The notes under the pieces were generated by a model that worked only from the letters and a program-made list of their open reading frames with translations, ran no database searches and had not been told where the DNA came from. A program made the position numbers and the translations under genes. 64,000 bases of DNA from Gracilaria domingensis (Eukaryota; Rhodophyta; Florideophyceae; Gracilariales; Gracilariaceae): contig VCMS01000173.1 in the NCBI GenBank assembly GCA_022539475.1, positions 1 to 64,000 on the forward strand, given 5' to 3'. Shown piece by piece: positions 1 to 64,000 of the stretch (position 1 is its first letter; every line of letters starts with the position of its first letter).

Positions 1-130
1 GAAGGGCAAGTCGAAGAAAGACAAAGCAATGGAAAAGCTTTGAGGAGGTTCGAGGTTTCTTTTATGAAGAGCAGTGTCTCTGTTCCGCGCGGCTAGAGCA
101 GTGAGGAATGAACTGAACGAGGAAGAGTCC
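1..130 (+). pseudogene. 3' end of ParB-like module, left-arm copy
   Basis: This stretch aligns with the end of the ParB-like reading frame of the right arm (about 41011-40876, minus strand). Compared with that copy there is one extra base around 20-31 and one missing base around 66, so the frame is broken twice within 70 bases and a TGA lies at 65-67 in the frame of the downstream dioxygenase. The rest of the module is outside the window. Whether ParB-like and dioxygenase parts were one protein or two adjacent genes is discussed at the right-arm copy. Confidence 0.6.
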
Positions 131-2254
131 ATGGAAGTGTTCCTGAAACGCGAAGTCAGTCTTTCTACTCCATCGAATGAAGATGACGTTGAAGACCCAG
201 ACAACAACGCAGCTGTGTATCAGTTCCTTTTGGGACAAGTTGTGAACTTCAACACTTTGCCGCGTGTTCGGAGCAGGACGAACTCAATTAGAACTGCCAC
301 GACTTCCGTTCAGAATCGATTGCGGACGATGCTCAAGGTAATTCCGCCCCCTGCACCAGTGAAGCAGTCCGTGACAAAGAGGAGGACTCCCGCTGCTGCT
401 GCTGCAACATCTGACAGTGAAGAAGGGGAGCCGCGAAGAAGTGCACGAGAACGGGCGCAGGTGAGTTATAGGGAAATCGAACACGGCCGAAATCGAGGTG
501 CCATAGAAGTTCTGGATAGCTCTGAAGAAGAACAGCGGGCTCCGCCGAGGAAGAAACGGAGAAAGACTTTCACACAACAGATGAGATCTACTCTGAACAG
601 CATGACACCGGATGACCTGATGTCTCAACTAAATGAACATGTGCTGAGAGGAAGGTCGATGAAGGTTCAGTTCGTGGCATTGGGAGAGGGAGCGAATGCA
701 GAGAACGCAGGCAGTTCTGCATTTGTGGATGACGAAGAGCTTCTTTCTGTGACAGTTCCACGGGTTGTCACCGTCGAGAAAGATGCTGCGCCAGACGATC
801 AGCAAGAGACAGGTGGGGGGTCATTTGATGACGAGTTACCTACAGCTCTTCCGGAATCTGAGGAGCACGGACTTGTTCGAGGTGACCCATATGATGGCCC
901 ACTGAACCCATCATGGTGCGGGTATGCCAGGCTGAGACCGCAGGAATGGCAAGGGAAGAACGTAATTGAGCACAAGGACCCCTGGCTCAGAGTCATTCAC
1001 TTGCCGAAGGGACATAGGTCGGAGCTGCTAAGTGTCTCGAATCTTAGAGATGTACACCATCTTGTCTTTTGGCACGCTGCAAGGGCTGAACATCGCCTAC
1101 GGGCGGAGACATTTGGTATGCAGTATCCTCGTACTCGACCGACAGGTATGGATGATGAAGAGGTGCTGTGGGTTGCTGCGAAGGAGCATGACGAATTTGG
1201 GCAAATGTTCTTCGCCCGAATGCAAGCTGAGCTAAGGCAGAATGGATATTGCGTGCTTGATGGCTTTGCGACGGATAATGGTGTCCCTAAATGGGAGGAG
1301 TTGGAAGAAGTTCGGGAGTTCGGAGATGTGTCGGGGAAGTTGGTGGACTTCTTCGAGAATGAGTATGGAGCGATGCCGGATATACGGAAAGGAGAGGAAC
1401 AGAAGTCGTTTGTTCAAATAATCAACGATGATGAAGGATGGAAGGACGGTAGCGATGGACCATTTGAGGGGAGAGTGATGTCGACACGTTGGGGTACGGT
1501 GGAGAAGCCGGAGGATAATGAGGAGCTCAGGTGGGTTGTAAGGTCGCGTGCTTTACTTGATGTTCGAATGGGTACAATTGCTGCGGCTTTGGGACTATGG
1601 GACAATGAAAGGGAAGCTGTGAAGATGTACACTCCGAAAACTGGTGGTCGATTTCTGGGGACGACGAGAAAGTGCAAGCGCCAGACGCTGCACACCGACT
1701 TCAGTGGTCTGGTTACGAAGGAAACAATGAATACTGGCAACCCCGGATACTTTGTAATGGCCTCTGGGAAAGAGGGCTTTCCTCTCTGGGTGAGCGCTGG
1801 AAGCCATCAACTGGTGGGGATGAACAACCAACAGTTGCGAGTGATGTCGGAGGTGTATCCAGCGAAGAAGATAATCATCCCACCGTACTCTGTATTCGTG
1901 GGCCGTGGTGATGTGACACATGCTGGAGCAAGTGGGAAGGACAAGGTGGATAGGCCCGAGTCTATGGATTTGCTGGTTAGATACCACATGTACATGGTAC
2001 CAGAGGGCTACGCACTACCTGATGCTGTTCATCGGGTGCGGGATTTCCGACCCACGTTTGTCAATGGTGACGAGGAGGAGGAGGCGGAGGATGAACTGTT
2101 GTCCGATAAGGAGGTTGGGGCGGTTGACATGGACGAAGACCAAGTGGTCGTGGAGATTGGTGTGGAAGCGGACGCCGGTAGAACCGAAGTGCTCGAGAGT
2201 AGTAGTGATGACGATTTGCCAATAATGAGGCTGCGAGCGCCTCGAAGTGGATGA
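131..2254 (+). CDS. 2OG-Fe(II) dioxygenase-like protein (right half of a ParB-2OG frame)
   Basis: A 707-residue frame from the first ATG at 131. The first ~280 residues are acidic and low-complexity, with a basic cluster (RKKRRK) that could be a nuclear localisation signal. The C-terminal half carries the marks of a double-stranded beta-helix 2-oxoglutarate/Fe(II) oxygenase: HxD in QTLHTDFSG, a distal His in GRGDVTHAGAS and an Arg in LLVRYHMY that could bind 2-oxoglutarate. The end is acidic again. Which subfamily (TET/JBP-like nucleic-acid oxygenase, PhyH-like, or other) cannot be decided from motifs. The gene starts ~15 bases after the broken ParB-like frame. It is the longer of the two copies; the right-arm copy is truncated and has stop codons. 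It sits in mobile-element-like company in the right arm, so an element origin is likely. Function as DNA demethylase or hydroxylase is inference only. Confidence 0.7.
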   Translation: MEVFLKREVSLSTPSNEDDVEDPDNNAAVYQFLLGQVVNFNTLPRVRSRTNSIRTATTSVQNRLRTMLKVIPPPAPVKQSVTKRRTPAAAAATSDSEEGEPRRSARERAQVSYREIEHGRNRGAIEVLDSSEEEQRAPPRKKRRKTFTQQMRSTLNSMTPDDLMSQLNEHVLRGRSMKVQFVALGEGANAENAGSSAFVDDEELLSVTVPRVVTVEKDAAPDDQQETGGGSFDDELPTALPESEEHGLVRGDPYDGPLNPSWCGYARLRPQEWQGKNVIEHKDPWLRVIHLPKGHRSELLSVSNLRDVHHLVFWHAARAEHRLRAETFGMQYPRTRPTGMDDEEVLWVAAKEHDEFGQMFFARMQAELRQNGYCVLDGFATDNGVPKWEELEEVREFGDVSGKLVDFFENEYGAMPDIRKGEEQKSFVQIINDDEGWKDGSDGPFEGRVMSTRWGTVEKPEDNEELRWVVRSRALLDVRMGTIAAALGLWDNEREAVKMYTPKTGGRFLGTTRKCKRQTLHTDFSGLVTKETMNTGNPGYFVMASGKEGFPLWVSAGSHQLVGMNNQQLRVMSEVYPAKKIIIPPYSVFVGRGDVTHAGASGKDKVDRPESMDLLVRYHMYMVPEGYALPDAVHRVRDFRPTFVNGDEEEEAEDELLSDKEVGAVDMDEDQVVVEIGVEADAGRTEVLESSSDDDLPIMRLRAPRSG

Positions 2255-2554
2255 GAATGAGATGATTAGTAAATTATGTGTGTCTTGCGAGTATTAAGAG
2301 TAGTATACTATTACAAGGCTATACATATGAACATAGAAAAGGTGCGGCAGGCTGGTAATTGAACAAATGTCATACGTCTTTGGTCCAGTTGCGTCTAATT
2401 GCAACATGCCAAATGCTCGGTATCGTTAACATCATTGGTGGCACCAGTCAATTCGCAATTGAACATGTAGCGTCCTAACACTTCTGAAACTGCACTTAAG
2501 GTTGCTTTTAAGAGAAGTATATGCAGTTCCTGTCTATGCGGTACTTGTGGCAGT

Positions 2555-3415
2555 ATGGTGACTGTATCAGGAAAAATGGCAGAGGAACAGAGAGACTTGG
2601 CGGAAATTTCACCCAATACCTTGTCTAAGTTCATATATGCCAATGGTTACGGTATATTAAGTTCCGTTGATGGAACGTTGAGAAGAGAAGGAGAGTCAAT
2701 TCCAGAAGAAGTTGTGAAGTGTATGAAGTTCATTGACGAACGTGTTGGTTTCGGACTTGTCACAGGGGGTGATGTGGGCGACGTGGAGGGGAAAATGGAA
2801 GGACTCGGAGACTATAAGTTTGGTGTCTCGGCGAATCATGGAGCTTTCATGCGTTTCTCTGACGAGAGGGAAATTAAGGGTGCATTCAATGATCACACCC
2901 TTGACCACACTGTTGACGGACTACTGTTCCTGGCAAGGGATTTGAATAGGAGGCATGGTATTGTGAATGATGATGACAAGGGGTTCGTGGAGACCAGAAG
3001 TGATAGTGGCCTTCCCAATTTCGTGTACAACAAACTGTGGCAGTGGAAAGAAGAAGTGGATTCTGCTATTGGGGACCTGTTGCAGAAGATGGATGCGTTT
3101 GTTATCTATCCCGGCGATAAAAGTTGCGAAATTGTGGACAAGCGATACACAAAAGGAAGCGGAGGAGAAAATCTTGTGGATAATGAACCGAGATTTATTG
3201 ATACGGATGACGTCGTGACGTTCGGAAGTGCTTTGAGCGACGGGCCTTTGCATGAGGTAGGCGTGTACGGCGTTCACGTCAAAGAAGATTGTATCCCGCG
3301 TGGAGTACACAACCTGTTCGAAAGCGTGGAGGATGTACATTCGACAATTATGTTGGTGGCTCTGTTGTACGGCTACGAGGAAAAGCAGCACGATAAAAAC
3401 CACCATGAATCATAG
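2555..3415 (+). CDS. HAD-superfamily phosphatase-like protein, probably inactive paralogue
   Basis: 286 residues from ATG at 2555. It is a diverged paralogue of the tail-to-tail neighbour at 3468-4340; the two align along their length (for example RSDSGLPNFVYNKL versus RKDSGLPNFTYNGL). In HAD phosphatases motif I is DxDGT and its first Asp is the nucleophile. The neighbour has SDVDGTL; here the same place reads SSVDGTL, so the nucleophile is Ser. Motif IV also changes, from GNASNDGP to GSALSDGP. The open frame is intact, so this is either a pseudoenzyme under selection or a recently dead copy. The right arm lacks this gene altogether. Substrate is unknown. Confidence 0.7.
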   Translation: MVTVSGKMAEEQRDLAEISPNTLSKFIYANGYGILSSVDGTLRREGESIPEEVVKCMKFIDERVGFGLVTGGDVGDVEGKMEGLGDYKFGVSANHGAFMRFSDEREIKGAFNDHTLDHTVDGLLFLARDLNRRHGIVNDDDKGFVETRSDSGLPNFVYNKLWQWKEEVDSAIGDLLQKMDAFVIYPGDKSCEIVDKRYTKGSGGENLVDNEPRFIDTDDVVTFGSALSDGPLHEVGVYGVHVKEDCIPRGVHNLFESVEDVHSTIMLVALLYGYEEKQHDKNHHES

Positions 3416-3467
3416 AAGGGTATTGAGATATATACGACACTTTTATTACTGAGATCTCATATCATAG

Positions 3468-4340
3468 CTAAGTATTACAGGCATCGTAGCACTGGAAACA
3501 AATTCCAAGAGCATTTCTAAACCATTGACACTTGCATTTTCTGTACCCGTACAGTTCTGCCACCCTTCTGATGGTCTCATGCACGTCCTCCACCCCATCA
3601 ACAAGATATGTTACCGCTGGTGGAGGGTCGTCTCCCTTCACATGAACTGCGAGGGTTGCCATTTCATATAGAGGACCATCATTGGAAGCATTCCCGAAAG
3701 CAACGATTAAATGTGTGTCGAACTGGGGGTCGTTTTCAACCAAGGCTAGCGCCCCACTATTTTTCGTGAAACGAATGTCCCCTATGTCACAGTTTTCATC
3801 TTGAGGGTACGCAACCAGGTTCGGAAAGGATGTCAACACTTTTGAAATACCGGAGTTAACTTCTGTTTTCCACTTCGACAGTCCATTGTACGTGAAGTTA
3901 GGGAGTCCACTGTCTTTTCTAGTGCTCACCACTGCTTGTTGACGCTCTTCGTGAAGTCCGTGCGATTCATTTAAGGAGAGTGCAAGTCTCTCAAGTTCGG
4001 CTGCACATCTTTCGTAACCTTCCCTGTCAAGGTCCTGATCAATTTCGGTACCATTGGATAATCTCACCCGTGCGCCTTGGTTTCCAGAGATGCCAAAAGT
4101 GTAGCCACCCAGGTGCTCCATGAAACTCTCGGCATCCTCTATATCTCGCCCAGTAGCAATTCCGAAACCAACGCGTGCGTTGATGTACTTCATGCATTTG
4201 ACTGTTTCGGCAGGAATGTTCTCCCCAGCTCTTTTCAGAGTACCGTCAACATCACTAATCACGGCGTAGCCATTTTCGAATATTTCGTTAGCCAGCTGCT
4301 GAGGAGTTACTTCTTGGGCTCTAACTTCCGAGTTATACAT
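3468..4340 (-). CDS. HAD-superfamily phosphatase (Cof/IIB type)
   Basis: 290 residues starting at ATG 4340; upstream in-frame codons contain no ATG. Motif I is AVISDVDGTLKR, with both Asp residues. The cap-side region has GISGNQGARVR, and motif IV is VAFGNASNDGPLYEMA, resembling the GDGxNDxxM pattern of Cof-type, sucrose- and phosphomannose-type HAD enzymes. This gives a phosphatase or phosphomutase fold; the substrate cannot be read from the sequence. The gene converges on its degenerate paralogue (2555-3415) with ~50 bases between the stops, so the pair probably arose by an inverted local duplication. The right arm keeps only the first ~75 codons of this gene, with a stop and a lost motif I. 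Confidence 0.8.
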   Translation of the reverse strand: MYNSEVRAQEVTPQQLANEIFENGYAVISDVDGTLKRAGENIPAETVKCMKYINARVGFGIATGRDIEDAESFMEHLGGYTFGISGNQGARVRLSNGTEIDQDLDREGYERCAAELERLALSLNESHGLHEERQQAVVSTRKDSGLPNFTYNGLSKWKTEVNSGISKVLTSFPNLVAYPQDENCDIGDIRFTKNSGALALVENDPQFDTHLIVAFGNASNDGPLYEMATLAVHVKGDDPPPAVTYLVDGVEDVHETIRRVAELYGYRKCKCQWFRNALGICFQCYDACNT

Positions 4341-4967
4341 GTTTTGAAAGCTTTCGAAAGGGTTCGTTTTGCAAATGGGTGTGGGTATAGGAATGAGAAG
4401 GATGTGATTGATGTTCACAAGGTGTTTCGTAGTATACAAAGAGTCTAAGAACGACCATATACGGGTATTGTAGTCCTGTTTTAAAACGTTACTAGGAGGA
4501 GAAGTTTTTGCATCGATTTGAAGTAAAGAAAGGATGATTTAGTCATAAATTATATGTACGGGTTCAAGTGGGTAAAGAAAACTGTAAATATCTTTAACAT
4601 GAGCTTAGAAATCAAGAAGAGTAAAACAACCTCCATTATGGGTTGAAACCCATAAAAGGTTTACCTTACTTTATACGGGTGCCCCAAGTAATGCAAACGC
4701 TTAGTTCTTCAGAAATATCACAATTTTTGTACTTGTTTCGTTACTAGTATCGTGCACTTTAATGATATGGAATGACCATTTTCTATCTAGCAAAGTCTTA
4801 GCGAAGTATTAGTGATAAGGGATGTAGGATTTAAAGGGGCATATTTGAACCACAGAAGGACGAACAATATAAGTAATGTAATAGGAACAGGTCATTTCGA
4901 TAAAGTAACTTTTATGTTTAACTATCTCTAAAAGGTTTACAACACCGAAAAGTCATGTGTTCTAACC
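4341..4967. other. Intergenic, no gene seen
   Basis: About 630 bases of AT-rich DNA between the HAD gene promoter side and the end of the KPR-like gene. It is preserved in the right arm (about 38580-39205), which shows that the duplication is genomic rather than retro-copied. No RNA gene or further open frame was recognised. Confidence 0.6.
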
Positions 4968-5870
4968 TCAAAGCTGGGGGAATGGGGAGGGGGATAACTT
5001 TTCCTTAACAACGTTGACGTAGTTTGTATGAAAAGGAGCGGGGTCACCGCCTACAATGTTTCTTTCTTGGCGGGAAAAGTCGTAGAAGTACGCGTTCCTA
5101 AACTGAAAGTCGGAGAAAGAAGTAGGGAAGCCAATGAGAGTTTTCCCATATGCAAGAAGTCGCCCAACGGTCTCTTCCAGGTTGAAAGTAGTACCTGTCT
5201 TAAGCGAAACTATCTTCAACAGCTCTTTCATTATTGTGAGCACAATCGTACTGCACTCCGTAGCGACTACGTCCATAGGAATGAAACCTCTTGAGGCCCC
5301 GACGATGTTGAACGCTGATAGCCACACGAGCTTCTCATAATAGCTTACGAGAAATGTGTCTTCGTCGACAACCCCGCAAGTGAGACCCATAGACCTAAAC
5401 CTGTCTGCAACGTTGGAGGCCCACTTTCCTGTTGCGACAGTGAGACCATCCGGACTTTGAGGAGTGACACCATCCTGCGGAGCTGCGTTTCTTGAGGGGA
5501 CACCAACGTATAGGACAACTTTTGAACATTTGTCCACACCGAGCTTCGAAAGCAATGGTATGATGTCTCCATTCTGGAAGAAAACGAGATTCTCTCTGAG
5601 CGAATAAGGGCAAGCCTGAATTACGGTCTCCAGGGTGTTCGTTCTTCCACAAACTAGTATCGGTACATCAGAAAGATGAGAGGTAGCAGCCATGCTGCAG
5701 AATTCGTGTGCGGAAATGACCGTATCTTCTTCGTTCGCCAGCATGGTACCTATACGCCCCCTTCCAACAATAACGGCCCGAGTCCTTCGGGCGGGAGATG
5801 AGGCCTGAGGGACGTCAGAGTATCTGGGACTCGGAGGCGGAGTCGGAGGCATGTCGGACTGGGAGTTCAT
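4968..5870 (-). CDS. Ketopantoate reductase (ApbA/PanE)-like dehydrogenase
   Basis: 300 residues from the ATG at 5870; a longer frame exists upstream but the extra codons look like promoter sequence, and the copy in the right arm supports this ATG. After a Ser/Pro-rich tail (DMPPTPPPSPRYSD) comes a Rossmann start, RAVIVGRGRIGTML, with a GxGxxG dinucleotide-binding loop. The middle (LVFFQNGD, then a region with NIVGA) and the helical C-terminal domain fit the 2-dehydropantoate 2-reductase fold, NADPH-dependent in that family. Enzyme identity is not certain because the family contains many paralogues. The upstream region to 6266 contains the presumed promoter and is also preserved in the right arm. 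The right-arm copy has an in-frame stop, so this is the likely functional gene. Confidence 0.7.
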   Translation of the reverse strand: MNSQSDMPPTPPPSPRYSDVPQASSPARRTRAVIVGRGRIGTMLANEEDTVISAHEFCSMAATSHLSDVPILVCGRTNTLETVIQACPYSLRENLVFFQNGDIIPLLSKLGVDKCSKVVLYVGVPSRNAAPQDGVTPQSPDGLTVATGKWASNVADRFRSMGLTCGVVDEDTFLVSYYEKLVWLSAFNIVGASRGFIPMDVVATECSTIVLTIMKELLKIVSLKTGTTFNLEETVGRLLAYGKTLIGFPTSFSDFQFRNAYFYDFSRQERNIVGGDPAPFHTNYVNVVKEKLSPSPFPQL

Positions 5871-6266
5871 TGCAAGTGTTCGATTGTTTTTGTGTGACGA
5901 TAAAAAGGGAAGATGGGGCGGAGAACTGCTGGGGTAAAGAGAGTGATACGTAAGTACAAACGGTTGGGAAGCGCAGAACGGGAACATGGTTCACTTTGTG
6001 AAAGTGAGCGAAATGTATGATATGTGATTGTACTGAATGAATGATAGGCCTTGTATGAGACGACAAGCCACAAAGTGTGATGATGTTTTATGAAAGGTAG
6101 GTGGAAGAGTAGAAAGTGTGCAATGAATGAAACTGATTTCGAACCTGAGTTGTAAAGTAGTTGTAAAGTACGATTTACGGGGAGCTTGAATACAGGATGA
6201 AAGGAGCCATTTTGGCTTCATAAATGACGTGAACGGGTTTTATAGCTTCACTCGGATTGCCATAAT

Positions 6267-6590
6267 TAAAAGGATGGAGTTGGATTGCGCCCGAATACGT
6301 CTATAAAGGTCGTAGAAGCACTTATGAAGGAAGGAGTTGTAGACATGTTATTGTTGATGACGGTGGAGCCAGGGTTTGGAGGACAGGCGTTTATGGAGGG
6401 TGTTCTTGATAAGGTGCGACATGCAAGGGAGTTGTACCCAAGAATAGGGATACAGGTGGATGGAGGTATTGGACTGAGTACTGTGAAAGCAGTAGTGAAG
6501 GCCGGTGCAAACATTTCAGTTGCAGGATCTGCCATCTTTGGCTCGAGTAACCCAGCTCATGTCATAGCTGGTTTTCGAAAGGTTGGTTAG
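6267..6590 (+). pseudogene. Ribulose-phosphate 3-epimerase, 5'-truncated remnant
   Basis: The C-terminal third of a ribulose-phosphate 3-epimerase is clear: MTVEPGFGGQAF, the family signature loop, then QVDGGIG and VAGSAIFGS, the phosphate-binding end of the TIM barrel. The N-terminal half, including the metal-binding His/Asp residues, is missing: sequence shared with the right arm up to GATTGCCATA near 6263 jumps directly to a point inside the gene. A further short deletion follows at about 6275-6285. The enzyme normally interconverts ribulose- and xylulose-5-phosphate in the Calvin and pentose phosphate pathways. Neither arm has an intact copy, so a working gene must lie elsewhere. Confidence 0.88.
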
Positions 6591-6639
6591 AGATAGTAGC
6601 ATAAATTTATTGTTTATTACATTGTTACCTTTACGTGTT

Positions 6640-7000
6640 ATCACGACTATATTCTCCGTCTCCATTGGAGATGTATTTCTCTTGTATGACAACCGGGAAA
6701 GGATGTGAGAGAACATAAATATATCCCCAGTGGACGCTGAGAGGGAGGATGAACTACTCTACGTGCTATCATTGTTACCCATCCGGTGTCGAGTGGTGAC
6801 ATATTCTTTTTTTGTCACAACCCACAAAGGATGTGACGGAAGAAGAACATGCCCCCAGTCGAGACAGAGGGTGAGCAACTCTAAGTACAATCACTAGTCC
6901 CTAGCTTGCCTCCACTGGCAATATCTTCCTGTATTGCTATAACCATCGAGTGGGGTTATGGTGGAAGAGAAAAATATCGCCGGTCGAGGCGAGGTGGGTG
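6640..7000. repeat. Imperfect tandem hairpin-rich repeats
   Basis: Short related units recur between the RPE remnant and the coiled-coil gene. ACAACC...AAAGGATGTGA occurs near 6690-6708 and again near 6820-6838, GTGACATATT...TTTGTCAC can fold as a hairpin near 6797-6822, and CCAGTGG/CCAGTCGAG-type phrases repeat near 6730, 6855 and 6915. The arrangement is kept in the right arm (about 36150-36470). Role unknown; possibly a promoter-proximal minisatellite. Confidence 0.5.
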
Positions 7001-7223
7001 GGGACTATGTGAAGAGGGGACAGAGAGATGGCGCTTAAATAGTGGAAGGTGCGGAGGTGTACAGTGGATGTTTTGGCGGGAAATGGGATGAGGGAAACAG
7101 GGACAATCATGGTGCTGGATATAGCCCGTGTGGTTGGACAGTGGGGGTGGACAGCACAGTTTAGCTCGATTGCACTGTATCGCAGCGGAAACTTCGATCC
7201 AACTACTACTTCTTCTTCTGAAT

Positions 7224-8153
7224 ATGTCGAACGGATACGTGAAGGATGAGGAGCTGTGGGTGCTGTTGGAGGGGAAGGAGGTACCGCAGACGCCGTCACC
7301 AAAGCGGGAAGAGGACGTGATTACGGCGGCTGGTCGGATGTCGCAGAAGAAGGAAGTGGCTGAGGAAGGAAAGAAGTGTGAGGCGAGGAGAGGGGATGGT
7401 GATGAGGTGGAGAAGGGGGTAGAATTGGAGGTGGAGGGGGTCGCAATGGAGAGAAGGGGTGCGGTGCATCTGAGTCAGTTAGAGGTTGGAGACCAGATAG
7501 AGAGTGGGGGCGGAGAGGGTGACAGGGAGATGCGGTTTGTGGGGGAGATGAAGGCGAGGGTGGGGATGTTGGGGTTGGTGATGAAGGAGCAACTGGACGA
7601 TGGAATTGTGGAGATTGTAACGGAAATGGGCGGTGTGGTGCTGAGTGGGGGTGGTAGTGGTGTTTCGGTTGAGGCGATTTCGAGCTTGCGGAATTCGTTG
7701 TCGGTATTGGGAGTGGAGATGAGAAATCATGTGTATGGGATAGTGGAGTGTGCGGGAAGGGAGGTTGGAGAGTTGCGGGAGGAGAATAGGGTTCTGAACG
7801 AGAGGTTGGACGTGCTGGAGAAGGAGGTGAAGGAGCTGTGCAAGAGGCAAAGATTGGTGGAAGAGGAGAGGGTGAAAGGAGGTGTGGAGGGAAAGACGGA
7901 GAAGGGAAGTGTGGGAAGGGTGGCGGTGCAGAAGGGGTCTCCTGTGACACCGAAGACAAAGGGTGGTGGGGTTGGGGATGGGAAGAGCCGTCTGAAGAAG
8001 AGGCGTAAGGAGATGAAGAAGGTGGTGGAGGAGGTGCCGCGGGAGGGAGTGGGAGCTCCGGTGGTGACTGGGTTTAGGAGTGCGGCGGAGGTAGCGCGGA
8101 CTGCGAAGGGGATTCTGAGGGGACAGGAGGAGAGAAGGATGGGAGGGATTTGA
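7224..8153 (+). CDS. Coiled-coil protein of unknown function
   Basis: 309 residues from ATG 7224. The protein is strongly charged, Glu/Lys/Gly-rich, with a predicted coiled coil in the middle (ELREENRVLNERLDVLEKEV is a clear heptad pattern) and a basic C-terminal third (RLKKRRKEMKK) followed by a conserved-looking end. No enzymatic motif was recognised. A 320-codon open frame on the opposite strand is a shadow caused by the skewed base composition. The right-arm copy is very similar but loses one G in a G-run near its 3' end, which changes the frame. The conserved 5' region with hairpin repeats suggests a real gene, but it could belong to a mobile element. Confidence 0.5.
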   Translation: MSNGYVKDEELWVLLEGKEVPQTPSPKREEDVITAAGRMSQKKEVAEEGKKCEARRGDGDEVEKGVELEVEGVAMERRGAVHLSQLEVGDQIESGGGEGDREMRFVGEMKARVGMLGLVMKEQLDDGIVEIVTEMGGVVLSGGGSGVSVEAISSLRNSLSVLGVEMRNHVYGIVECAGREVGELREENRVLNERLDVLEKEVKELCKRQRLVEEERVKGGVEGKTEKGSVGRVAVQKGSPVTPKTKGGGVGDGKSRLKKRRKEMKKVVEEVPREGVGAPVVTGFRSAAEVARTAKGILRGQEERRMGGI

Positions 8154-8580
8154 AGCCGTTTTGGGGCGAGGCGGGTATACGAGAAGGGGGAGAGTTGTGC
8201 ACCTGACTTCTACAAAATGAACGCGTGATGGGCGAGAAATGCGTAAATAGCGGGGGTGGTGTGGACTGGGAAGAAGTGATGGGATGATTGAGGTGGGATG
8301 AGTTGCGATTGGCATTGCAACATGGAAGAAAATGGAAACGCAAACTAGCACGAGTGCAGTTTTGAGAGAGGGTCGCGGAAAAGAGTGAATGGGGTGGTGC
8401 GGCGAAGTAGAACCTCTACAAAAACTAGGGGACCCAAGCACTAAACTGCGCGAAATGGAATTTAATATTCCAAAATTTCTTAATTTTTTGAGTGCCAGCC
8501 TCTGCTACCCCCTCGCGCGCCCCAAATAGCCCCAAAACTAGCTTAGTTTCCAAAGCGAACAGACTATATTCCACTTTGCA

Positions 8581-8945
8581 TGGCTTGGATTGAATCCAAG
8601 CCATTCACGAGGTATTGAATACAAACGCCAGCTCTGTCTTGTGGGAAAAACGTCCCCCAAGGAGAACTCTGTCCGGTTGCTTCTCGATGATTTACGACGC
8701 AATGAGCGCAGTGTTCCGCATTTTTATATAAGATTGCTTGATCGGCGCTCAAAACCTAAGGCGTAATAGCCAATCTGTAGTCATTCTTCCGTGCCGGTCC
8801 CTGGAGTCAAGGTGAGTGCGCCCTGGAGCAGGGTGAGCGCACCTTGCCAAGGTGCACTGCACCTTTTGACGGGACTAGTGCACCCACGGTGAGTGAGTCG
8901 GACCAGCGCACCCCGCCTCACCCAAAAGCTTGGGTGAGGAAAATA
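8581..8945. repeat. GGTGAG-rich interrupted repeat with hairpin
   Basis: From about 8781 the phrases GGTGAGTGCGCCCTGG, GGTGAGCGCACC, AAGGTGCACTGCACC and GGTGAGTGAG follow one another. CCTCACCCAAAAGCTTGGGTGAGG at about 8917-8940 forms a hairpin. The stretch lies between the end of the inverted duplication and the hAT relic, so it may be subterminal DNA of that element. The first 200 bases (8581-8780) show nothing recognisable. Confidence 0.45.
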
Positions 8946-10777
8946 CCTCACCCTGGTGTCATGGGGCTGCAATGAGCTATAAACATTCGAGACGTAATCT
9001 AACTTCGAAAAATATCGTCCAAGCGCTTGCGCTCTTTATAAAAGAAGGAGCAAAGGAAGTTAAGGACAAAACTGGGAAGACGGTTCAGAAGATGTACCTT
9101 ATCTACCAATTTCCGAACAATATGTGCAAGGAGGATGGACAAAAGCTTTACTTCGAAAAAGGTACAGGCTTTCAAAATCCATTTCAACATCTCAAGTCCT
9201 GCATAGCGGACAATGATGAACAAGCGTTGTACCAGCTTTGCGTTGAAAATATCAGGAGCATGCAATCCACCGCAAAGCATCAATGCTTCAAACCTTTTCT
9301 CAAGAACGTTTCCGAGAAGGATATCGTACTTTATGGCTACATAAGACTTATAGTCATGAAAAGTTTGACCCTTGCAACTGTAGAAGATCGTATCATTCGA
9401 GACTTCTCTTAACATGATTACAGATTCTGCGCCAAAACAGTTCGAAATGTTTTGGTCAAACTGACAGAACTTGTCGAGCGCAAGATCGCCCAGGAGCTGC
9501 AGGAAGCGGACTCTGGAGCAATTCTCCATGACGGCTGGACGTGCTCAAATGTTCATTACATCGGCCTGTTCGTATCATATGTAAGCAAGGAAATAAGCAA
9601 GGTGAATACAACGTTGCCGGAGAGGTTGCAAATAGCTTATTTTTCGTGCTCTCCTATGGCAAGCATTCACGATGCAGAAGACAACCATGACCATATTGGA
9701 AATAGTACGGATGACGAAGCTGTGCGGTTCACTGCAGAAACTCACGCGCAACACATTCAAGCGATGTTCTCATTCTATTCAGTTGATCCGTCGAAATGGA
9801 TTCAATTTCAGGTTGCTGACAATTGTGCATTTAAAAAGAAGGTTGCGAAGCTCTTGAAGATACTGCACGTAGCCTGCAAGAACCACTTGCTTAATCTGGA
9901 AGTTAATTACATGGTACGGACACTTCCAGACTTTAGCAATGTCAATGATTCTGTTCATTGTACTATGCTAGAGTGTAAACACATGTTAAGAAATTCAGCA
10001 CTTCTGCGGAACTTGGTTGATCTGAAGCCAATTATTCATAACAAAAACCAGGTGGTCTGGAGAGGTGTACATGTTAGAAAGATTTCTTCGCATTCGTGAT
10101 GAGCTTCTAAAGATATGCAACGATGGACGCTCGACGTTGTCTGTTGATGAGACAATCGGTTTCAAGAACAAAGTAATAAAATACGTAAAGTAGTTAAGTG
10201 GAATTGACCAGGCTACGAAGTACCTTCAGACGCCAGGTCTTTCACTGTATGACTGTCAAGATGCCCTGGATATGCTGACAGAAGAAATCGAACTTGGAAG
10301 GAGTGATGTAACCTCTCAATACTATGGATGCTTTTTGAAAAAGAAGTACACATCAAGTGAAGCGAACATCTTAGAAGGTCCTCACTTTGAGAACGGTGTT
10401 TGCATATTACAAGGGAACAGAGCTCATGAGCTCACAGAGCGTGAAAGCATGCCTGTCAACGTCTTTTTGTAGATGTGTCAGAATCCGATGTTGACAACGC
10501 TGACAATCATGAGGGTTCTGTTAGCTTTTTTGAGCGCAAAGAAAAGCGAAAGCGTCAGAAAATGTGTAGTTTGAGATACAAAGATTGTGCCTATATTTTG
10601 GGTTCTGTGGGGGAGGTAGAGAGGTTGTGGTCTATTGCAAACTATATTCTCAGAGAAGAAAGACAGAGTTTATCACCAATTGTGTTCGAATCGTTGATAT
10701 TTCTGCGAGTTAACTCTCGTTTTTGGGACGTATTCACTGTTCGTGAGGCTATGGGAATGGTTCAGGCGGATGGTTAA
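8930..10777 (+). pseudogene. hAT-superfamily transposase relic
   Basis: Three to four frame pieces make up a decayed hAT transposase. The first (to 9412) ends at a TAA and continues in the same frame from about 9420. The middle piece has the catalytic-domain opening LHDGWTCSNVHYIGLFVSY, typical of the region around the first Asp. The last piece (10475-10777) contains the hAT C-terminal dimerisation pattern, GEVERLWSIANYILREERQS followed by FLRVNSRFWD. Further shifts occur between 10099 and 10475. A BED-like finger may lie at the N-terminus but is not clear. Terminal inverted repeats were not found. The element is inactive. Confidence 0.72.
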
Positions 10778-10949
10778 GTATGCTCAACGTATGCTCGTAG
10801 TTTGTTGATCAATCTCATTAGATAAGAACAGGAGCAGTCTTGTATATCCGTAAAGAATATGGCAGTATGAAATCGAACGATCCAAATGTCGAAGTACTTT
10901 GGAGGAGAATCCAGCGTAGGTTAAAGTGTGCAGGATTGCTAGGCATTCT

Positions 10950-11165
10950 TCAATCGCAATTGGTATTGCAGCTTATGCTTCAATCGCAATTTGTATTGCA
11001 ACTCATGACGCAATTACAATTGGGATTGGAAGCTATGCAAGAGATTGAAATCTCAATTTTAGAGCAAGAATAGATTGCAATCCGGATTTCCTTTATATTG
11101 GAGAATGTGATTGATTGCTCAATTGATTGCCACAGCTGCAATCGCCAGCAATCAGAATGTTCCTA
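10950..11165. repeat. ATTGCAAT/CAATCGCAATT-rich repeat tract
   Basis: CAATCGCAATT(G/T)GTATTGCA recurs at about 10950 and 10980, with further ATTGCAAT, GATTGC and CAATTG words up to 11150. Short alternating words like these are common in subterminal parts of hAT elements, where transposase binds. Here the tract follows the relic directly, so that role is plausible but unproven. Confidence 0.45.
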
Positions 11166-11199
11166 GCCCTGGCCGCAGTACAGCCATCAGCAGCAATTA

Positions 11200-13993
11200 G
11201 ACCTTTTCAACCCTTTTGGGACTGAACGCTAAACCCTTTCGAGACGAAACGCTTATGTCTGTTCAAACAGACATCAGGGATTGGCTTCATTGGACAAGAA
11301 ATGAGATGAATGGCTGCATTTTCAACAGGTGGCTACTTTTTTATGTGTAATGGTAATACACATAACGCTAAACTACTTCTAATTAGTACGGTGTCAGTCG
11401 ATGGCATGAGTTGGCCAATACTAGTAGCCCAAAGAGCGTTACAATAGGCATATTGTTGTTGCAACATCCAGTACCGCGTTAATTGTGGACTCTTGAAGTC
11501 TGTTTAAAAAACAAATGCACATTAAAGAAACGTAATTAGAGACTGTGTCACTCTACCAATCTCAGGCTCATTTTTTCTCAAATCTCCGAACTGTTAGAAC
11601 GTACAGTGAAGAACGCTTCGCTCCGCGCAAGAAAAAAACAGAGGGTAAAGATCCACCGACAGGACTCCTCCTGTATTGATTGCCTTTAGCTCTGCTCGGC
11701 GCTTCTGGCGTTCTTTCAACTGTTGTACATCAAATCTGTAAAAAATTGGGCGACGCGACGAAACACGGATTTGGAGCCGCTCCCACACCCGTGTTCTTCG
11801 ACAATCTTTACGTTCAGTAGCTCCAATAAAAGCTCTTTCGTCTGTACTTAACAATAACAGAAAAACAGCGCTGAAAAGTGACGGCATCAAATGTAGTAAG
11901 GAGAACAAACCACTGTCCCAAACCTAAGTGTTCTGGCATATATATCAAATGTGTTGCGCGCCCCATGCGCACTTCATATCATAAAAACATTAGAACTAGC
12001 CAATCTTAACGCAGAAAACGTAGAGCTAGCCAATAACAACACAGCACGCACCCTCAGACATCAAACCCGACAGTGCAGTCAATCGTTTTTTGCTCGTTGG
12101 CCTCGCTCTCCTTAGCTTTTCCGTCGTCTCTTCACCAGCCACGAAGACCTCCTCAGCCACTGCCTCATATGTTTTTGACACTTCTGGAGTAGCATGAAAG
12201 CTATTGGTTTCTACTGTGCCTCACACATCTTTGAGACATAATGGCTCAATAGTTTCGGAGCAAGAAGGTGTAGGTCCGTTCAAGACCTTGTTCTTATGGT
12301 CGGTACCGGTATGCAGCGCAGCAGTACTTGTATGACAAGGGCAAAAACGAACAAACACGCACACAAAATAAACACGCAGTAGCGGTAGTGGTGTTAGAGA
12401 TGCCGCGAGGCGGATAACAATCCCTTCACAAGGTGCAAGGTCTCCGCAAGGAGTTTAATACACACCCAGGTTGGAAAGTTAGAGCCGAACACTCGGTTGT
12501 TCCGTTTACTTCCCCAGCACTGGGTGCAGCTCAACCTACTAAGTACTGCAGTAGGTTGGCTCACTGTCAGTGTGGTACAGCAGATATGCTACAAATATCT
12601 ACTTCAAATACCCCAATGAATGGGTGCAAACCTCCCACACGTGTGTGACTCACCGGCTAGGCCGTGCAACTCATAACATTAATTCTAATATGAAGTATAC
12701 CCAAGAATGGGCTGATATCACCAGTTATTCATACTGTGTGCCACCACCTCCCGGCATCGCCGTGCATATTATTAATCGCATCAGCGACGGAGTCCCGCAT
12801 TCGCGTTGCATTACAATATTGTTTTACAAGAGTTCTCCAAGTTTTTCAAAAGTGCACTCGTGTTCATTAGAAATGGGACTCGGTTCTTCACACGCACTTA
12901 GTGTAATCTGTAGAGCTTCGTTGTTCTCTTTGACAAAGTTCTTTGTAAAAATAGCGTACAATTCTGACAGACGACAAATATATGTTTTTAAGTTTACAAA
13001 TAATGGCACAGGAAACGCTTCGGCAAGCTATGATGCCTAGGGCTGTATGGCGGCTTATACTTGAGTGCTAAGGGATAAACTATTTTTTACACAATTTAAC
13101 GCCAAGCTTTGCAAAGTAGATGTAAAAAGTTTATTACATGGTGGTGCCTCCTGTTGGTAGTTTAGTGGCCATTGGGAAATGATGTTCTTCTGGAGTTCGA
13201 TCTCAAACTGCAGCTGTGTGACAGATTCAGAAGCGGAGATTGAGAGCGAAACCTTATGCGAGTCTTGCCGTGAAAGCCAGGTGCGCATGCCAAGCAAGAG
13301 GTTTGAATGAAGAGTTTCTATTAGATGGAGGAGCGCTCCATGACCATGGTAGTAATTGGATGTATGGAGAAGCGATTAAACTCACACCCATTGACAGAGG
13401 TTAGTCTTAATAATAGTGAGATGGCTTTAAGAAAGCAGAACAAGTGGTGCTGTGTTATCCAACAGATTTCATCTTTGCCCAATAATAATGCACGCTTAAA
13501 GCTAACTAGATTTAAGCGCTCTGTCCCAAAAGGGTTAAACACTAATGGCTACGAGAGCAACTTAGTTTTTTAATTCGTTTTAAACTTTTAGAGACGAAAC
13601 TTTTATGTCTAGTGTACTAGACATAAGAAATAATTATGATTGGATGCTAACCAGAACAATTGGTTGTCAGTCTGCCATGTGGTGATTTTTCTTATGTATA
13701 GTGTACTAGACATAAGCATGTATTATGCACATTTTACGTAACTGCATGCGTCTTGCGCTATCATTAGCTCTCTGAAAATTATGCGCAATTTCTCGCCAAT
13801 GACTACTGCTCAGAGAAATCAATATGCACAAGAAAACAATCAATCAACTACGACTGGTTAAATTTACTGCATTTTAACTCGTCTTTGCAAGTTCATTGGC
13901 TTGCTCTTATGTCTACCATGCTAGACATAAGAATGTTTAGTCCCTTAACCCTTTTGGAACTAAAAGTTTTTATGTCTAGTGAGCTAGACATAA
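11200..13993. repeat. Gene-poor stretch with copies of a TTATGTCTAG...CTAGACATAA hairpin
   Basis: No convincing gene is present. Palindromes of one family occur at 11255-11274 (diverged), 13603-13626, 13691-13716, 13906-13931 and 13970-13993, each with TATGTCTA facing TAGACATA around a 4-6 base centre. The phrase AACCCTTTTGG(G/A)AC or its complement occurs near three of them (11209, 13522, 13944). The copies look like short non-autonomous repeats or ends of elements. A separate palindrome CAACCTACTAAGTACTGCAGTAGGTTG lies near 12531-12557. A 104-codon minus-strand frame at 11594-11908 has no recognisable relative. Confidence 0.6.
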
Positions 13994-14001
13994 GAAAGAG
14001 C

Positions 14002-14010
14002 CAATGGAAG
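14002..14010. repeat. Target-site duplication of the MULE, left copy
   Basis: CAATGGAAG directly precedes the left terminal repeat and is found unchanged directly after the right terminal repeat (19980-19988). Nine bases is the usual target duplication length of Mutator-like elements. Confidence 0.95.
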
Positions 14011-14273
14011 GGCCCCCGGAGAACCTACGCACCGTACCGGTCATATACGGAGGCCCCAGAACCTCCCCTGATATAGAAGAAATTACAAAGGATTCTCTCT
14101 AGAACATGGAGGCTTTTCCAGATCCTCTCTCACCATTGAGCCAAGTCAGTAGCAGTGGATAGATCCTCTGTGCCTCACAACCTTATTGGTTCTCCACAAA
14201 ATCTCCCGCGGTGACCAAAAAAAGGGCTCCCACGGCGTGAAATATTCTACCTAACCGCCAAGCCGTCATTGCG
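14011..14273. repeat. MULE left terminal inverted repeat
   Basis: About 265 imperfect bases pair with 19710-19979. The first ~65 bases are almost identical; inner parts (CCTCTCTCACCATT, TCTCCCGCGGT, TTCTACCTAACCGCCAAGC) are recognisable with indels. Long terminal repeats of this kind are characteristic of MULEs and bind the transposase. Confidence 0.9.
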
Positions 14274-14948
14274 CGCGCTTTTCAAATTGAAAGTAAGTAA
14301 TAGTAGACGGGCAGACCACTCCAAAGCCATTCAAAACGTTGGCCTAGACATCCCATCCTAGCTCTTCCTCCTTCTTTGCTCTTTCAATTTGGAATATCAA
14401 TACGTCTGATCCTCACACAACTCTTTCTCCGCCTGCGTTCGGCAATGAGTATACGCTCCAGCTCGCCCCACCTCTTTACTGATTCGTTATTGCGGCATTA
14501 GCATACGAGGTAAGTATTCCAACACCAAACTAACGCACTACATATTCTCTTCATGTACTGACTATCGCTTGTACGCACGATATTGATTTTCGGGATGATC
14601 TACAACAGAGAGAGCTCTATTGATAGCTTGTTGGGGGTTCAGCACAGAGCGTCAATCGGAACACGCAAAGGTATCCGCATTTCTAGTGTTACGGGTTTGA
14701 GACGAAAGCAACCGAGGTCCCTCGTTAGGGTTGAGCTTTTGACGTTTTGATTTTCCTCATTCGAGAAAAAACTTCTTTCTCTTCCTCGCGCGGGCTCCCA
14801 GGCCGGCTTTCGGGTTCTCAATTACCACAGCCGTACCACTTTTCGGCGTTGTGGGAAGATCGGGTACTACGGCTGGGGTTGGTAGAGAATCTTGGGGTCT
14901 GTGGGGATAGCGGCAACTATTGAGCTCCTGGAGTCCTGCATTTAAGTA

Positions 14949-17900
14949 TTACTTGAGGCTCTGAACCGCTATGTCCCCATGGCTTTGAGCTACGCGATGA
15001 ATCTGGTCACAGAGCGACTTACAGTCGGCGTAAGTCGCATAGGACGATATCTCGCGTCTTCGCTTTTCTGTGAGCTCTGCGAGGACCTGTTTGACTCTCT
15101 GTTCTGCTCTCTCGGAGCTTCTGTGTAGGGCAGAATTCCGAGGTTGATCTCCAGGGACCGGGTCGTTGAGAGGTTCTGTTTGTTCTTGATCAGCAATGGA
15201 GCCGGTTGCGGTCTCCCGCAGCTTCAGTATGTCCGGTAGTGTCCAACAATTTGGGTCTCTGTTCCAGTATGGGTGCCAATGGTCCGAGATGTGGAAATGT
15301 TGAGGAAGAGCCACTCTAATTTGGGGCCACCGGTCCACTACATCACTGAAGACGACGAAAAGAGGCGTTATGTGAGAGCATGGAATTCCCCACGCCGTCA
15401 TGTTCCTGCAACTGCATTTCCCGGCGGTCCTCTCTGGAGAGTCGGAGCACCTCAGCAGGTATATATTGTACACTCTGTTTTGGTGACTGTTTTGAGGAAC
15501 AGTGTCTTCTGTGGTCTGGTACTTTGACAGAGAGAACAGTACAATAGGTTGTTCGGAAGACAGCTGCTGATCTTCTACGTCAATGTCAAAGTTGAAGGGC
15601 GCGTCACGTGAGGGGAGAACCGTAGCATCGGTTACTTTGTAGTGTGATGAATACTGCACACTCTTCTCCAGGAAGTGGGTTATACTATAAGTCGTGAAGT
15701 GTTGGATAAGGGTAGATGCAGTTTCGAATGATAGCGGAAGTCCTGATGTGAGGAGACGGTTTCTCAGTGCCGTATCTCGTATGGTGGCCTCGTTCCTGCG
15801 TTTAAATTTCAAACGCTCCGTGAGGGACGCCATAACGTGCGGTACTTGCGAAAATGGGACATCTTCCTTCAAAATGAAGAGTCGGTACCTCGAATGAGAT
15901 GATTCGCAGTACCCCGATCCCTGGAAAAGAAACCTGTACGGGAGCCTTAAATCCTTGAAACATCGCATGAGCATCGAAGGATTGTCGCGATAAAGATATT
16001 TGCACCATTGCGGTACTCTCGCTCGAAAGTTGTAAAAGTATCTTTGTTCGAACTGTGTCCTACGCGCTTCAAACTTGTCTACAGTTGTGCTCTTGCGAAG
16101 GACAAACAGGTCCGCTCCAATTTGCGTAGCCAAGGCGGTCCTCCCTATTGATTTGCAGCACCGTTCGATGTTGGCACCCTGATTCTTATGAGGTACCAGT
16201 CATCCAACATGATGAACGATATAGAAAAAACCTCCTTTATGCCTCCAATAAGTGATGCACACTGGTCCACAGTAAACGAGGAGGGAGAAATGCGCATGCA
16301 CTCTCTAAAACGCTCAAGTACCCAAACGAAACTTACCATGGTTTCGTCTCCCATATAATCCATGAAGAATGTCGTAAGGTTGCCGTCATTGTCACGCCCG
16401 TTTATGCTGACGAGGGGAAGATTAAAGCGATTGGAGATCGCTTTACAATCGAAAGATACACCCGGGACTATACCATATCGTTCGTAGTTTCGCACCCAGT
16501 CCTCCAAGCACCAGGCTACATACTGAAGGCCGTTGTCACTGTTCGTACGACAGTATATTCTGTGCCTCGGGTTCTTAGATTGTAGATCCAGCAGATTTTA
16601 GTACAACCTGAGGCACTCATTATGCCTCGGGTATTGAGTATCGTACATATACTTCACACGTTTTCTGAACAACTCCCTGTCCACCAGAACCCCTTACTTC
16701 GTTTCGATCAGTTTGAAAACTAAATTGTACTGGAGATGTAGAGTATTACGTAAATGCTTCGCTTCGCGCTCCATTGCTGAGGAGAGCTTACGTCGTAGCT
16801 CGTTGATTTTCGGAGGGTGATTATGATGAGCTTTAGCGAAATCAGCACAGAATATATGCTTCCGTTTCCCACCTTCAGACACTCGCACTCTTCGAACTTT
16901 CAGACTGTACGGGCATTTGTAGTGCTCAGCATCATAGCACATTTGAGATAGCCGCGCAGTAGTATCTTGTTTCCGTCCCCCTCTTTATACTTAGAATCCC
17001 TGGTAAAGAGGTTGAACCCAAAATATTCGGCGATGTACTTAAGATGTTGCAACACCTCGTGTTGCTCACTGCCATCCATTTGGTCGAGGTACGCAACAAA
17101 CCCTCGACAGACACACTCCTCCGTCGTGAACTCCTCATTGGAGGTTGAGCTGTCCGTGTTATCTGAATTGGATAAGCACGGAGCTGAAGAACCTCCCAGT
17201 ACTGACCCCATGACACCGAAATGGGAGCCCGGGGCCTCTTCCTCTCTAGAATCTGGCTGTAAAGCCATGGATGGTGACAGATTCTGGGATACACAGCATG
17301 TTAGAATGTGAGTAAGTCAGTGTTCAGATATGAAAGTAATCTGATTCTTACCTCGTTCTCCGTGCGACGTCGCTGTTGCCTCACTTGTTCTGTAACCTCA
17401 CGAACAGAACTGTCTACAGAAAGGGAAGCGTCCTTCTTCTCGTCCATCTCGATAACTTGAACCGAGCTCGATGATCCACTGGGTATCGAGAGGATCTCTG
17501 GGACCCTCTCAATTCTGCATTCTCGCATTTGGGGCTGTGAGCGCATATGCTCGCCATCGCCAGGAGGCCTCCTTGTGCGCATATGCTCACCATCGTCAGG
17601 AGGCCTCCTTGTCACGCCCATCAAAGCGGTAGAGGGTCTAGGGGGAAGGGTGTCCATGAAGTCGTCCGCATCTGAACTCCCTTCACTGGCGGCGACGGTT
17701 GTTGTCCTCACGGCATCAACCGGGGTCTTGGGTGTGAAGGTGATGAAAGGTATGCGCAACCGTGCTGGTGCGTTTTTCTTGATAGTCGCACGAATAGCGT
17801 CCCTTCGTTTCGTCTTTCCGCGCCGCATCTCCAGCTGGAGACGTTCATGGTTATGAACATTCGTGCCAGAAAGGATCCATCCCTTCTCGTTCAAACGGGC

Positions 17901-18227
17901 TTTAGCCATAAAGGCTGCCTTACAGCCACAACCAGGGTGCTTCTTCTCGTACCTGAGACACCGCAGTCTCACATTGAGTCCATACTGTCGTGACCTGGTA
18001 ACGGGTTTGCAAAACTGAACCCAGTACTCGTACCCTTCTGTCTCACAGAGGTCGAACACATACTTCGGAAGATCCAAAACAGTCCACTCTACACACGATG
18101 TGTCATCGGAGTCCTTTCTCTTCACGACTCTCAGCTCGTTTTTTGCCACTAACAACTGGGTTTTTGTGAGCTTTACGAGTTTGCACACTTCCTTTACGCG
18201 CTTCTCGCGTTTTTCGTCCCGTCCCAA
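14949..18227 (-). pseudogene. MULE transposase, frameshifted
   Basis: Five frame pieces in order. Piece 1 (18227-17301) has a FAR1/WRKY-GCM-like zinc domain with LRCLRYEKKHPGCGCKAAF and the His pair in TNVHNHE, then a disordered Ser/Pro region. Pieces 2-3 (17268-16694) carry a second such domain (KRKHIFCADFAKAHHNHPP). Piece 4 (16507-16145) is the MULE DDE core, with FDCKAISNRFNLPL around the first Asp, then FTVDQCAS around the second. Piece 5 (16133-14949) ends the catalytic domain and has a SWIM finger, KCSCRNMTAWGIPCSHI (CxCx8CxH). Some gaps could have been introns, but frames shift so often that decay is more likely. The tail is helical and Arg/Lys/Glu-rich. Confidence 0.85.
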
Positions 18228-18957
18228 CAGAACCTCCCTTTAGCTGTCCACCTGAATCCAGAACTTCTTCATAATCCGTGCTTCCCTTCAAATAGCTGGC
18301 CTGATCTTCAGCTCCTACGTCCCCGCTGCCACCCTTCCCACCTCCTACAGGCTTCGATCCAGACCCCTTCGCCCTACTACCCATATCCACACAAACATTA
18401 CCATCTTTACTCTTATGTCGTCGGACATATATCTCCTGCCGGCGGTGCATATGAATTTGTGATACTGCAAATTCATTCGATATCGGCAGCATATGACTGA
18501 CTGCCATTACCATACGCACGCGAGCTTCCACGCAGACCCAGCGATAGGTTTCTACTAGATTAGAGGGATGCTGTTGAACGAACTTCACATTCGGCATCAC
18601 CCCTAGTGTTCGTGCGAAGTGACTCATCATGGATATCACATATGCGCCACAGCTATGTGAGTTCTTTTGCATTCGATACCCCAGTACGTCCAACATGTAG
18701 TTCCCCTACTTCACGACCCAGTCCTTCTGCTCACGCAGTGCGTGATTAATCATCGATGTCACAAGAAATCTACATTTCACTGGACAGTCAAAGCGAAGAT
18801 TATACCCCCAATAGATTTCCCACTTTCTCCCTTCAATCTTACCCGCCAAAAACGCTCCCCAATGAACCTGTCCGACGTTGACTGGAATGACAATTGTCGT
18901 AACTGCGTTCAGACTAGAGTAAATCTTCTCTCTGAAACGCCTTTCGTAACGCCCCAA
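18103..18957 (-). pseudogene. ULP1/C48-type cysteine protease inside the MULE
   Basis: The N-terminal part has VIPVNVGQVHWGAFLAG, the strand and catalytic His of ULP1 (SUMO/NEDD8-processing) proteases; a TAG at 18706-18708 follows; then the same frame resumes and gives QKNSHSCGAYVISMM, the catalytic Cys with its upstream Gln. The Asp lies presumably in the strand after the His (WEIYWGYN is at the place of the usual YDS). The C-terminal third is basic and low-complexity and overlaps the transposase frame by ~125 bases. Plant MULEs of the Kaonashi type carry ULP1 proteases; finding one here indicates either a common old association or independent capture. Confidence 0.82.
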
Positions 18958-19709
18958 GACCTCTAACTGTTCGTCTTTTGAATGCGACTCAGAATCGTTC
19001 GCAAGGTTTGAGATCCTACAACCAGTATCAGTAGGAATAAAAACAACTCCGTTCTAACTCCAAAATACCTGTATTCATCAGGATGTTGCTGAACCAGGCG
19101 TTTCGAGCCGACAAAGTTACAAAATTTGAACCAAATCCCCCTTGCGTATTAGTAGCATTGCGATATTCAAGAATTAGATAGAATCACAGAGGCTTCAGTT
19201 TACGAAATCAACGAGGGCTCTTTCTATAGAACTTAATCAGACCTGCCTGTAATAAAAGGCGTAAAAATATGGAAATAGAGCTAACCAATTTTCTCATATT
19301 ACCTTTCCTTTTCACAGTGAGACAACGTTCGCAGTTTTGGTGAGAATCAAAAAGATCGTCCGGCTCTAAAACGAAAACGATATCAGAATTCATTTCGTCA
19401 CCGCGTTGTACCTTCCAAGGATCTATAAATCCAATTAAAAAGGAATCGAATACATCTTTGAGTCGGTATTTTACAAGAAAAAAGGTAAAGTTCTGAATGG
19501 AAGCTACCTTGTGACGTTTGATGGCAAATTGTTGCTAAAGGAATGTAGAATAGTACCACTGGTATGCTGAATCTCAAGAAGATGAACTGAAACGGAAGCT
19601 GTTGGTATCGATAATTGAAAAGAATTGCGCTGTTATACAACACAGGAACGGGCCGCTCGATCGCAGAGAATACGTAACGCTTTTGCTTAGAATTGTTTAC
19701 AAAAATTGT

Positions 19710-19979
19710 ATGCAGTGACTGCTTGGCGGTTAGGTAGAAGATGTGACGCTGTGGCAGCTGTCTTGAAGGTTACCGCGGGAGACTTGTGAAAGATCAATAA
19801 AGTTGTGAGCCACAGAGGATTTTCTCATTGCTACTGACTTGGCACGCACTTAATGGTGAGAGAGGATCTGGAAGAGCTTCCATGTTCTAGAGGGGATCCT
19901 CTGTAATTCATTTTCATATCAGGGGAGGTTCTGGGGCCTCCGTATACGACCGGTACGGTGCGTAGGTTCTCCGGGGGCC
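19710..19979. repeat. MULE right terminal inverted repeat
   Basis: Reverse complement of the left repeat, ending TCTCCGGGGGCC immediately before the second CAATGGAAG. Between the ULP1 frame and this repeat (about 18960-19710) no gene was seen; it should hold the element's promoter. Confidence 0.9.
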
Positions 19980-19988
19980 CAATGGAAG
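19980..19988. repeat. Target-site duplication of the MULE, right copy
   Basis: CAATGGAAG, identical to 14002-14010, fixes the right border of the element. Confidence 0.95.
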
Positions 19989-20130
19989 GAAGAAAATGAG
20001 CGCATGATGCGGCTGAGGAAAAACGGTGTAACAAACCATGTTAATTGAGATACACGTGGTACTCGAGTTCGAATGTTATTGGTTTGATTTCAAACCGATT
20101 GAATTTGTAGCCAATTGAAAAGATTCTTCG

Positions 20131-20241
20131 CTTATGTCTAGTGAGCTAGACATAAGCCAAACAGACAAGTGGCACTCTGACAACGATTGGTTATAGCGGC
20201 TACCCAATCATGTTGCCCGCTTATGTCTAGCTCGACATAAG
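20131..20241. repeat. Two further copies of the TTATGTCTAG hairpin
   Basis: Palindromes at 20131-20156 and 20220-20241, followed by CGTCTCAAAGGGGTTAAGGGTT, the complement of the phrase seen beside copies at 11-14 kb. They belong to the same local field of repeats that the MULE interrupted. Confidence 0.7.
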
Positions 20242-20364
20242 CGAACCGTCTCAAAGGGGTTAAGGGTTAAAGCGCAAGCTATCAAAATCTTTGCAGAGGA
20301 GCTTTGCCACGTTTTCCCTTGGAGAAGCTTGCTTCTCAAACCATTGATGGGAGGACAGAGATTT

Positions 20365-22746
20365 TCATTTTATGTTAGTGTACATGAGTACTTGCAAAAG
20401 CCCAGCTAGTTTTCTTAAACCACGCTGGAAGCTGGTAAAGGCTACCATTAGTACTGATTGTAAAAGCGAGAATGCTATTAACACAAGCCAGCCCAAAATA
20501 ACTACAAGCAAGAAGCACGCTGGTAGTATCCATCTGCCGATACCAGATATAAATGCAAACATTAGCGCCACGCCGAAAGGTGTGTGAGCTATAAGCCCTT
20601 CCAATCGAGAAGCCCATGCTTCTTCAAATGGACCGGGTTCGTTTTCTTCATCGAAAATCGACTGCGGAGTTACATGACGTAGATCCGAAAATAGTTGAGC
20701 CCCTTCTAGATGATTATTCAAATTTCTTTCGATGTAGTCGTCGCGTCCATGTTCTTCTACCCACCGCAGCCAAGGAGTAAACGATTCAACCCAACAACCT
20801 TGCGCTACAAACCACAAAACTCGATGCGATCGACTGTACCTGTGACCAGAGTATCCGTTCAACAAAACCATATGTGCGTCCAGAACATCTCTATGCTCCT
20901 CGGCCTCTGACACCGCAAAGTCGTGAATTGAATCATGAATACTTAGATGCCAAACAAACTGATTACGCTTACCATTACTGAAGCAACTCTCTGCCATACC
21001 CACCTCCACGAACTGCCTCCCGACAGCTCGTGCCTCCGATTCGTTGCTAAGCTCCCAAAGATGTCTCAGCATACTCGTAGGAGCTTTGTCCTGTTTCCGC
21101 AAGACACACAGTCTCCGATGCATTTCCGCAAATGGTGCACTAGTCTTAAAACCTAGTCTGACACCCTCCTGTCCCTCGAGAATGGCCAACGAAGCTCTAA
21201 ACGTTGCGTAAAGGTTTCCATACTCACCAACGTCTTCTCGCAGTAACTGCCCACGGCACGTACAGAGGATCTTCCAGTATTCCGTCCATGCTTCTCCACG
21301 CTCAGTCCCGATATCAATCGCAATCTTTTTCACGCACTTCCCAGCCGCCGCCAGACTCACCGGCAGCCCCCCACAGATAGTGAGTATTTCCTCAATCGAT
21401 TCTGTTACACAACTGTGTCTGGTGTCGGATTCCTCCATGCCAGCATGGCGAAACAGGATACTGCGTGACTCTGAGCCTAGCGGGATTCTAGGAGCCACCC
21501 GGAAAACGTTTTCCTGACTCGGAACAACTGATGCAATCTCAAGCTCCCGTGCCGTAAATAAAACAGTACTGTTCTGACCGCCCAACTTGACCACATGAGA
21601 AAACAGATCCACACCCAAATGTTTCGTCCAAACATCATCGATGAGGAATAGACAACTCCTTCCAATAAACAATGCCAAGCCTTCATCTACAGCTCCACGT
21701 ACAGCTTCTTTAATCTCGACGTCTGATTTCCTCTCAGCTCCCGGGTGTGAGGAGGCCGTTTTAACGCCTGAGCAACGCAAAACTCTCGATAGCTCTTGAA
21801 GCAAGGTTCGAATCGTGGCGTCTTTTCCTAGTGAAATGAAATGTATCCCATCACAGAATCTCTCTCGCACATCCTCATCGTTTGCAAGAGCCTTCAGAAT
21901 AGTTGACTTTCCTACGCCGCCCATACCTACAATAGCAAGTACGTCATCTGCATCGCTTCCGCGCATCAGTATACGACGCTTGATGCGTCCTTCCGGCGTA
22001 AGCGGAACATCCTTTTCGATTACACTTGCAAAGTCAAGTACAACATTTTGCAAAGGCTTCGAAGGAAAATGTATCTGAAACGGTTGCGGGTGCCCAGCTG
22101 CGCTTGCAGCTGCTTCACCCTGTGTAGTTCGTAGGCTATGTTCTTCAATGACTTCTGAGATTTTCTCACAAATTTCTTGCAGCAAAAGCTGTCTTGAAGG
22201 CAGCGATGACTCCTCGTTGGATGCATGGTACTTGTTCTCAACCCCCATCAATCCATGCAAAGCTCGTAGCGCACCTTGGATGATCCCCACAATAGCCTCT
22301 GGCTCACCATTGTCCCTCCGTTGAAAGAACCTTGTTACGCCGTAGAGGCTACTCTTACCATCCGCGGTCATGCGTTGAAGGTCCGGCTCCGAGTACATGT
22401 CGGAAACAGATAGCCTATAGAAGACTGGAATAATGACAGGTAGCGATTTCCCTTTAGACGCAGCCTTCTTTCGACGTTGGAGGAAGTGCAATAACTCCTT
22501 CATGGGCCACTTCTTGGCCACAAACTCAGGGCTCAAAACTATCACAGCTATATCGGCGGTACTCATAGCGGCCGACATTTCTGCTGTTGCAGAGCTTCCA
22601 GGAGACATATCCTTCTCATCGACGAACGCGGTGATACCTTGTCTGTGCAACATCTCACGTAGAGGTATTGCTATTGTCGCTTTGTCTTCTCCAGCGTGGC
22701 TGACAAACGCAACATATCTTTGTGGGGTTGTTGATGGCGACGGCAT
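20365..22746 (-). CDS. TIR-NB-ARC protein with C-terminal membrane helices
   Basis: A 793-residue uninterrupted frame from ATG 22746. Residues ~9-150 form a TIR domain (YVAFVSHAGEDK; later VIVLSPEFVAKKWPMKELL, where E84 matches the catalytic Glu of NAD-cleaving TIRs). An NB-ARC ATPase follows: P-loop GMGGVGKST at ~274-282, Walker B CLFLIDDVW at ~365-373, the RNBS-B-like TVLFTAREL, GGLPVSLA at ~459-466 and an MHD-like SIHDSIHDF. There are no leucine-rich, WD or TPR repeats. Instead residues ~715-770 form two hydrophobic helices (ILPACFLLVVILGWLVLIAF). The layout is that of a STAND immune or death receptor whose sensor is missing or unfamiliar and which may be membrane-anchored. It stands alone, next to a MULE. 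No breaks are seen. Role in immunity is inference from architecture. Confidence 0.88.
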   Translation of the reverse strand: MPSPSTTPQRYVAFVSHAGEDKATIAIPLREMLHRQGITAFVDEKDMSPGSSATAEMSAAMSTADIAVIVLSPEFVAKKWPMKELLHFLQRRKKAASKGKSLPVIIPVFYRLSVSDMYSEPDLQRMTADGKSSLYGVTRFFQRRDNGEPEAIVGIIQGALRALHGLMGVENKYHASNEESSLPSRQLLLQEICEKISEVIEEHSLRTTQGEAAASAAGHPQPFQIHFPSKPLQNVVLDFASVIEKDVPLTPEGRIKRRILMRGSDADDVLAIVGMGGVGKSTILKALANDEDVRERFCDGIHFISLGKDATIRTLLQELSRVLRCSGVKTASSHPGAERKSDVEIKEAVRGAVDEGLALFIGRSCLFLIDDVWTKHLGVDLFSHVVKLGGQNSTVLFTARELEIASVVPSQENVFRVAPRIPLGSESRSILFRHAGMEESDTRHSCVTESIEEILTICGGLPVSLAAAGKCVKKIAIDIGTERGEAWTEYWKILCTCRGQLLREDVGEYGNLYATFRASLAILEGQEGVRLGFKTSAPFAEMHRRLCVLRKQDKAPTSMLRHLWELSNESEARAVGRQFVEVGMAESCFSNGKRNQFVWHLSIHDSIHDFAVSEAEEHRDVLDAHMVLLNGYSGHRYSRSHRVLWFVAQGCWVESFTPWLRWVEEHGRDDYIERNLNNHLEGAQLFSDLRHVTPQSIFDEENEPGPFEEAWASRLEGLIAHTPFGVALMFAFISGIGRWILPACFLLVVILGWLVLIAFSLLQSVLMVAFTSFQRGLRKLAGLLQVLMYTNIK

Positions 22747-24258
22747 TGCGTACCAGAACTATGACTGTAGCGGGTCGAGAGGATAGAGTCGGCTATGAGT
22801 TCTGTGAAAGCGTTCGGAAAATAATCATCTGACAGCGCCGAGAACTTTCTCCATGTGAGAAGAGTTCTTTTCGGAACTACAGGTATGCTTTGTGCGGGAG
22901 CGGGAATGGTTCGGGAAGGGGAGAGCTGAAACGTCCAAGAACCAAAAATTTGGCAATGGTCGACATATGCAACAACAATCAACAATGAAGTCTTGAAACG
23001 TGATCTTTAGGACACTTGTCTACAACTTATTTGCCCAATTCTCTATTCTTCGTTGATCCAGTCCCCACCAGAGCCGCGCTGCCCAGAACTATGCTCGGGC
23101 ATCCGCCAGCACAAGGGGCAGGTCTTCAGGGACTCTCTCACACTCAGTGCTCTCTATCGCGTTTAGGAGCTCCAACCTCTCGCGATAATTTTCAGGCTGC
23201 TTGGAAGATTCATGTGCATAGTTAGTAAAAATAGCAACGGCGACGGAAAGGCACGCAAATTGCCGCGTATAGTTCTAATTGGCACTGAAAGACCGTGCTG
23301 CATATAAAGGCCGTCTAGGATTCAGAGCATGTAATTCTTAGATGTCGCTTTCCAACGCCTCACGACGAGCGTTACTAAAGGGTCAACCACGCGAAGCAAC
23401 ATCCTTGGTGCCAAATCCAATTAGGCACAACCCATAGAATTTCTTGGCCTTCTGAAAGAGAGAAAGCTTCATCTGAAGCTTTTCTGTAGTCTAGCAATAG
23501 GAGACTACTGTCCAAAATAACGAAGAAAGAAGAAGATAAACGCCGTCTGCAAGCGAAAAATCAGCGCCCGTCGACCTTTCCCCATGCTTTTTCCTTCAGC
23601 GAGAGAGTCCGTGAAACTCCTGCAGTCAGCAATTTTGAAGGCCAAATAAGGTAAGGATTCTAGAATGGATCTCGACAATAAGAGTTCATTCATTCTTAGG
23701 GAACTAAAACTCCAGACCTCATCAAAAACTTAAAGCCACTCAAATCCAAGAAAAGCTTAGAAGCAACCACCATTGACGCAGTGTTGGTGATAATCTACGC
23801 ATATATCGCTCTTTGTCTTTTGAAACCAGACTCAAAAAGTAATATAGGCTTAACAGGCTTCGGCAGTACCAAGGTCTCAACGCCAGCGCCTGTAAAACGA
23901 GCTTTTTTGTACATTGCCATTGTCTCATGCAGCTCGAAACCAATAACAATAGCAGCTTGCCTTTCTAGTTGAAGATGAGACCAACTTCAACCATAGATCT
24001 TCGTTACATATATTTAATAGATTGTTAGGAACAACTTAAATGATTCAAAATTCTGCATAAAATCTCGTTACATAATAATAATAAAGGATTAGTAATTTTC
24101 TAAGAGGAAGAATATCAAGTCTTTACGCTACAACTAGGTTTTATCGTAAAGACTAATGAAATGTTCAATTCAATTTTCGTTCTGTGGTTCTCTAGTAGAC
24201 ACAGTGTCTCTAGAATTGTTATCTGCTTGTAAACAACGATAATTGGAGTCCGACAATG
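22747..24258. other. Intergenic, no gene seen
   Basis: About 1.5 kb upstream of the TIR-NB-ARC gene. Several short frames exist but none shows a recognisable domain or skewed codon pattern. The promoter of the TIR-NB-ARC gene should lie in the first few hundred bases. Confidence 0.5.
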
Positions 24259-24561
24259 TCAGTATCTAGTCTTAATCCATGAAAGTAAAAAAATTGCATA
24301 AACTGTTAAGCCGCTTGGCAAAACTGAAACCTCCAATGTAAAACTGTAAAGCTTATGTTTGCCTCTAAAATAGTTTTTCTTTTCTTCCCGATTTTCTGAA
24401 GGCCGATACGACTGCTGAAGAATATCATCCATCGCATAAAGGCAAGAAAAAAAGTTGGGAATCCCAAAGTCTGATAAAAAGTTTTTCATTGTAAAACACC
24501 CGTCGTTACGCATAACATACTGACAAAACACATCAGACGCAGCGGTAGAGATAAATTTCAA
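24259..24561 (-). pseudogene. PIF/Harbinger-like (DDE_Tnp_4) transposase fragment
   Basis: A 100-codon scrap with FSCLYAMDDILQQSYRP followed by NYFRGKHKLYSFTLEVSVL and PSGLTV. This is the pattern around the first catalytic Asp of Harbinger-type transposases, where a Y-x-GKHK...VSVLPxGL block is typical. Nothing else of the gene is present. Flanking DNA is AT-rich without visible terminal repeats. Confidence 0.6.
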
Positions 24562-25223
24562 AATTATTTTTGAGACGTAACAAAATGAATATTAAACATT
24601 TGAGCAAAACATTCTCATTTACCACCGTGCTTAAGAGTAGTAACTGACATAAATAAAACATCTTTATTTTTAAATGCATGTTTGCAACCACCGCCAGTTT
24701 CCTATGTATTTGTGGTGATTTTTTAAACAACCTGCGATATAGTCTGAAACTCTTGTGTTGTGAAATAAGCCATCATGAGAACAGTCTTTTTCACTCGCCA
24801 CCACCACAGCTTGATGACCCGGATCGGACGCCATTCCGGACGCGTACCTTCGAAAGAGTGAGTTTTTTTATTGGCTGCAGAGGACGGCTAACGGAATAAG
24901 AGTTCCACGTGTAACGAATGACAGCCGCTTAGAATGGATGAGAGAGCTGCAGCTCAAGCGCATCCACGTGGGTTCGCTCGCACTGCATCAACGGTTCTTT
25001 TAGTGCGTCGTTTCATCTCTCGCTTCAAACTGGACCAGAACGCGCCAAGGATGTCATGTGGCAACGGGTTCACACCATTTCGTTGAGATACGAGGGTAGA
25101 TACGGGCAAGGTTTTGATGGCGAACTGCTTTCGCTTACATCGTCCATATCGTTAGTCCTCACTGCGTTCAACTCTTCTCCTCGTTGGCGGCGGCGCTTGT
25201 TTCATACTGACGAATTTGGCACA

Positions 25224-26051
25224 ATGATTACTGAGGCGTTTCTGCTAGCCGCTGTTGCCTTGACGCGTACGATTGAGCCGTATTGGAGATGGCTTTGTCA
25301 AAATACCTCTTCTTTTAACATGTTTGTGTCGGGTTGCTTTGTTTCGCAGGTTCTTGGATACTTCATGGCATGCATTCCGTACTTGATTTTCGATATCTTT
25401 CGACCTTCAATGCTTTCAAAGTACAAGATTCAAAACAAAGCCTATCCCTCTTCTTCTCAAATTCTTCAGTCCGTTAAGGATATGTTTCTTTCATTCGTTA
25501 CGGTGGTGTTACCAATGCTAATCTTTGGCGGTTTCTTCATTGAACGAATCGGCATTACAAGGGATGGACCGCTACCTAAGTGGCACATCATGCTCATTCA
25601 AATCACCTTCTTCTTTCTTGTCGAAGACTTTCTTAACTATTGGCTACACCGCTGGTTGCATCTACCTTGGTTGTATCGACATATCCACAGCGTTCATCAC
25701 AAATACGATTCACCGTTTGGTTTGGTTGCTGCATATGCTCATCCGATTGAAGTTATGATACTTGCGATTCCCACGTTTGTCGGACCCGTAGCCATTGCAC
25801 CGCATCTTTACACACTCATGATTTGGCAAGCCTTTCGAAACTTTGAAGCTATCGACATCCATTCTGGTTATGAACTTCCATACAGTTTCAAATCCCTTTT
25901 CCCAGCCTATGCCGGGGCCAAGCATCATGATTATCATCACTACATGCATTCTGGTAACTTTGCTTCCGTCTTCACATGGTGCGATCGCTTGTATGGCACT
26001 GACCTCGGATACCGCACATATCAAGAGCGACAAAGGGATAGAAGGGAATGA
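25224..26051 (+). CDS. ERG25/SMO-like: C4-sterol methyl oxidase (fatty acid hydroxylase superfamily)
   Basis: 275 residues from ATG 25224; an upstream in-frame ATG at 25056 would add 56 less typical residues. Several membrane helices are present, and the three His boxes of the di-iron membrane hydroxylases are complete: HRWLH, HSVHHKY and HHDYHH. The spacing and the phrase LVEDFLNYWLHRWLH are those of sterol 4-alpha-methyl oxidases, which oxidise the C4 methyl group in sterol synthesis in the endoplasmic reticulum with cytochrome b5 as electron donor. Length is normal for the family (~270-300). No intron is needed. The next gene in the same direction is the SRPK kinase, 675 bases away; the gap holds no recognised gene. 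Confidence 0.88.
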   Translation: MITEAFLLAAVALTRTIEPYWRWLCQNTSSFNMFVSGCFVSQVLGYFMACIPYLIFDIFRPSMLSKYKIQNKAYPSSSQILQSVKDMFLSFVTVVLPMLIFGGFFIERIGITRDGPLPKWHIMLIQITFFFLVEDFLNYWLHRWLHLPWLYRHIHSVHHKYDSPFGLVAAYAHPIEVMILAIPTFVGPVAIAPHLYTLMIWQAFRNFEAIDIHSGYELPYSFKSLFPAYAGAKHHDYHHYMHSGNFASVFTWCDRLYGTDLGYRTYQERQRDRRE

Positions 26052-26726
26052 TCGCTTCTCACATTCATTGTACTTTTCCGTTACTAGTTGCACGTCGCGG
26101 TGATCGCCAACTCTTTTCCTCTCTTCAACTGGAATCCACATTGCGCCACAGAGGAGCAGGTCGCTGGTACAGTTTCGCTGTCTTCTTCTGATGAATGGGC
26201 CATAGTTCAATAATTGCTCCCAGTTTCGCTGGAATTGCGCTCATCTCCAGCCAGCACTGAAAAAAATTGCTGCATGTTGCTTATCGATCCTGTCTAGACC
26301 CGCATGGCAGTTTTCATGCTTGCAGCTAGCCTACTCAACTTTCTACAATCTTCTCACTTAAACAATCTAACTCATTCTGGCACATCTATTTTTCTGCATA
26401 TTCGATTCAACGAACACGGCGAGTTCTGTATTTCAGGTTCAGAATGTCTCTGTCAAATAATCGAAGTACCTGTACGTAGCTGCAGAGCATACAACACTTG
26501 CAGCCCGCTCTCCGCTTCTGATGATTATAACTAGTACATTTTGTGTGAGGCTCAATCTGCAGCTATCTTTTTTCCAGGGACTGAAACTTTAAGTCATACT
26601 TCGTTGCATTTCGTGTTGATGCAAGAAAAGATGTGCTGAACCTCTCCACAAACAAATTTTCTCTGTGTGATGTTTCACAGTGTCACCGTCAATTCTCTAC
26701 GCGTCTGATATTTCATTCAGACGAGC

Positions 26727-28124
26727 ATGTGTTCTCGTATCAGCAAACTCGCCTCGGACACAATGACTAAAGACATGGCAGGAAACATTGAAAACTTATC
26801 TCTACATGACCCCATGATTTTATTTCCAGACCAGGATCCGGAATACGCCCGTTCCGACAGTGAAGATGACGAAGACTACAGAGAGGGTGGTTACCATCCA
26901 GTTGACGTGGGTGAGACTTTCAAAGATGGGCGATATAGGATTCTGAAGAAGTTGGGTTGGGGTCATTTTTCTACAGTGTGGCTAGGATTCGACTCGTTAC
27001 GAAACCGTCACTGCGCCATCAAAGTTCAGAAGTCAGATTCGCACTATGTTGCAGCTGCAAAGGATGAAATTAAGCTGTTGAGAGCTCTGAGGAAAGACAA
27101 GAAAAAGATGCGAGAATCGGTTGTTGAACTTCTTGATTGCTTTGAACATGAAGGACCCCATGGGCGTCACATTTGTCTGGCTTTCGAGTTTCTCGGCAAA
27201 TCTCTGCTCTCTCTTGTGAAGAGGTTTAACTACAGAGGGGTTCCTCTGCACATGATCAAGCTTATTTCAAGACAGTTGCTTCAAGGGCTTTATTACATTC
27301 ACGAAACATGTGGAATAATACATACTGATCTAAAGCCAGAGAATGTTCTATTTGTTCATCACAGGGCTGAACAGAGGATGCTCGAGAAAGAGGCTGGCCA
27401 ACTAGCTACAGAAATGGAGTCACTGAAGTCCGAAAAGGACAGACTCGCAGCAGCAAAGAAGTTCTGCTATGAACCAAATCATGATCTTACTTTTGCCACT
27501 GCCAATGTCAAAATTGTTGACTTTGGAAACGCATGTTGGACTGAGAAGCATTTTACTGAGGACATTCAAACTAGGCAGTATAGAGCACCGGAGGTCATTC
27601 TTGGCTGCGGGTACGACTCAAAAGCAGATATATGGTCCCTTGCCTGTCTCATCTTTGAATTGGCCACTGGTGATTTTCTCTTTGAGCCACGTGACAGTGA
27701 GCAATATGACAGAGATGAGGACCACCTGGCACTCATGATGGAATTGTTAGGGTCAATACCCACTCACATGCTTAAGAAAGGTAGATATGCTTCCGATTTC
27801 TTTGACTCGGGGGGTCATTTGCTGCACATTGATGAGCTCAATTTCTGGAGCCTTCGTGATGTACTTCGTGAAAAATATAAGTTTCCCGCCAAAGATGCGG
27901 AAGATATGGCGGACTTTCTTCTCCCCATGCTGTTCTTTGACCCCGAAAACAGAGCCTCTGCACAAACGCAACTAGCACATCCATTCATTCAAAATGAACA
28001 AGAGGACGATTTGGCCGGAAACAGTTTAGGGCTTTCAAATGAAGGTACAACATCTAAGGATGCGTTATCCGTTTATGGTCCGGGAGAAGCGCTGCCGCAT
28101 ATTACTCTGAGAGCGGCAGAATGA
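26727..28124 (+). CDS. SRPK-type serine/threonine kinase
   Basis: 465 residues, intronless. After an acidic N-terminus (ARSDSEDDEDYREGGYHPVD, the SRPK hallmark before the kinase) comes a kinase domain with the glycine loop LGWGHFSTVW, ATP-binding Lys in CAIKVQKS, catalytic loop HTDLKPENVL, DFG at ~265 and EDIQTRQYRAPEVILG in the activation segment. SR-protein kinases phosphorylate Arg/Ser domains of splicing factors. The spacer between the kinase lobes, hundreds of residues long in animals and yeast, is reduced here to ~40 Glu/Lys-rich residues. No missing catalytic residue was seen. The gene converges on the mS23 gene with ~190 bases between stops. Confidence 0.93.
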   Translation: MCSRISKLASDTMTKDMAGNIENLSLHDPMILFPDQDPEYARSDSEDDEDYREGGYHPVDVGETFKDGRYRILKKLGWGHFSTVWLGFDSLRNRHCAIKVQKSDSHYVAAAKDEIKLLRALRKDKKKMRESVVELLDCFEHEGPHGRHICLAFEFLGKSLLSLVKRFNYRGVPLHMIKLISRQLLQGLYYIHETCGIIHTDLKPENVLFVHHRAEQRMLEKEAGQLATEMESLKSEKDRLAAAKKFCYEPNHDLTFATANVKIVDFGNACWTEKHFTEDIQTRQYRAPEVILGCGYDSKADIWSLACLIFELATGDFLFEPRDSEQYDRDEDHLALMMELLGSIPTHMLKKGRYASDFFDSGGHLLHIDELNFWSLRDVLREKYKFPAKDAEDMADFLLPMLFFDPENRASAQTQLAHPFIQNEQEDDLAGNSLGLSNEGTTSKDALSVYGPGEALPHITLRAAE

Positions 28125-28317
28125 GGCATCCAAAAGCAAACTCGAAAGGATAATTGTCTCAGCAGAATGCGTAGTTACACACACACGTTATAGACTTGTA
28201 TCCTAATGATATCCTTGTTCCAATATCGAATTCTTTCGATTCTGTTACTATACTACCCGTTCCATTGTTTGGACACACCTATAAGGATATATGTATATCT
28301 AACCGCGCTTTAAAGAG

Positions 28318-28833
28318 TTAGTTTCTTTCCTTCGCTTCCTGTTCCACGAGTTCTTGATGAAGCTTCTGATCGCGTTTCGAATCCTTCACGGAAGCCATGA
28401 AAGCGCGAGCACCAGCGTCACGAATCGATTGATTCACGAGTGAGCCATCCATATCTTGATCATCCAAAGCCTCGGCCATCTCGTCTTTATATTTTGCCAG
28501 CACCCGGTCAGCTTCCTCATACGACTTCTCCTCACTCATACCTTGCTCCTCCATAAATTGCACCTGCAAAGACACGAAGCGATCTGCAATGTGACGATCA
28601 GTGACGGACTTTGCCTTAAGATTAACCGGCATTCGACGCGCTTGAGGATTTCTTTGTAGATATATGCTTCGAAGACGATCTTCGGGATAGATTATTTCGG
28701 GCACTTTGGTGGCGGCGACTGGAACGAACGGAGGACGCGTTGCTTGCACAATATCCATCCAGATCGGTTTCGCTACGACACCAGCATCCACTAGCTTTTT
28801 CATCGATTTGACGAAAGGCTTCCCGCGTCCCAT
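28318..28833 (-). CDS. Mitochondrial small-subunit ribosomal protein mS23
   Basis: 171 residues from ATG 28833 (a longer frame exists upstream but starts without ATG). The N-terminus KPFVKSMKKLVDAGVVAKP followed by PIWMDIVQATRPP and YPEDRLRSIYLQRNPQA match the pattern of yeast Rsm25 (EDRLRSLFYKQHP) and plant mS23, which sits near the mRNA exit side of the mitoribosome. The C-terminus is helical and charged. The sequence is fast-evolving in all lineages, so similarity is modest; the EDRLRS(L/I) block is the best evidence. Confidence 0.75.
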   Translation of the reverse strand: MGRGKPFVKSMKKLVDAGVVAKPIWMDIVQATRPPFVPVAATKVPEIIYPEDRLRSIYLQRNPQARRMPVNLKAKSVTDRHIADRFVSLQVQFMEEQGMSEEKSYEEADRVLAKYKDEMAEALDDQDMDGSLVNQSIRDAGARAFMASVKDSKRDQKLHQELVEQEAKERN

Positions 28834-29402
28834 GGTGGTTACTGCGGCTGTCGCGGACCAGCGTCCGTGCGGATGTGAAGAAACCTTGACGACGGGACGC
28901 AATTGAAAGCCGGAGAAACGGCCGGAGTGGGGTCACTCTTGTCTTTGATGCAGGCGTGACGAGAATCTCATCTTCTACCGAAGGTAGAAGGCTAGCCTTA
29001 AGATACTTGGTAACAATAAAAAGCAAGTCTTGTCAAATGTGCTTAATTTATTAAATTATCAAGAGTTGTACTTGAACTCCCGGCGAAACAGAAGAGTTGA
29101 GAAAGCCCCAACTTCTATACCGTTGTCTTTCTATATACACTCGCTCCTCGTGTCCGAAAATCATCAAATGAGTCGGCGCAGTTGTTCGCACTCGGTTCTG
29201 TTGAGTGCGCCTGGAAACCGTAATTCGTAGACAAGCAGCCGACGTGAAGATGCGCGGTACGTCCAACAGCTGATATGGTGTCCACTGCATTCGACGCCAT
29301 GATCGTCACATTGGCCAGTCAACAGAACAGCTCTCTGCCTCAATGGCTTCCAAAAAGCATCATGAGAGCTAGAGTTTCGGTCCAAGCGGGAAGTGACCAA
29401 CA

Positions 29403-29663
29403 TCACCGCGCCTGTTCAATAACTACCGGATTCGTCTTGAACATCTGACTTATGGCAGTCTGTCTCTTGATGACGGCAAGGTTATTGACTCCCTCATAAT
29501 ACAACTCTTGAATTGTTTTCGGATTGGTTTCGTTCATATTCGCTCGAAAAGCATCTCTTGTGCGGCGAATGGTGTACTCACGAAAGTTGTAGTCTGAGAA
29601 TCGATTGGCATATCGGAGCATAGTCTTGTACAGCTTGAGGATATCACGGGTGCTGACGCTCAT
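29403..29663 (-). CDS. ISD11: LYR-motif protein ISD11 (LYRM4)
   Basis: 86 residues from ATG 29663. The LYR-family signature is at the start (ILKLYKTMLRYANRFSDYNF: LYK in place of LYR, with the following Phe and YN(F/Y)R of ISD11), then RRTRDAFRANMNE, which is diagnostic of ISD11. ISD11 binds the cysteine desulphurase NFS1 together with acyl-ACP and is needed for Fe-S cluster assembly in the mitochondrial matrix. Length matches the family (80-95). There is no clear presequence, as usual for this protein. The ~570-bp gap to the mS23 gene holds no recognised feature. Confidence 0.9.
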   Translation of the reverse strand: MSVSTRDILKLYKTMLRYANRFSDYNFREYTIRRTRDAFRANMNETNPKTIQELYYEGVNNLAVIKRQTAISQMFKTNPVVIEQAR

Positions 29664-30280
29664 GGCTGCACAAGTTTTGGAGGATGTTGAGCGCGGTGAA
29701 ACTGTGAACAACACTCTGAAAGACTGCGCGATGAAGAAGACTTTTGTGGATCACCAAACATCTTCTTTCCTGCTTATTATGGTACACGTACAGTATTCTT
29801 ACACGCGTAAGTACACGTCTAACACGTGTGAGTGCTTCGTGTGACCTGGTGATTGGAAGAGAATGGTGCTGCTTGGAGCGAGTCGTTGGTCGAACATTGG
29901 TAGGGATGGGCTCAAAGGGAGGGTAAAACCGAAAGAGTCCGTAGCAGGTTGCAAGCGCTCGAGAGGTTGTGCTGCGAAGGTTCGCGATTGCCTGAACCTC
30001 GCAGTCTGACATTGACCAGAGGCTTGCCGTAATAACACCAGGCGCCATTGTCACCGTCATACGTGTCAAACGCAGCACCTCTCTTCGCGATAAAACCTCT
30101 TCTCGTGACTCGAAACACAATTGGCGATGTCTATTGGAGTAAAACCAGGGTCCATTGACCCATTTTGACCAAAAAAAGATCCTATACGGAGGGGTAGCCC
30201 TCCTCCCCGGCTCAATTTGCAACACTTATCAAAACAACAGAAACTTTCATTTAATGCCCCAGAATCAAGTATATTTCTGC

Positions 30281-30321
30281 CGCCATGACTGCCACTGTGG
30301 CAGTCATTTTGAGTCATGGCG
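30281..30321. repeat. Nested palindrome beside the pogo-like gene
   Basis: TGACTGCCACTGTGGCAGTCA (30286-30306, apart from its centre a perfect palindrome) is nested in a wider GCCATGACT...AGTCATGGC pair. It lies ~20 bases from the 3' end of the transposase gene, so it may be part of that element's terminal sequence. A matching right end was not found. Confidence 0.5.
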
Positions 30322-30339
30322 CAAATTGATACGATTAAC

Positions 30340-32283
30340 TCAACTTTCCGTGCGCTGGTGGCTACCTTCTGAAAGAGCTACCAATGCCTCCACCGCCTTC
30401 ACATTCGCATTCAAGGCCTGTAGAACTGGACGCACACTACGATTTCCATTCAAACGTCGCAGCCAAGAGGCAATCGGAACATCGTCGAGGTTCTCATTCT
30501 CAATACAATCATCACACCTCAATCCCTTTGCAGAGCTGCCCACACCAGCGTTCTCCTTGTTCGCACCGTCCCTTGACGACTTTGGGTTTTTAGAATTTGC
30601 TTTTGCCGCCCTCTTCGACGCTGCGGTTTGCATTGCCGCCAATTTTGCCTTCATCTTCGAAACGGTGAGCAATTTCGCTTCACTGCCAGACCCAACAACT
30701 TTCTTAGGCACTGGCGGCCTTTCTGTTTTTCTCACTGGGGCAATGCGCGTGTGTAAGAGCTCATTAACGAAGTAAGAGTTGCGCGTAAGAAGTGATATCT
30801 CAGCAAGCACCTGCGACGAGCGGCATCCCGGTGATGCAATCTGATGAATTTTTCGCACGAGTGTCTGACTAGCACGCCTGTTGTGGTATGACGATAACGT
30901 CTGCAGATCAAAGGTATCATGGTCGATTACACAGCAACTTTTCAACATCTTATGGGCAATCGTATCATTTTCGTCCATGGAAAATGGTTTGACAAAGCGA
31001 TAATCTATTGGCCACAGTCGGGCTTCGACGAAGGCCTTCTTAGCTACTTCACATGTTATGGCATGATATCCAGCTACGCCCATTTTAAGCTTGAGTGCTA
31101 TATTAGATTGAGAGATATGACATTGCTGCATCAATGCGTCTCTCGGTTTTCTAATTCTGACTTGGAAAGCTTTGTTAACTGCCTTGTCGCAGGGCTGTAA
31201 AAAGTGCGTCGTATTCGCTGGGAGCTTAATCACGTAGACATTGACATCTTCGCAAACTTGTAGCCATTCAACACTGTCTCGCGAACTGTGCCCATCAAGC
31301 AAAAGCAAAACGGCTTTCTCTTTGGGAACAATGGATCGAATATAGTTGTTGATATGTGTCAGAACTAAATGCATATTGCCCTTTTCGACGGAACCATTTG
31401 CACTCATGAGCAGAGTGGTTTCATCTGGAAACCAGTCTTCCTTCGTAAGCCAGTGGGGCCGTCCATCATTCTCGAAAAAGTCATTTCGATTAAGTGGCTC
31501 CAGCCACTGCGACATTTTACGTTTTCCGGCTGCAATTAATAGCAAAGGTGCTACATGTCCAGCAGCCGAAACGGCAATACCCGCTGTTACGTGCGTTCCG
31601 TTTTCCTTCATTGAAAGCCTCGTACCTCCCCTGTTACTGTTTGCTGGACAGAAGCACTTCACACGCTTGCCAAACTCAGGAAGCACACTGGTTTCATCGT
31701 AGTTCCATACGCGGCTTGGATCGCATAACATGCCGGGATGCATTTTCTCAAGTTCCACGAGAACGTCTTTCAGAGTGTTTACATGGTGAAACGATTGTGC
31801 AGCTATTCGAGCACCGGTTATGTTCTCCGCGTTTCGGTACGTCAATTGTCGGTGTCTTGCGCGAAAGCGCCGTACAGTGTCATCACTTGGTAGAATCCTC
31901 TTAAATCCTTTGCGACCATCCTGTGCAATACTGCTCAGTACTGTCTTTAGTTTGTTTTTGTCCATCGCGAAGCCTCTCCGGGCTGCTTCGAATGCTCTGT
32001 TCACGACAAGCAATTGCTCTGGAAGGCTGACCACGGTTTTACGTCCTGGGTGGTTGTTTATTGGGTCTAGTAACTTCTGAAGGGCGGCGTCGTTCTTCGT
32101 GACAAGAGCTTTGCGGACTCTTTGCACAGTTGCGAAAGAAACGCCACTTTCTGCAGCGGTTTTGTTGATTGAGAGCTGCCTTTTCAGTAGGTCTACGGCG
32201 TTTTTTCGTCGAAGTTGTTCAAGCTTACGCTCTTCGGTACGCTTTTTGTACTGCGCAGTCAATGTACGCATTGAACGCGGCAT
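30340..32283 (-). CDS. Pogo/Tc1-mariner-type transposase (DDE_1), uninterrupted
   Basis: 647 residues from ATG 32283 with no stop or frameshift. The N-terminal region has a helix-turn-helix (NKTAAESGVSFATVQRVRKA). The catalytic core shows the three acidic positions: RVWNYDETSV, VLLLLDGHSSR and LPANTTHFLQPCDKAVNKAF, the usual DDD pattern of pogo/CENP-B-related DDE_1 proteins. The C-terminal ~150 residues are basic and Ser/Ala-rich, with a possible zinc pair CDDC. This is the only intact transposase in the window. It could be a recent active element or a domesticated gene; without the ends of the element this cannot be decided. Confidence 0.88.
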   Translation of the reverse strand: MPRSMRTLTAQYKKRTEERKLEQLRRKNAVDLLKRQLSINKTAAESGVSFATVQRVRKALVTKNDAALQKLLDPINNHPGRKTVVSLPEQLLVVNRAFEAARRGFAMDKNKLKTVLSSIAQDGRKGFKRILPSDDTVRRFRARHRQLTYRNAENITGARIAAQSFHHVNTLKDVLVELEKMHPGMLCDPSRVWNYDETSVLPEFGKRVKCFCPANSNRGGTRLSMKENGTHVTAGIAVSAAGHVAPLLLIAAGKRKMSQWLEPLNRNDFFENDGRPHWLTKEDWFPDETTLLMSANGSVEKGNMHLVLTHINNYIRSIVPKEKAVLLLLDGHSSRDSVEWLQVCEDVNVYVIKLPANTTHFLQPCDKAVNKAFQVRIRKPRDALMQQCHISQSNIALKLKMGVAGYHAITCEVAKKAFVEARLWPIDYRFVKPFSMDENDTIAHKMLKSCCVIDHDTFDLQTLSSYHNRRASQTLVRKIHQIASPGCRSSQVLAEISLLTRNSYFVNELLHTRIAPVRKTERPPVPKKVVGSGSEAKLLTVSKMKAKLAAMQTAASKRAAKANSKNPKSSRDGANKENAGVGSSAKGLRCDDCIENENLDDVPIASWLRRLNGNRSVRPVLQALNANVKAVEALVALSEGSHQRTES

Positions 32284-33360
32284 TGTGCGCTCCGAGAGCG
32301 GCGGAATGGGGTCATGTTGAAGACAGAAAGCAGATACAATAAGTGCGATCTCGATTATCGATAGCAACGAGGCTTGCGTGGTCGAACGAACTTGGAAGCG
32401 CAAGCGCTGTTGGGGAATTCACGATATCAAATGAAGCCACCTATCAATTTAAGCCTTTGAGAAGGTTACCTAATTCATCATAAGCCGTTCCTACGCGCAT
32501 AAAACGTTTAGTGGCCTCCTCAAAACGAAAACAGTTTGCGTTTCGACATATAAATTTATTCTTTGACTGAAAAATACTGACAAATTTGTCCCATTTGTTA
32601 CTTTGACGGTGAAGGCCTAGTCTTAGCAAGCGTTGACCATGCGTCATTCCCAGAATATTTACAATGTGTCAATACCTAGAGAGATATTTTGCAACAGTGT
32701 TAATTTGTTACACGAGCGAAGCTCATTACAAGCTCGTCGCTCGTGACCTCCAAGGAAACCCTTTCTCGGAATAGCATCAGTAAAACTTTCCCACGTCTAA
32801 CGCACTGTCTTTGCTTTCAAGACGGTATACCGCAAAATTGAAATCATCCAAGTGTTCTCTACTCTACTATTAGCACTCTGGACATATTTTTTATGTTGCT
32901 AGTCACTTACGTAGAAGAAAAGAAAACGTTTCGGTATCTGCTTAACAGATACAAAACGACTATGCGGAATTGCAAGCACACTGTCGGTTCCGCTTTGCGC
33001 AAGCATGAAGTTATGGTTGCGCAGATCTTCTACATCCAAAATCACATACCAGCACAGTTTTATTATTGACTTCCCTTTCTTTTGACGGTTGGGTCTTCAT
33101 AGAAATAGAGAGAACTTTTTCCAGTATATTCTTGACTCTGAAAGTGACCACGAAGGCGAGCCTTCGTAGGAATCTCAATTAGAGCAAACAACGGAAACCG
33201 TCGACCCAGCCCCTCAAAGCCAATCGCAGCACTCAGCACCACAACAACCTAAGCATCGCATTAAGCAAACCTCAAACAACGAAACGAAGGTCTCAACGCA
33301 CGTAGCACATCACGCAAGAAAGTTGAAAAACGGTCCAATTCCAAGCAATTATAACGACGT

Positions 33361-34202
33361 GATAAGACGAATTACACATTCGACAACATATCTCTCATGC
33401 TAGAGATTATTGCAGAACTAGAACCAACTGGGGCGAATGGTTGGGCGCGAGTAGCTCAAAAGTTCAACAAAGATGGCTTCGTCGCAGACTGTGCGTTTCG
33501 AACAGCAGAAAGTCTGAAAGACAACTTTGATCCCCTCATTTATGTTAGGAAGTCTACTGGTGACCCCATGTGCCCCCCAACTCGTCCGGCGGGCGAAAGA
33601 GATAAACCGCGACATACAGGTCAAAGTAGTATCAGGAGTGCTGAGAAAGCACGATGATCATATCAATCTTTCACCAGGAGAGCTACAGAACGGAAAGGAT
33701 GTGACAGGTATTGTCGGCGAGCGGGAAAACAAAAGCAACATGTCTTCGACCGGCCTGTCTGTCGCTTAGCGATTTTAGCAGGATGTTTTACGTCATATAG
33801 AGCTCATAAGCGACGGCGTGTCTTACATGGCGAATTTGCTGAAGAAGTTCAAGCTCCAAACTCCATCAGAAGCACCAATTACCGCAAGTGACATACGAAC
33901 AATTGTTAGGGAAGACGTTTTAGAATTCAGCAAGAATAATGAGAAAGGTCTTGAACAAACCGCTGCCAACCTTCGTCGCGAAGTTCGTTCTGCGATTTAT
34001 CCCGCTTTTTCCAACCAACCTCTCTCACAACGCCGAAAAAAGTCGTTCATTTGGGTATCGAACCATAGACACTCCTGATTTGATTGTGTCTTATAATACG
34101 GGTCCGAACGTCCATGAGATGGTACGCGATGCTGATAATATCGAAGCGCTTCGCCGTGTCCGGCGACAGTACGGACTGCAGCCGCCGAAAGGGGGCCTTT
34201 AA
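33361..34202 (+). pseudogene. Myb/SANT-like (DUF6818-type) DNA-binding protein, frameshifted
   Basis: The start reads NYTFDNISLMLEIIAELEPT, GANGWARVAQKFN, then ESLKDNFDPL and RKSTGDPMCPP, followed in another frame by VRRAKEINRDIQ. This TGDPxCPPxVRRAKxIxR pattern is characteristic of a small Myb/trihelix-like family common in fungi, oomycetes and algae, often expanded with mobile elements. Frame changes occur near 33545 and 34060, and a stop lies at 33767-33769. The C-terminal half is helical (LKKFKLQTPSEAP..., RREVRSAIYP). The 1 kb upstream (32284-33360) shows nothing clear. Confidence 0.62.
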
Positions 34203-34945
34203 TGTAGAGCAAAACGCCCTTTGTGGGAATGCACCGAGGTGTCTTTCATAGTTTGTTGATCCGTTACCGGCTTCGACACTTCATGTTATGAGAGGCTACT
34301 GTAGTAGTGGCCCTATTTTGGGGTATGCATAGGAAGAGTAGTGTTTCTGCACACTTGTGCTGAGTTGGCCCGATGCCGGGTGCGCCGTGGCAAGCCTGCC
34401 ACGGTTTCACACGTGTAGGATGTTGGCCGGCAGCGCCGGATAGTTAGATATTTCTAGTTGATATTTTCAAGTGCCCTCGTCTGTGTTCTGCAAAGTGGAA
34501 TATAGTCTGTTCGCTTTGGAAACTAAGCTAGTTTTTGGGCTATTTAGGGCGCGCGAGGGGGTGGCAGAGACTGGCACTCAAAAAATTAAGAAATTTTGGA
34601 ATATTTAATTCCATCTCGCACAGTTTAATTCTTGGGTCTCCTAGTTTTTGTAGAGCTTCTACTTCGCCGCACCACCCCATCCAGTCTTTTCCGTAACCCT
34701 CTCTCAAAACTGCGCTCGTGCTAGTTTGCGTTTCCATTTTCTCCCATGTTGCAATGCCAATCGTAACTCATCTCACCTCAATCATCCCATCATTTCTTCC
34801 CATTCCACACCACCCCCACTCTTTACCCATTTCTCGCCCATCACGCGTTCGCCACCTCCCTCTCCGTCTCCGCAAACGTCATTCTGTAGAAGTCAGGTGG
34901 GCAACTCTCCCCATTCTCGTATACCCGCCTCGCCCCAAAACGGCT

Positions 34946-35874
34946 TCACATCCCTCCCATACTTCTCCCCTCCTGTCCGCTCAGAATCCCCTTCGCAGTC
35001 CGCGCTACCTCCGCAGCACTCCTAAACCCAGTCACCACCGGAGCTCCGACTCCCTCCCGCGGCACCTCCTCCACCACCTTCTTCATCTCCTTACGCCTCT
35101 TCTCCAGACGGCTCTTCCCATCCCAACCCCACCACCCTTTGTCTTCGGTGTTACAGGGGACCCCTTCTGCACCGCCACCCTTCCCGCACTTCCCTTCTCC
35201 GTCTTTCCCTCCACACGTTCTTTCACCGTCTCCTCTTCCACCAATCTTTGCCTCTTGCCCAGCTCCTTCACCTCCTTCTCCAGCACGTCCAACCTCTCGT
35301 TCAGAACCCTATTCTCCTCCCGCAACTCTCCAACCTTCCTTCCCGTACACTCCACTATCCCATACACATGATTCGTCATCTCCACTCCCAATACCGACAA
35401 CGAATTCCGCAGGCTCGAAATCGCCTCAACCAAAACACCACTACCACCCCCACTCAGCACCACAGCACTGATTTCCGTTACAATCTCCACAATTCCATCG
35501 TCCAGTCGCTCCTTCATCACCAACCCCAACATCCCCACCCTCGCCTTCATCTCCCCCACAAACCGCATCTCCCTGTCACCCTCTCCGCCCCCACTCTCTA
35601 TCTGGTCTCCAACCTCGAACTGACTGAGATGCACCGTACCCCTTCTCCCCATTGCGACCCCCTCCACCTCCAATTCCACACCCTTCTCCACCTCATCACC
35701 ATCCCCTCTCCTCGCCTCACACTTCTTTCCTTCATCGGCCACTTCCTTCTTCTGCGACATCCGACCAGCCGCCGTAATCACGTCCTCTTCCCGCTTTGGT
35801 GACCGCGTCGGCGGTACCTCCTTCCCCTCCAACAGCGCCAACAGCTCCTCATCCTTCACGTATCCGTTTGACAT
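34946..35874 (-). pseudogene. Coiled-coil protein, right-arm copy, frameshifted
   Basis: Same protein as 7224-8153, starting at ATG 35874. One G is missing in the GGGGTTGGG(G)ATGGG run near 35116-35122, which shifts the last ~60 codons and ends the frame at 35083. The original stop position is still present at 34946-34948. The shortened protein would lack the basic tail, so function is doubtful, although the coiled coil is intact. Confidence 0.7.
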
Positions 35875-36514
35875 CTTCAGAAGAAGAAGTAGTAGTTGGA
35901 TCGAAGTTTCCGCTGCGATACAGTGCAATCGAGTTAAACTGTGCTGTCGACCCCGACTGTCCAACCACACGGGCTATATCGAGCATCATGATTGTCCCTG
36001 TTTCCCTCATCCCATTTCCCGCCAAAAGATCTACTGTACACCTCCGCACCTTCCACTATTTAAGCGCCACCCCTCTGTCTCCTCTTTCGCGCTCACATAG
36101 TCCCCACCCACCTCGCCTCGACCGGCGATATTTTTCTCTTCCGCCATAACCTCACTCGGTGGTTATGGCAAAACAGGAAGATATCGCCAGTGGAGGCAAG
36201 CTGGGGACTAGTGATTGTACCTAGAGTAGCTCACCCTCCGTCTCGACTGGGGGCATCTTCTTCTTCTGTCACATCCTGTGTGGGTTGTCACAAAAAAAGA
36301 ATATGTCACCACTCGACACCGGATGGGTAACAATGATAGCACGTAGAGTAGTTCATCCTCCCTCTCAGCGTCCACTGGGGATATATTTATGTTCTCTCAC
36401 ATCCTTTCCCGGCTGTGACACAAGAGAAATACATCTCCAATGGAGACGGGGAATATAGTCGTGATAACACGTAAAGGTAACAATGTAATAAACAATAATT
36501 TTATGCTACTATCT

Positions 36515-37213
36515 CTAACCAACCTTTCGAAAACCAGCTATGACATGAGCTGGCCTACTCGAGCCAAAGATAGCAGATCCTGCAACTAAAATGTTTGCAC
36601 CGGCCATCACTACTCCTTTCACAGTACTCAGTCCAATACCCCCATCCACCTGTATCCCTATTCTTGGGTACAACTCCCTTGCATGTCGCACCTTATCAAG
36701 AACACCCTCCACAAACGCCTGTCCTCCAAACCCTGGCTCCACCGTCATCAACAATAACATATCTACAACTCCTTCCTTCATAAGTGCTTCTACGACCTTT
36801 ATAGACGTATTCGGGCGCAACGCAACTCCAACCTGCATTCCCATCCTTTTAATTCGGTTACATAATTCCTTCAACACCACGTTCTCCTCCTCAGTTGGTA
36901 CCTCGCACTTTTCTAGTCCCTTAGCCACACTCTCGATATGAAATGTGACTCCGTCTGGGCCTGCTTATGCAAAGTCGTTTGCCCATCGCCCAGGATCTGA
37001 TACCATCAGATGTCAGTCCAAAAACAATTTTGTATGCCTCCGCAACGCTTTCACAACAGGCGGTCCAACAGTAAGGTTCGCCACAAAATGACCATCCCTT
37101 ACATCTATAGGCAGCCAGTCCGCTCCAGCCTCTTCCATTGCACTCGCTTCACCTGAAAGGCGAGCAAAGTCTGAAGCCAAAATTGATGGCGCTATAAATA
37201 AACGAGAATCCAT
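36515..37213 (-). pseudogene. Ribulose-phosphate 3-epimerase with two nonsense codons
   Basis: The full gene length is present. Start [19 protein letters not shown] is the family N-terminus, [18 protein letters not shown] has the signature (a Met/Asp region near the active site), and MTVEPGFGGQAF and VDGGIG follow. In frame, TGA at 37013-37015 (where HLMV is usually preceded by Cys or similar) and TAA at 36965-36967 interrupt it. The rest has no frameshift. Together with the truncated left copy this means no intact RPE in this window. Confidence 0.9.
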
Positions 37214-37676
37214 ACTGAACATCGGTAACTTCAGCAACCCCAAACCCGTCTCTCCCAGACACACACCTCTTTTATACCTCAATAATAAAGAGTACTATGG
37301 CAATCCGAGTGAAGCTATAGAACCCGTTCACGTCATTTATGAAGCCAAAATGGCTCCTTTTATCCTGTACTCAAGCTCCCCGTAACTCGTACTTTACAAC
37401 TCAGGTTCGAATTCTGTTTCATTCATTGTACACTTTCTACTCTTCCACCTACTTTTCATAAAACATCACCACACTTTGTGGCTTCTCGTCTCATACAAGC
37501 TTTATCATTCTTTCAGTACAATCACATATTATACATTTCGCTCACTTTCACAAGGTGAACCAAGTTCCCGTTCTGCGCTGCCCAACCGTTTGTACTTAAA
37601 TATCACTCTTTACCCCAGCAGTTCTCCGCCCCATCTTCCTTTTTTATCGTCACACAAGAACAATCGAACACTTGCA

Positions 37677-38579
37677 ATGAACTTCCAGTCCGACATGCCT
37701 CCGACTCCGCCTCCGAGTCCCAGATACTCTGACGTCCCTCAGGCCTGATCTCCCACCCAAAGGTCTCGGGCCGTTATTGTTGGAAGGGGGCGTATAGGTA
37801 CCATGCTGGCGAACGAACAAGATATGGTCATTTCCGCACAAGAATTCTGCAGCATGGCTGCTCCCTCTCATCTTTCTGATGTACCGATGCTAGTTTGTGG
37901 AAGAACGAACACCCTGGAGACCGTAATTCAGGCTTGCTCTTATTCGCTCAGAGAGAATCTCGTTTTTTTCCAGAATGGAGACATCATACCATTGCTTTCG
38001 AAGCTCGGTGTGGACAAATGTTCAAAAGTTGTCCTTTACGTTGGTGTCCCCTCAAGAAACGCAGCTCCGCAGGATGGTGTCACTCCTCAAAGTCCGGATG
38101 GTCTCACTGTCGCAACAGGAAAGTGGGCCTCCAACGTTGCAGACAGGTTTAGATGTATGGGTCTCACTTGCGGGGTTGTCGACGAACACACATCTTTCGT
38201 AAGCTATTATGAGAAGCTCGTGTGGCTATCAGCGTTCAACATCGTCGGGGCCTCAAGAGGTTTCATTCCTATGGACGTAGTCGCTACGGAGTGCAGTAAG
38301 GTTGTGCTCACAATAATGAAAGAGCTGTTGAAGATAGTTTCGCTTAAGACAGGTACTACTTTCAACCTGGAAGAGACCGTTGGGCGACTTCTTGCATATG
38401 ATAAAACTCTCGTTGGCTTCCCTACTTCTTTCTCCGACTTTCAGTTTAGGAACGCGTACTTCTACGACTTTTCCCGCCAAGAAAGAGACATCGTAGGCGG
38501 TGACCCCGCTCCTTTTCATACAAACTACGTCAATGTTGTTAAGGAAAAGTTATCTCCCTCCCCATTCCTCCAGCTTTGA
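37677..38579 (+). pseudogene. KPR-like dehydrogenase, right-arm copy with early stop
   Basis: Copy of 4968-5870 with TGA at 37746-37748 in place of a Ser codon, 23 codons after the ATG. The remainder is open to 38579 and could be translated from an internal ATG at 37803, but this would lack the GxGxxG loop (GRGRIG lies just before). Nearly all residues after that match the left copy. Confidence 0.82.
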
Positions 38580-39205
38580 GGTTAGAACACATGACTTTTC
38601 GGTGTTCTGAACCTTTTAGACATAGTTAGACATAAAATTTACTTTATTGAAATGACCTGTTCCTATTACATTACTTATATTGTTCGTCCTTCTGTGGTTC
38701 AAATATGCCCTTTTAAATCCTACATCCCTTATCACTAATACCTGGCTAAGTTTTTGCTAGATGGAAAAGGGTCCTCCCACATCATTAAAGTGCACGATAC
38801 TAGTAACGAGACAAGTACAAAATTGTGATATTTCTGAAGAACTAAGCCTTTGCAATACTTCGGGCACACGTATAATGTAAGGTAAACCTTTTATGGGTTT
38901 CAACCCCTAATGGAGGTTTTCTTACTTTTCTTGATTTCTAAGCTCATGTTGAAGATATTCATAGTTTTCTTTACCCACTTGAGCCCGTACATATAATTTA
39001 TGACTAAATCATCCTCTCTTTACTGCAAATCGATGCAAAAGCTTCTCGTCCTAGTAACGTTTTAAAACAGTACTACAATACCCGTATATGGTCGTTCTTA
39101 GACTCTTTTTATACTACGAAACACCTTGTGAACATCCATCACATCCTTCTCATTCGTATACTCACACCCATTTGCAAAACGAGCCCTTTCGAAAGCTTTC
39201 AAAAC

Positions 39206-39426
39206 ATGTATAAATCAGAAGTTAGAGCCCAAGAAGTAACTCCTCAGCAGCTGGCTAACGAAATATTCGAAAATGGCTAGGCCGTGATTAGTGAAATTTA
39301 TAGTACTCTGAAAAGAGCTGGGGACAACATCCCTGCCGAAACAGTCAAATGCATGAAGTATATCAATGCACGCGTTGGTTTCGGAATTGCTACTGGGCGA
39401 GATATAGAGGATGCCGAGAGTTTCAT
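39206..39426 (+). pseudogene. HAD phosphatase 5' fragment
   Basis: The first ~74 codons of the HAD gene (compare 4340-4120). TAG at 39278-39280 replaces a Tyr codon and the DVDGT motif reads EIYST, so motif I is lost. The fragment is cut at 39426 and joined to the dioxygenase gene in opposite orientation. Confidence 0.85.
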
Positions 39427-41745
39427 GATTGTACCCATTCGAACATCAAGTAAAGCACGCGACCTTACAACCCACCTGAGCTCCTCATTGTCCTCCGCCT
39501 TCTCCACCGTACCCTAACGTGTCGACATCACTCTCCCTTCAAATGGTCCATCGCTACCGTCTTTCCATCCTTCATCATCGTTGATGATTTGAACAAACGA
39601 CTTCTGTTCCTCTCCTTTACGTATATCCGGCATCGCTCCATACTCATTCTCGAAGAAGTCCACCAACTTCCCCGACACATCTCCGAACTCCCGAACTTCT
39701 TCCAACTCCCCCCATTTAGGGACACCATTATCCGTCGCAAAGCCATCAAGCACGCAATATCCATTCTGCCTTAGCTCAGCTTGCATTCGGGCGAAGAACA
39801 TTTGCCCAAATTCGTCATGCTCCTTCGCAGCAACCCACAGCACCTCTTCATCATCCATACCTGTCGGCCGAGTACGAGGATACTGCATACCAAATATCTC
39901 CACCCGTAGGCGATGTTCAGCCCTTGTAGCGTGCCAAAACACAAGATGGTGTACATCTCTGATATTCGAGACACTTAGCAGCTCCAACCTATGTCCCTTC
40001 GGCAAGTGAATGACTCTGAGCCAGGGGTCCTTGTGCTCAATTACGTTCTTCCCTTGCCATTCCTGCGGTCTCAACCTGACATACCCGCACCATGATGGGT
40101 TCAGTGGGCCATCATATGGGTCTCCTCGAAGAAGTCCGTGCTCCTCAGATTCCGGAAGAGCTGTAGGTAACTCGTCATCAAATAACCCCCCACCTGTCTC
40201 TTGCTGATCGTCTGGCGCAGCATCTTTCTCGACGGTGACAACCCGTGGAACTGTCACAGCAAGAAGCTCTTCGTCATCCACAAATGCAGAACTGCCTGCG
40301 TTCTCTGCATTCCCTCCCTCTTCCAATGCCACGAACTGAACCTTCATCGACCTTCCTCTCAGCACATGTTCATTTAGTTGAGACATCAGGTCATCCGGCG
40401 TCATGCTGTTTAGAGTAGATCTCATCTGTTGTGTGAAAGTCTTTCTCTGTTTCTTCCTCGGCGGAGCCCGCTGTTCTTCTTCAGAGCTATCCAGAACTTC
40501 TATGGCACCTCGACTTCGGCCGTGCTCAATTTCCCTATATCTCACCTGCGCCCGTTCTCCTGCACTTCTTCGCGGCTCCCCTTCTTCACTGGCAGATGTT
40601 GCAGCAGCAGCAGCCGGAGTCCTCCTCTTCGTCACGGACTGCTTCACTGGTGCGGGCGGCGGAATTACCTTGAGCATCGTCCGCAATCGATTCTGAACGG
40701 AAGTCGTGGCAGTTCTAATTGAGTTCGTCCTGCTCCGAACACGCGGCAATGTGTTGAAGTTCACAACTTGTCCCAAAAGAAACTGATACACAGCTGCGTT
40801 GTTGTCTGGGTCTTCAACGTCATCTTCATTCGATGGAGCAGAAAGACTGACTTCGCGTTTGAGGAACACTACCATGGACTCTTCCTCGTTCAGTTAATTC
40901 CTCACTGCTCGAGCCGCGCGGGACAGAGACACTGCTCTATCATAAAAGAAACCTCGAACCTCCTCAAAGCTTTTCCATTGCTTCGTCTTCGTCGACTTGC
41001 CCTTCAATAGAAACATCTGAAGACAGTCAAGAATGAAGGAAAACTCCTCGGCATCCAAAACATATAGCGGAGTATGGGACAGATGCGTGAGACCTATGTC
41101 ACTCACAGTCTCACATATATCCTCGAAATGGGCCAGCATTCCCTCACGAGACATGAGTTGCAGGGCAACATTGGCATATCTCAGATACTGACGCTCTTGC
41201 ACAGTCCCAATCAGTTGGCTCTCCTTCAACACTTCTGTCACTTCTGCAGGATCCACGTCTGCCGGCGTCACCCCCTCAACATCTTCAATTAGAATGGCGA
41301 CCACACTAACTATAGAGTGTATCTTGTCTGCAAACATCATCCTTCGCATGGTACTCCTCGACTCATTGAAGTACGAAGCAACACATAACAATTCCTTCAT
41401 CCCAATGGGCCTCCCATCTCTTCGTATAAGCAGATTGCAACGCCAAAACTTGGCTAATCGTTTCCACTTCGGTGCACCAGTCGCTGCCAAATATTGTATA
41501 GCTTTCAGACGATGCAAACCATCTACAAGGAAGCACTTCCTCGTTAGGCGTCCCTTTTCAGTATCCCTCTCTCCCGTAGCAGCATCTTGTAAGGCCATCA
41601 CTGGAGATCCAATCGAATGCAATATCCCCCGCTCCTCCATACTCTTCACAAGGGCTTCAACGTGGCGTTTACTTACTCCACGGAGTAATATACTGGATGC
41701 AACGCCGATAGCCCGGCGGCCGCCCCTGGCGCAGCAATACCTAAG
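39427..41745 (-). pseudogene. ParB-like domain followed by 2OG-Fe(II) dioxygenase, truncated
   Basis: Reading from 41745 down, a ParB/Srx-like domain comes first: SILLRGVSKRHVEALVKSME, ERGILHSIG, then FLVDGLHRLKAIQYL, where the GLHR corresponds to the GxxR box of ParB-type NTP-binding/nuclease folds. A helical region follows to AVRN, then TAA at about 40891-40893 (GAA in the left copy), and the same frame continues into the dioxygenase. A second stop (TAG for TGG) lies at 39514-39516, and the gene is cut at 39427 before the HxD motif, so this copy is catalytically dead. No in-frame ATG lies between 41638 and 41785, so the true 5' end may be spliced or lost. The left copy breaks near the same place by indels, so either a fusion decayed twice or these are two adjacent genes. 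Confidence 0.72.
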
Positions 41746-42535
41746 AGCGCCATCGATAGCAGTCTTTCGTAGTCTAGTGGTAAGCTATGAAACAACTTGT
41801 AACTTTCAGTAAACTAATCTTTACTAGAGGGTAGGTGTGGTGCGCGTGGGAATTAGGGAGCGTTTTAGGGATGGAGAAGACGGGATGGTGCACTGAGGTG
41901 ACGCGGTGGGTGCCGGAAGTGCCGGGAGAAGTGTTTTGGGAGGTCTCCGGAGGGTGCCAGAATGTGGCCAGAACGTGCCCGCGGGCGGGGGGGGGTCGGT
42001 CGTGTTAGGGTAGGTACCCTAACACCACCGGACCCCCCCGCCCGCTGGCACAAAATCGCACATTTTTCAAAAAATCGCCCAAAACGTGCCCGCGGGCGGG
42101 GGGTCCGGTCGTGTTAGGATACCTACCCTAACACGACCGACCACCCCCCCCCCCCCCCCCCCCGCCGGTGGGCACGTTCTGGTCACATTCTGGCACCCTC
42201 CGGAGACCTCCCAAAACACTCCTCCCGGCACTTCCGGCAGTGATTTCGCTGCACACGCCGTTCACATATATCAAACTAGAGAAAACTAGCGCTTCACACC
42301 CACTTGGTCCGCGACTATTAGCACCATACGCGACCTTTGCAATAGCTCCGAATCGCGACGTGGCCGATACGCGACGCTATCGCACCCGCTCAAAGCGGCA
42401 TGGACACCGACCTCAGAAGGGATCGGACAGGGACACGGATGAGACTGGCAGTGCGCTCGGAGGAGCTGCCGAAAGCGGGGGTGCCCAGCGTAAGTCGCCA
42501 TTTAAAGGCTCGCCTCCGTTCTCTGCGCTGAAGCG
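41746..42535. promoter_or_regulatory. Divergent intergenic region between ParB-2OG and methyltransferase-SET genes
   Basis: The only space between two divergently transcribed genes of the putative element, so both promoters should be here. It is dominated by the nested inverted repeat described next. No TATA box can be assigned with confidence. Confidence 0.4.
41917..42243. repeat. Nested GC-rich inverted repeat with two internal palindromes
   Basis: An outer pair of arms, GTGCCGGGAGAAGTGTTTTG near 41929-41948 and its complement near 42215-42235, continues inward through GGAGGTCTCCGGAGGGTGCCA and ACGTGCCCGC. Each arm contains its own palindrome, GTGTTAGGGTAGGTACCCTAACAC around 42003-42026 and CGTGTTAGGATACCTACCCTAACACG around 42110-42137, each flanked by G-rich and C-rich runs (one C-run of ~22 at 42146-42163). 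So three levels of symmetry share one centre near 42065-42085. It could be two abutting element termini or a symmetric bidirectional promoter. Confidence 0.8.
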
Positions 42536-45500
42536 ATGGATTCCACCGATGATGGAGAAGAGACACATCCTATCGACATGAGTGCTCCGCCTTCGGCGTT
42601 CCATGCATATGTCAGACTTTTCTTGGTTCTTCGCGATGCTTTGGCAAACAGCGATGGAGGCCCTGATCGGCCGCGGGACGTGGGGTTTAGAGGGCTAATA
42701 GAGTTCTGCGCCGAGACCTATAAGGATATTCCGGAGGAAAGGAAGATATTTGAGGAGGCCACTAACTCCAATAACCTGCAGAACTTGACACTGCAACAGC
42801 TGCGAAAGAGTGTTATGAATAACAAACCTGTAGAGCAACGATATCTTGTGACGAAGCTTCTTGACAAGAAGGACGGGGATGAGGACCAGAGACTCCGCGA
42901 TTATTTCCTTCTCTCTATGGATATGGGTATATACCTACCGGTGCGATGCCTGGTTGGTTATTTCATGACCAGGAGAAAGCAGTTTCTGAAGACGACAGTG
43001 TTCATCCCACCAATAGCTGCGAACCCATTTGAGATCGTTCTATACTTATCATACCTCGGCCACATAATGGGAGAGAACGACAACATCAGAATGATGAAGA
43101 AGAAACAACCGAAAAAGAAACGAAAAGTGAACCATGCACCATCTGTGTACATACCAACTTTTACGTCGTTCTCCAAAGACAACTGTGATCGACTGGGATT
43201 CGCTATCAGTGAGATCGTATGGGCATGAAGTTGTTTTGCGGCTCATCTTGGATACACGAACGTTCAGCACATGGTGAAACCATACATTTACATGAATATG
43301 CAGACCTTGAAGTATACAGCGTTAGAGACACGGAAGTCTGGTTATGCCCCGCCAAGCCATAGTACTCGATTCAACACACAGGATGTCCCAAAGAGCAGTA
43401 CTAGTGGATCGGTGGAGACCTTGAGTGATGAATGCGATACAAACCTCCGAATACTGGCTAAGGAATTTTTGACAGACCTCGAAATTATATGCACCCACGA
43501 TAGCCTCTATAGCTTACGGGTTGATCAGATGACAGACTGGATAGAGTTTTCGGAGATACGGATGGATACCGTATCTGGTTCTGACTCCGGTGAGTTGCCT
43601 GCTCGGTTTCAGAAGTTTTCGGAGTTGCTATGGAAACCAATACAGGATATGCGTCATGCGGCAGGGTTCCATGTCGGCATTCACGGGAAACCCGATATTG
43701 AACTGACGAAAACTCCTAAAACTTCCGGTAATGCCGAACCTTCTTCGACCAAGTCTGCCCCACCCCCACCTCGTCGAGAGTATATGGACCTCGTGAGCTC
43801 CGATAGCGACGACTTTGAGAAGCCGGTGAATCGTGCGGAGCATGAATCTCGGGTTGCCGGGTACAACATCCAAAAGACTGGTATTGAGCCGCCCGTGAAG
43901 GGGATATCCAGTCTCCTTCGAATGAATATGGACAAGGTGTGGAAGGGGATGAGAAAGTCACACTTTGTAGCGTACAACTGTGACATGAAGGACCTGAGGC
44001 AAACATATGAAACATTTGTGAATCAGAGTGAGATTTTATGGGGTGAGGCCCAGCTTGTCCTAACAGACCCTCCCTTTAACACTCGAAGGAAGAGGAGCAA
44101 ACGGAATAGTGCTCATGATGTCTTCAGTGAGGATGACATGATGAGTACGGCAGACTTAATAAGTTCCGCGCTTCGGTCAGGTGGGCACTTCATTTGATTC
44201 TGTGCCATGGCACAGTTTCATGTTTGGCAGAGGATACTCTCGGAAACGGCGAGTACGAAAGATGAAGCTGGAAGCGAAGGTAAGCCAGAACTCATGCCTC
44301 CGTTTAAAGTGGATGGGAATCCTCTGGTGTTCATCCGGGATCGACGCAATGTTGGCGTGAATCCACGGAAGTTTGGGATACAGCCCGTAACGGAATACGC
44401 CGTTCATGGGGTGAAGCGTGGATTGCGACCATCGGAGGAAGCCAGTCTTACTCCATTTGAGGAGAACAATTTCATTCCTTCTACTTTCCCAGCTAACAGG
44501 AATGTAATTGACCGGGTGCCGAAACCGAGTGCGGGGGAGTGGTTGACATGGAAGGTAAATGAGCCAGGTAATTCAGTACCAAGTGGGCAGTACATAAGAC
44601 CGGAGCAGAAGTCCAGGGAGTTGATGAAAGAGTTGATATGTCGGTTCACAAGACCGGGTGATCTTGTCATTGACATGTTCGCGGGAACTTTTTCTACGGG
44701 TGTGGCGTGCCTATCGCTGACAAAGCATAGAAAGTTCTTGGGGTGCGAGAAGAATAGGCCATGTTTCAGCCATGCGAAGCACCATATAACGACTCTCATG
44801 GCCGAAGTTCTTCGCGGGGGGAAGAATGACATCGTGGTTGAACAGGAGGTGGTGGATGCTGCTTCAACGACTTATGAACGGGTTCCACACCAGGATCGAG
44901 GTGGGCTTGAATGGAAGTCTCCATTTGGATACCCCCAGTACCAAGTGATGCCTGCACATATTTCTCAGTTCCTAGGAAGATACTGGAGGGGCTGGGAGTT
45001 TGTCGACAAGTGTGGGCAGCATACTGTAGATCTTTGTGACGAGAAGTACCGAGGAGCTCTGAATCTAATGGATATGCATATGCTGTTGACTGTTGAAGCC
45101 AATCGCTATCGCTTACATGTAGCATCTTCTAAGATTCGACATCCCCGTGCTGGTATGGGGGTGTTCATGGAACATAAGATATTGGCTGGGGAAACTATCT
45201 GCCATTTTTATGGAACTTTGGTATACACGGATCTGACAAACCGGAAGGAAAGGCACTTAACGTATGGAAGTGGCTGTCTCGGAGCAACTCCAGTGCGGTA
45301 CAAGTTGTTTTCTATGATGGCCACTGTGACTGGTTCGGAGTTTCTGCACCTGAGGAACAGACCAGGACAGGCTCAAGATAGAAAGGAGAGCAAAGTCTAC
45401 ATTGTCCCGGCGCCTTTTTGTATCGGGGGCTACATTAACGACGCCGGATATCATGCCGGGGATCCCGATTTATCGCAGCCCCGGTAGAACATGACTCGAA

Positions 45501-45673
45501 GTGCCAATGTGCAGATGGTGGAAGCGAAGTCCGTGATACAGTTTAAGTCCGACCTTTCTAACTATGCTCTACTTCGTTGTAGAGCAGTAAGAGATATTGA
45601 GAGGGGCGAAGAGTTGTATTTCAACTACGGAGAGCAGTACGTCTGGGACTGGGCTCTGACAGTGGAGCAATAG
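42536..45673 (+). pseudogene. Beta-class DNA methyltransferase fused to SET domain, three in-frame stops
   Basis: One frame of 1045 codons from ATG 42536 to TAG, broken only by TGA at 43226, TGA at 44195 and TAG at 45485. Codons 1-~480 are unknown with a basic patch (KKKQPKKKRKV, a likely nuclear signal). At ~511 comes LVLTDPPFNTR, the DPPF catalytic motif IV of N6-adenine (some N4-cytosine) methyltransferases, and GGHFI-stop-FCAMAQFHVW follows. At ~713 comes PGDLVIDMFAGTFSTGVACL, motif I that binds AdoMet. Motif IV before I defines beta-class enzymes such as CcrM. From ~870 a SET domain follows: RAGMGVF, GETICHFYGTLVYTD, GYINDAGY and RAVRDIERGEELYFNYG. Stops are most simply decay. The pairing of a bacterial-type DNA methyltransferase and a histone-lysine-methyltransferase fold in one chain is highly unusual. 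Confidence 0.85.
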
Positions 45674-45923
45674 ATGAGTGCAGTACCGAATAGAAAATAA
45701 ATATGCTTGTGAATGTTGCAGCTGGCTGCTATACGCGTTGTACATGTACAATGGAGCTCTTCATCTATTTGTAACGGCGATACTTGCGACCCATTGGGCA
45801 CCTCAAATTCCTAAAAAGCAGGAACTGCGGAGTCTCCCGGAATATCTGAACCACGCACCCCCCCCCCCACCCCCTCCCCCCCCCCCAACAATTTCGTTTC
45901 ATTACCCCGTTTATCTCCACGAC

Positions 45924-46800
45924 ATGGGTATAACGCCGAGAAAGCGAAATAGTACGCAGCGGAACAAGAGTGGACAGAAGAAGAGAAGAGCATCGGATGA
46001 TACGAATCATGCTACAAGCACCGCACTTCCTAAACGGAAGTCGTCTACGACGAAGGAGAGAGTCAGTGGGCGTCTTTCTACAGTGCTCTCTCGCCCATCT
46101 CGCAGCGGAGTGTCTTCCGGGATTGCGTCAAGAATTCGTGGATGAGCGAACGACGTCGTGCCGTCAACTTCCTATAATGCATATCCTGCATCTGTCTCTG
46201 CTCCCAAGAAGATGAGGTAACTCGGCCCAGCGGGTCAGGACAGGAGGGCATGACAACTGGAACTGAAGAGGTTCGTATGACACCAAAACTTTCACGTCCC
46301 CGGCCGATATCGAAGAGCGGAGCTACTGGGGCGCGGGTTACGCCGCCCAGTGGATCTGGACAACAAGGGAAAATGACGAGAAGTCGTGAGAACCCTAATA
46401 TATTAAGATCGTCACGTCCCTCTCTGTCTTCTAGAACTGGGGCCGCTATGAATCGTATTATGCCCGCAATGGGTCCGGACAAGGGAGAAAGACAATAAGA
46501 AATCGAGAGACGACTGATAGGCGAGTTACTCCTCGACCTTCTCCTCTTTCCAGAACGGGGGCCGTTGCAGCTCGTACGAGGCTCAGTTCATCTGATATAC
46601 GATGACATGGAGGAGGACAGACACGGGAGTTGGAGCTCGGAGCCGTGCCAAGGGTGGACACAGAACGCCTGCAGCCTCTCGTGTCTAAGGGTATGGCACA
46701 TGAGGATAGTTCCGATAACAAAATAACATCGAATCCTGCGGCATTACCGGGGCTTTTCGCCGAAGAGCTAGGAAAATACCGGAAGATATCCACACTGGTG
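45924..46800 (+). pseudogene. Basic Ser/Arg-rich 5' part of the next gene, frameshifted
   Basis: ATG at 45924 starts GITPRKRNSTQRNKSGQKKR, a basic, Ser/Thr/Arg-rich disordered frame. It stops at 46145 and similar composition continues in two other frames (46250-46496, then about 46498-46600) before returning to the first frame that leads into 46815-48236. The likely reading is one gene with several indels, encoding a disordered basic N-terminus that could bind nucleic acid. A C/G-run (45857-45888) lies just upstream. Confidence 0.45.
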
Positions 46801-46814
46801 TGAATTCAACCTCT

Positions 46815-48236
46815 ATGAACAGACATGATCTTTTCAATGAACTGAATTGCTTGAAAGAAAAGGTTAAGACGCTACAAGAGGACTTGATGGTTCGGGGAAT
46901 TCTAGTGAAGGTCGCCCAAGAGCAGAGTACGGCTTTGAAAAAGAGGCTTGAAGAGAAGGATCTAGTCATTGAAGGGCTAAGAGGGGCACTGAAACAGGAG
47001 GGAGATAGGAGTACACGTGCTGGTGAACCTGGGCAGACAGGTCGAAAGAAGCATAAAATTGAGGTGTGCGACGAGTTTCGAGGGGTTGCTCGAGCAGTGT
47101 ATCACAACATGCTGACGTCGGCAAGGAAAGAAACAAGTGAGCTATGGCTCGAAGGTGAGTCGCTCACCCGAAATTGGGGTAACCGTGCCGAGAAGGTGGA
47201 AGATGTAACTGAGAGTGGGGAAGGGCTTATTGAGCCGGAGAAAGGTGGTTCATACATGGTTCCTAAAAACCCCGTGGAGCTCTTGGGCAGTTTTGGCATG
47301 TTCACAACCTCCGTAGAGCTGGGGCCAGATGCTTTGCTGAAGAAAATGGTTGAAAGCGAGTTGAAGGAGTTGAGCTGGGAAGGTATTAGAAAAGCATCTC
47401 TTACCGACAGGTGTATACTGGAACTTTGTGCAGATATATGCCTTAGGCAGAGATTGCGGCAAACCATGAGTGACGTCGTTGGCGTTCGGAACAGAAATAC
47501 GAGGGATAAACTATTTCTGCTCCTGGGGTACGATCTGATTTGGAGAAGAACAAAGCTGGTAGAAGAGAATGCTGACGAACTCACAATGCAGTTGAAGGAA
47601 GCGCAGGAGAACATACTGCGTCTCGACGAAAATGGTGTACCGAACACTTCATGGTGGAGAAAAGCCCTATTTGTTCGTCTAAAGTACTCCAATGCGGACA
47701 ATGTCGAGGATATGCCGACGGAAGATCAAGACTTGTTCTTCCAAAATCGTGTCGGGGTAAAAGTACTGAAGGAGTTTATTGGGTATGATGTGGAAGACAA
47801 GGATATGGGCACCTTTTTAGATGGCACAATACTGTTGCTCGCACGTTTGGACGCTTGGGTGTTGACGGTTGTGAGCCTTCTAAGTACGGATGTGTTAAGA
47901 GGTGGGCAGAGACAGAAACTGTTTACAAAGAAGTTTTCCCAACTGCTACCTCTGTGTTTAAAGAATGTTCTGGGGGATGTTAGGCAACATGTCTTGAAGA
48001 CCAATTCCAGCGAGTTTCATAATTATGGAACGACAACGGAAGGTTGGACTAAGGTTCTTGGTAATGACATGAGAGAGACTACATTTGGTTATCGAATGCC
48101 GTCGAACGGAAGACTTTACCTCACTGTGAAAGAACAATTTTTTATTGACAGTGTGAGCCGAAGATTGGGGTCTATTAGCGATTGTTTGTTGGTGAATGCG
48201 AGGAAGGGGATATGGAGTTCAAGTAAATGGACATGA
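46815..48236 (+). CDS. Unknown element-associated protein with N-terminal coiled coil
   Basis: 473 residues from ATG 46815, probably the 3' part of a longer gene starting at 45924. The first ~65 residues form a coiled coil (NELNCLKEKVKTLQEDL; LKKRLEEKDLVIEGL). A second globular region runs to the end, with RGVARAVYHNMLTSARKE, LTDRCILELCADICL and TVKEQFFIDSVSRRLGSI. No family was recognised. It lies between the methyltransferase-SET gene (same strand) and the convergent transposase, which suggests that it belongs to the same element, perhaps as a DNA-binding or accessory transposition protein. The frame is uninterrupted for 1.4 kb, unlike its neighbours. Confidence 0.55.
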   Translation: MNRHDLFNELNCLKEKVKTLQEDLMVRGILVKVAQEQSTALKKRLEEKDLVIEGLRGALKQEGDRSTRAGEPGQTGRKKHKIEVCDEFRGVARAVYHNMLTSARKETSELWLEGESLTRNWGNRAEKVEDVTESGEGLIEPEKGGSYMVPKNPVELLGSFGMFTTSVELGPDALLKKMVESELKELSWEGIRKASLTDRCILELCADICLRQRLRQTMSDVVGVRNRNTRDKLFLLLGYDLIWRRTKLVEENADELTMQLKEAQENILRLDENGVPNTSWWRKALFVRLKYSNADNVEDMPTEDQDLFFQNRVGVKVLKEFIGYDVEDKDMGTFLDGTILLLARLDAWVLTVVSLLSTDVLRGGQRQKLFTKKFSQLLPLCLKNVLGDVRQHVLKTNSSEFHNYGTTTEGWTKVLGNDMRETTFGYRMPSNGRLYLTVKEQFFIDSVSRRLGSISDCLLVNARKGIWSSSKWT

Positions 48237-48305
48237 ACGATTTCGGAAGTAGCACAGGATCACAAGAAAAGGCACCACAAGGTGATCGTGCAGAAGATGG
48301 AGCCC

Positions 48306-51300
48306 TTAATGTTTAAGGCTGTACAAGATCAACGTGCTCAGTTGGTCCTTCATCTGAATCATGATAGAATCGATTGATGTAGAATCGGTGTTGAAACCAT
48401 TGAAGTGGAGGACAAAAAGGTGGAGCAGGGTAGTTTGATCGAACAACATGGACAGTTCCCTGTAGTGCAGAAGCCGAACCATCCCGTACCAAGGAGTTAA
48501 CTCTACGATAGTCTCCGCTTTGGAATGACGAGGGAACGGAAGAGTGTGGTTCTTTCCATCGTTTGTAGCCCACCGTAAAGATATGCATTTTAATATGTGG
48601 TCGATGTTTGTTGCGGGGGGTAAAACCTCGAAATACCGGACGAATGCCACCTCTGGTGCGGTAAGTGCAGAATCATGGAGAGATATTCGATTCAGAGCGA
48701 CTACCTGGGCAACCCAAGTCTCTGAATCTTCTCCGCTTACAAATACAGTGGAACTTTTTGGCTTTCTACTGGGACCAAATGCTGGAGAAGAAGACTCGTT
48801 GGATGATGGGGTATTTGGGTCGTCCCAGCTTAAATGCTTTAGAAGACGAATCGGAGTGTTTAAGAGTCGGAACGAAATCGCCTTTCACGAGGGCCGAATT
48901 CACCAGAGTTATTCTTGTCTTTTCTGGGAAGTTGTAATAGAGTGCTCATCCAGTGTTTCTTTCACGAGACTGAGGAAAGGAGGAAGGGCCTGTTCACCAA
49001 TTTGGTCAAGAATCGACCTTGTGTCCGTACTTGAGAACATCTCTCTAACAGAAGTCCAATGTTTTTGAACTGCAAATACTTGAAACACAATGTTGAAGAG
49101 CTCGTGAAGTGAAAGAACGCCCTCTCATTGCAAATCGAGGGAGCTGTGTGGAAGTTCCTGGTAAACCTGGATTACGCTGGTAAGGAGTATTGCCATTCCA
49201 TTGCTTTCTAACATGTCCGTGCTCAATGGAGCGAATAGTCTCCTCCACAGCCGTTGCTGTTCTTCTGGACGTCTTTTTGTAGTGTCTCTTAAATAGCAGG
49301 TGTGCATGTTCGTATATGCCTGCGTCGTAGTACTTGATACTTCCCAGACGGCGAATATCGTCCACGAGATGATCGAGAATATGAAACTTCAGAGTTCCCA
49401 GTCTGGAGGGATGAAAATCCGCCAGAGTCTTTGTTGCGGAACGCTTGAAGGCTTCAATCTCCGAACTAAGACACAGGAGAGAGCTTTCAGTCCAATACGG
49501 GTCACGATTGTATCTGAATAAGGTCGAGAGCAAGTCCGAATACTGAGAGAAAACGGTTGTGATTGGGGCAACGTCCTGTTCTCCACAGCATATGTCAAAG
49601 AATGCTCCTATGAAGGGAAAGACCATGTCAAGTGCTTTGTAGTTTTTGGCCTCCAGCATTCCACGGAGACCGTCTTTCGTGAAGATACCATTCAAAGATT
49701 TGCCTTTCTCCTGCGTGGAGAAATCGATATGTAAACCTTTGGCAGGAGAATCGCGTTCTATGGCAGCTAGAATTGCGTTTGCATGGTTGAGGAGTTGGGT
49801 GCGTATCGTTCGAAATGAACGCGATGCAGATGTTCCTAATGTGGTGCACAGGGTGTCTGACTGCAGTCTCTCGATTGTGGCCGTTTTTATCAACTTTGAG
49901 ATGCCGAGATGCAAGTTGTGTAATGGTTCGAATGAGAACAGACTGTATGGAGACAATCCCGGGATCATTCCAAGGCTTACGGAAGTTTCGAGGAACGAAG
50001 GAATGAGAGATATGGAATTTGAACGCATCAGAGTATCCGCTTGAGATCTCCTCTCCCTCGCACGACGTGGACGTCTTTCCGCCTCGTCTTTTTGTGCATG
50101 TTGCAAGATAGCTGTGTATGTCTTTCGGATGCTTTTCGTGTGCTTTTGAGAACGTCCGTTGAATGAGGTGGGAATAGGACTGCATAAAGATGAGCGAGGG
50201 GCTTTGCATCTATGACACGGGCTTTCCGTTTTGGTCCCATGAAGAATGGACAGAATGTCCTTAGCCTCAGGAATATCCGCACAATAACTTGCAAGCAGAG
50301 GATGGCACACTCGACTTAGTTTGTCTTCGCCGATGAACTGAAAACCTTTCTGCGTGAGATTTAGAATGGGCTCCAGGACTTGACGAAGAGATTCTTGAAG
50401 GATTTGCATCCTGGACTCGCGTAGAGACTTGCTAGAAACAAATGGCATTGCGTCTGCTTCAGATGCGGAAACCTCGATCAGTGTGGTAGGGAAGTATGCC
50501 ACTACTGTGAGGTCATCACGGATACACTTACGGCGAAGCTGGTCGGAGAAGTTGAGAAATATGAGGTGAAGAGGATAGGCGGTAACCGATGTTTGCTTTA
50601 GAGTTGTTGAAGACTTATCGGTGTATACCTGCAGAAGACCTACGAAAGATTCACTGTAACTTATTTCTTGGGAGTACCACACTATTCTACTATCCAAAGA
50701 GCCCATGACCATTTCCTTAAGTTTTGAGGTGGCGTCTCTTGCGAGAGAGCCGGACATGGGGTGAGATATTTTCGTGGAGTGGGTCTGAGGTATAGGGTGG
50801 AAGAATGTGTTTTCGTTGTTAGCCAACTGGAGCTGTTTCACAAGTGTCTGAACGGGGTCTCTCGTGTAGAGGGTGGCGCTGAACTTACATCCTTCTGGCG
50901 AGACAGTTCTGCGATTGAAACCGTCCTTTGAGGCGTATCGTTCGAAAATGGCCTTCTTCAGTTCTGTACAGCGCTTGGAACTTGTTATGGTCTCGTTGAA
51001 TCGCTTTTGCGAGAATCGCGGGTCCCGAAGTAGCCCAATTAGCTCGTCCGCCTCACGATGACCAAGGTTGGAGCTACTGAAGCCAGACAAACCGTGAGAT
51101 AATCCATATGCAAATCACCGAGGGCCTCCTCAGAAGGCACTGGGCCGGAACTGCTTCCGTGTTCTCGCTCTAATGACGCGGCAGCCGGGGAAGGAGAAAC
51201 ACAATGCAAAGTGTCCGGAATGGAGGGGCGCACGGAGTGGGGTCGACGATGTCCTCGGACACTGGAGGCTCGGGAAGGCGACAAGGGGCAGTGACCGTTT

Positions 51301-51486
51301 CGGAAGATGCGGGCGCGGGTGCGGAAAGCTTGAGACGCTTGCTTCTCCGAATGGGCCGGCTATTGTCGTCTTCCAGCGCTGCTTTCAGACGAAACGGGCA
51401 ATGGTTGACATGCTGTTGAAGGGATAAGACTCCTCGGCGAGTAACGAAGGGGCACCCACGCTTCTTATGTGTACAGTAGTAGACCA
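48306..51486 (-). pseudogene. Plavaka-like (CACTA/Tnp2-related) transposase, frameshifted
   Basis: From ATG 51486 a C2HC-type finger (YYCTHKKRGCPF, then QQHVNHC) and a basic region are followed, after two frame changes near 51200 and 51090, by the 670-codon core to 49045. The core has YTDKSSTTLKQTSVTAYPLH and FLNFSDQLRRK, matching the catalytic start of Plavaka transposases of fungi, then a CxxC (SPCHRCKA), FSFEPLHNLHLGISK around the middle catalytic region, and LGTLKFHILDHLVDDIRRLG with YDAGIYEHAHLLFKRHYKK, the C-terminal catalytic block. After a shift near 49090 the C-terminus continues to about 48306 (FSSTDTRSILDQIGEQALPP, later LTPWYGMVRLLHYRELSM). Element ends were not found. No frame is fully intact, so it is inactive. 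Confidence 0.72.
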
Positions 51487-51850
51487 TGGGAAGAAGAACT
51501 GAACGAGAAACGACGACAAAGACTGCAAGGGAAGGGCGTCCGAAGGGAGAAGGAGGTCGAGCGACAGTCAATATCGACGTGTTGCTCAGAACGGAGAATA
51601 TATTTTGAGTTTAAATCACGTGCTTTCGTTCAAAAAGGAACGTAGGTACACGTCGACCTCAACACAAGGGTGTACTTCTCGTATTATCTACCACTAGTTA
51701 TAAACCTGTGGTTTCCCAACGTTGTACGCTGTACACTTGTCCAATCTCGCACAGAAAAATAAATCTCTTCCCTTCGCCGCCGCCGCCGCGCCTCCGACGT
51801 CCGAACTTCCGTTACCGTCGTGAGCCATGCCATCGATATCATCGCGTTAT

Positions 51851-51936
51851 ACTCCGCTCCGTCGTACTTTTTCCCGCCCTCCACTTTATGGAGGCTCCAT
51901 AAAGTAGAGGGCGGAAGAAAGTAGGACGGAGTCATC
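51851..51936. repeat. ~86-bp palindrome upstream of the transposase gene
   Basis: CCGCTCCGTCGTACTTTTTC...CTCCACTTTATGGAG pairs with CTCCATAAAGTAGAGGGCGG...AAAGTAGGACGGAGTC around a centre near 51892. Few mismatches. It can form a long hairpin or cruciform and may mark the end of a mobile element. Confidence 0.75.
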
Positions 51937-52210
51937 CGTATCTCAGGGATGTATTCCGTGCAGTCTTTTCGTACGTTCTCCCATATCCTTCCACGTATCT
52001 TTGCTCTAAACTAACCAATCCTCACCGCGTTTCTTCGCGCTCTGCGACATGGAAACGGCAGGAAATAAGCTAATCACCCTCAACTTCTTCTATTTGTTCA
52101 AGATATAGAACGAGTTGAAGGGTGAAAACGGGAACCCGGTAACCCAAACCGACGACTGTAAGTACGCGACCAATAGTTCATTTCGTTGCGCCATAGGCTC
52201 TAGCTCTGCC

Positions 52211-52549
52211 TGTTCGGGATAGGCGATTCTGGTCCTTGGTTGAGACATAGGTTTCTGTCTCGTTTATCGCATCTTGCGGTATGTTTGCTGCATGGGCATT
52301 CTCGGTGTCGTTGCTTGTGAGTTCTTGCTTCGAGACCTTTCGCGTTTTACGATGAATGGTGGGCTGGTAATCTAACCGATCACTTTCCTTCTTCTTCTTC
52401 TTTTGCGAGTTACTAGGTCCCTCGACTTTTCTAGCGCAACGTTTCTGTTTTGCTTTATCAATGGTACGTTCCATCGCAATTCAAATGTTTCCAACGGAGC
52501 ATTGACTAACCTATGGATACTTTCTGCTTGCGTATACAGGTAAACGACC
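52211..52549. repeat. Direct repeat unit A (~340 bp)
   Basis: Starts TGTTCGGGATAGGCGATTCTGG and ends near CGTATACAGGTAAACGAC. A second copy lies at 52624-52962. On the minus strand each unit starts a small basic frame with ERTIDK(A/T)KQKRCARKVEGP from ATGs at 52474 and 52889. Whether that peptide is made is unknown. Confidence 0.75.
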
Positions 52550-52613
52550 AATTTTATTTCATCTCTCCAGATCCATCATCGATCTTGAGAGACAAAATGA
52601 AATTGGTCGTTTT
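52542..52613. repeat. Hairpin between the direct repeats
   Basis: AAACGACCAATTTTATTTCATCTCTC pairs with GAGAGACAAAATGAAATTGGTCGTTT around a ~20-base loop containing ATCCATCATCGATC. Its left arm begins exactly at the end of repeat unit A, so it may be a small inserted element (MITE) or the cause of the duplication. Confidence 0.7.
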
Positions 52614-52623
52614 ACTGTCTGAC

Positions 52624-52962
52624 TGTTCGGGATAGGCGATTCTGGTACTTGTTTGGGATATAGGCTAGATTCTCGTTTATCGCGTCTTGCGGTATGTTTG
52701 CTGCATGGGCATTCTCGGTGTCCTTGGTTGTGAGTTCTCGCTTCGACACCTTTCGCGGTTTACGATGATATGGTCGGCTGGTAATCTAACCGATCCCTTT
52801 CCTGCTTCTTCTTCCGTATGCGAGTTACCAGGTCCCTCGACTTTTCTAGCGCAACGTTTCTGTTTCGTTTTATCAATGGTACGTTCCATCGCATTTCAAA
52901 TGTATCTAACGGATCATTGACTAACTTATGGATACTTTCTGCTTGCGTATACAGGTAAATGA
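52624..52962. repeat. Direct repeat unit B (~340 bp)
   Basis: Second copy of unit A with scattered substitutions and small indels (by eye over 90 percent similar). The small minus-strand frame in this copy is changed by indels after ~25 codons, so it is not preserved as protein. Confidence 0.75.
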
Positions 52963-53000
52963 CTTTTGATGCGGACGTAGCTCACGAGTTGCAGGTGCAG

Positions 53001-53160
53001 GTTCCTCAAGTAGGGAACCATGCATCTGGGCATGGTTCCCTACATGAGGAACGGAGAGGATGAGGCGCTTCGCGCCTCATCCTCTCGGAGTGCGTATGTG
53101 TTCTACCGATCCAGCACTATGGTGAAGGTGCAGTCTGCGGCATCTGCCGCAGATTGCGCC
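53001..53160. repeat. Three consecutive hairpins
   Basis: GTTCCTCAAGTAGGGAACCATGC with GCATGGTTCCCTACATGAGGAAC (53001-53052), GAGGATGAGGCGCTTCGCGCCTCATCCTC (53056-53084, perfect) and GGTGCAGTCTGCGGCATCTGCCGCAGATTGCGCC (53128-53160). They follow one another within 160 bases directly before the Ty3/gypsy relic. Role unknown. Confidence 0.78.
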
Positions 53161-53162
53161 TA

Positions 53163-53575
53163 CACCCGCTCCATTATGGGGAAATGGTACCTGTAATATA
53201 GCGAAGTAGTGGTTAGCAAAAGCGGTCGATAGAAGAATAGATACGAATAAAACGGTATGATTTCATAATGGGGATCATCTGTACTAGCACTAGTATTCCA
53301 TGCGTTGCAGGGTATCATTCCGCAGAAGGTATCGTGTAATGTGCACCTCAATGGAAACTGAACCTAGACTTCGCGAAATACGGTTCAGGTAGCCCTCGAC
53401 TAAAGAACTAGCACGAGTGGAAAACCCCCCAGTATTTACTCCACAGAGATTCTGGACGACCCAAGCAATTATCTGCAAATTTTGAAATAATTGATCTCGA
53501 TATTTTTTCAAAAAATTTACTGGACGACCCTTGCCAATTTCTGGACGACCCTCGCCAAAAACTAGCATCTGCAAG
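53163..53575. other. Non-coding stretch with repeated CTGGACGACCC
   Basis: CTGGACGACCC occurs three times (about 53452, 53521 and 53541), ending just where the RNase H domain of the gypsy relic stops. The rest (53163-53450) shows no gene. Confidence 0.55.
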
Positions 53576-55648
53576 AGACAGACGGAGACGCCAGCGCATT
53601 AACCTGCCAGAGGGTTCCGATATTCTGAAGAGCCAACGGAGGGCCGAATGGTCGGTATGCACCACGAAGTGAGTACCCATTAAGTAGAATCGCAGTATGT
53701 TCAATGCCCAGATGACGGCTAAACATTCTTTCTCAGATACTGAGTAGTTCTTCTCATGAACATTCAGTGTCCTTGACGAGTAGCCATTCGGTCTACGGGT
53801 TCCGTCTTCCAAGGTTTGGAACAAAGCGCAAACAAATTGGTAGGCAATAACGTCTGTGTCAACCGAATATTGTAAACCAGGAGTTGGTAAAGCCAAAACT
53901 GGTGGTGACGTTACAGCGTCCACAAGGGACTGAAATGCGGAAGCTTCCGCTTCCCTGAAGGGTTCCAGCTCAACTGGCCTGCCCTTCTTCAAAAGCTCGT
54001 TAAGGGGAGCCGAGATTTCCGCAAAATTCGGAACGAATCTACGATACACGTTACAAAGTTCAAGAAAAGAACGGAGTTCCGTTTGGTTCGTCGGGTGCTT
54101 TGCTTCCTTCAAGGATTTCACACGAACTTCGTCAATCGAAAGCTTTCCGGGAGGGATCGTATGTCCAAAATACTGAACCGAATCGGTGAAAAACCCGCAC
54201 TTCTTTAACTTCAGAGTTATTCCGGCATCGCGGAGAACACGCATGATTTCTCGCACATGAGACAAATGATCGTCTATGTTGTTGGAAAAGATGATGATGT
54301 CATCAAGGTATACCAAAACAGGTCTTCCACTTGTATGGAGCCAGTAGAATATCCAATGCTCTTTGGAACGTAGCGGGCGCATTTGTGAGCCCAAAGGCCA
54401 TTCGTTTGAAACGATACAAGCCTTGATGGCACTCGAAACCGGTTTTGTCACGGTCTTCCTTGCGGATAGGAACTTGCCAATATCCCCAATTCGCGTCGAG
54501 CGCCGTGAAAATCTGAGCACTCCCGAGTGAGTCAATGCATTCGTCCATTCGTGGAATCGGGTAGACGTCCTTAACTGTATCCGAATTGAGGCGACGGTAA
54601 TCAATACAGAATCGCCACGATCCTTCCTTCTTAGGAGCTAGTACTACTGGTGATGCCCACGGGGATTGGGCCAGTATGATGTCTCCAGCCTTAAGCATCT
54701 TCTCAACTTGAGCTTCTTCTTCTTCCCTAGCCTTAGGGCCAGCCCTATAAGGGTGTTGCGCTTTCGGCCGAGTGTTCGGAAGGAGATCAATTCTGTGCTC
54801 GGTAATCGAGATCTTTCCTAGGGAACCATCCCACATCGGGGTAAACTCCCTCAACTTATCACGTAGTTTCTCACGGTGAGTGTCTGGTACATGTTCCAGA
54901 TTCACTTCTTCCAATTCCTTAACAGGATCCTTCTGTTCTTGTCCCAGGGGACTAGCCTTTTCCTCAGACTCTAATGGTTGGTTCGGCGTACCGACATCCG
55001 AAACGGTTGCAATTATCTCCTCTTCCCCCTTCTCAGGGTGTTGTACGCCGAGTACGTCCGCGAGGGTAACCTTTGTAGGTATTACAGCGGCCGGATGCGG
55101 CATTACTGAACCAATAACCTGCTGTTTAGTTAACCATTGAGGTTGAGGCCCCAAATTGGCTATGAAAAGCTTAAAAGGCTTCTGAGGTTCAATATGAACA
55201 ACTCCATTAGCGAGAGCAAGAAGACAAGAATCATATAATGATTGTATCGGTTGCACGACACGTAAACCAGGTTGGTCGAGCTCACAGTGACCAGGTTGGG
55301 ATTCGGCGGAACAAATGAACGGCGCACCGAAACGAGTAGAACTTCTATCCATGTTGGATATGCGGCCCGGACGTGAATCGGCTTCGGCACCGAAACCTGT
55401 CGCTAAAAGTCGCAGCCCAGAATAACGGGAGCAGCTAGTGATTCGCATACGAGAAATTCTAATTGGACTGTACATTGGCCGAGCCGAACCATCAGGTCAA
55501 TGAAGCCTTCCGTCCGTAACGGATTGTTGTTTGCATCGGCAATATGCAGCGATGGACCTTTACGAATCAACGGCCGTAACGAGGCAGGCAACAACGATTT
55601 AACCAAAAGTTTAGGACCACCTCCAGTATCTAGAACAGATAACTGTCA
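53576..55648 (-). pseudogene. Ty3/gypsy pol: protease, reverse transcriptase, RNase H
   Basis: The retropepsin starts with LDTGGGPKLLVKSL (catalytic DTG at 55622-55630) and ends at AAPVILGCDF, then the frame shifts. The reverse transcriptase has SPWASPVVLAPKKEGSWRF, the Asp motif FTALDANWGYWQV, and, after another shift near 54325, VYLDDIIIFSNN, the YLDD catalytic box. The RNase H opens with LQYSVDTDVIAYQ, keeps VHTDHSALRW, and stops abruptly after RWRLRLSLADAS. No integrase follows on this strand. Stops and shifts show that it is inactive. The YLDD/SVDTD arrangement is that of Metaviridae. Confidence 0.9.
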
Positions 55649-55905
55649 AACCATAAACTGTTTAGACAAGCCAAGGTCAGCGTAAACCTTGTAGTTACGC
55701 TTGGCCTTGACCATAACCTGATCCGGGATACGGCGATTTCTATACCGCACCCACGGTCGACGCAGAACACCAAAGTGTCTCGAGTTCACGTCGGATTCAG
55801 CCGATTTCCTAGTAAGGATCTTGACTGGGAAGCGAGGCGATGACGCCTCGGGCGCCACACTCCTCGACTCTGTGGGCGTCCCTCCGTTCGGGGAGACTCC
55901 CAAAA

Positions 55906-57929
55906 TTAGTTTTTCGAAGGCGAATCCACCGAAGCGGTTTTGCCTCCGTCTGAGGACTGAACGACCTCAGAGGTTTGAGCTCTTAAAGATACCGGCACCG
56001 GGTTGGAGACCGATGCAACGATGTTTGGCAAGAACAGCGAACGGAACTGTTGGTAGGACAAATTCGGAACGCGCGCACGTTCTTCTTCCCTAAGGGACTC
56101 ATAAGCTTCTATAATCTTCGACATATCTTTCAGATTGAACTGACAGTGAGTCGAAACATGACCACGATGGTAGCAAACATGGCAGATAAGCGTTGACCTA
56201 TAGAAGCATGGACGGGTATCCGTACGGTTTTCTATCCGATGTTGCGGAGTAGTGTTATCCCGCCAACCGGGTCTACTGAAACGTGTGCTGTTGTTGGCAT
56301 ATGGGACCTTCGGTGGTACAACCTGTGTTCCCACGTACAGAGCCGGGTCTTCCTCAGAGGAAATTGAGGTTGGCGGAAACTCCGTACTAAGCAAGGACTG
56401 TCTGCTCTGGCTTTGAGCCAAATGAACATTTTCCACACCTGGATTTTCCTTAGAACGGTGGACTAACGACAGTGATGGTGAGTTCTCCGCATGGAGTATC
56501 GTAGAAGACCGATGTTTCGAGTGTTGGCGAGCATGCAAAGCATCTCTCTCTGCCTGGGAGAACTGAACCAGTTCCAGGTAGGTTGCCTTCCTGTCGGATT
56601 CCCGATACCCGGACACAAGTGTCCTGATGGCAGGATCTAAACCATCGCAAAACAAAGCGCATCGCTCATGGTGAGAATACACATTTCCACAACGATGAAA
56701 AGCCTTATTGAGGCGAGTCGAATAAAGCGTTTCCGTTTATGCGGATTTCTGTTTTGTATCGCGTAAAGCCAAGATGGCAGACTGAATCGCAGTACCAGTG
56801 GCATATGAACTCAGAAGATATTGAACAGCTTCCGGCCAATAAGTTACACCTTCCTCCGAGGCACGGAAAACTCCCATGACGGAGCGAAACTGATCTTCGG
56901 CCATTCCTTTAACGAAATACGGTAGTGGCACGAAAGCCTGGGCTTCACTCATCATGAGTATGTCGGCTTCCGATACGAAACGGGCGAGGAAGTCCAGTAC
57001 AAAAATTGAGTCTTCACAACTGAAAGCGTGATACTTCATCGTGAGGTCCATCCTCTTGATATAGTCCTTCACACGACCTGTCCCACGGGGAGTACGATCA
57101 AGTGATGAATCGTCTAAGAGATAATGTCGATACGATAACAGTTTCCGAAACAGGATGTTAGAGGGCTTCAACTCTTTGAGTCCAATGTGCTTCCTACCCT
57201 TCTCGCGGGTCATGATGGTGCCGTGCGCAGCATAGGTAACCTTGAACCGTGTCGGTCGCTCGCGGTGGTCACGATATCCATCATTGGACGAGTCAGACGA
57301 CGAAGTAGTAGAACTGTCCGAGTCGGAGTCAGGACGAACCAAACGGTCTTCATACGTAGTCGGTCGGTCCTTTCGGAACTTCTTTGAAGAATGACGGATT
57401 GAAACCCGAGGGCGGGCATCTTCCCTTGCTTGGGCAGCAATGAACTCTTCATCTGCCCGGAAAGTAGCCTCGAGCGTATCGATGCGACTGTGAGCTCGCT
57501 CCATCATACTCTGGAGAGTCTCGAAACGAGTTTCGATGTTCGATACGAATATGTTCGGGGCACCGAAACCTTCCAATATGGAATTAATATCCTTACGCAT
57601 GGTGCGTAGTTCTGCACTAACATCCCTAACTTGGGCTTCCTCGACACGAGCCCGGAGATCTTGAATATCCTGCAGATGATCGGTATTCGATATACGGAGA
57701 ACCTGCAGGTGGGTCTTCAACTCTTCAACCTCGTGTACGAGAGAACCCAATTGGGTAGATATCACATCCAACCCACCAGCCTGGGTAGCCGGGACATCCG
57801 GGGTGTGTTTCACTGTTTCACTTGGGCCGATGTAGGCTTTTCCTGCGTAGGATTCCGCGACACCTGCTTCGACGCGCGGGCGGCGGAACGGTTCGAAACT
57901 TCACGAGATCCCTCTGAAGGGCGAGCCAT
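55906..57929 (-). pseudogene. Ty3/gypsy gag with CCHC zinc knuckle
   Basis: ATG 57929 (ARPSEGSREVSNRSAARASK) leads after a shift near 57815 into a frame with a coiled coil (DVISTQLGSLVHEVEELKTH), a capsid-like region and RDTKQKSA, then TAA at 56737-56739, and the same frame goes on to 55906. The second part has the knuckle CHVCYHRGHVSTHC (CX2CX4HX4C), which binds RNA. The domain order fits gag of chromoviruses. The protease frame starts almost immediately downstream in another frame. Confidence 0.82.
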
Positions 57930-58988
57930 ATCAACCAGACGTGGTCAGACTGATTAATTCAGTACAAGCAACAAACCAAGGCCAAACAATGGCAACAACA
58001 GCAACAAAGATATCCAAACTGGACAACAAGAAACCAATAGAAAACTATCAACAACAATTAACACCAATTGAGGTTAACCCGTTCTTAAGCTTCTAGGTCG
58101 GGAGACTAATTTGTGGAGCAATCCCAGAAAGGGAAAAGCCACCGAGGCAGTTCGAATCCCCGCTCTCAAGAGAGGTTCGCACAGCGACAGCGCACCCCGT
58201 TTCCTCCGGTGTGGGTGTAAATCCACGAGGACTTCAGGCTATACCACAGCGTTGAGAAAGAACGCCCGAACGGGAAAAAGGCCAGGAAAGGCGGATACAG
58301 TAGTGTAGATCGTAGCTGACCAATGACGGTATCTGTAGCCAAATGTAGATATCCAAAGGTGGAACAACGAAATAGAAATAGGCGGTAATGAACCAAACCA
58401 ATGATAAAAACGAAAGAAAGAACAGAAACAAACCCAAGCACTGGGGCGAAGAGAAAGTACCGGTCGGTAAACAGATATGTGTGCACTCCACGAGTCACAA
58501 GAAAAACAAAAGAAAAACAAGACCAATGATGGTATGCACTGCGTGCACTCTCCTGGTTGGAGCCGGGGGATAACTAGACCGTGCTGCGGTAACTCGCTCC
58601 GCGAGGAGTTGGAGTTCTCGCGCAGGCGAAATAGTTAGAGCCGCACACCGGGTTACATTTACTAGGTTGGTGATGGCGGTGAGCCACCACCTAAGTAGTA
58701 GAATTAGCGGCCCTGTAGAGGGTTATCAAAAATATCTAAATAATAGATTAATCTAAGCACCTCATGTGCACCTCCTGTCCCGCGCAGTCCTGACAGTTGC
58801 GGACCAAAACCCACCGGGTATTTCTAAAAATTATGAAAAGATTCACTCCTTCCAAACAACCAAATAGTGGTACACATGTACACATTCCGGGTCCGGATCC
58901 ACGTAATCGTGCCACTCATAACCTCGAGTTCCCCATCGATGGGCGTCTCCATAAGTTATGATGGCCACTACCGAAACGGCATCCCTGA
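57930..58988. other. Presumed 5' leader and long terminal repeat of the gypsy element
   Basis: About 1 kb between gag (minus) and integrase (plus). By position it should hold leader and 5' LTR of the minus-strand half. No second copy of it was found in the window, so LTR borders cannot be set. GCTCCGCGAGGAGTTGGAG near 58600 forms a short hairpin. A B-box-like GTTCGAATCCC at 58147 does not form a tRNA. Confidence 0.4.
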
Positions 58989-60210
58989 GGAGGGTTTGCT
59001 CTACACATTACTTCAGAAGAGTTAGTCCGTGAACAACAAGTGGATGCCTTCTGTACGCAGATTCGTGGTCGACTCAACGCAGGATTTAAGATACCCTTTT
59101 CGATTAACGGCAGGGGAGTTTTTGTCAGGATGGTTGAATCTAACCAACAAATTGTGGTTCTCCACTCTTTACAACAACGGGTGCTGCATCTCTCACACTA
59201 TGTCAAAGTAGGCGCACAACCTGGGAGCAGGAAACTCTATTTGATTCTCCGAAGATATTTCTATTGGCCAGCGATGGCTTTCGACTGCTACGCAGTTAGC
59301 CGTTCGTGTACGGAATGCGCGCAAAACAACGTCAGACTCCGACGGTATTCTAAGAAGTTGTCGCTGTTTCCAGCTCGCGCTCCCTTGGAGTTCATGGCTA
59401 TCGATATCCTTGGTGAATTGATCAAGACTGCTCGCGGTAACCGGTTTCTCCTGGTTATCACGGACAGGTTGTTTCAAAGCTGGTACGGATAGTTCCGTTA
59501 AAGCCTATCACCGCTCGCGTGGTCACGGAGGCGTTTGTCACGCATTGGGTCTTTTCATTCATCTGTTATCAGATAATAGACCGCAATTCACTGCGCAGTT
59601 CTTTCAGTACGTGTGGAGAATCTTGGATATAAAGAACTTGTTGACGACAACTTATCATCCCCAGAGTAATTGGCAAGTTGAAATTTTTAATCAAACAGTG
59701 CTGAACGCATTACGATACTATGTCGCGGATCACCCCAAGAACTGGGACCTATACAGGGACTCGATTACTTACGCGTACAACACCCAGGTTTATCGGGCTA
59801 CCTCGATATCACCATTCGAGTTGGTTTTACCCAGAAGACTGCCGCCGGTTGCAATAGAAGCTGAACCGACACTGTCAACGTACCCGTCGCCGGGTAAGTA
59901 CAAGGATGCCTGGAAATCTTGATTAACGAAGATGGTACCGGTTGCCGAGAGGGCCATGAATAAGGCGCAGCTTGCCTACAAGCGTAACGTCGATAAGCGA
60001 ATTCGACGTCCCCTACCTATAATTCGTAAAGATGACTACGTGTTCTTACGCAGAGAACACTATAATCCTGAAAAAGAACGGCGTCATAGGCTGTCCCCGA
60101 TTACGGACGGTCCTTATCGAGTTGTCGAAGTCGCTTCTGACACTGTCGTCCTCGAAATTGACAATCAACACGAACTTATTTTTCGTGAACCGCGTTACGC
60201 TCGCGCCTAA
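58989..60210 (+). pseudogene. Ty3/gypsy integrase (H2C2, DDE core, GPY domain)
   Basis: Starting inside the linker before integrase (HITSEELVREQQVDAFC), then an H2C2 zinc domain (VLHLSHYVKVG, RSCTECAQN), the core with EFMAIDILGEL and FLLVITDR, a frameshift near 59470-59500 and another near 59560, then LLSDNRPQFTAQFF and YHPQSNWQVEIFNQT. After TGA near 59922 the C-terminal domain has GPYRVVEV, the GPY/F module. The break begins precisely where the minus-strand half ends in domain order, which suggests that both come from one element. Confidence 0.88.
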
Positions 60211-61751
60211 TCCAAATGTGCAGCTGTCTACTGGCCCCGCCGCTTCAGTTGATTTTACGCAGGAGGAATCCGCTTGCGTATCTACGCACCGGGCATCACA
60301 GCGCCCTGCTGTTCTTCCGCACCCGGGTCGAGGTTTAACTGATCTACCTTTGGAAGTTTATTCTCCATTACGACATGATACCGCTGATACTCGAAATGTT
60401 CGAGGGACTCTACTCGAGTTACCCCGCCCATACATATCCTCGCGAAACCCGTGGCTCTGCCTAAGGAGGGGGAGGGTGATGCTGATTCGTTCGTAAACGA
60501 TTTTCCGGCGTCCCACGGTTCTCCAGCAACTGGACCTGGTACTGCTGTTGCCGAACATGGCACTGCTCTTACCCGACATACCATATCTAGTGACGCAATG
60601 GCCTCCCGGAGTGAGACACATTCGCAAGTTACGAAGTCTCCCCGCAGGGATGGTCCAAGCGCTCGGAGTATCATTACAGCTGCGGCCTCGGTTCGTCGAG
60701 CTGAGAAGAAAGTTTCTGTTGATCCTGAGTCGCAACCGCACGAGGAGAATGATAAGGACTTCGATGATATAGAATCGGATCCAGCATGGATGGCTGTGTG
60801 GATTCCAGAGTATTTCTGATAACATGGATACCATGGAAGGTGCATACCAGTTGGTCACTTGGTACTTCACCGTCACAAGGTGATCCACGACGTGGAGAGA
60901 CCGTTTGCACGGTGCGCTCATCTGCCTGTCACTTCAGGTGCAGTGCCGCAATCTCGCGAAGGAGGGCAGTCGCATGCGCTGCGCGCGAGCACTGCTATTC
61001 TGTGGAATCTCCTTATTGAGAATTGGATTACATATTTATCCGTGAAGGGCCGAATCCGGCGCTGTGCGCATTGCCGCATTTCGAAAAAACTCAAATTTTC
61101 CTGTTGCCAACCGCTCACGGTGTCCTCTCGTGGCACTCGTACCCCCTGCAACAGCGCGCGCAATTTAATTGCCTGATTTTTTGGCTTGCCACGGCGCGTG
61201 GACTCCGGTGCAAACAGATGGCATGGCGCATGGACACTTGGCACCTTTGCAGACCCAAGCAGGAACGCTTGCACAAGAACACGTGGCAACATGCATGGCC
61301 AATGAGATCACGTTGCACTCCGTGCAACCGGTCAACCGGTGTGACAATGCAACTGCCCACGTGGCGACCGCCGCACCAATGGCGTTGAAGTGCACAATCT
61401 TCGTGGCCCGGTGAACCTCCGGCAAGGATAGGAAGAGCCTGAAGACGGTAATCACCGAGAACGGTCAGCCTCGTGAATACGAATATATCGTGTATCGTTG
61501 TTGACACCGTTTATCGGTTTGTTCGTTGATGTTCATGAACGGATACCCGTTGAACTCAGAAAGCTGAGGAGTATTAATTGCACTTCGATATTCGAAAACT
61601 GGGTGTATCCAGGTGGGGCTCTAGTACTGCTGTCACATCGCGCGCTCGCGAAGCTCGCGCGAATGAAATTGGCAAAAGCCGTTGCCGTAGCCTCCACCAG
61701 AAGAGTCTTGAAGCAAACCTCGTAAGGTGTTCTCATCGTCTGAGTATCTCA
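60211..61751. other. Low-complexity linker region between integrase and chromodomain
   Basis: Ser/Pro/Ala-rich plus-strand frames (60211-60496, 60451-60819) look like the decayed integrase tail, with acidic VDPESQPHEENDKDFDDIE near 60720-60780. From 60820 to 61750 nothing was recognised; an insertion is possible since chromodomains usually follow the integrase closely. Confidence 0.4.
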
Positions 61752-61919
61752 ATGGTTAATCCAGAAACGGATGTCTACCGGCAGAGGTATGTCGTCCACC
61801 AAATTATGCGGCATGTTGCAGGTCCCGATGGGAGGTTCCGTTATCAAATCCGTTGGTATGGATACCTCGTGAAGAACATACGTACGAACATATTGGAAAT
61901 TTACCTCGTTCAAAGGTAA
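61752..61919 (+). pseudogene. Chromodomain of the gypsy element (partial)
   Basis: RYVVHQIMRHVAGPDG followed by RFRYQIRWYGYLVKN has the chromodomain pattern Y-x-V-x-x-I...Y-x-(V/I)-(K/R)-W-x-G-Y; the C-terminal helix is weak. In chromoviruses this domain is at the end of integrase and steers insertion to methylated histones. It supports classification of the relic as a chromovirus. Confidence 0.65.
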
Positions 61920-62329
61920 TAGCCTATCACTGGCGTTCGCGTACAGCTCTTCCTCCATATCTGGATTGCGCCCAGGTGGGATAACTCATGACCGAGCACG
62001 AGCGTTCTCATTGTTGTCCACTCTGCAGAACGGTTTGGTTATCAAGGTATTACTCGTTGGTTCGAGAGAATCTCAGGGATGAAGAAGAAGCATAACTCCG
62101 AATTAACGGAGTCACCGAATTAACGGTTAAGAAGTAACAGAAGTTCATGAATCATGAAGTACACTGAATCGTGAAGTAAAAAGATGAAGATGAAGAATCG
62201 GAAACTATAAATTCAGAAGTTGAAGAAGAAGAAATGAAGAAGGAAGATCTATCACTGTAATTCAGTCTTACCAGAAGAGTGGTTCTAAGATGATTTATGC
62301 TACTTGCGTAGCAAGGGGTCACGAGAGGT
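61920..62329. other. Purine-rich non-coding stretch
   Basis: A run of GAAGATGAAGAAT...GAAGAAGAAGAAATGAAGAAG at about 62180-62250. It could be the polypurine tract side and 3' end of the gypsy half, but an LTR was not identified. Confidence 0.35.
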
Positions 62330-64000
62330 TGTTGTCACGTCGTCGGGTTCTTTATTCCCGCCGCTGGAGCACCTCCCGGATTGGTGGGGCCACCCTGGTT
62401 CAGGGAAAGCGAAGGGTAGCTCTGCGCAGCTAACGCCAGCATCTGGCCGATATCCGTCATCACCGGTGGAATCGGGACGCCCATCTGGGTGAGCTGGTTT
62501 CGCAACGCAGCAGCCTGCGGATCAACCGCCCCAGTCTGCGTGATGTTCCAACCAGGTGGAGCGCTACACCCGCTTGCTCCCGTCGTTGGGATAACCTACA
62601 TGCTACTCACCGGCGTCGGTTGCACCCCCTCTCCAGGGTTCACTGGTTCGATAACCGCCATCGGATCGTCCTCCCTGTCTCGGTCATAGTAACTGTCGGA
62701 AAACATGAACCTGATCCGGTGATCACTCGTCACGACACTAGGCACTTGCTTCAAGGCACGAGGTTCCGCGAAGTCGGTCACGGTCCTCTCCCAAGGGTTG
62801 AAGTATACGAAGTCTCCAGCCCCTGGATATCCTCTACCTGGCGACTTATCGAAGCGCGTACGCTGACCCGCTGAAACGTTCTCGGGCGGTACTCTGCTCC
62901 AATCGATATCATCGATGACGTCGAGAAGGTACAGAAATTCATCCACGTTGGTGGAGGAACAGAGAGCGGTGCGTAAATCCACTTGTCGAACGAGCTGCCT
63001 CAACTTCGGGGGAAGGTATCAAATACCGCACTGGTCGTAGACTTCCCAGAGGGTGAACGCGGCATCGCGGGCAGCTCATTCGCACATCATCAGAGCCCAG
63101 TACCCGGATTTCGGATTTGCAATCATTCGGAACCCAATGTAGGCAATGCAGGGAGGACACTCCGCGAAACAACCGCGTGGAACCTCAAGGTTGCTCCACG
63201 ACGGAGGAAATGGGACGTAGCGACCCGGTAGTGCGTCATGTCGCAGACGATCCACTTCGGAATTCGTGTAAGGTACGAAGAACCCGGACCGGGATCGCCA
63301 CTTCCTTTCACTTCAGACAGGGTCGCTGAAGGTCCCCTCGCCAGAAGGGCGTCGCATAAAGCGAAACTCTGCTAGCAGAATGGATCGGTTGAAGAGCAAC
63401 CTATCGGGATCCATCGGAGCATTCCGGATAATCTTCGTCGGATCGAACCCAGCGAGATTCCCTCCATAGAGATTTCACGGTACGTTCGGTATCGGGAGAG
63501 ATCGAACCCGTACTGGGGCGGTACCACTTCTGGTGGATTGTGAGCACGGTTCATTCGGAAGTACGAAAGACGCGCCATACCTGCGCGAGCTTCGTCCAGC
63601 ATCTCGTACTACCTGCCGGTTCTTTTCCTGTCAAGGAGGTGTGGTGCCCCCGCAATGCGGGTTCTCCACTCCCCGGAGGTCACCATATCTCGTTAAAAAC
63701 CGCCTGGAAATGTGCCGTCTTCCGTGAAGGAATCGATGTGTCTTCATCCTTCACCGGTTGAGGGTGGAACCAGGGAGCTCTGGAATACGCCCAACCGCCG
63801 TCTAGTCGCGGATCTCGAACGAGAAGCGATTCGCGTGTGATCCATCCGATGTGTGCGCCGTAACCGGCATAGCTCTAGAGAAGTTCGAAGCCGATACCGC
63901 GGCAACGTTCATAGCTGAAGCGACGGGCTGCTGACTCCCCTGTGGCGGCAGGGCTGTGGCGAAACCGCCGAAGTATCCTGCTCCTGTGGAAGACGTTCCG
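62330..64000 (-). pseudogene. Decayed long protein of unknown identity, running off the window
   Basis: On the minus strand, coherent peptide stretches follow each other from the window end: YFGGFATALPPQGSQQPVAS, then after a shift near 63820 GGWAYSRAPWFHPQPVKDED, then SYFRMNRAHNPPEVVPPQYG, then VDEFLYLLDVIDDIDWSRVP (62596-63003), and a Pro/Gln-rich end LTQMGVPIPPVMTDIGQMLA to about 62330. Stops (63372, 62596) and at least two frame changes break it. Composition resembles a structural or Gag-type protein, but no motif allows assignment. It might be gag of another retroelement or an integrated virus structural gene. Confidence 0.4.

What the first reader, a model, noticed from the sequence alone, without database searches (positions are those of the whole stretch)
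42536..45673. DNA methyltransferase (beta class, DPPF) and SET domain in a single eukaryotic reading frame
Seen: TDPPF at codon ~511, DMFAGTFSTG at ~713, and a SET core (GMGVF, GEELYFNYG) from ~870, all in one frame across three stops. Known: motif IV before motif I defines beta-class amino-methyltransferases of bacteria and phages; SET domains methylate protein lysines. Inference: the protein could write a DNA mark (N6-adenine, or N4-cytosine) and a histone mark together, a self-contained silencing or self-marking enzyme. Bdelloid rotifers use a captured bacterial N4C methyltransferase with a chromodomain, so a SET fusion would be a different design.
Basis: partly seen in the sequence, partly recalled or inferred. 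Interest (0 to 1): 0.93.

Follow-up and report, generated by a model that had tools for sequence, protein, structure and literature searches.

The report
Transposon-borne DNA-methylase–SET fusion enzyme
A probably red algal genome holds many copies of a large jumping gene whose protein joins a bacterial-type DNA-methylating enzyme to a SET (histone-methylating type) domain, so one mobile element may write two kinds of epigenetic mark; the copy in this window is a decayed one.

Summary
Window 42536-45673 (+) is one frame with a beta-order amino-methyltransferase (motif IV TDPPF, then motif I FAGTFSTG) followed by a SET domain, broken by three stops. It is a dead copy of a high-copy gene: 9 of 18 fetched copies from the same 77.9-Mb genome have an uninterrupted 1055-codon frame, and in the one scanned both Pfam domains pass their cut-offs. 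The gene is cargo of a 19.1-kb DNA transposon (34478-53584) with a Plavaka transposase and defined ends (572 left, 546 right end sites); a 2-bp target duplication shows on 9 of 9 short copies but on only 1 of 10 long ones. The fusion recurs in deeply diverged families of the same genome: 14 copies in one open frame; 22 of 75 such SET copies have a convergent Plavaka match downstream, against 0-1 of 75 in other arrangements. A divergent partner gene looks like ParB plus 2OG-dioxygenase (weak evidence). No C5-methyltransferase match was found. Best reading: a nuclear, transposon-encoded writer of an N6-adenine mark and a lysine mark on element copies. Activity and target are untested. SET-bearing and TET-bearing transposons are in print; this fusion was not noticed in the listings of my paper searches.

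The parts
34478..53584 (.). Whole transposon copy, 19,107 bp, ends CGTCTGT...ACAGACG (7-bp perfect inverted ends, imperfect beyond)
   Evidence: End sequences shared by 19 copies with unlike flanks; coordinates; end counts. No matching 2-bp duplication at this copy.
42536..45673 (+). Decayed MTase-SET gene, 1045 codons, in-frame stops at 43226, 44195, 45485
   Evidence: intact relatives
43109..43129 (+). PKKKRKV, same letters as the classic nuclear localisation signal (recalled motif)
   Evidence: present in 9 of 9 intact copies
44051..44764 (+). N6_N4_Mtase domain (PF01555); motif IV TDPPF at 44063, motif I FAGTFSTG at 44678
   Evidence: intact copy
45152..45631 (+). SET domain (PF00856)
   Evidence: placed by position from L009; GMGVF at 45152 and GEELYFNYG at 45605
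41911..42239 (.). Long near-palindrome between the two divergent genes (82% over a 344-column self-inverse alignment; an 85-nt arm pair at 95%)
   Evidence: folding of 41900-42260 as DNA z-score -24.4, 0 of 100 shuffles as good; inverted matches to it in 17 of 18 fetched copies, (the 18th, L010, ends before it)
39428..41784 (-). Remnant of the divergent partner gene (ParB-like region plus putative 2OG-dioxygenase), broken and truncated here; intact 1308-aa frame in L080:278-4201 (-)
   Evidence: PHROG ParB-like E 7.9e-4 on L009's partner frame; no Pfam match for the dioxygenase part
37749..38579 (+). Cargo ORF with GRGRIGTMLA near its start, function not assigned
   Evidence: no Pfam, NCBIfam or PHROG match for its 340-aa relative at 4971-5990
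35083..35973 (-). Cargo ORF, 296 aa, looks coiled-coil-like by eye
   Evidence: its 342-aa relative at 7125-8150 had one Pfam hit below cut-off and no PHROG match
46719..48236 (+). Cargo ORF downstream of the MTase-SET gene, 505 aa, coiled-coil-like by eye, no convincing family
49045..51114 (-). Plavaka transposase fragment (PF18759, E 3.8e-19); many frames of 1100 aa elsewhere at 98-99% identity

Best explanation
The gene is cargo of a 19.1-kb Plavaka-superfamily cut-and-paste DNA transposon that has multiplied to hundreds of end-bearing copies in a eukaryotic, probably red algal, genome. It encodes a protein of about 1045 aa: a long N-terminal part of unknown fold with a nuclear-localisation-like signal, a beta-class amino-methyltransferase of phage/bacterial type, and a C-terminal SET domain. 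Shown by sequence: the fusion is open in many copies, lies inside the element, and recurs in deeply diverged families, many of them beside a Plavaka transposase. Inferred: the methyltransferase puts N6-methyladenine on the element's DNA, and the SET domain methylates a lysine of nearby histone (or of the transposase), so that the element sets the chromatin and methylation state of its own copies. The divergently transcribed ParB/dioxygenase-like gene would be the opposing eraser. The likeliest benefit is escape from, or control of, host silencing, possibly coupled to when transposase may act.
For: Both domains above cut-off in one intact frame. Nine intact 1055-codon frames among 18 fetched copies. 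Copies: 99 matches at 77-100% identity, 98 of 718 first-look candidates scored. Element ends: 572 and 546 sites with up to one mismatch, reversed-pattern controls 0. 2-bp duplications at 9 of 9 copies of 10.2-10.8 kb, a length reported for fungal Plavaka in PMC12730594. A short copy (L078+L079) keeps both ends and transposase sequence and lacks the MTase-SET gene. Fusion in other families: of 75 SET copies outside the window family, 32 have a methyltransferase match upstream within 2.5 kb on the same strand, 26 in register, 14 in one open frame. Of the same 75, 22 have a Plavaka match on the opposite strand 4.7-7.2 kb downstream; the three other arrangements give 1, 0 and 1 of 75. pN/pS 0.44 over 36 pairs of 9 intact copies, 0.36 in the MTase part and 0.41 in SET. 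Nuclear signal in 9 of 9. No PF00145 match in the genome while the control rang in 10 of 14.
Against: No biochemical, expression or methylation data. The window family has YIND where canonical SET has NH (recalled), so activity is not certain; the C382 family has YINH. One of nine intact copies lacks the exact TDPPFN, one lacks FAGTFSTG and two lack GEELYFNYG. Only 1 of 10 element copies of 11 kb or more, the class that holds the MTase-SET gene, shows a matching duplication, so transposition of the full element as one unit is inferred from shared ends and short copies. pN/pS comes from closely related copies and was not tested for significance. Of the 75 SET copies, 43 had no methyltransferase match within reach and 53 no Plavaka match in that place; the lists are capped at 150 and 123 scored matches. 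C382 has no Plavaka match among the 123 scored, and its PF01555 match covers only profile 80-217, so motif IV was not seen there.
Confidence: 0.55

Rival explanations
1. Only the DNA-methyltransferase half is a working enzyme; the SET fold has become a binding or targeting module.
For: YIND in place of NH in the window family, and no cysteine-rich post-SET after GEELYFNYG (both SET features recalled). The SET score is modest (E 3.4e-7).
Against: GMGVF, YGT and the C-terminal NY are shared with the C382 SET; pN/pS in SET is below that of the N-terminal part (0.41 against 0.52, untested difference); the deep C382 relative keeps YINH.
Confidence: 0.25
2. The protein controls transposition itself: methylating the element's DNA gates transposase binding or timing, as Dam methylation does for some bacterial transposons (recalled), and the SET domain modifies the transposase or chromatin at the break.
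For: The same order with a convergent Plavaka match recurs in diverged families (22 of 75); a long palindrome lies between the divergent genes.
Against: Copies of 10.2-10.8 kb share both ends and show duplications, and the one read in full lacks the MTase-SET gene, so it need not be encoded in cis.
Confidence: 0.2
3. The enzyme serves self-silencing or a host role (host-adopted marking of repeats, as the rotifer N4CMT marks transposons).
For: PMC8885841 (passages) describes a captured amino-methyltransferase that marks and helps to silence transposons; this genome shows no PF00145 match.
Against: The family is multi-copy and the copies followed here lie in the transposon; no single-copy version was noticed, but not each listed match was placed in an element and only 150 of 328 candidates were scored.
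Confidence: 0.15
4. Artefact: two neighbouring genes or chance motifs read across stops.
For: Three stops in the window copy.
Against: Nine uninterrupted copies and 14 copies of other families with both domains in one open frame.
Confidence: 0.01

Closest known systems
Fungal Plavaka DNA transposons, some with TET/JBP dioxygenase (Kojima 2025, PMC12730594; abstract, sections 4 and 20 and passages read)
   Same: Plavaka transposase; 2-bp target duplications (on the short copies here); cargo enzyme acting on epigenetic marks
   Different: Cargo here is MTase-SET plus a ParB/dioxygenase-like gene; termini CGTCTGT..ACAGACG, not TGT..ACA or CATCA..TGATG; host is not a fungus as far as I can tell
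SET-bearing HarbingerS and MuDR transposons of Phytophthora (named in the introduction of PMC12730594; originals not read)
   Same: A SET histone-methyltransferase gene carried by a DNA transposon
   Different: Different transposase superfamilies; no fusion to a DNA methyltransferase is mentioned in that introduction
Bdelloid rotifer N4CMT (PMC8885841, passages read)
   Same: Bacterial-type amino-methyltransferase in a eukaryote without C5-methyltransferases, joined to a chromatin module
   Different: SPPY motif and chromodomain reader there; TDPPF and SET here; host gene there, transposon gene here
Phage DNA methyltransferases of PHROG 67
   Same: Best PHROG match of the methyltransferase part, E 2e-22; the 15 phage records listed of 106 match at 24-28% identity
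   Different: No match to the SET part; prokaryotic viruses
Plavaka giant repeats of Amoebidium (PMC11244446, passages read)
   Same: Very large, gene-rich repeats flanked by a Plavaka transposase in a protist
   Different: Tyrosine recombinase cargo is named there, not MTase-SET
DIRS retrotransposons with a Dam-like methyltransferase domain (recalled, not looked up)
   Same: Eukaryotic mobile element carrying an adenine-methyltransferase-like domain
   Different: Retroelement, other methyltransferase class, no SET

Membership tests
Beta-class amino-methyltransferase (PF01555) | Profile match above cut-off over most of the domain | tested here: met
   E 4.5e-15, 2-215 of 221
Beta-class amino-methyltransferase (PF01555) | Motif IV before motif I | tested here: met
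   codons 510 and 715
Beta-class amino-methyltransferase (PF01555) | DNA methylation activity and target base | not testable with these tools
   TDPPF favours N6-adenine by the rule in PMC8885841 (passages)
SET lysine methyltransferase (PF00856) | Profile match above cut-off over the whole domain | tested here: met
   E 3.4e-7, 1-105 of 105
SET lysine methyltransferase (PF00856) | NH of the active-site motif (recalled) | tested here: not met
   YIND in the window family, YINH in the C382 family; so called a SET-fold domain, with activity open
SET lysine methyltransferase (PF00856) | Lysine methylation | not testable with these tools
   none
Plavaka DNA transposon | Plavaka transposase in the element | tested here: met
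   E 3.8e-19; 1100-aa frames elsewhere
Plavaka DNA transposon | 2- or 3-bp target duplication | tested here: inconclusive
   2 bp at 9 of 9 copies of 10.2-10.8 kb, 1 of 10 of 11 kb or more
Plavaka DNA transposon | Termini TGT..ACA (A) or CATCA..TGATG (B) | tested here: not met
   CGTCTGT..ACAGACG; those termini were described for fungal families, so I call this Plavaka-type by its transposase and not a member of PlavakaA or B
TET/JBP dioxygenase (PF12851), for the partner gene | Profile match | tested here: inconclusive
   no match in the genome, but no control rang either; putative HxD..H..R motif read by eye (recalled signature)
Bdelloid N4CMT | SPPY motif and chromodomain | tested here: not met
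   TDPPF; the Pfam scan up to E 5 lists no chromodomain

The most novel reading that the evidence does not exclude
One polypeptide of a mobile element writes a DNA base mark and a histone mark at the same site, with the opposing eraser encoded back to back from a shared palindromic promoter: a portable, self-marking epigenetic system in a lineage that may lack 5-methylcytosine and whose epigenome may have been colonised by adenine-methylating transposons.
Probability: 0.35. Interest if true: 0.93.

Novelty: new variant of a known kind. Interest (0 to 1): 0.8.

Why it matters
Transposons with a histone-methylating or a methylcytosine-oxidising enzyme are in print, but a DNA writer and a SET domain joined in one transposon protein was not noticed in the searches made. 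Because the fusion is kept across deeply diverged families, the coupling itself is likely useful to the element. It makes a long-standing question testable: do mobile elements install and enforce their own epigenetic marks, and can a bacterial-type base mark spread in a eukaryote this way? The high copy number and near-identical transposases make native long-read methylation calling in the alga a direct test.

Tried and rejected
Chance or artefact of reading across stops: rejected by nine uninterrupted copies. Two genes with a spurious join: rejected for this genome by in-frame copies in several families. Viral or prokaryotic origin of the whole protein: no relative in viral contigs, none for the dioxygenase part, none in genome contigs; these scans use short peptides of one protein and find close relatives only. 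In phages and plasmids no record covered 80% of the query; the rows listed (15 of 106 and 10 of 21 records) match only the methyltransferase part, at 24-28% and 24-44% identity. Solved structures: the methyltransferase part hit DpnA and CcrM, the SET part MLL-type chains only at E 0.16 to 0.9; the C382 SET gave nothing significant; the partner gene nothing useful.

Paper searches; on the subject itself 44, 49, 52, 93 and 96 (the last found no paper). Most listed papers were seen as listings only; passages or sections were read of PMC12730594, PMC11244446, PMC8885841 and PMC10388701.

Why long copies lack duplications was not solved: mis-joined long repeats in the assembly, or recombination between copies, would both do it.

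A first count of neighbours used rows chosen by hand: 129 of 150 methyltransferase rows with 51 SET rows, and 63 of 123 Plavaka rows with 38 SET rows, giving 22 of 38. That choice was biased. One search repeats it with all 150 methyltransferase rows, all 123 Plavaka rows and the 75 SET rows that stand above the first row I took for the window family (a boundary set by eye); the report uses.

Full report
What was checked. The frame at 42536-45673 is as described: TDPPF, FAGTFSTG, GMGVF and GEELYFNYG in one frame with three internal stops. In pieces the window copy gives PF01555 at 1.7e-11 and a SET tail just below cut-off.

It is a repeat. A search of the window's own genome (77,892,253 bases, 680 contigs) with window 44201-45484 gave 99 matches at 77-100% identity, the window included; the two C49 rows look like pieces of one copy; 98 of 718 first-look candidates were scored. 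Of 18 copies fetched, 9 have the full 1055-codon frame from stop to stop, with ATG at codon 11. In one of these, L009:4894-8058, PF01555 covers 516-753 (E 4.5e-15) and SET covers 883-1042 (E 3.4e-7), both above cut-off. PHROG 67, phage DNA methyltransferases, matches at 2e-22. The nine copies are 96.8-99.9% alike in DNA; pN/pS over their 36 pairs is 0.44 overall, 0.36 in the MTase part, 0.41 in SET, 0.52 in the N-terminal part and 0.55 in the linker; the main motifs are kept letter for letter in 7 to 9 of 9. No significance test was made.

The element. Comparing copies gave sharp ends. The left end begins CGTCTGTGTTCTGCAAAGTGG, the right end finishes CATCTGCAAGAGACAGACG. The left 18-mer occurs 572 times and the right 19-mer 546 times with up to one mismatch, the reversed controls 0. 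In the window the element is 34478-53584, 19,107 bp. Of 19 copies with both flanks read, 10 show a 2-bp duplication: 9 of 9 copies of 10.2-10.8 kb and 1 of 10 longer ones, the window copy not among them. Kojima reports 2-bp, or 2- to 3-bp, duplications for fungal Plavaka lineages (PMC12730594, section 20). One short copy (L078+L079) keeps both ends, the palindrome and transposase sequence and lacks the MTase-SET gene; I take the short class as deletion derivatives, having read one in full. The missing duplications of the long copies are a result against a simple picture; assembly mis-joins or recombination are possible and untested.

Its other genes. Reading left to right, and using both copies in the window: an unassigned ORF at 35083-35973, an ORF with GRGRIG, a HAD-type hydrolase (6.1e-5, above cut-off, at 2471-3412 in the second, inverted copy that fills 68-8580), a leftward gene with an intact 1308-aa frame elsewhere (L080), the MTase-SET gene, another unassigned ORF, and a leftward Plavaka transposase (3.8e-19; many 1100-aa frames at 98-99% identity). 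The partner protein matches ParB-like phage families weakly (7.9e-4) and GmrSD_N below cut-off. Its C-terminal part has LHTDFSG, GDVTHAGA and LVRYH, which I read as the HxD..H..R signature of 2OG-iron dioxygenases (recalled); no library supports it. Between the two divergent genes lies a near-palindrome at 41911-42239; the stretch 41900-42260 folds with a z-score of -24.4.

The fusion is old. PF01555 finds further methyltransferase families in the genome (150 of 328 candidates scored). On contig C382 three copies hold PF01555 and SET in one frame of 1169-1170 codons; that SET is 29% identical to the window family's and has YINH. Searching with it listed 150 SET matches, the three on C382 at 95-100% and the others at 31-40% identity to it. 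I took the 75 rows above the first window-family-like row. Of these 75, 32 have a methyltransferase match upstream on the same strand within 2.5 kb, 26 in register and 14 in one open frame: C12 (1118 codons), C157 (1121), C6, C61, C161, C442, C149, C109, C293, C42, C525 and the three on C382. The other 43 had no such match in the capped list. Of the same 75, 22 have a Plavaka match on the opposite strand downstream, 20 of them at 4.66-5.00 kb and two at 5.04 and 7.16 kb; opposite upstream, same-strand downstream and same-strand upstream give 1, 0 and 1 of 75. That is the gene order of the window element. The best-scoring Plavaka matches of these contigs cover another part of the profile (about 106-317) than the window family's (about 41-272), which suggests a second, diverged transposase family. 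C382 shows no Plavaka match among the 123 scored. Some contigs may be duplicate assemblies of one locus, so counts are of rows, not of independent insertions.

Host. Other window genes, a protein kinase, a fatty-acid hydroxylase, a mitochondrial ribosomal protein S23 and a TIR-NB-ARC protein, are eukaryotic. I did not identify the species by a search. The size is close to the 78 Mb given for Gracilaria domingensis (PMC10388701, passages); red algal origin is likely and not proven. No PF00145 match was found in the genome, so 5-methylcytosine may be missing, as C5-methyltransferases are in bdelloid rotifers.

How it probably works. The protein carries PKKKRKV (9 of 9 intact copies), so it probably enters the nucleus. 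TDPPF is nearer the N6-adenine form DPPY than SPPY (PMC8885841, passages). The SET domain keeps motifs of the cofactor and tyrosine sites but has YIND, so its activity is likely, not sure. The simplest joint reading is a writer of two marks on element chromatin, with the divergent gene as eraser. Whether this protects the element, silences it, or times transposition cannot be told from sequence.

What is known. SET genes in HarbingerS and MuDR of Phytophthora, and TET/JBP genes in Plavaka and ten other transposon lineages of fungi, are in print (PMC12730594). Rotifers use an amino-methyltransferase with a chromodomain (PMC8885841). A search for papers holding Plavaka, methyltransferase and SET domain gave that one paper only, and a five-term search gave none; the library holds open-licence papers only, so a description elsewhere, for example in Repbase, is possible.

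Verdict. Real, well supported as a sequence feature, a new variant of transposon-encoded epigenetic enzymes, with a bold functional reading that is testable.

Noticed in passing
window 68-8580 and 34489-40938: Second copy of the same element's left half lies inverted in the window, 93-97% alike, running to the contig start; several end sites lie 5-14 kb from a contig start, so contigs may often break inside this element.
   Followed up: partly
window 20368-22758 (-): A TIR plus NB-ARC protein (797 aa, Pfam NB-ARC 2.9e-25 and TIR_2 6.1e-17), the layout of plant resistance proteins (recalled), in a probable red alga.
   Followed up: no
window 41911-42239: Near-palindrome with GTGTTAGGGTA..TACCCTAACAC cores that look like facing telomere-type repeats (by eye); several inverted blocks of it occur in other copies.
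   Followed up: partly
G000 C382, C12, C157, C6 (positions): Further, deeply diverged MTase-SET families in the same genome; C382 has three copies, SET 95-100% alike, and no scored Plavaka partner.
   Followed up: partly
window 2471-3412 (+) and 3468-4538 (-): A HAD-type hydrolase ORF and, by eye, a similar second one beside it within the element, perhaps metabolic cargo.
   Followed up: no
window 30343-32418 (-): DDE_1 transposase ORF of 692 aa, uninterrupted (Pfam 1.2e-10).
   Followed up: no
window 53408-57900 (-): ORFs that look by eye like a broken Ty3/gypsy-type retrotransposon, just right of the element.
   Followed up: no
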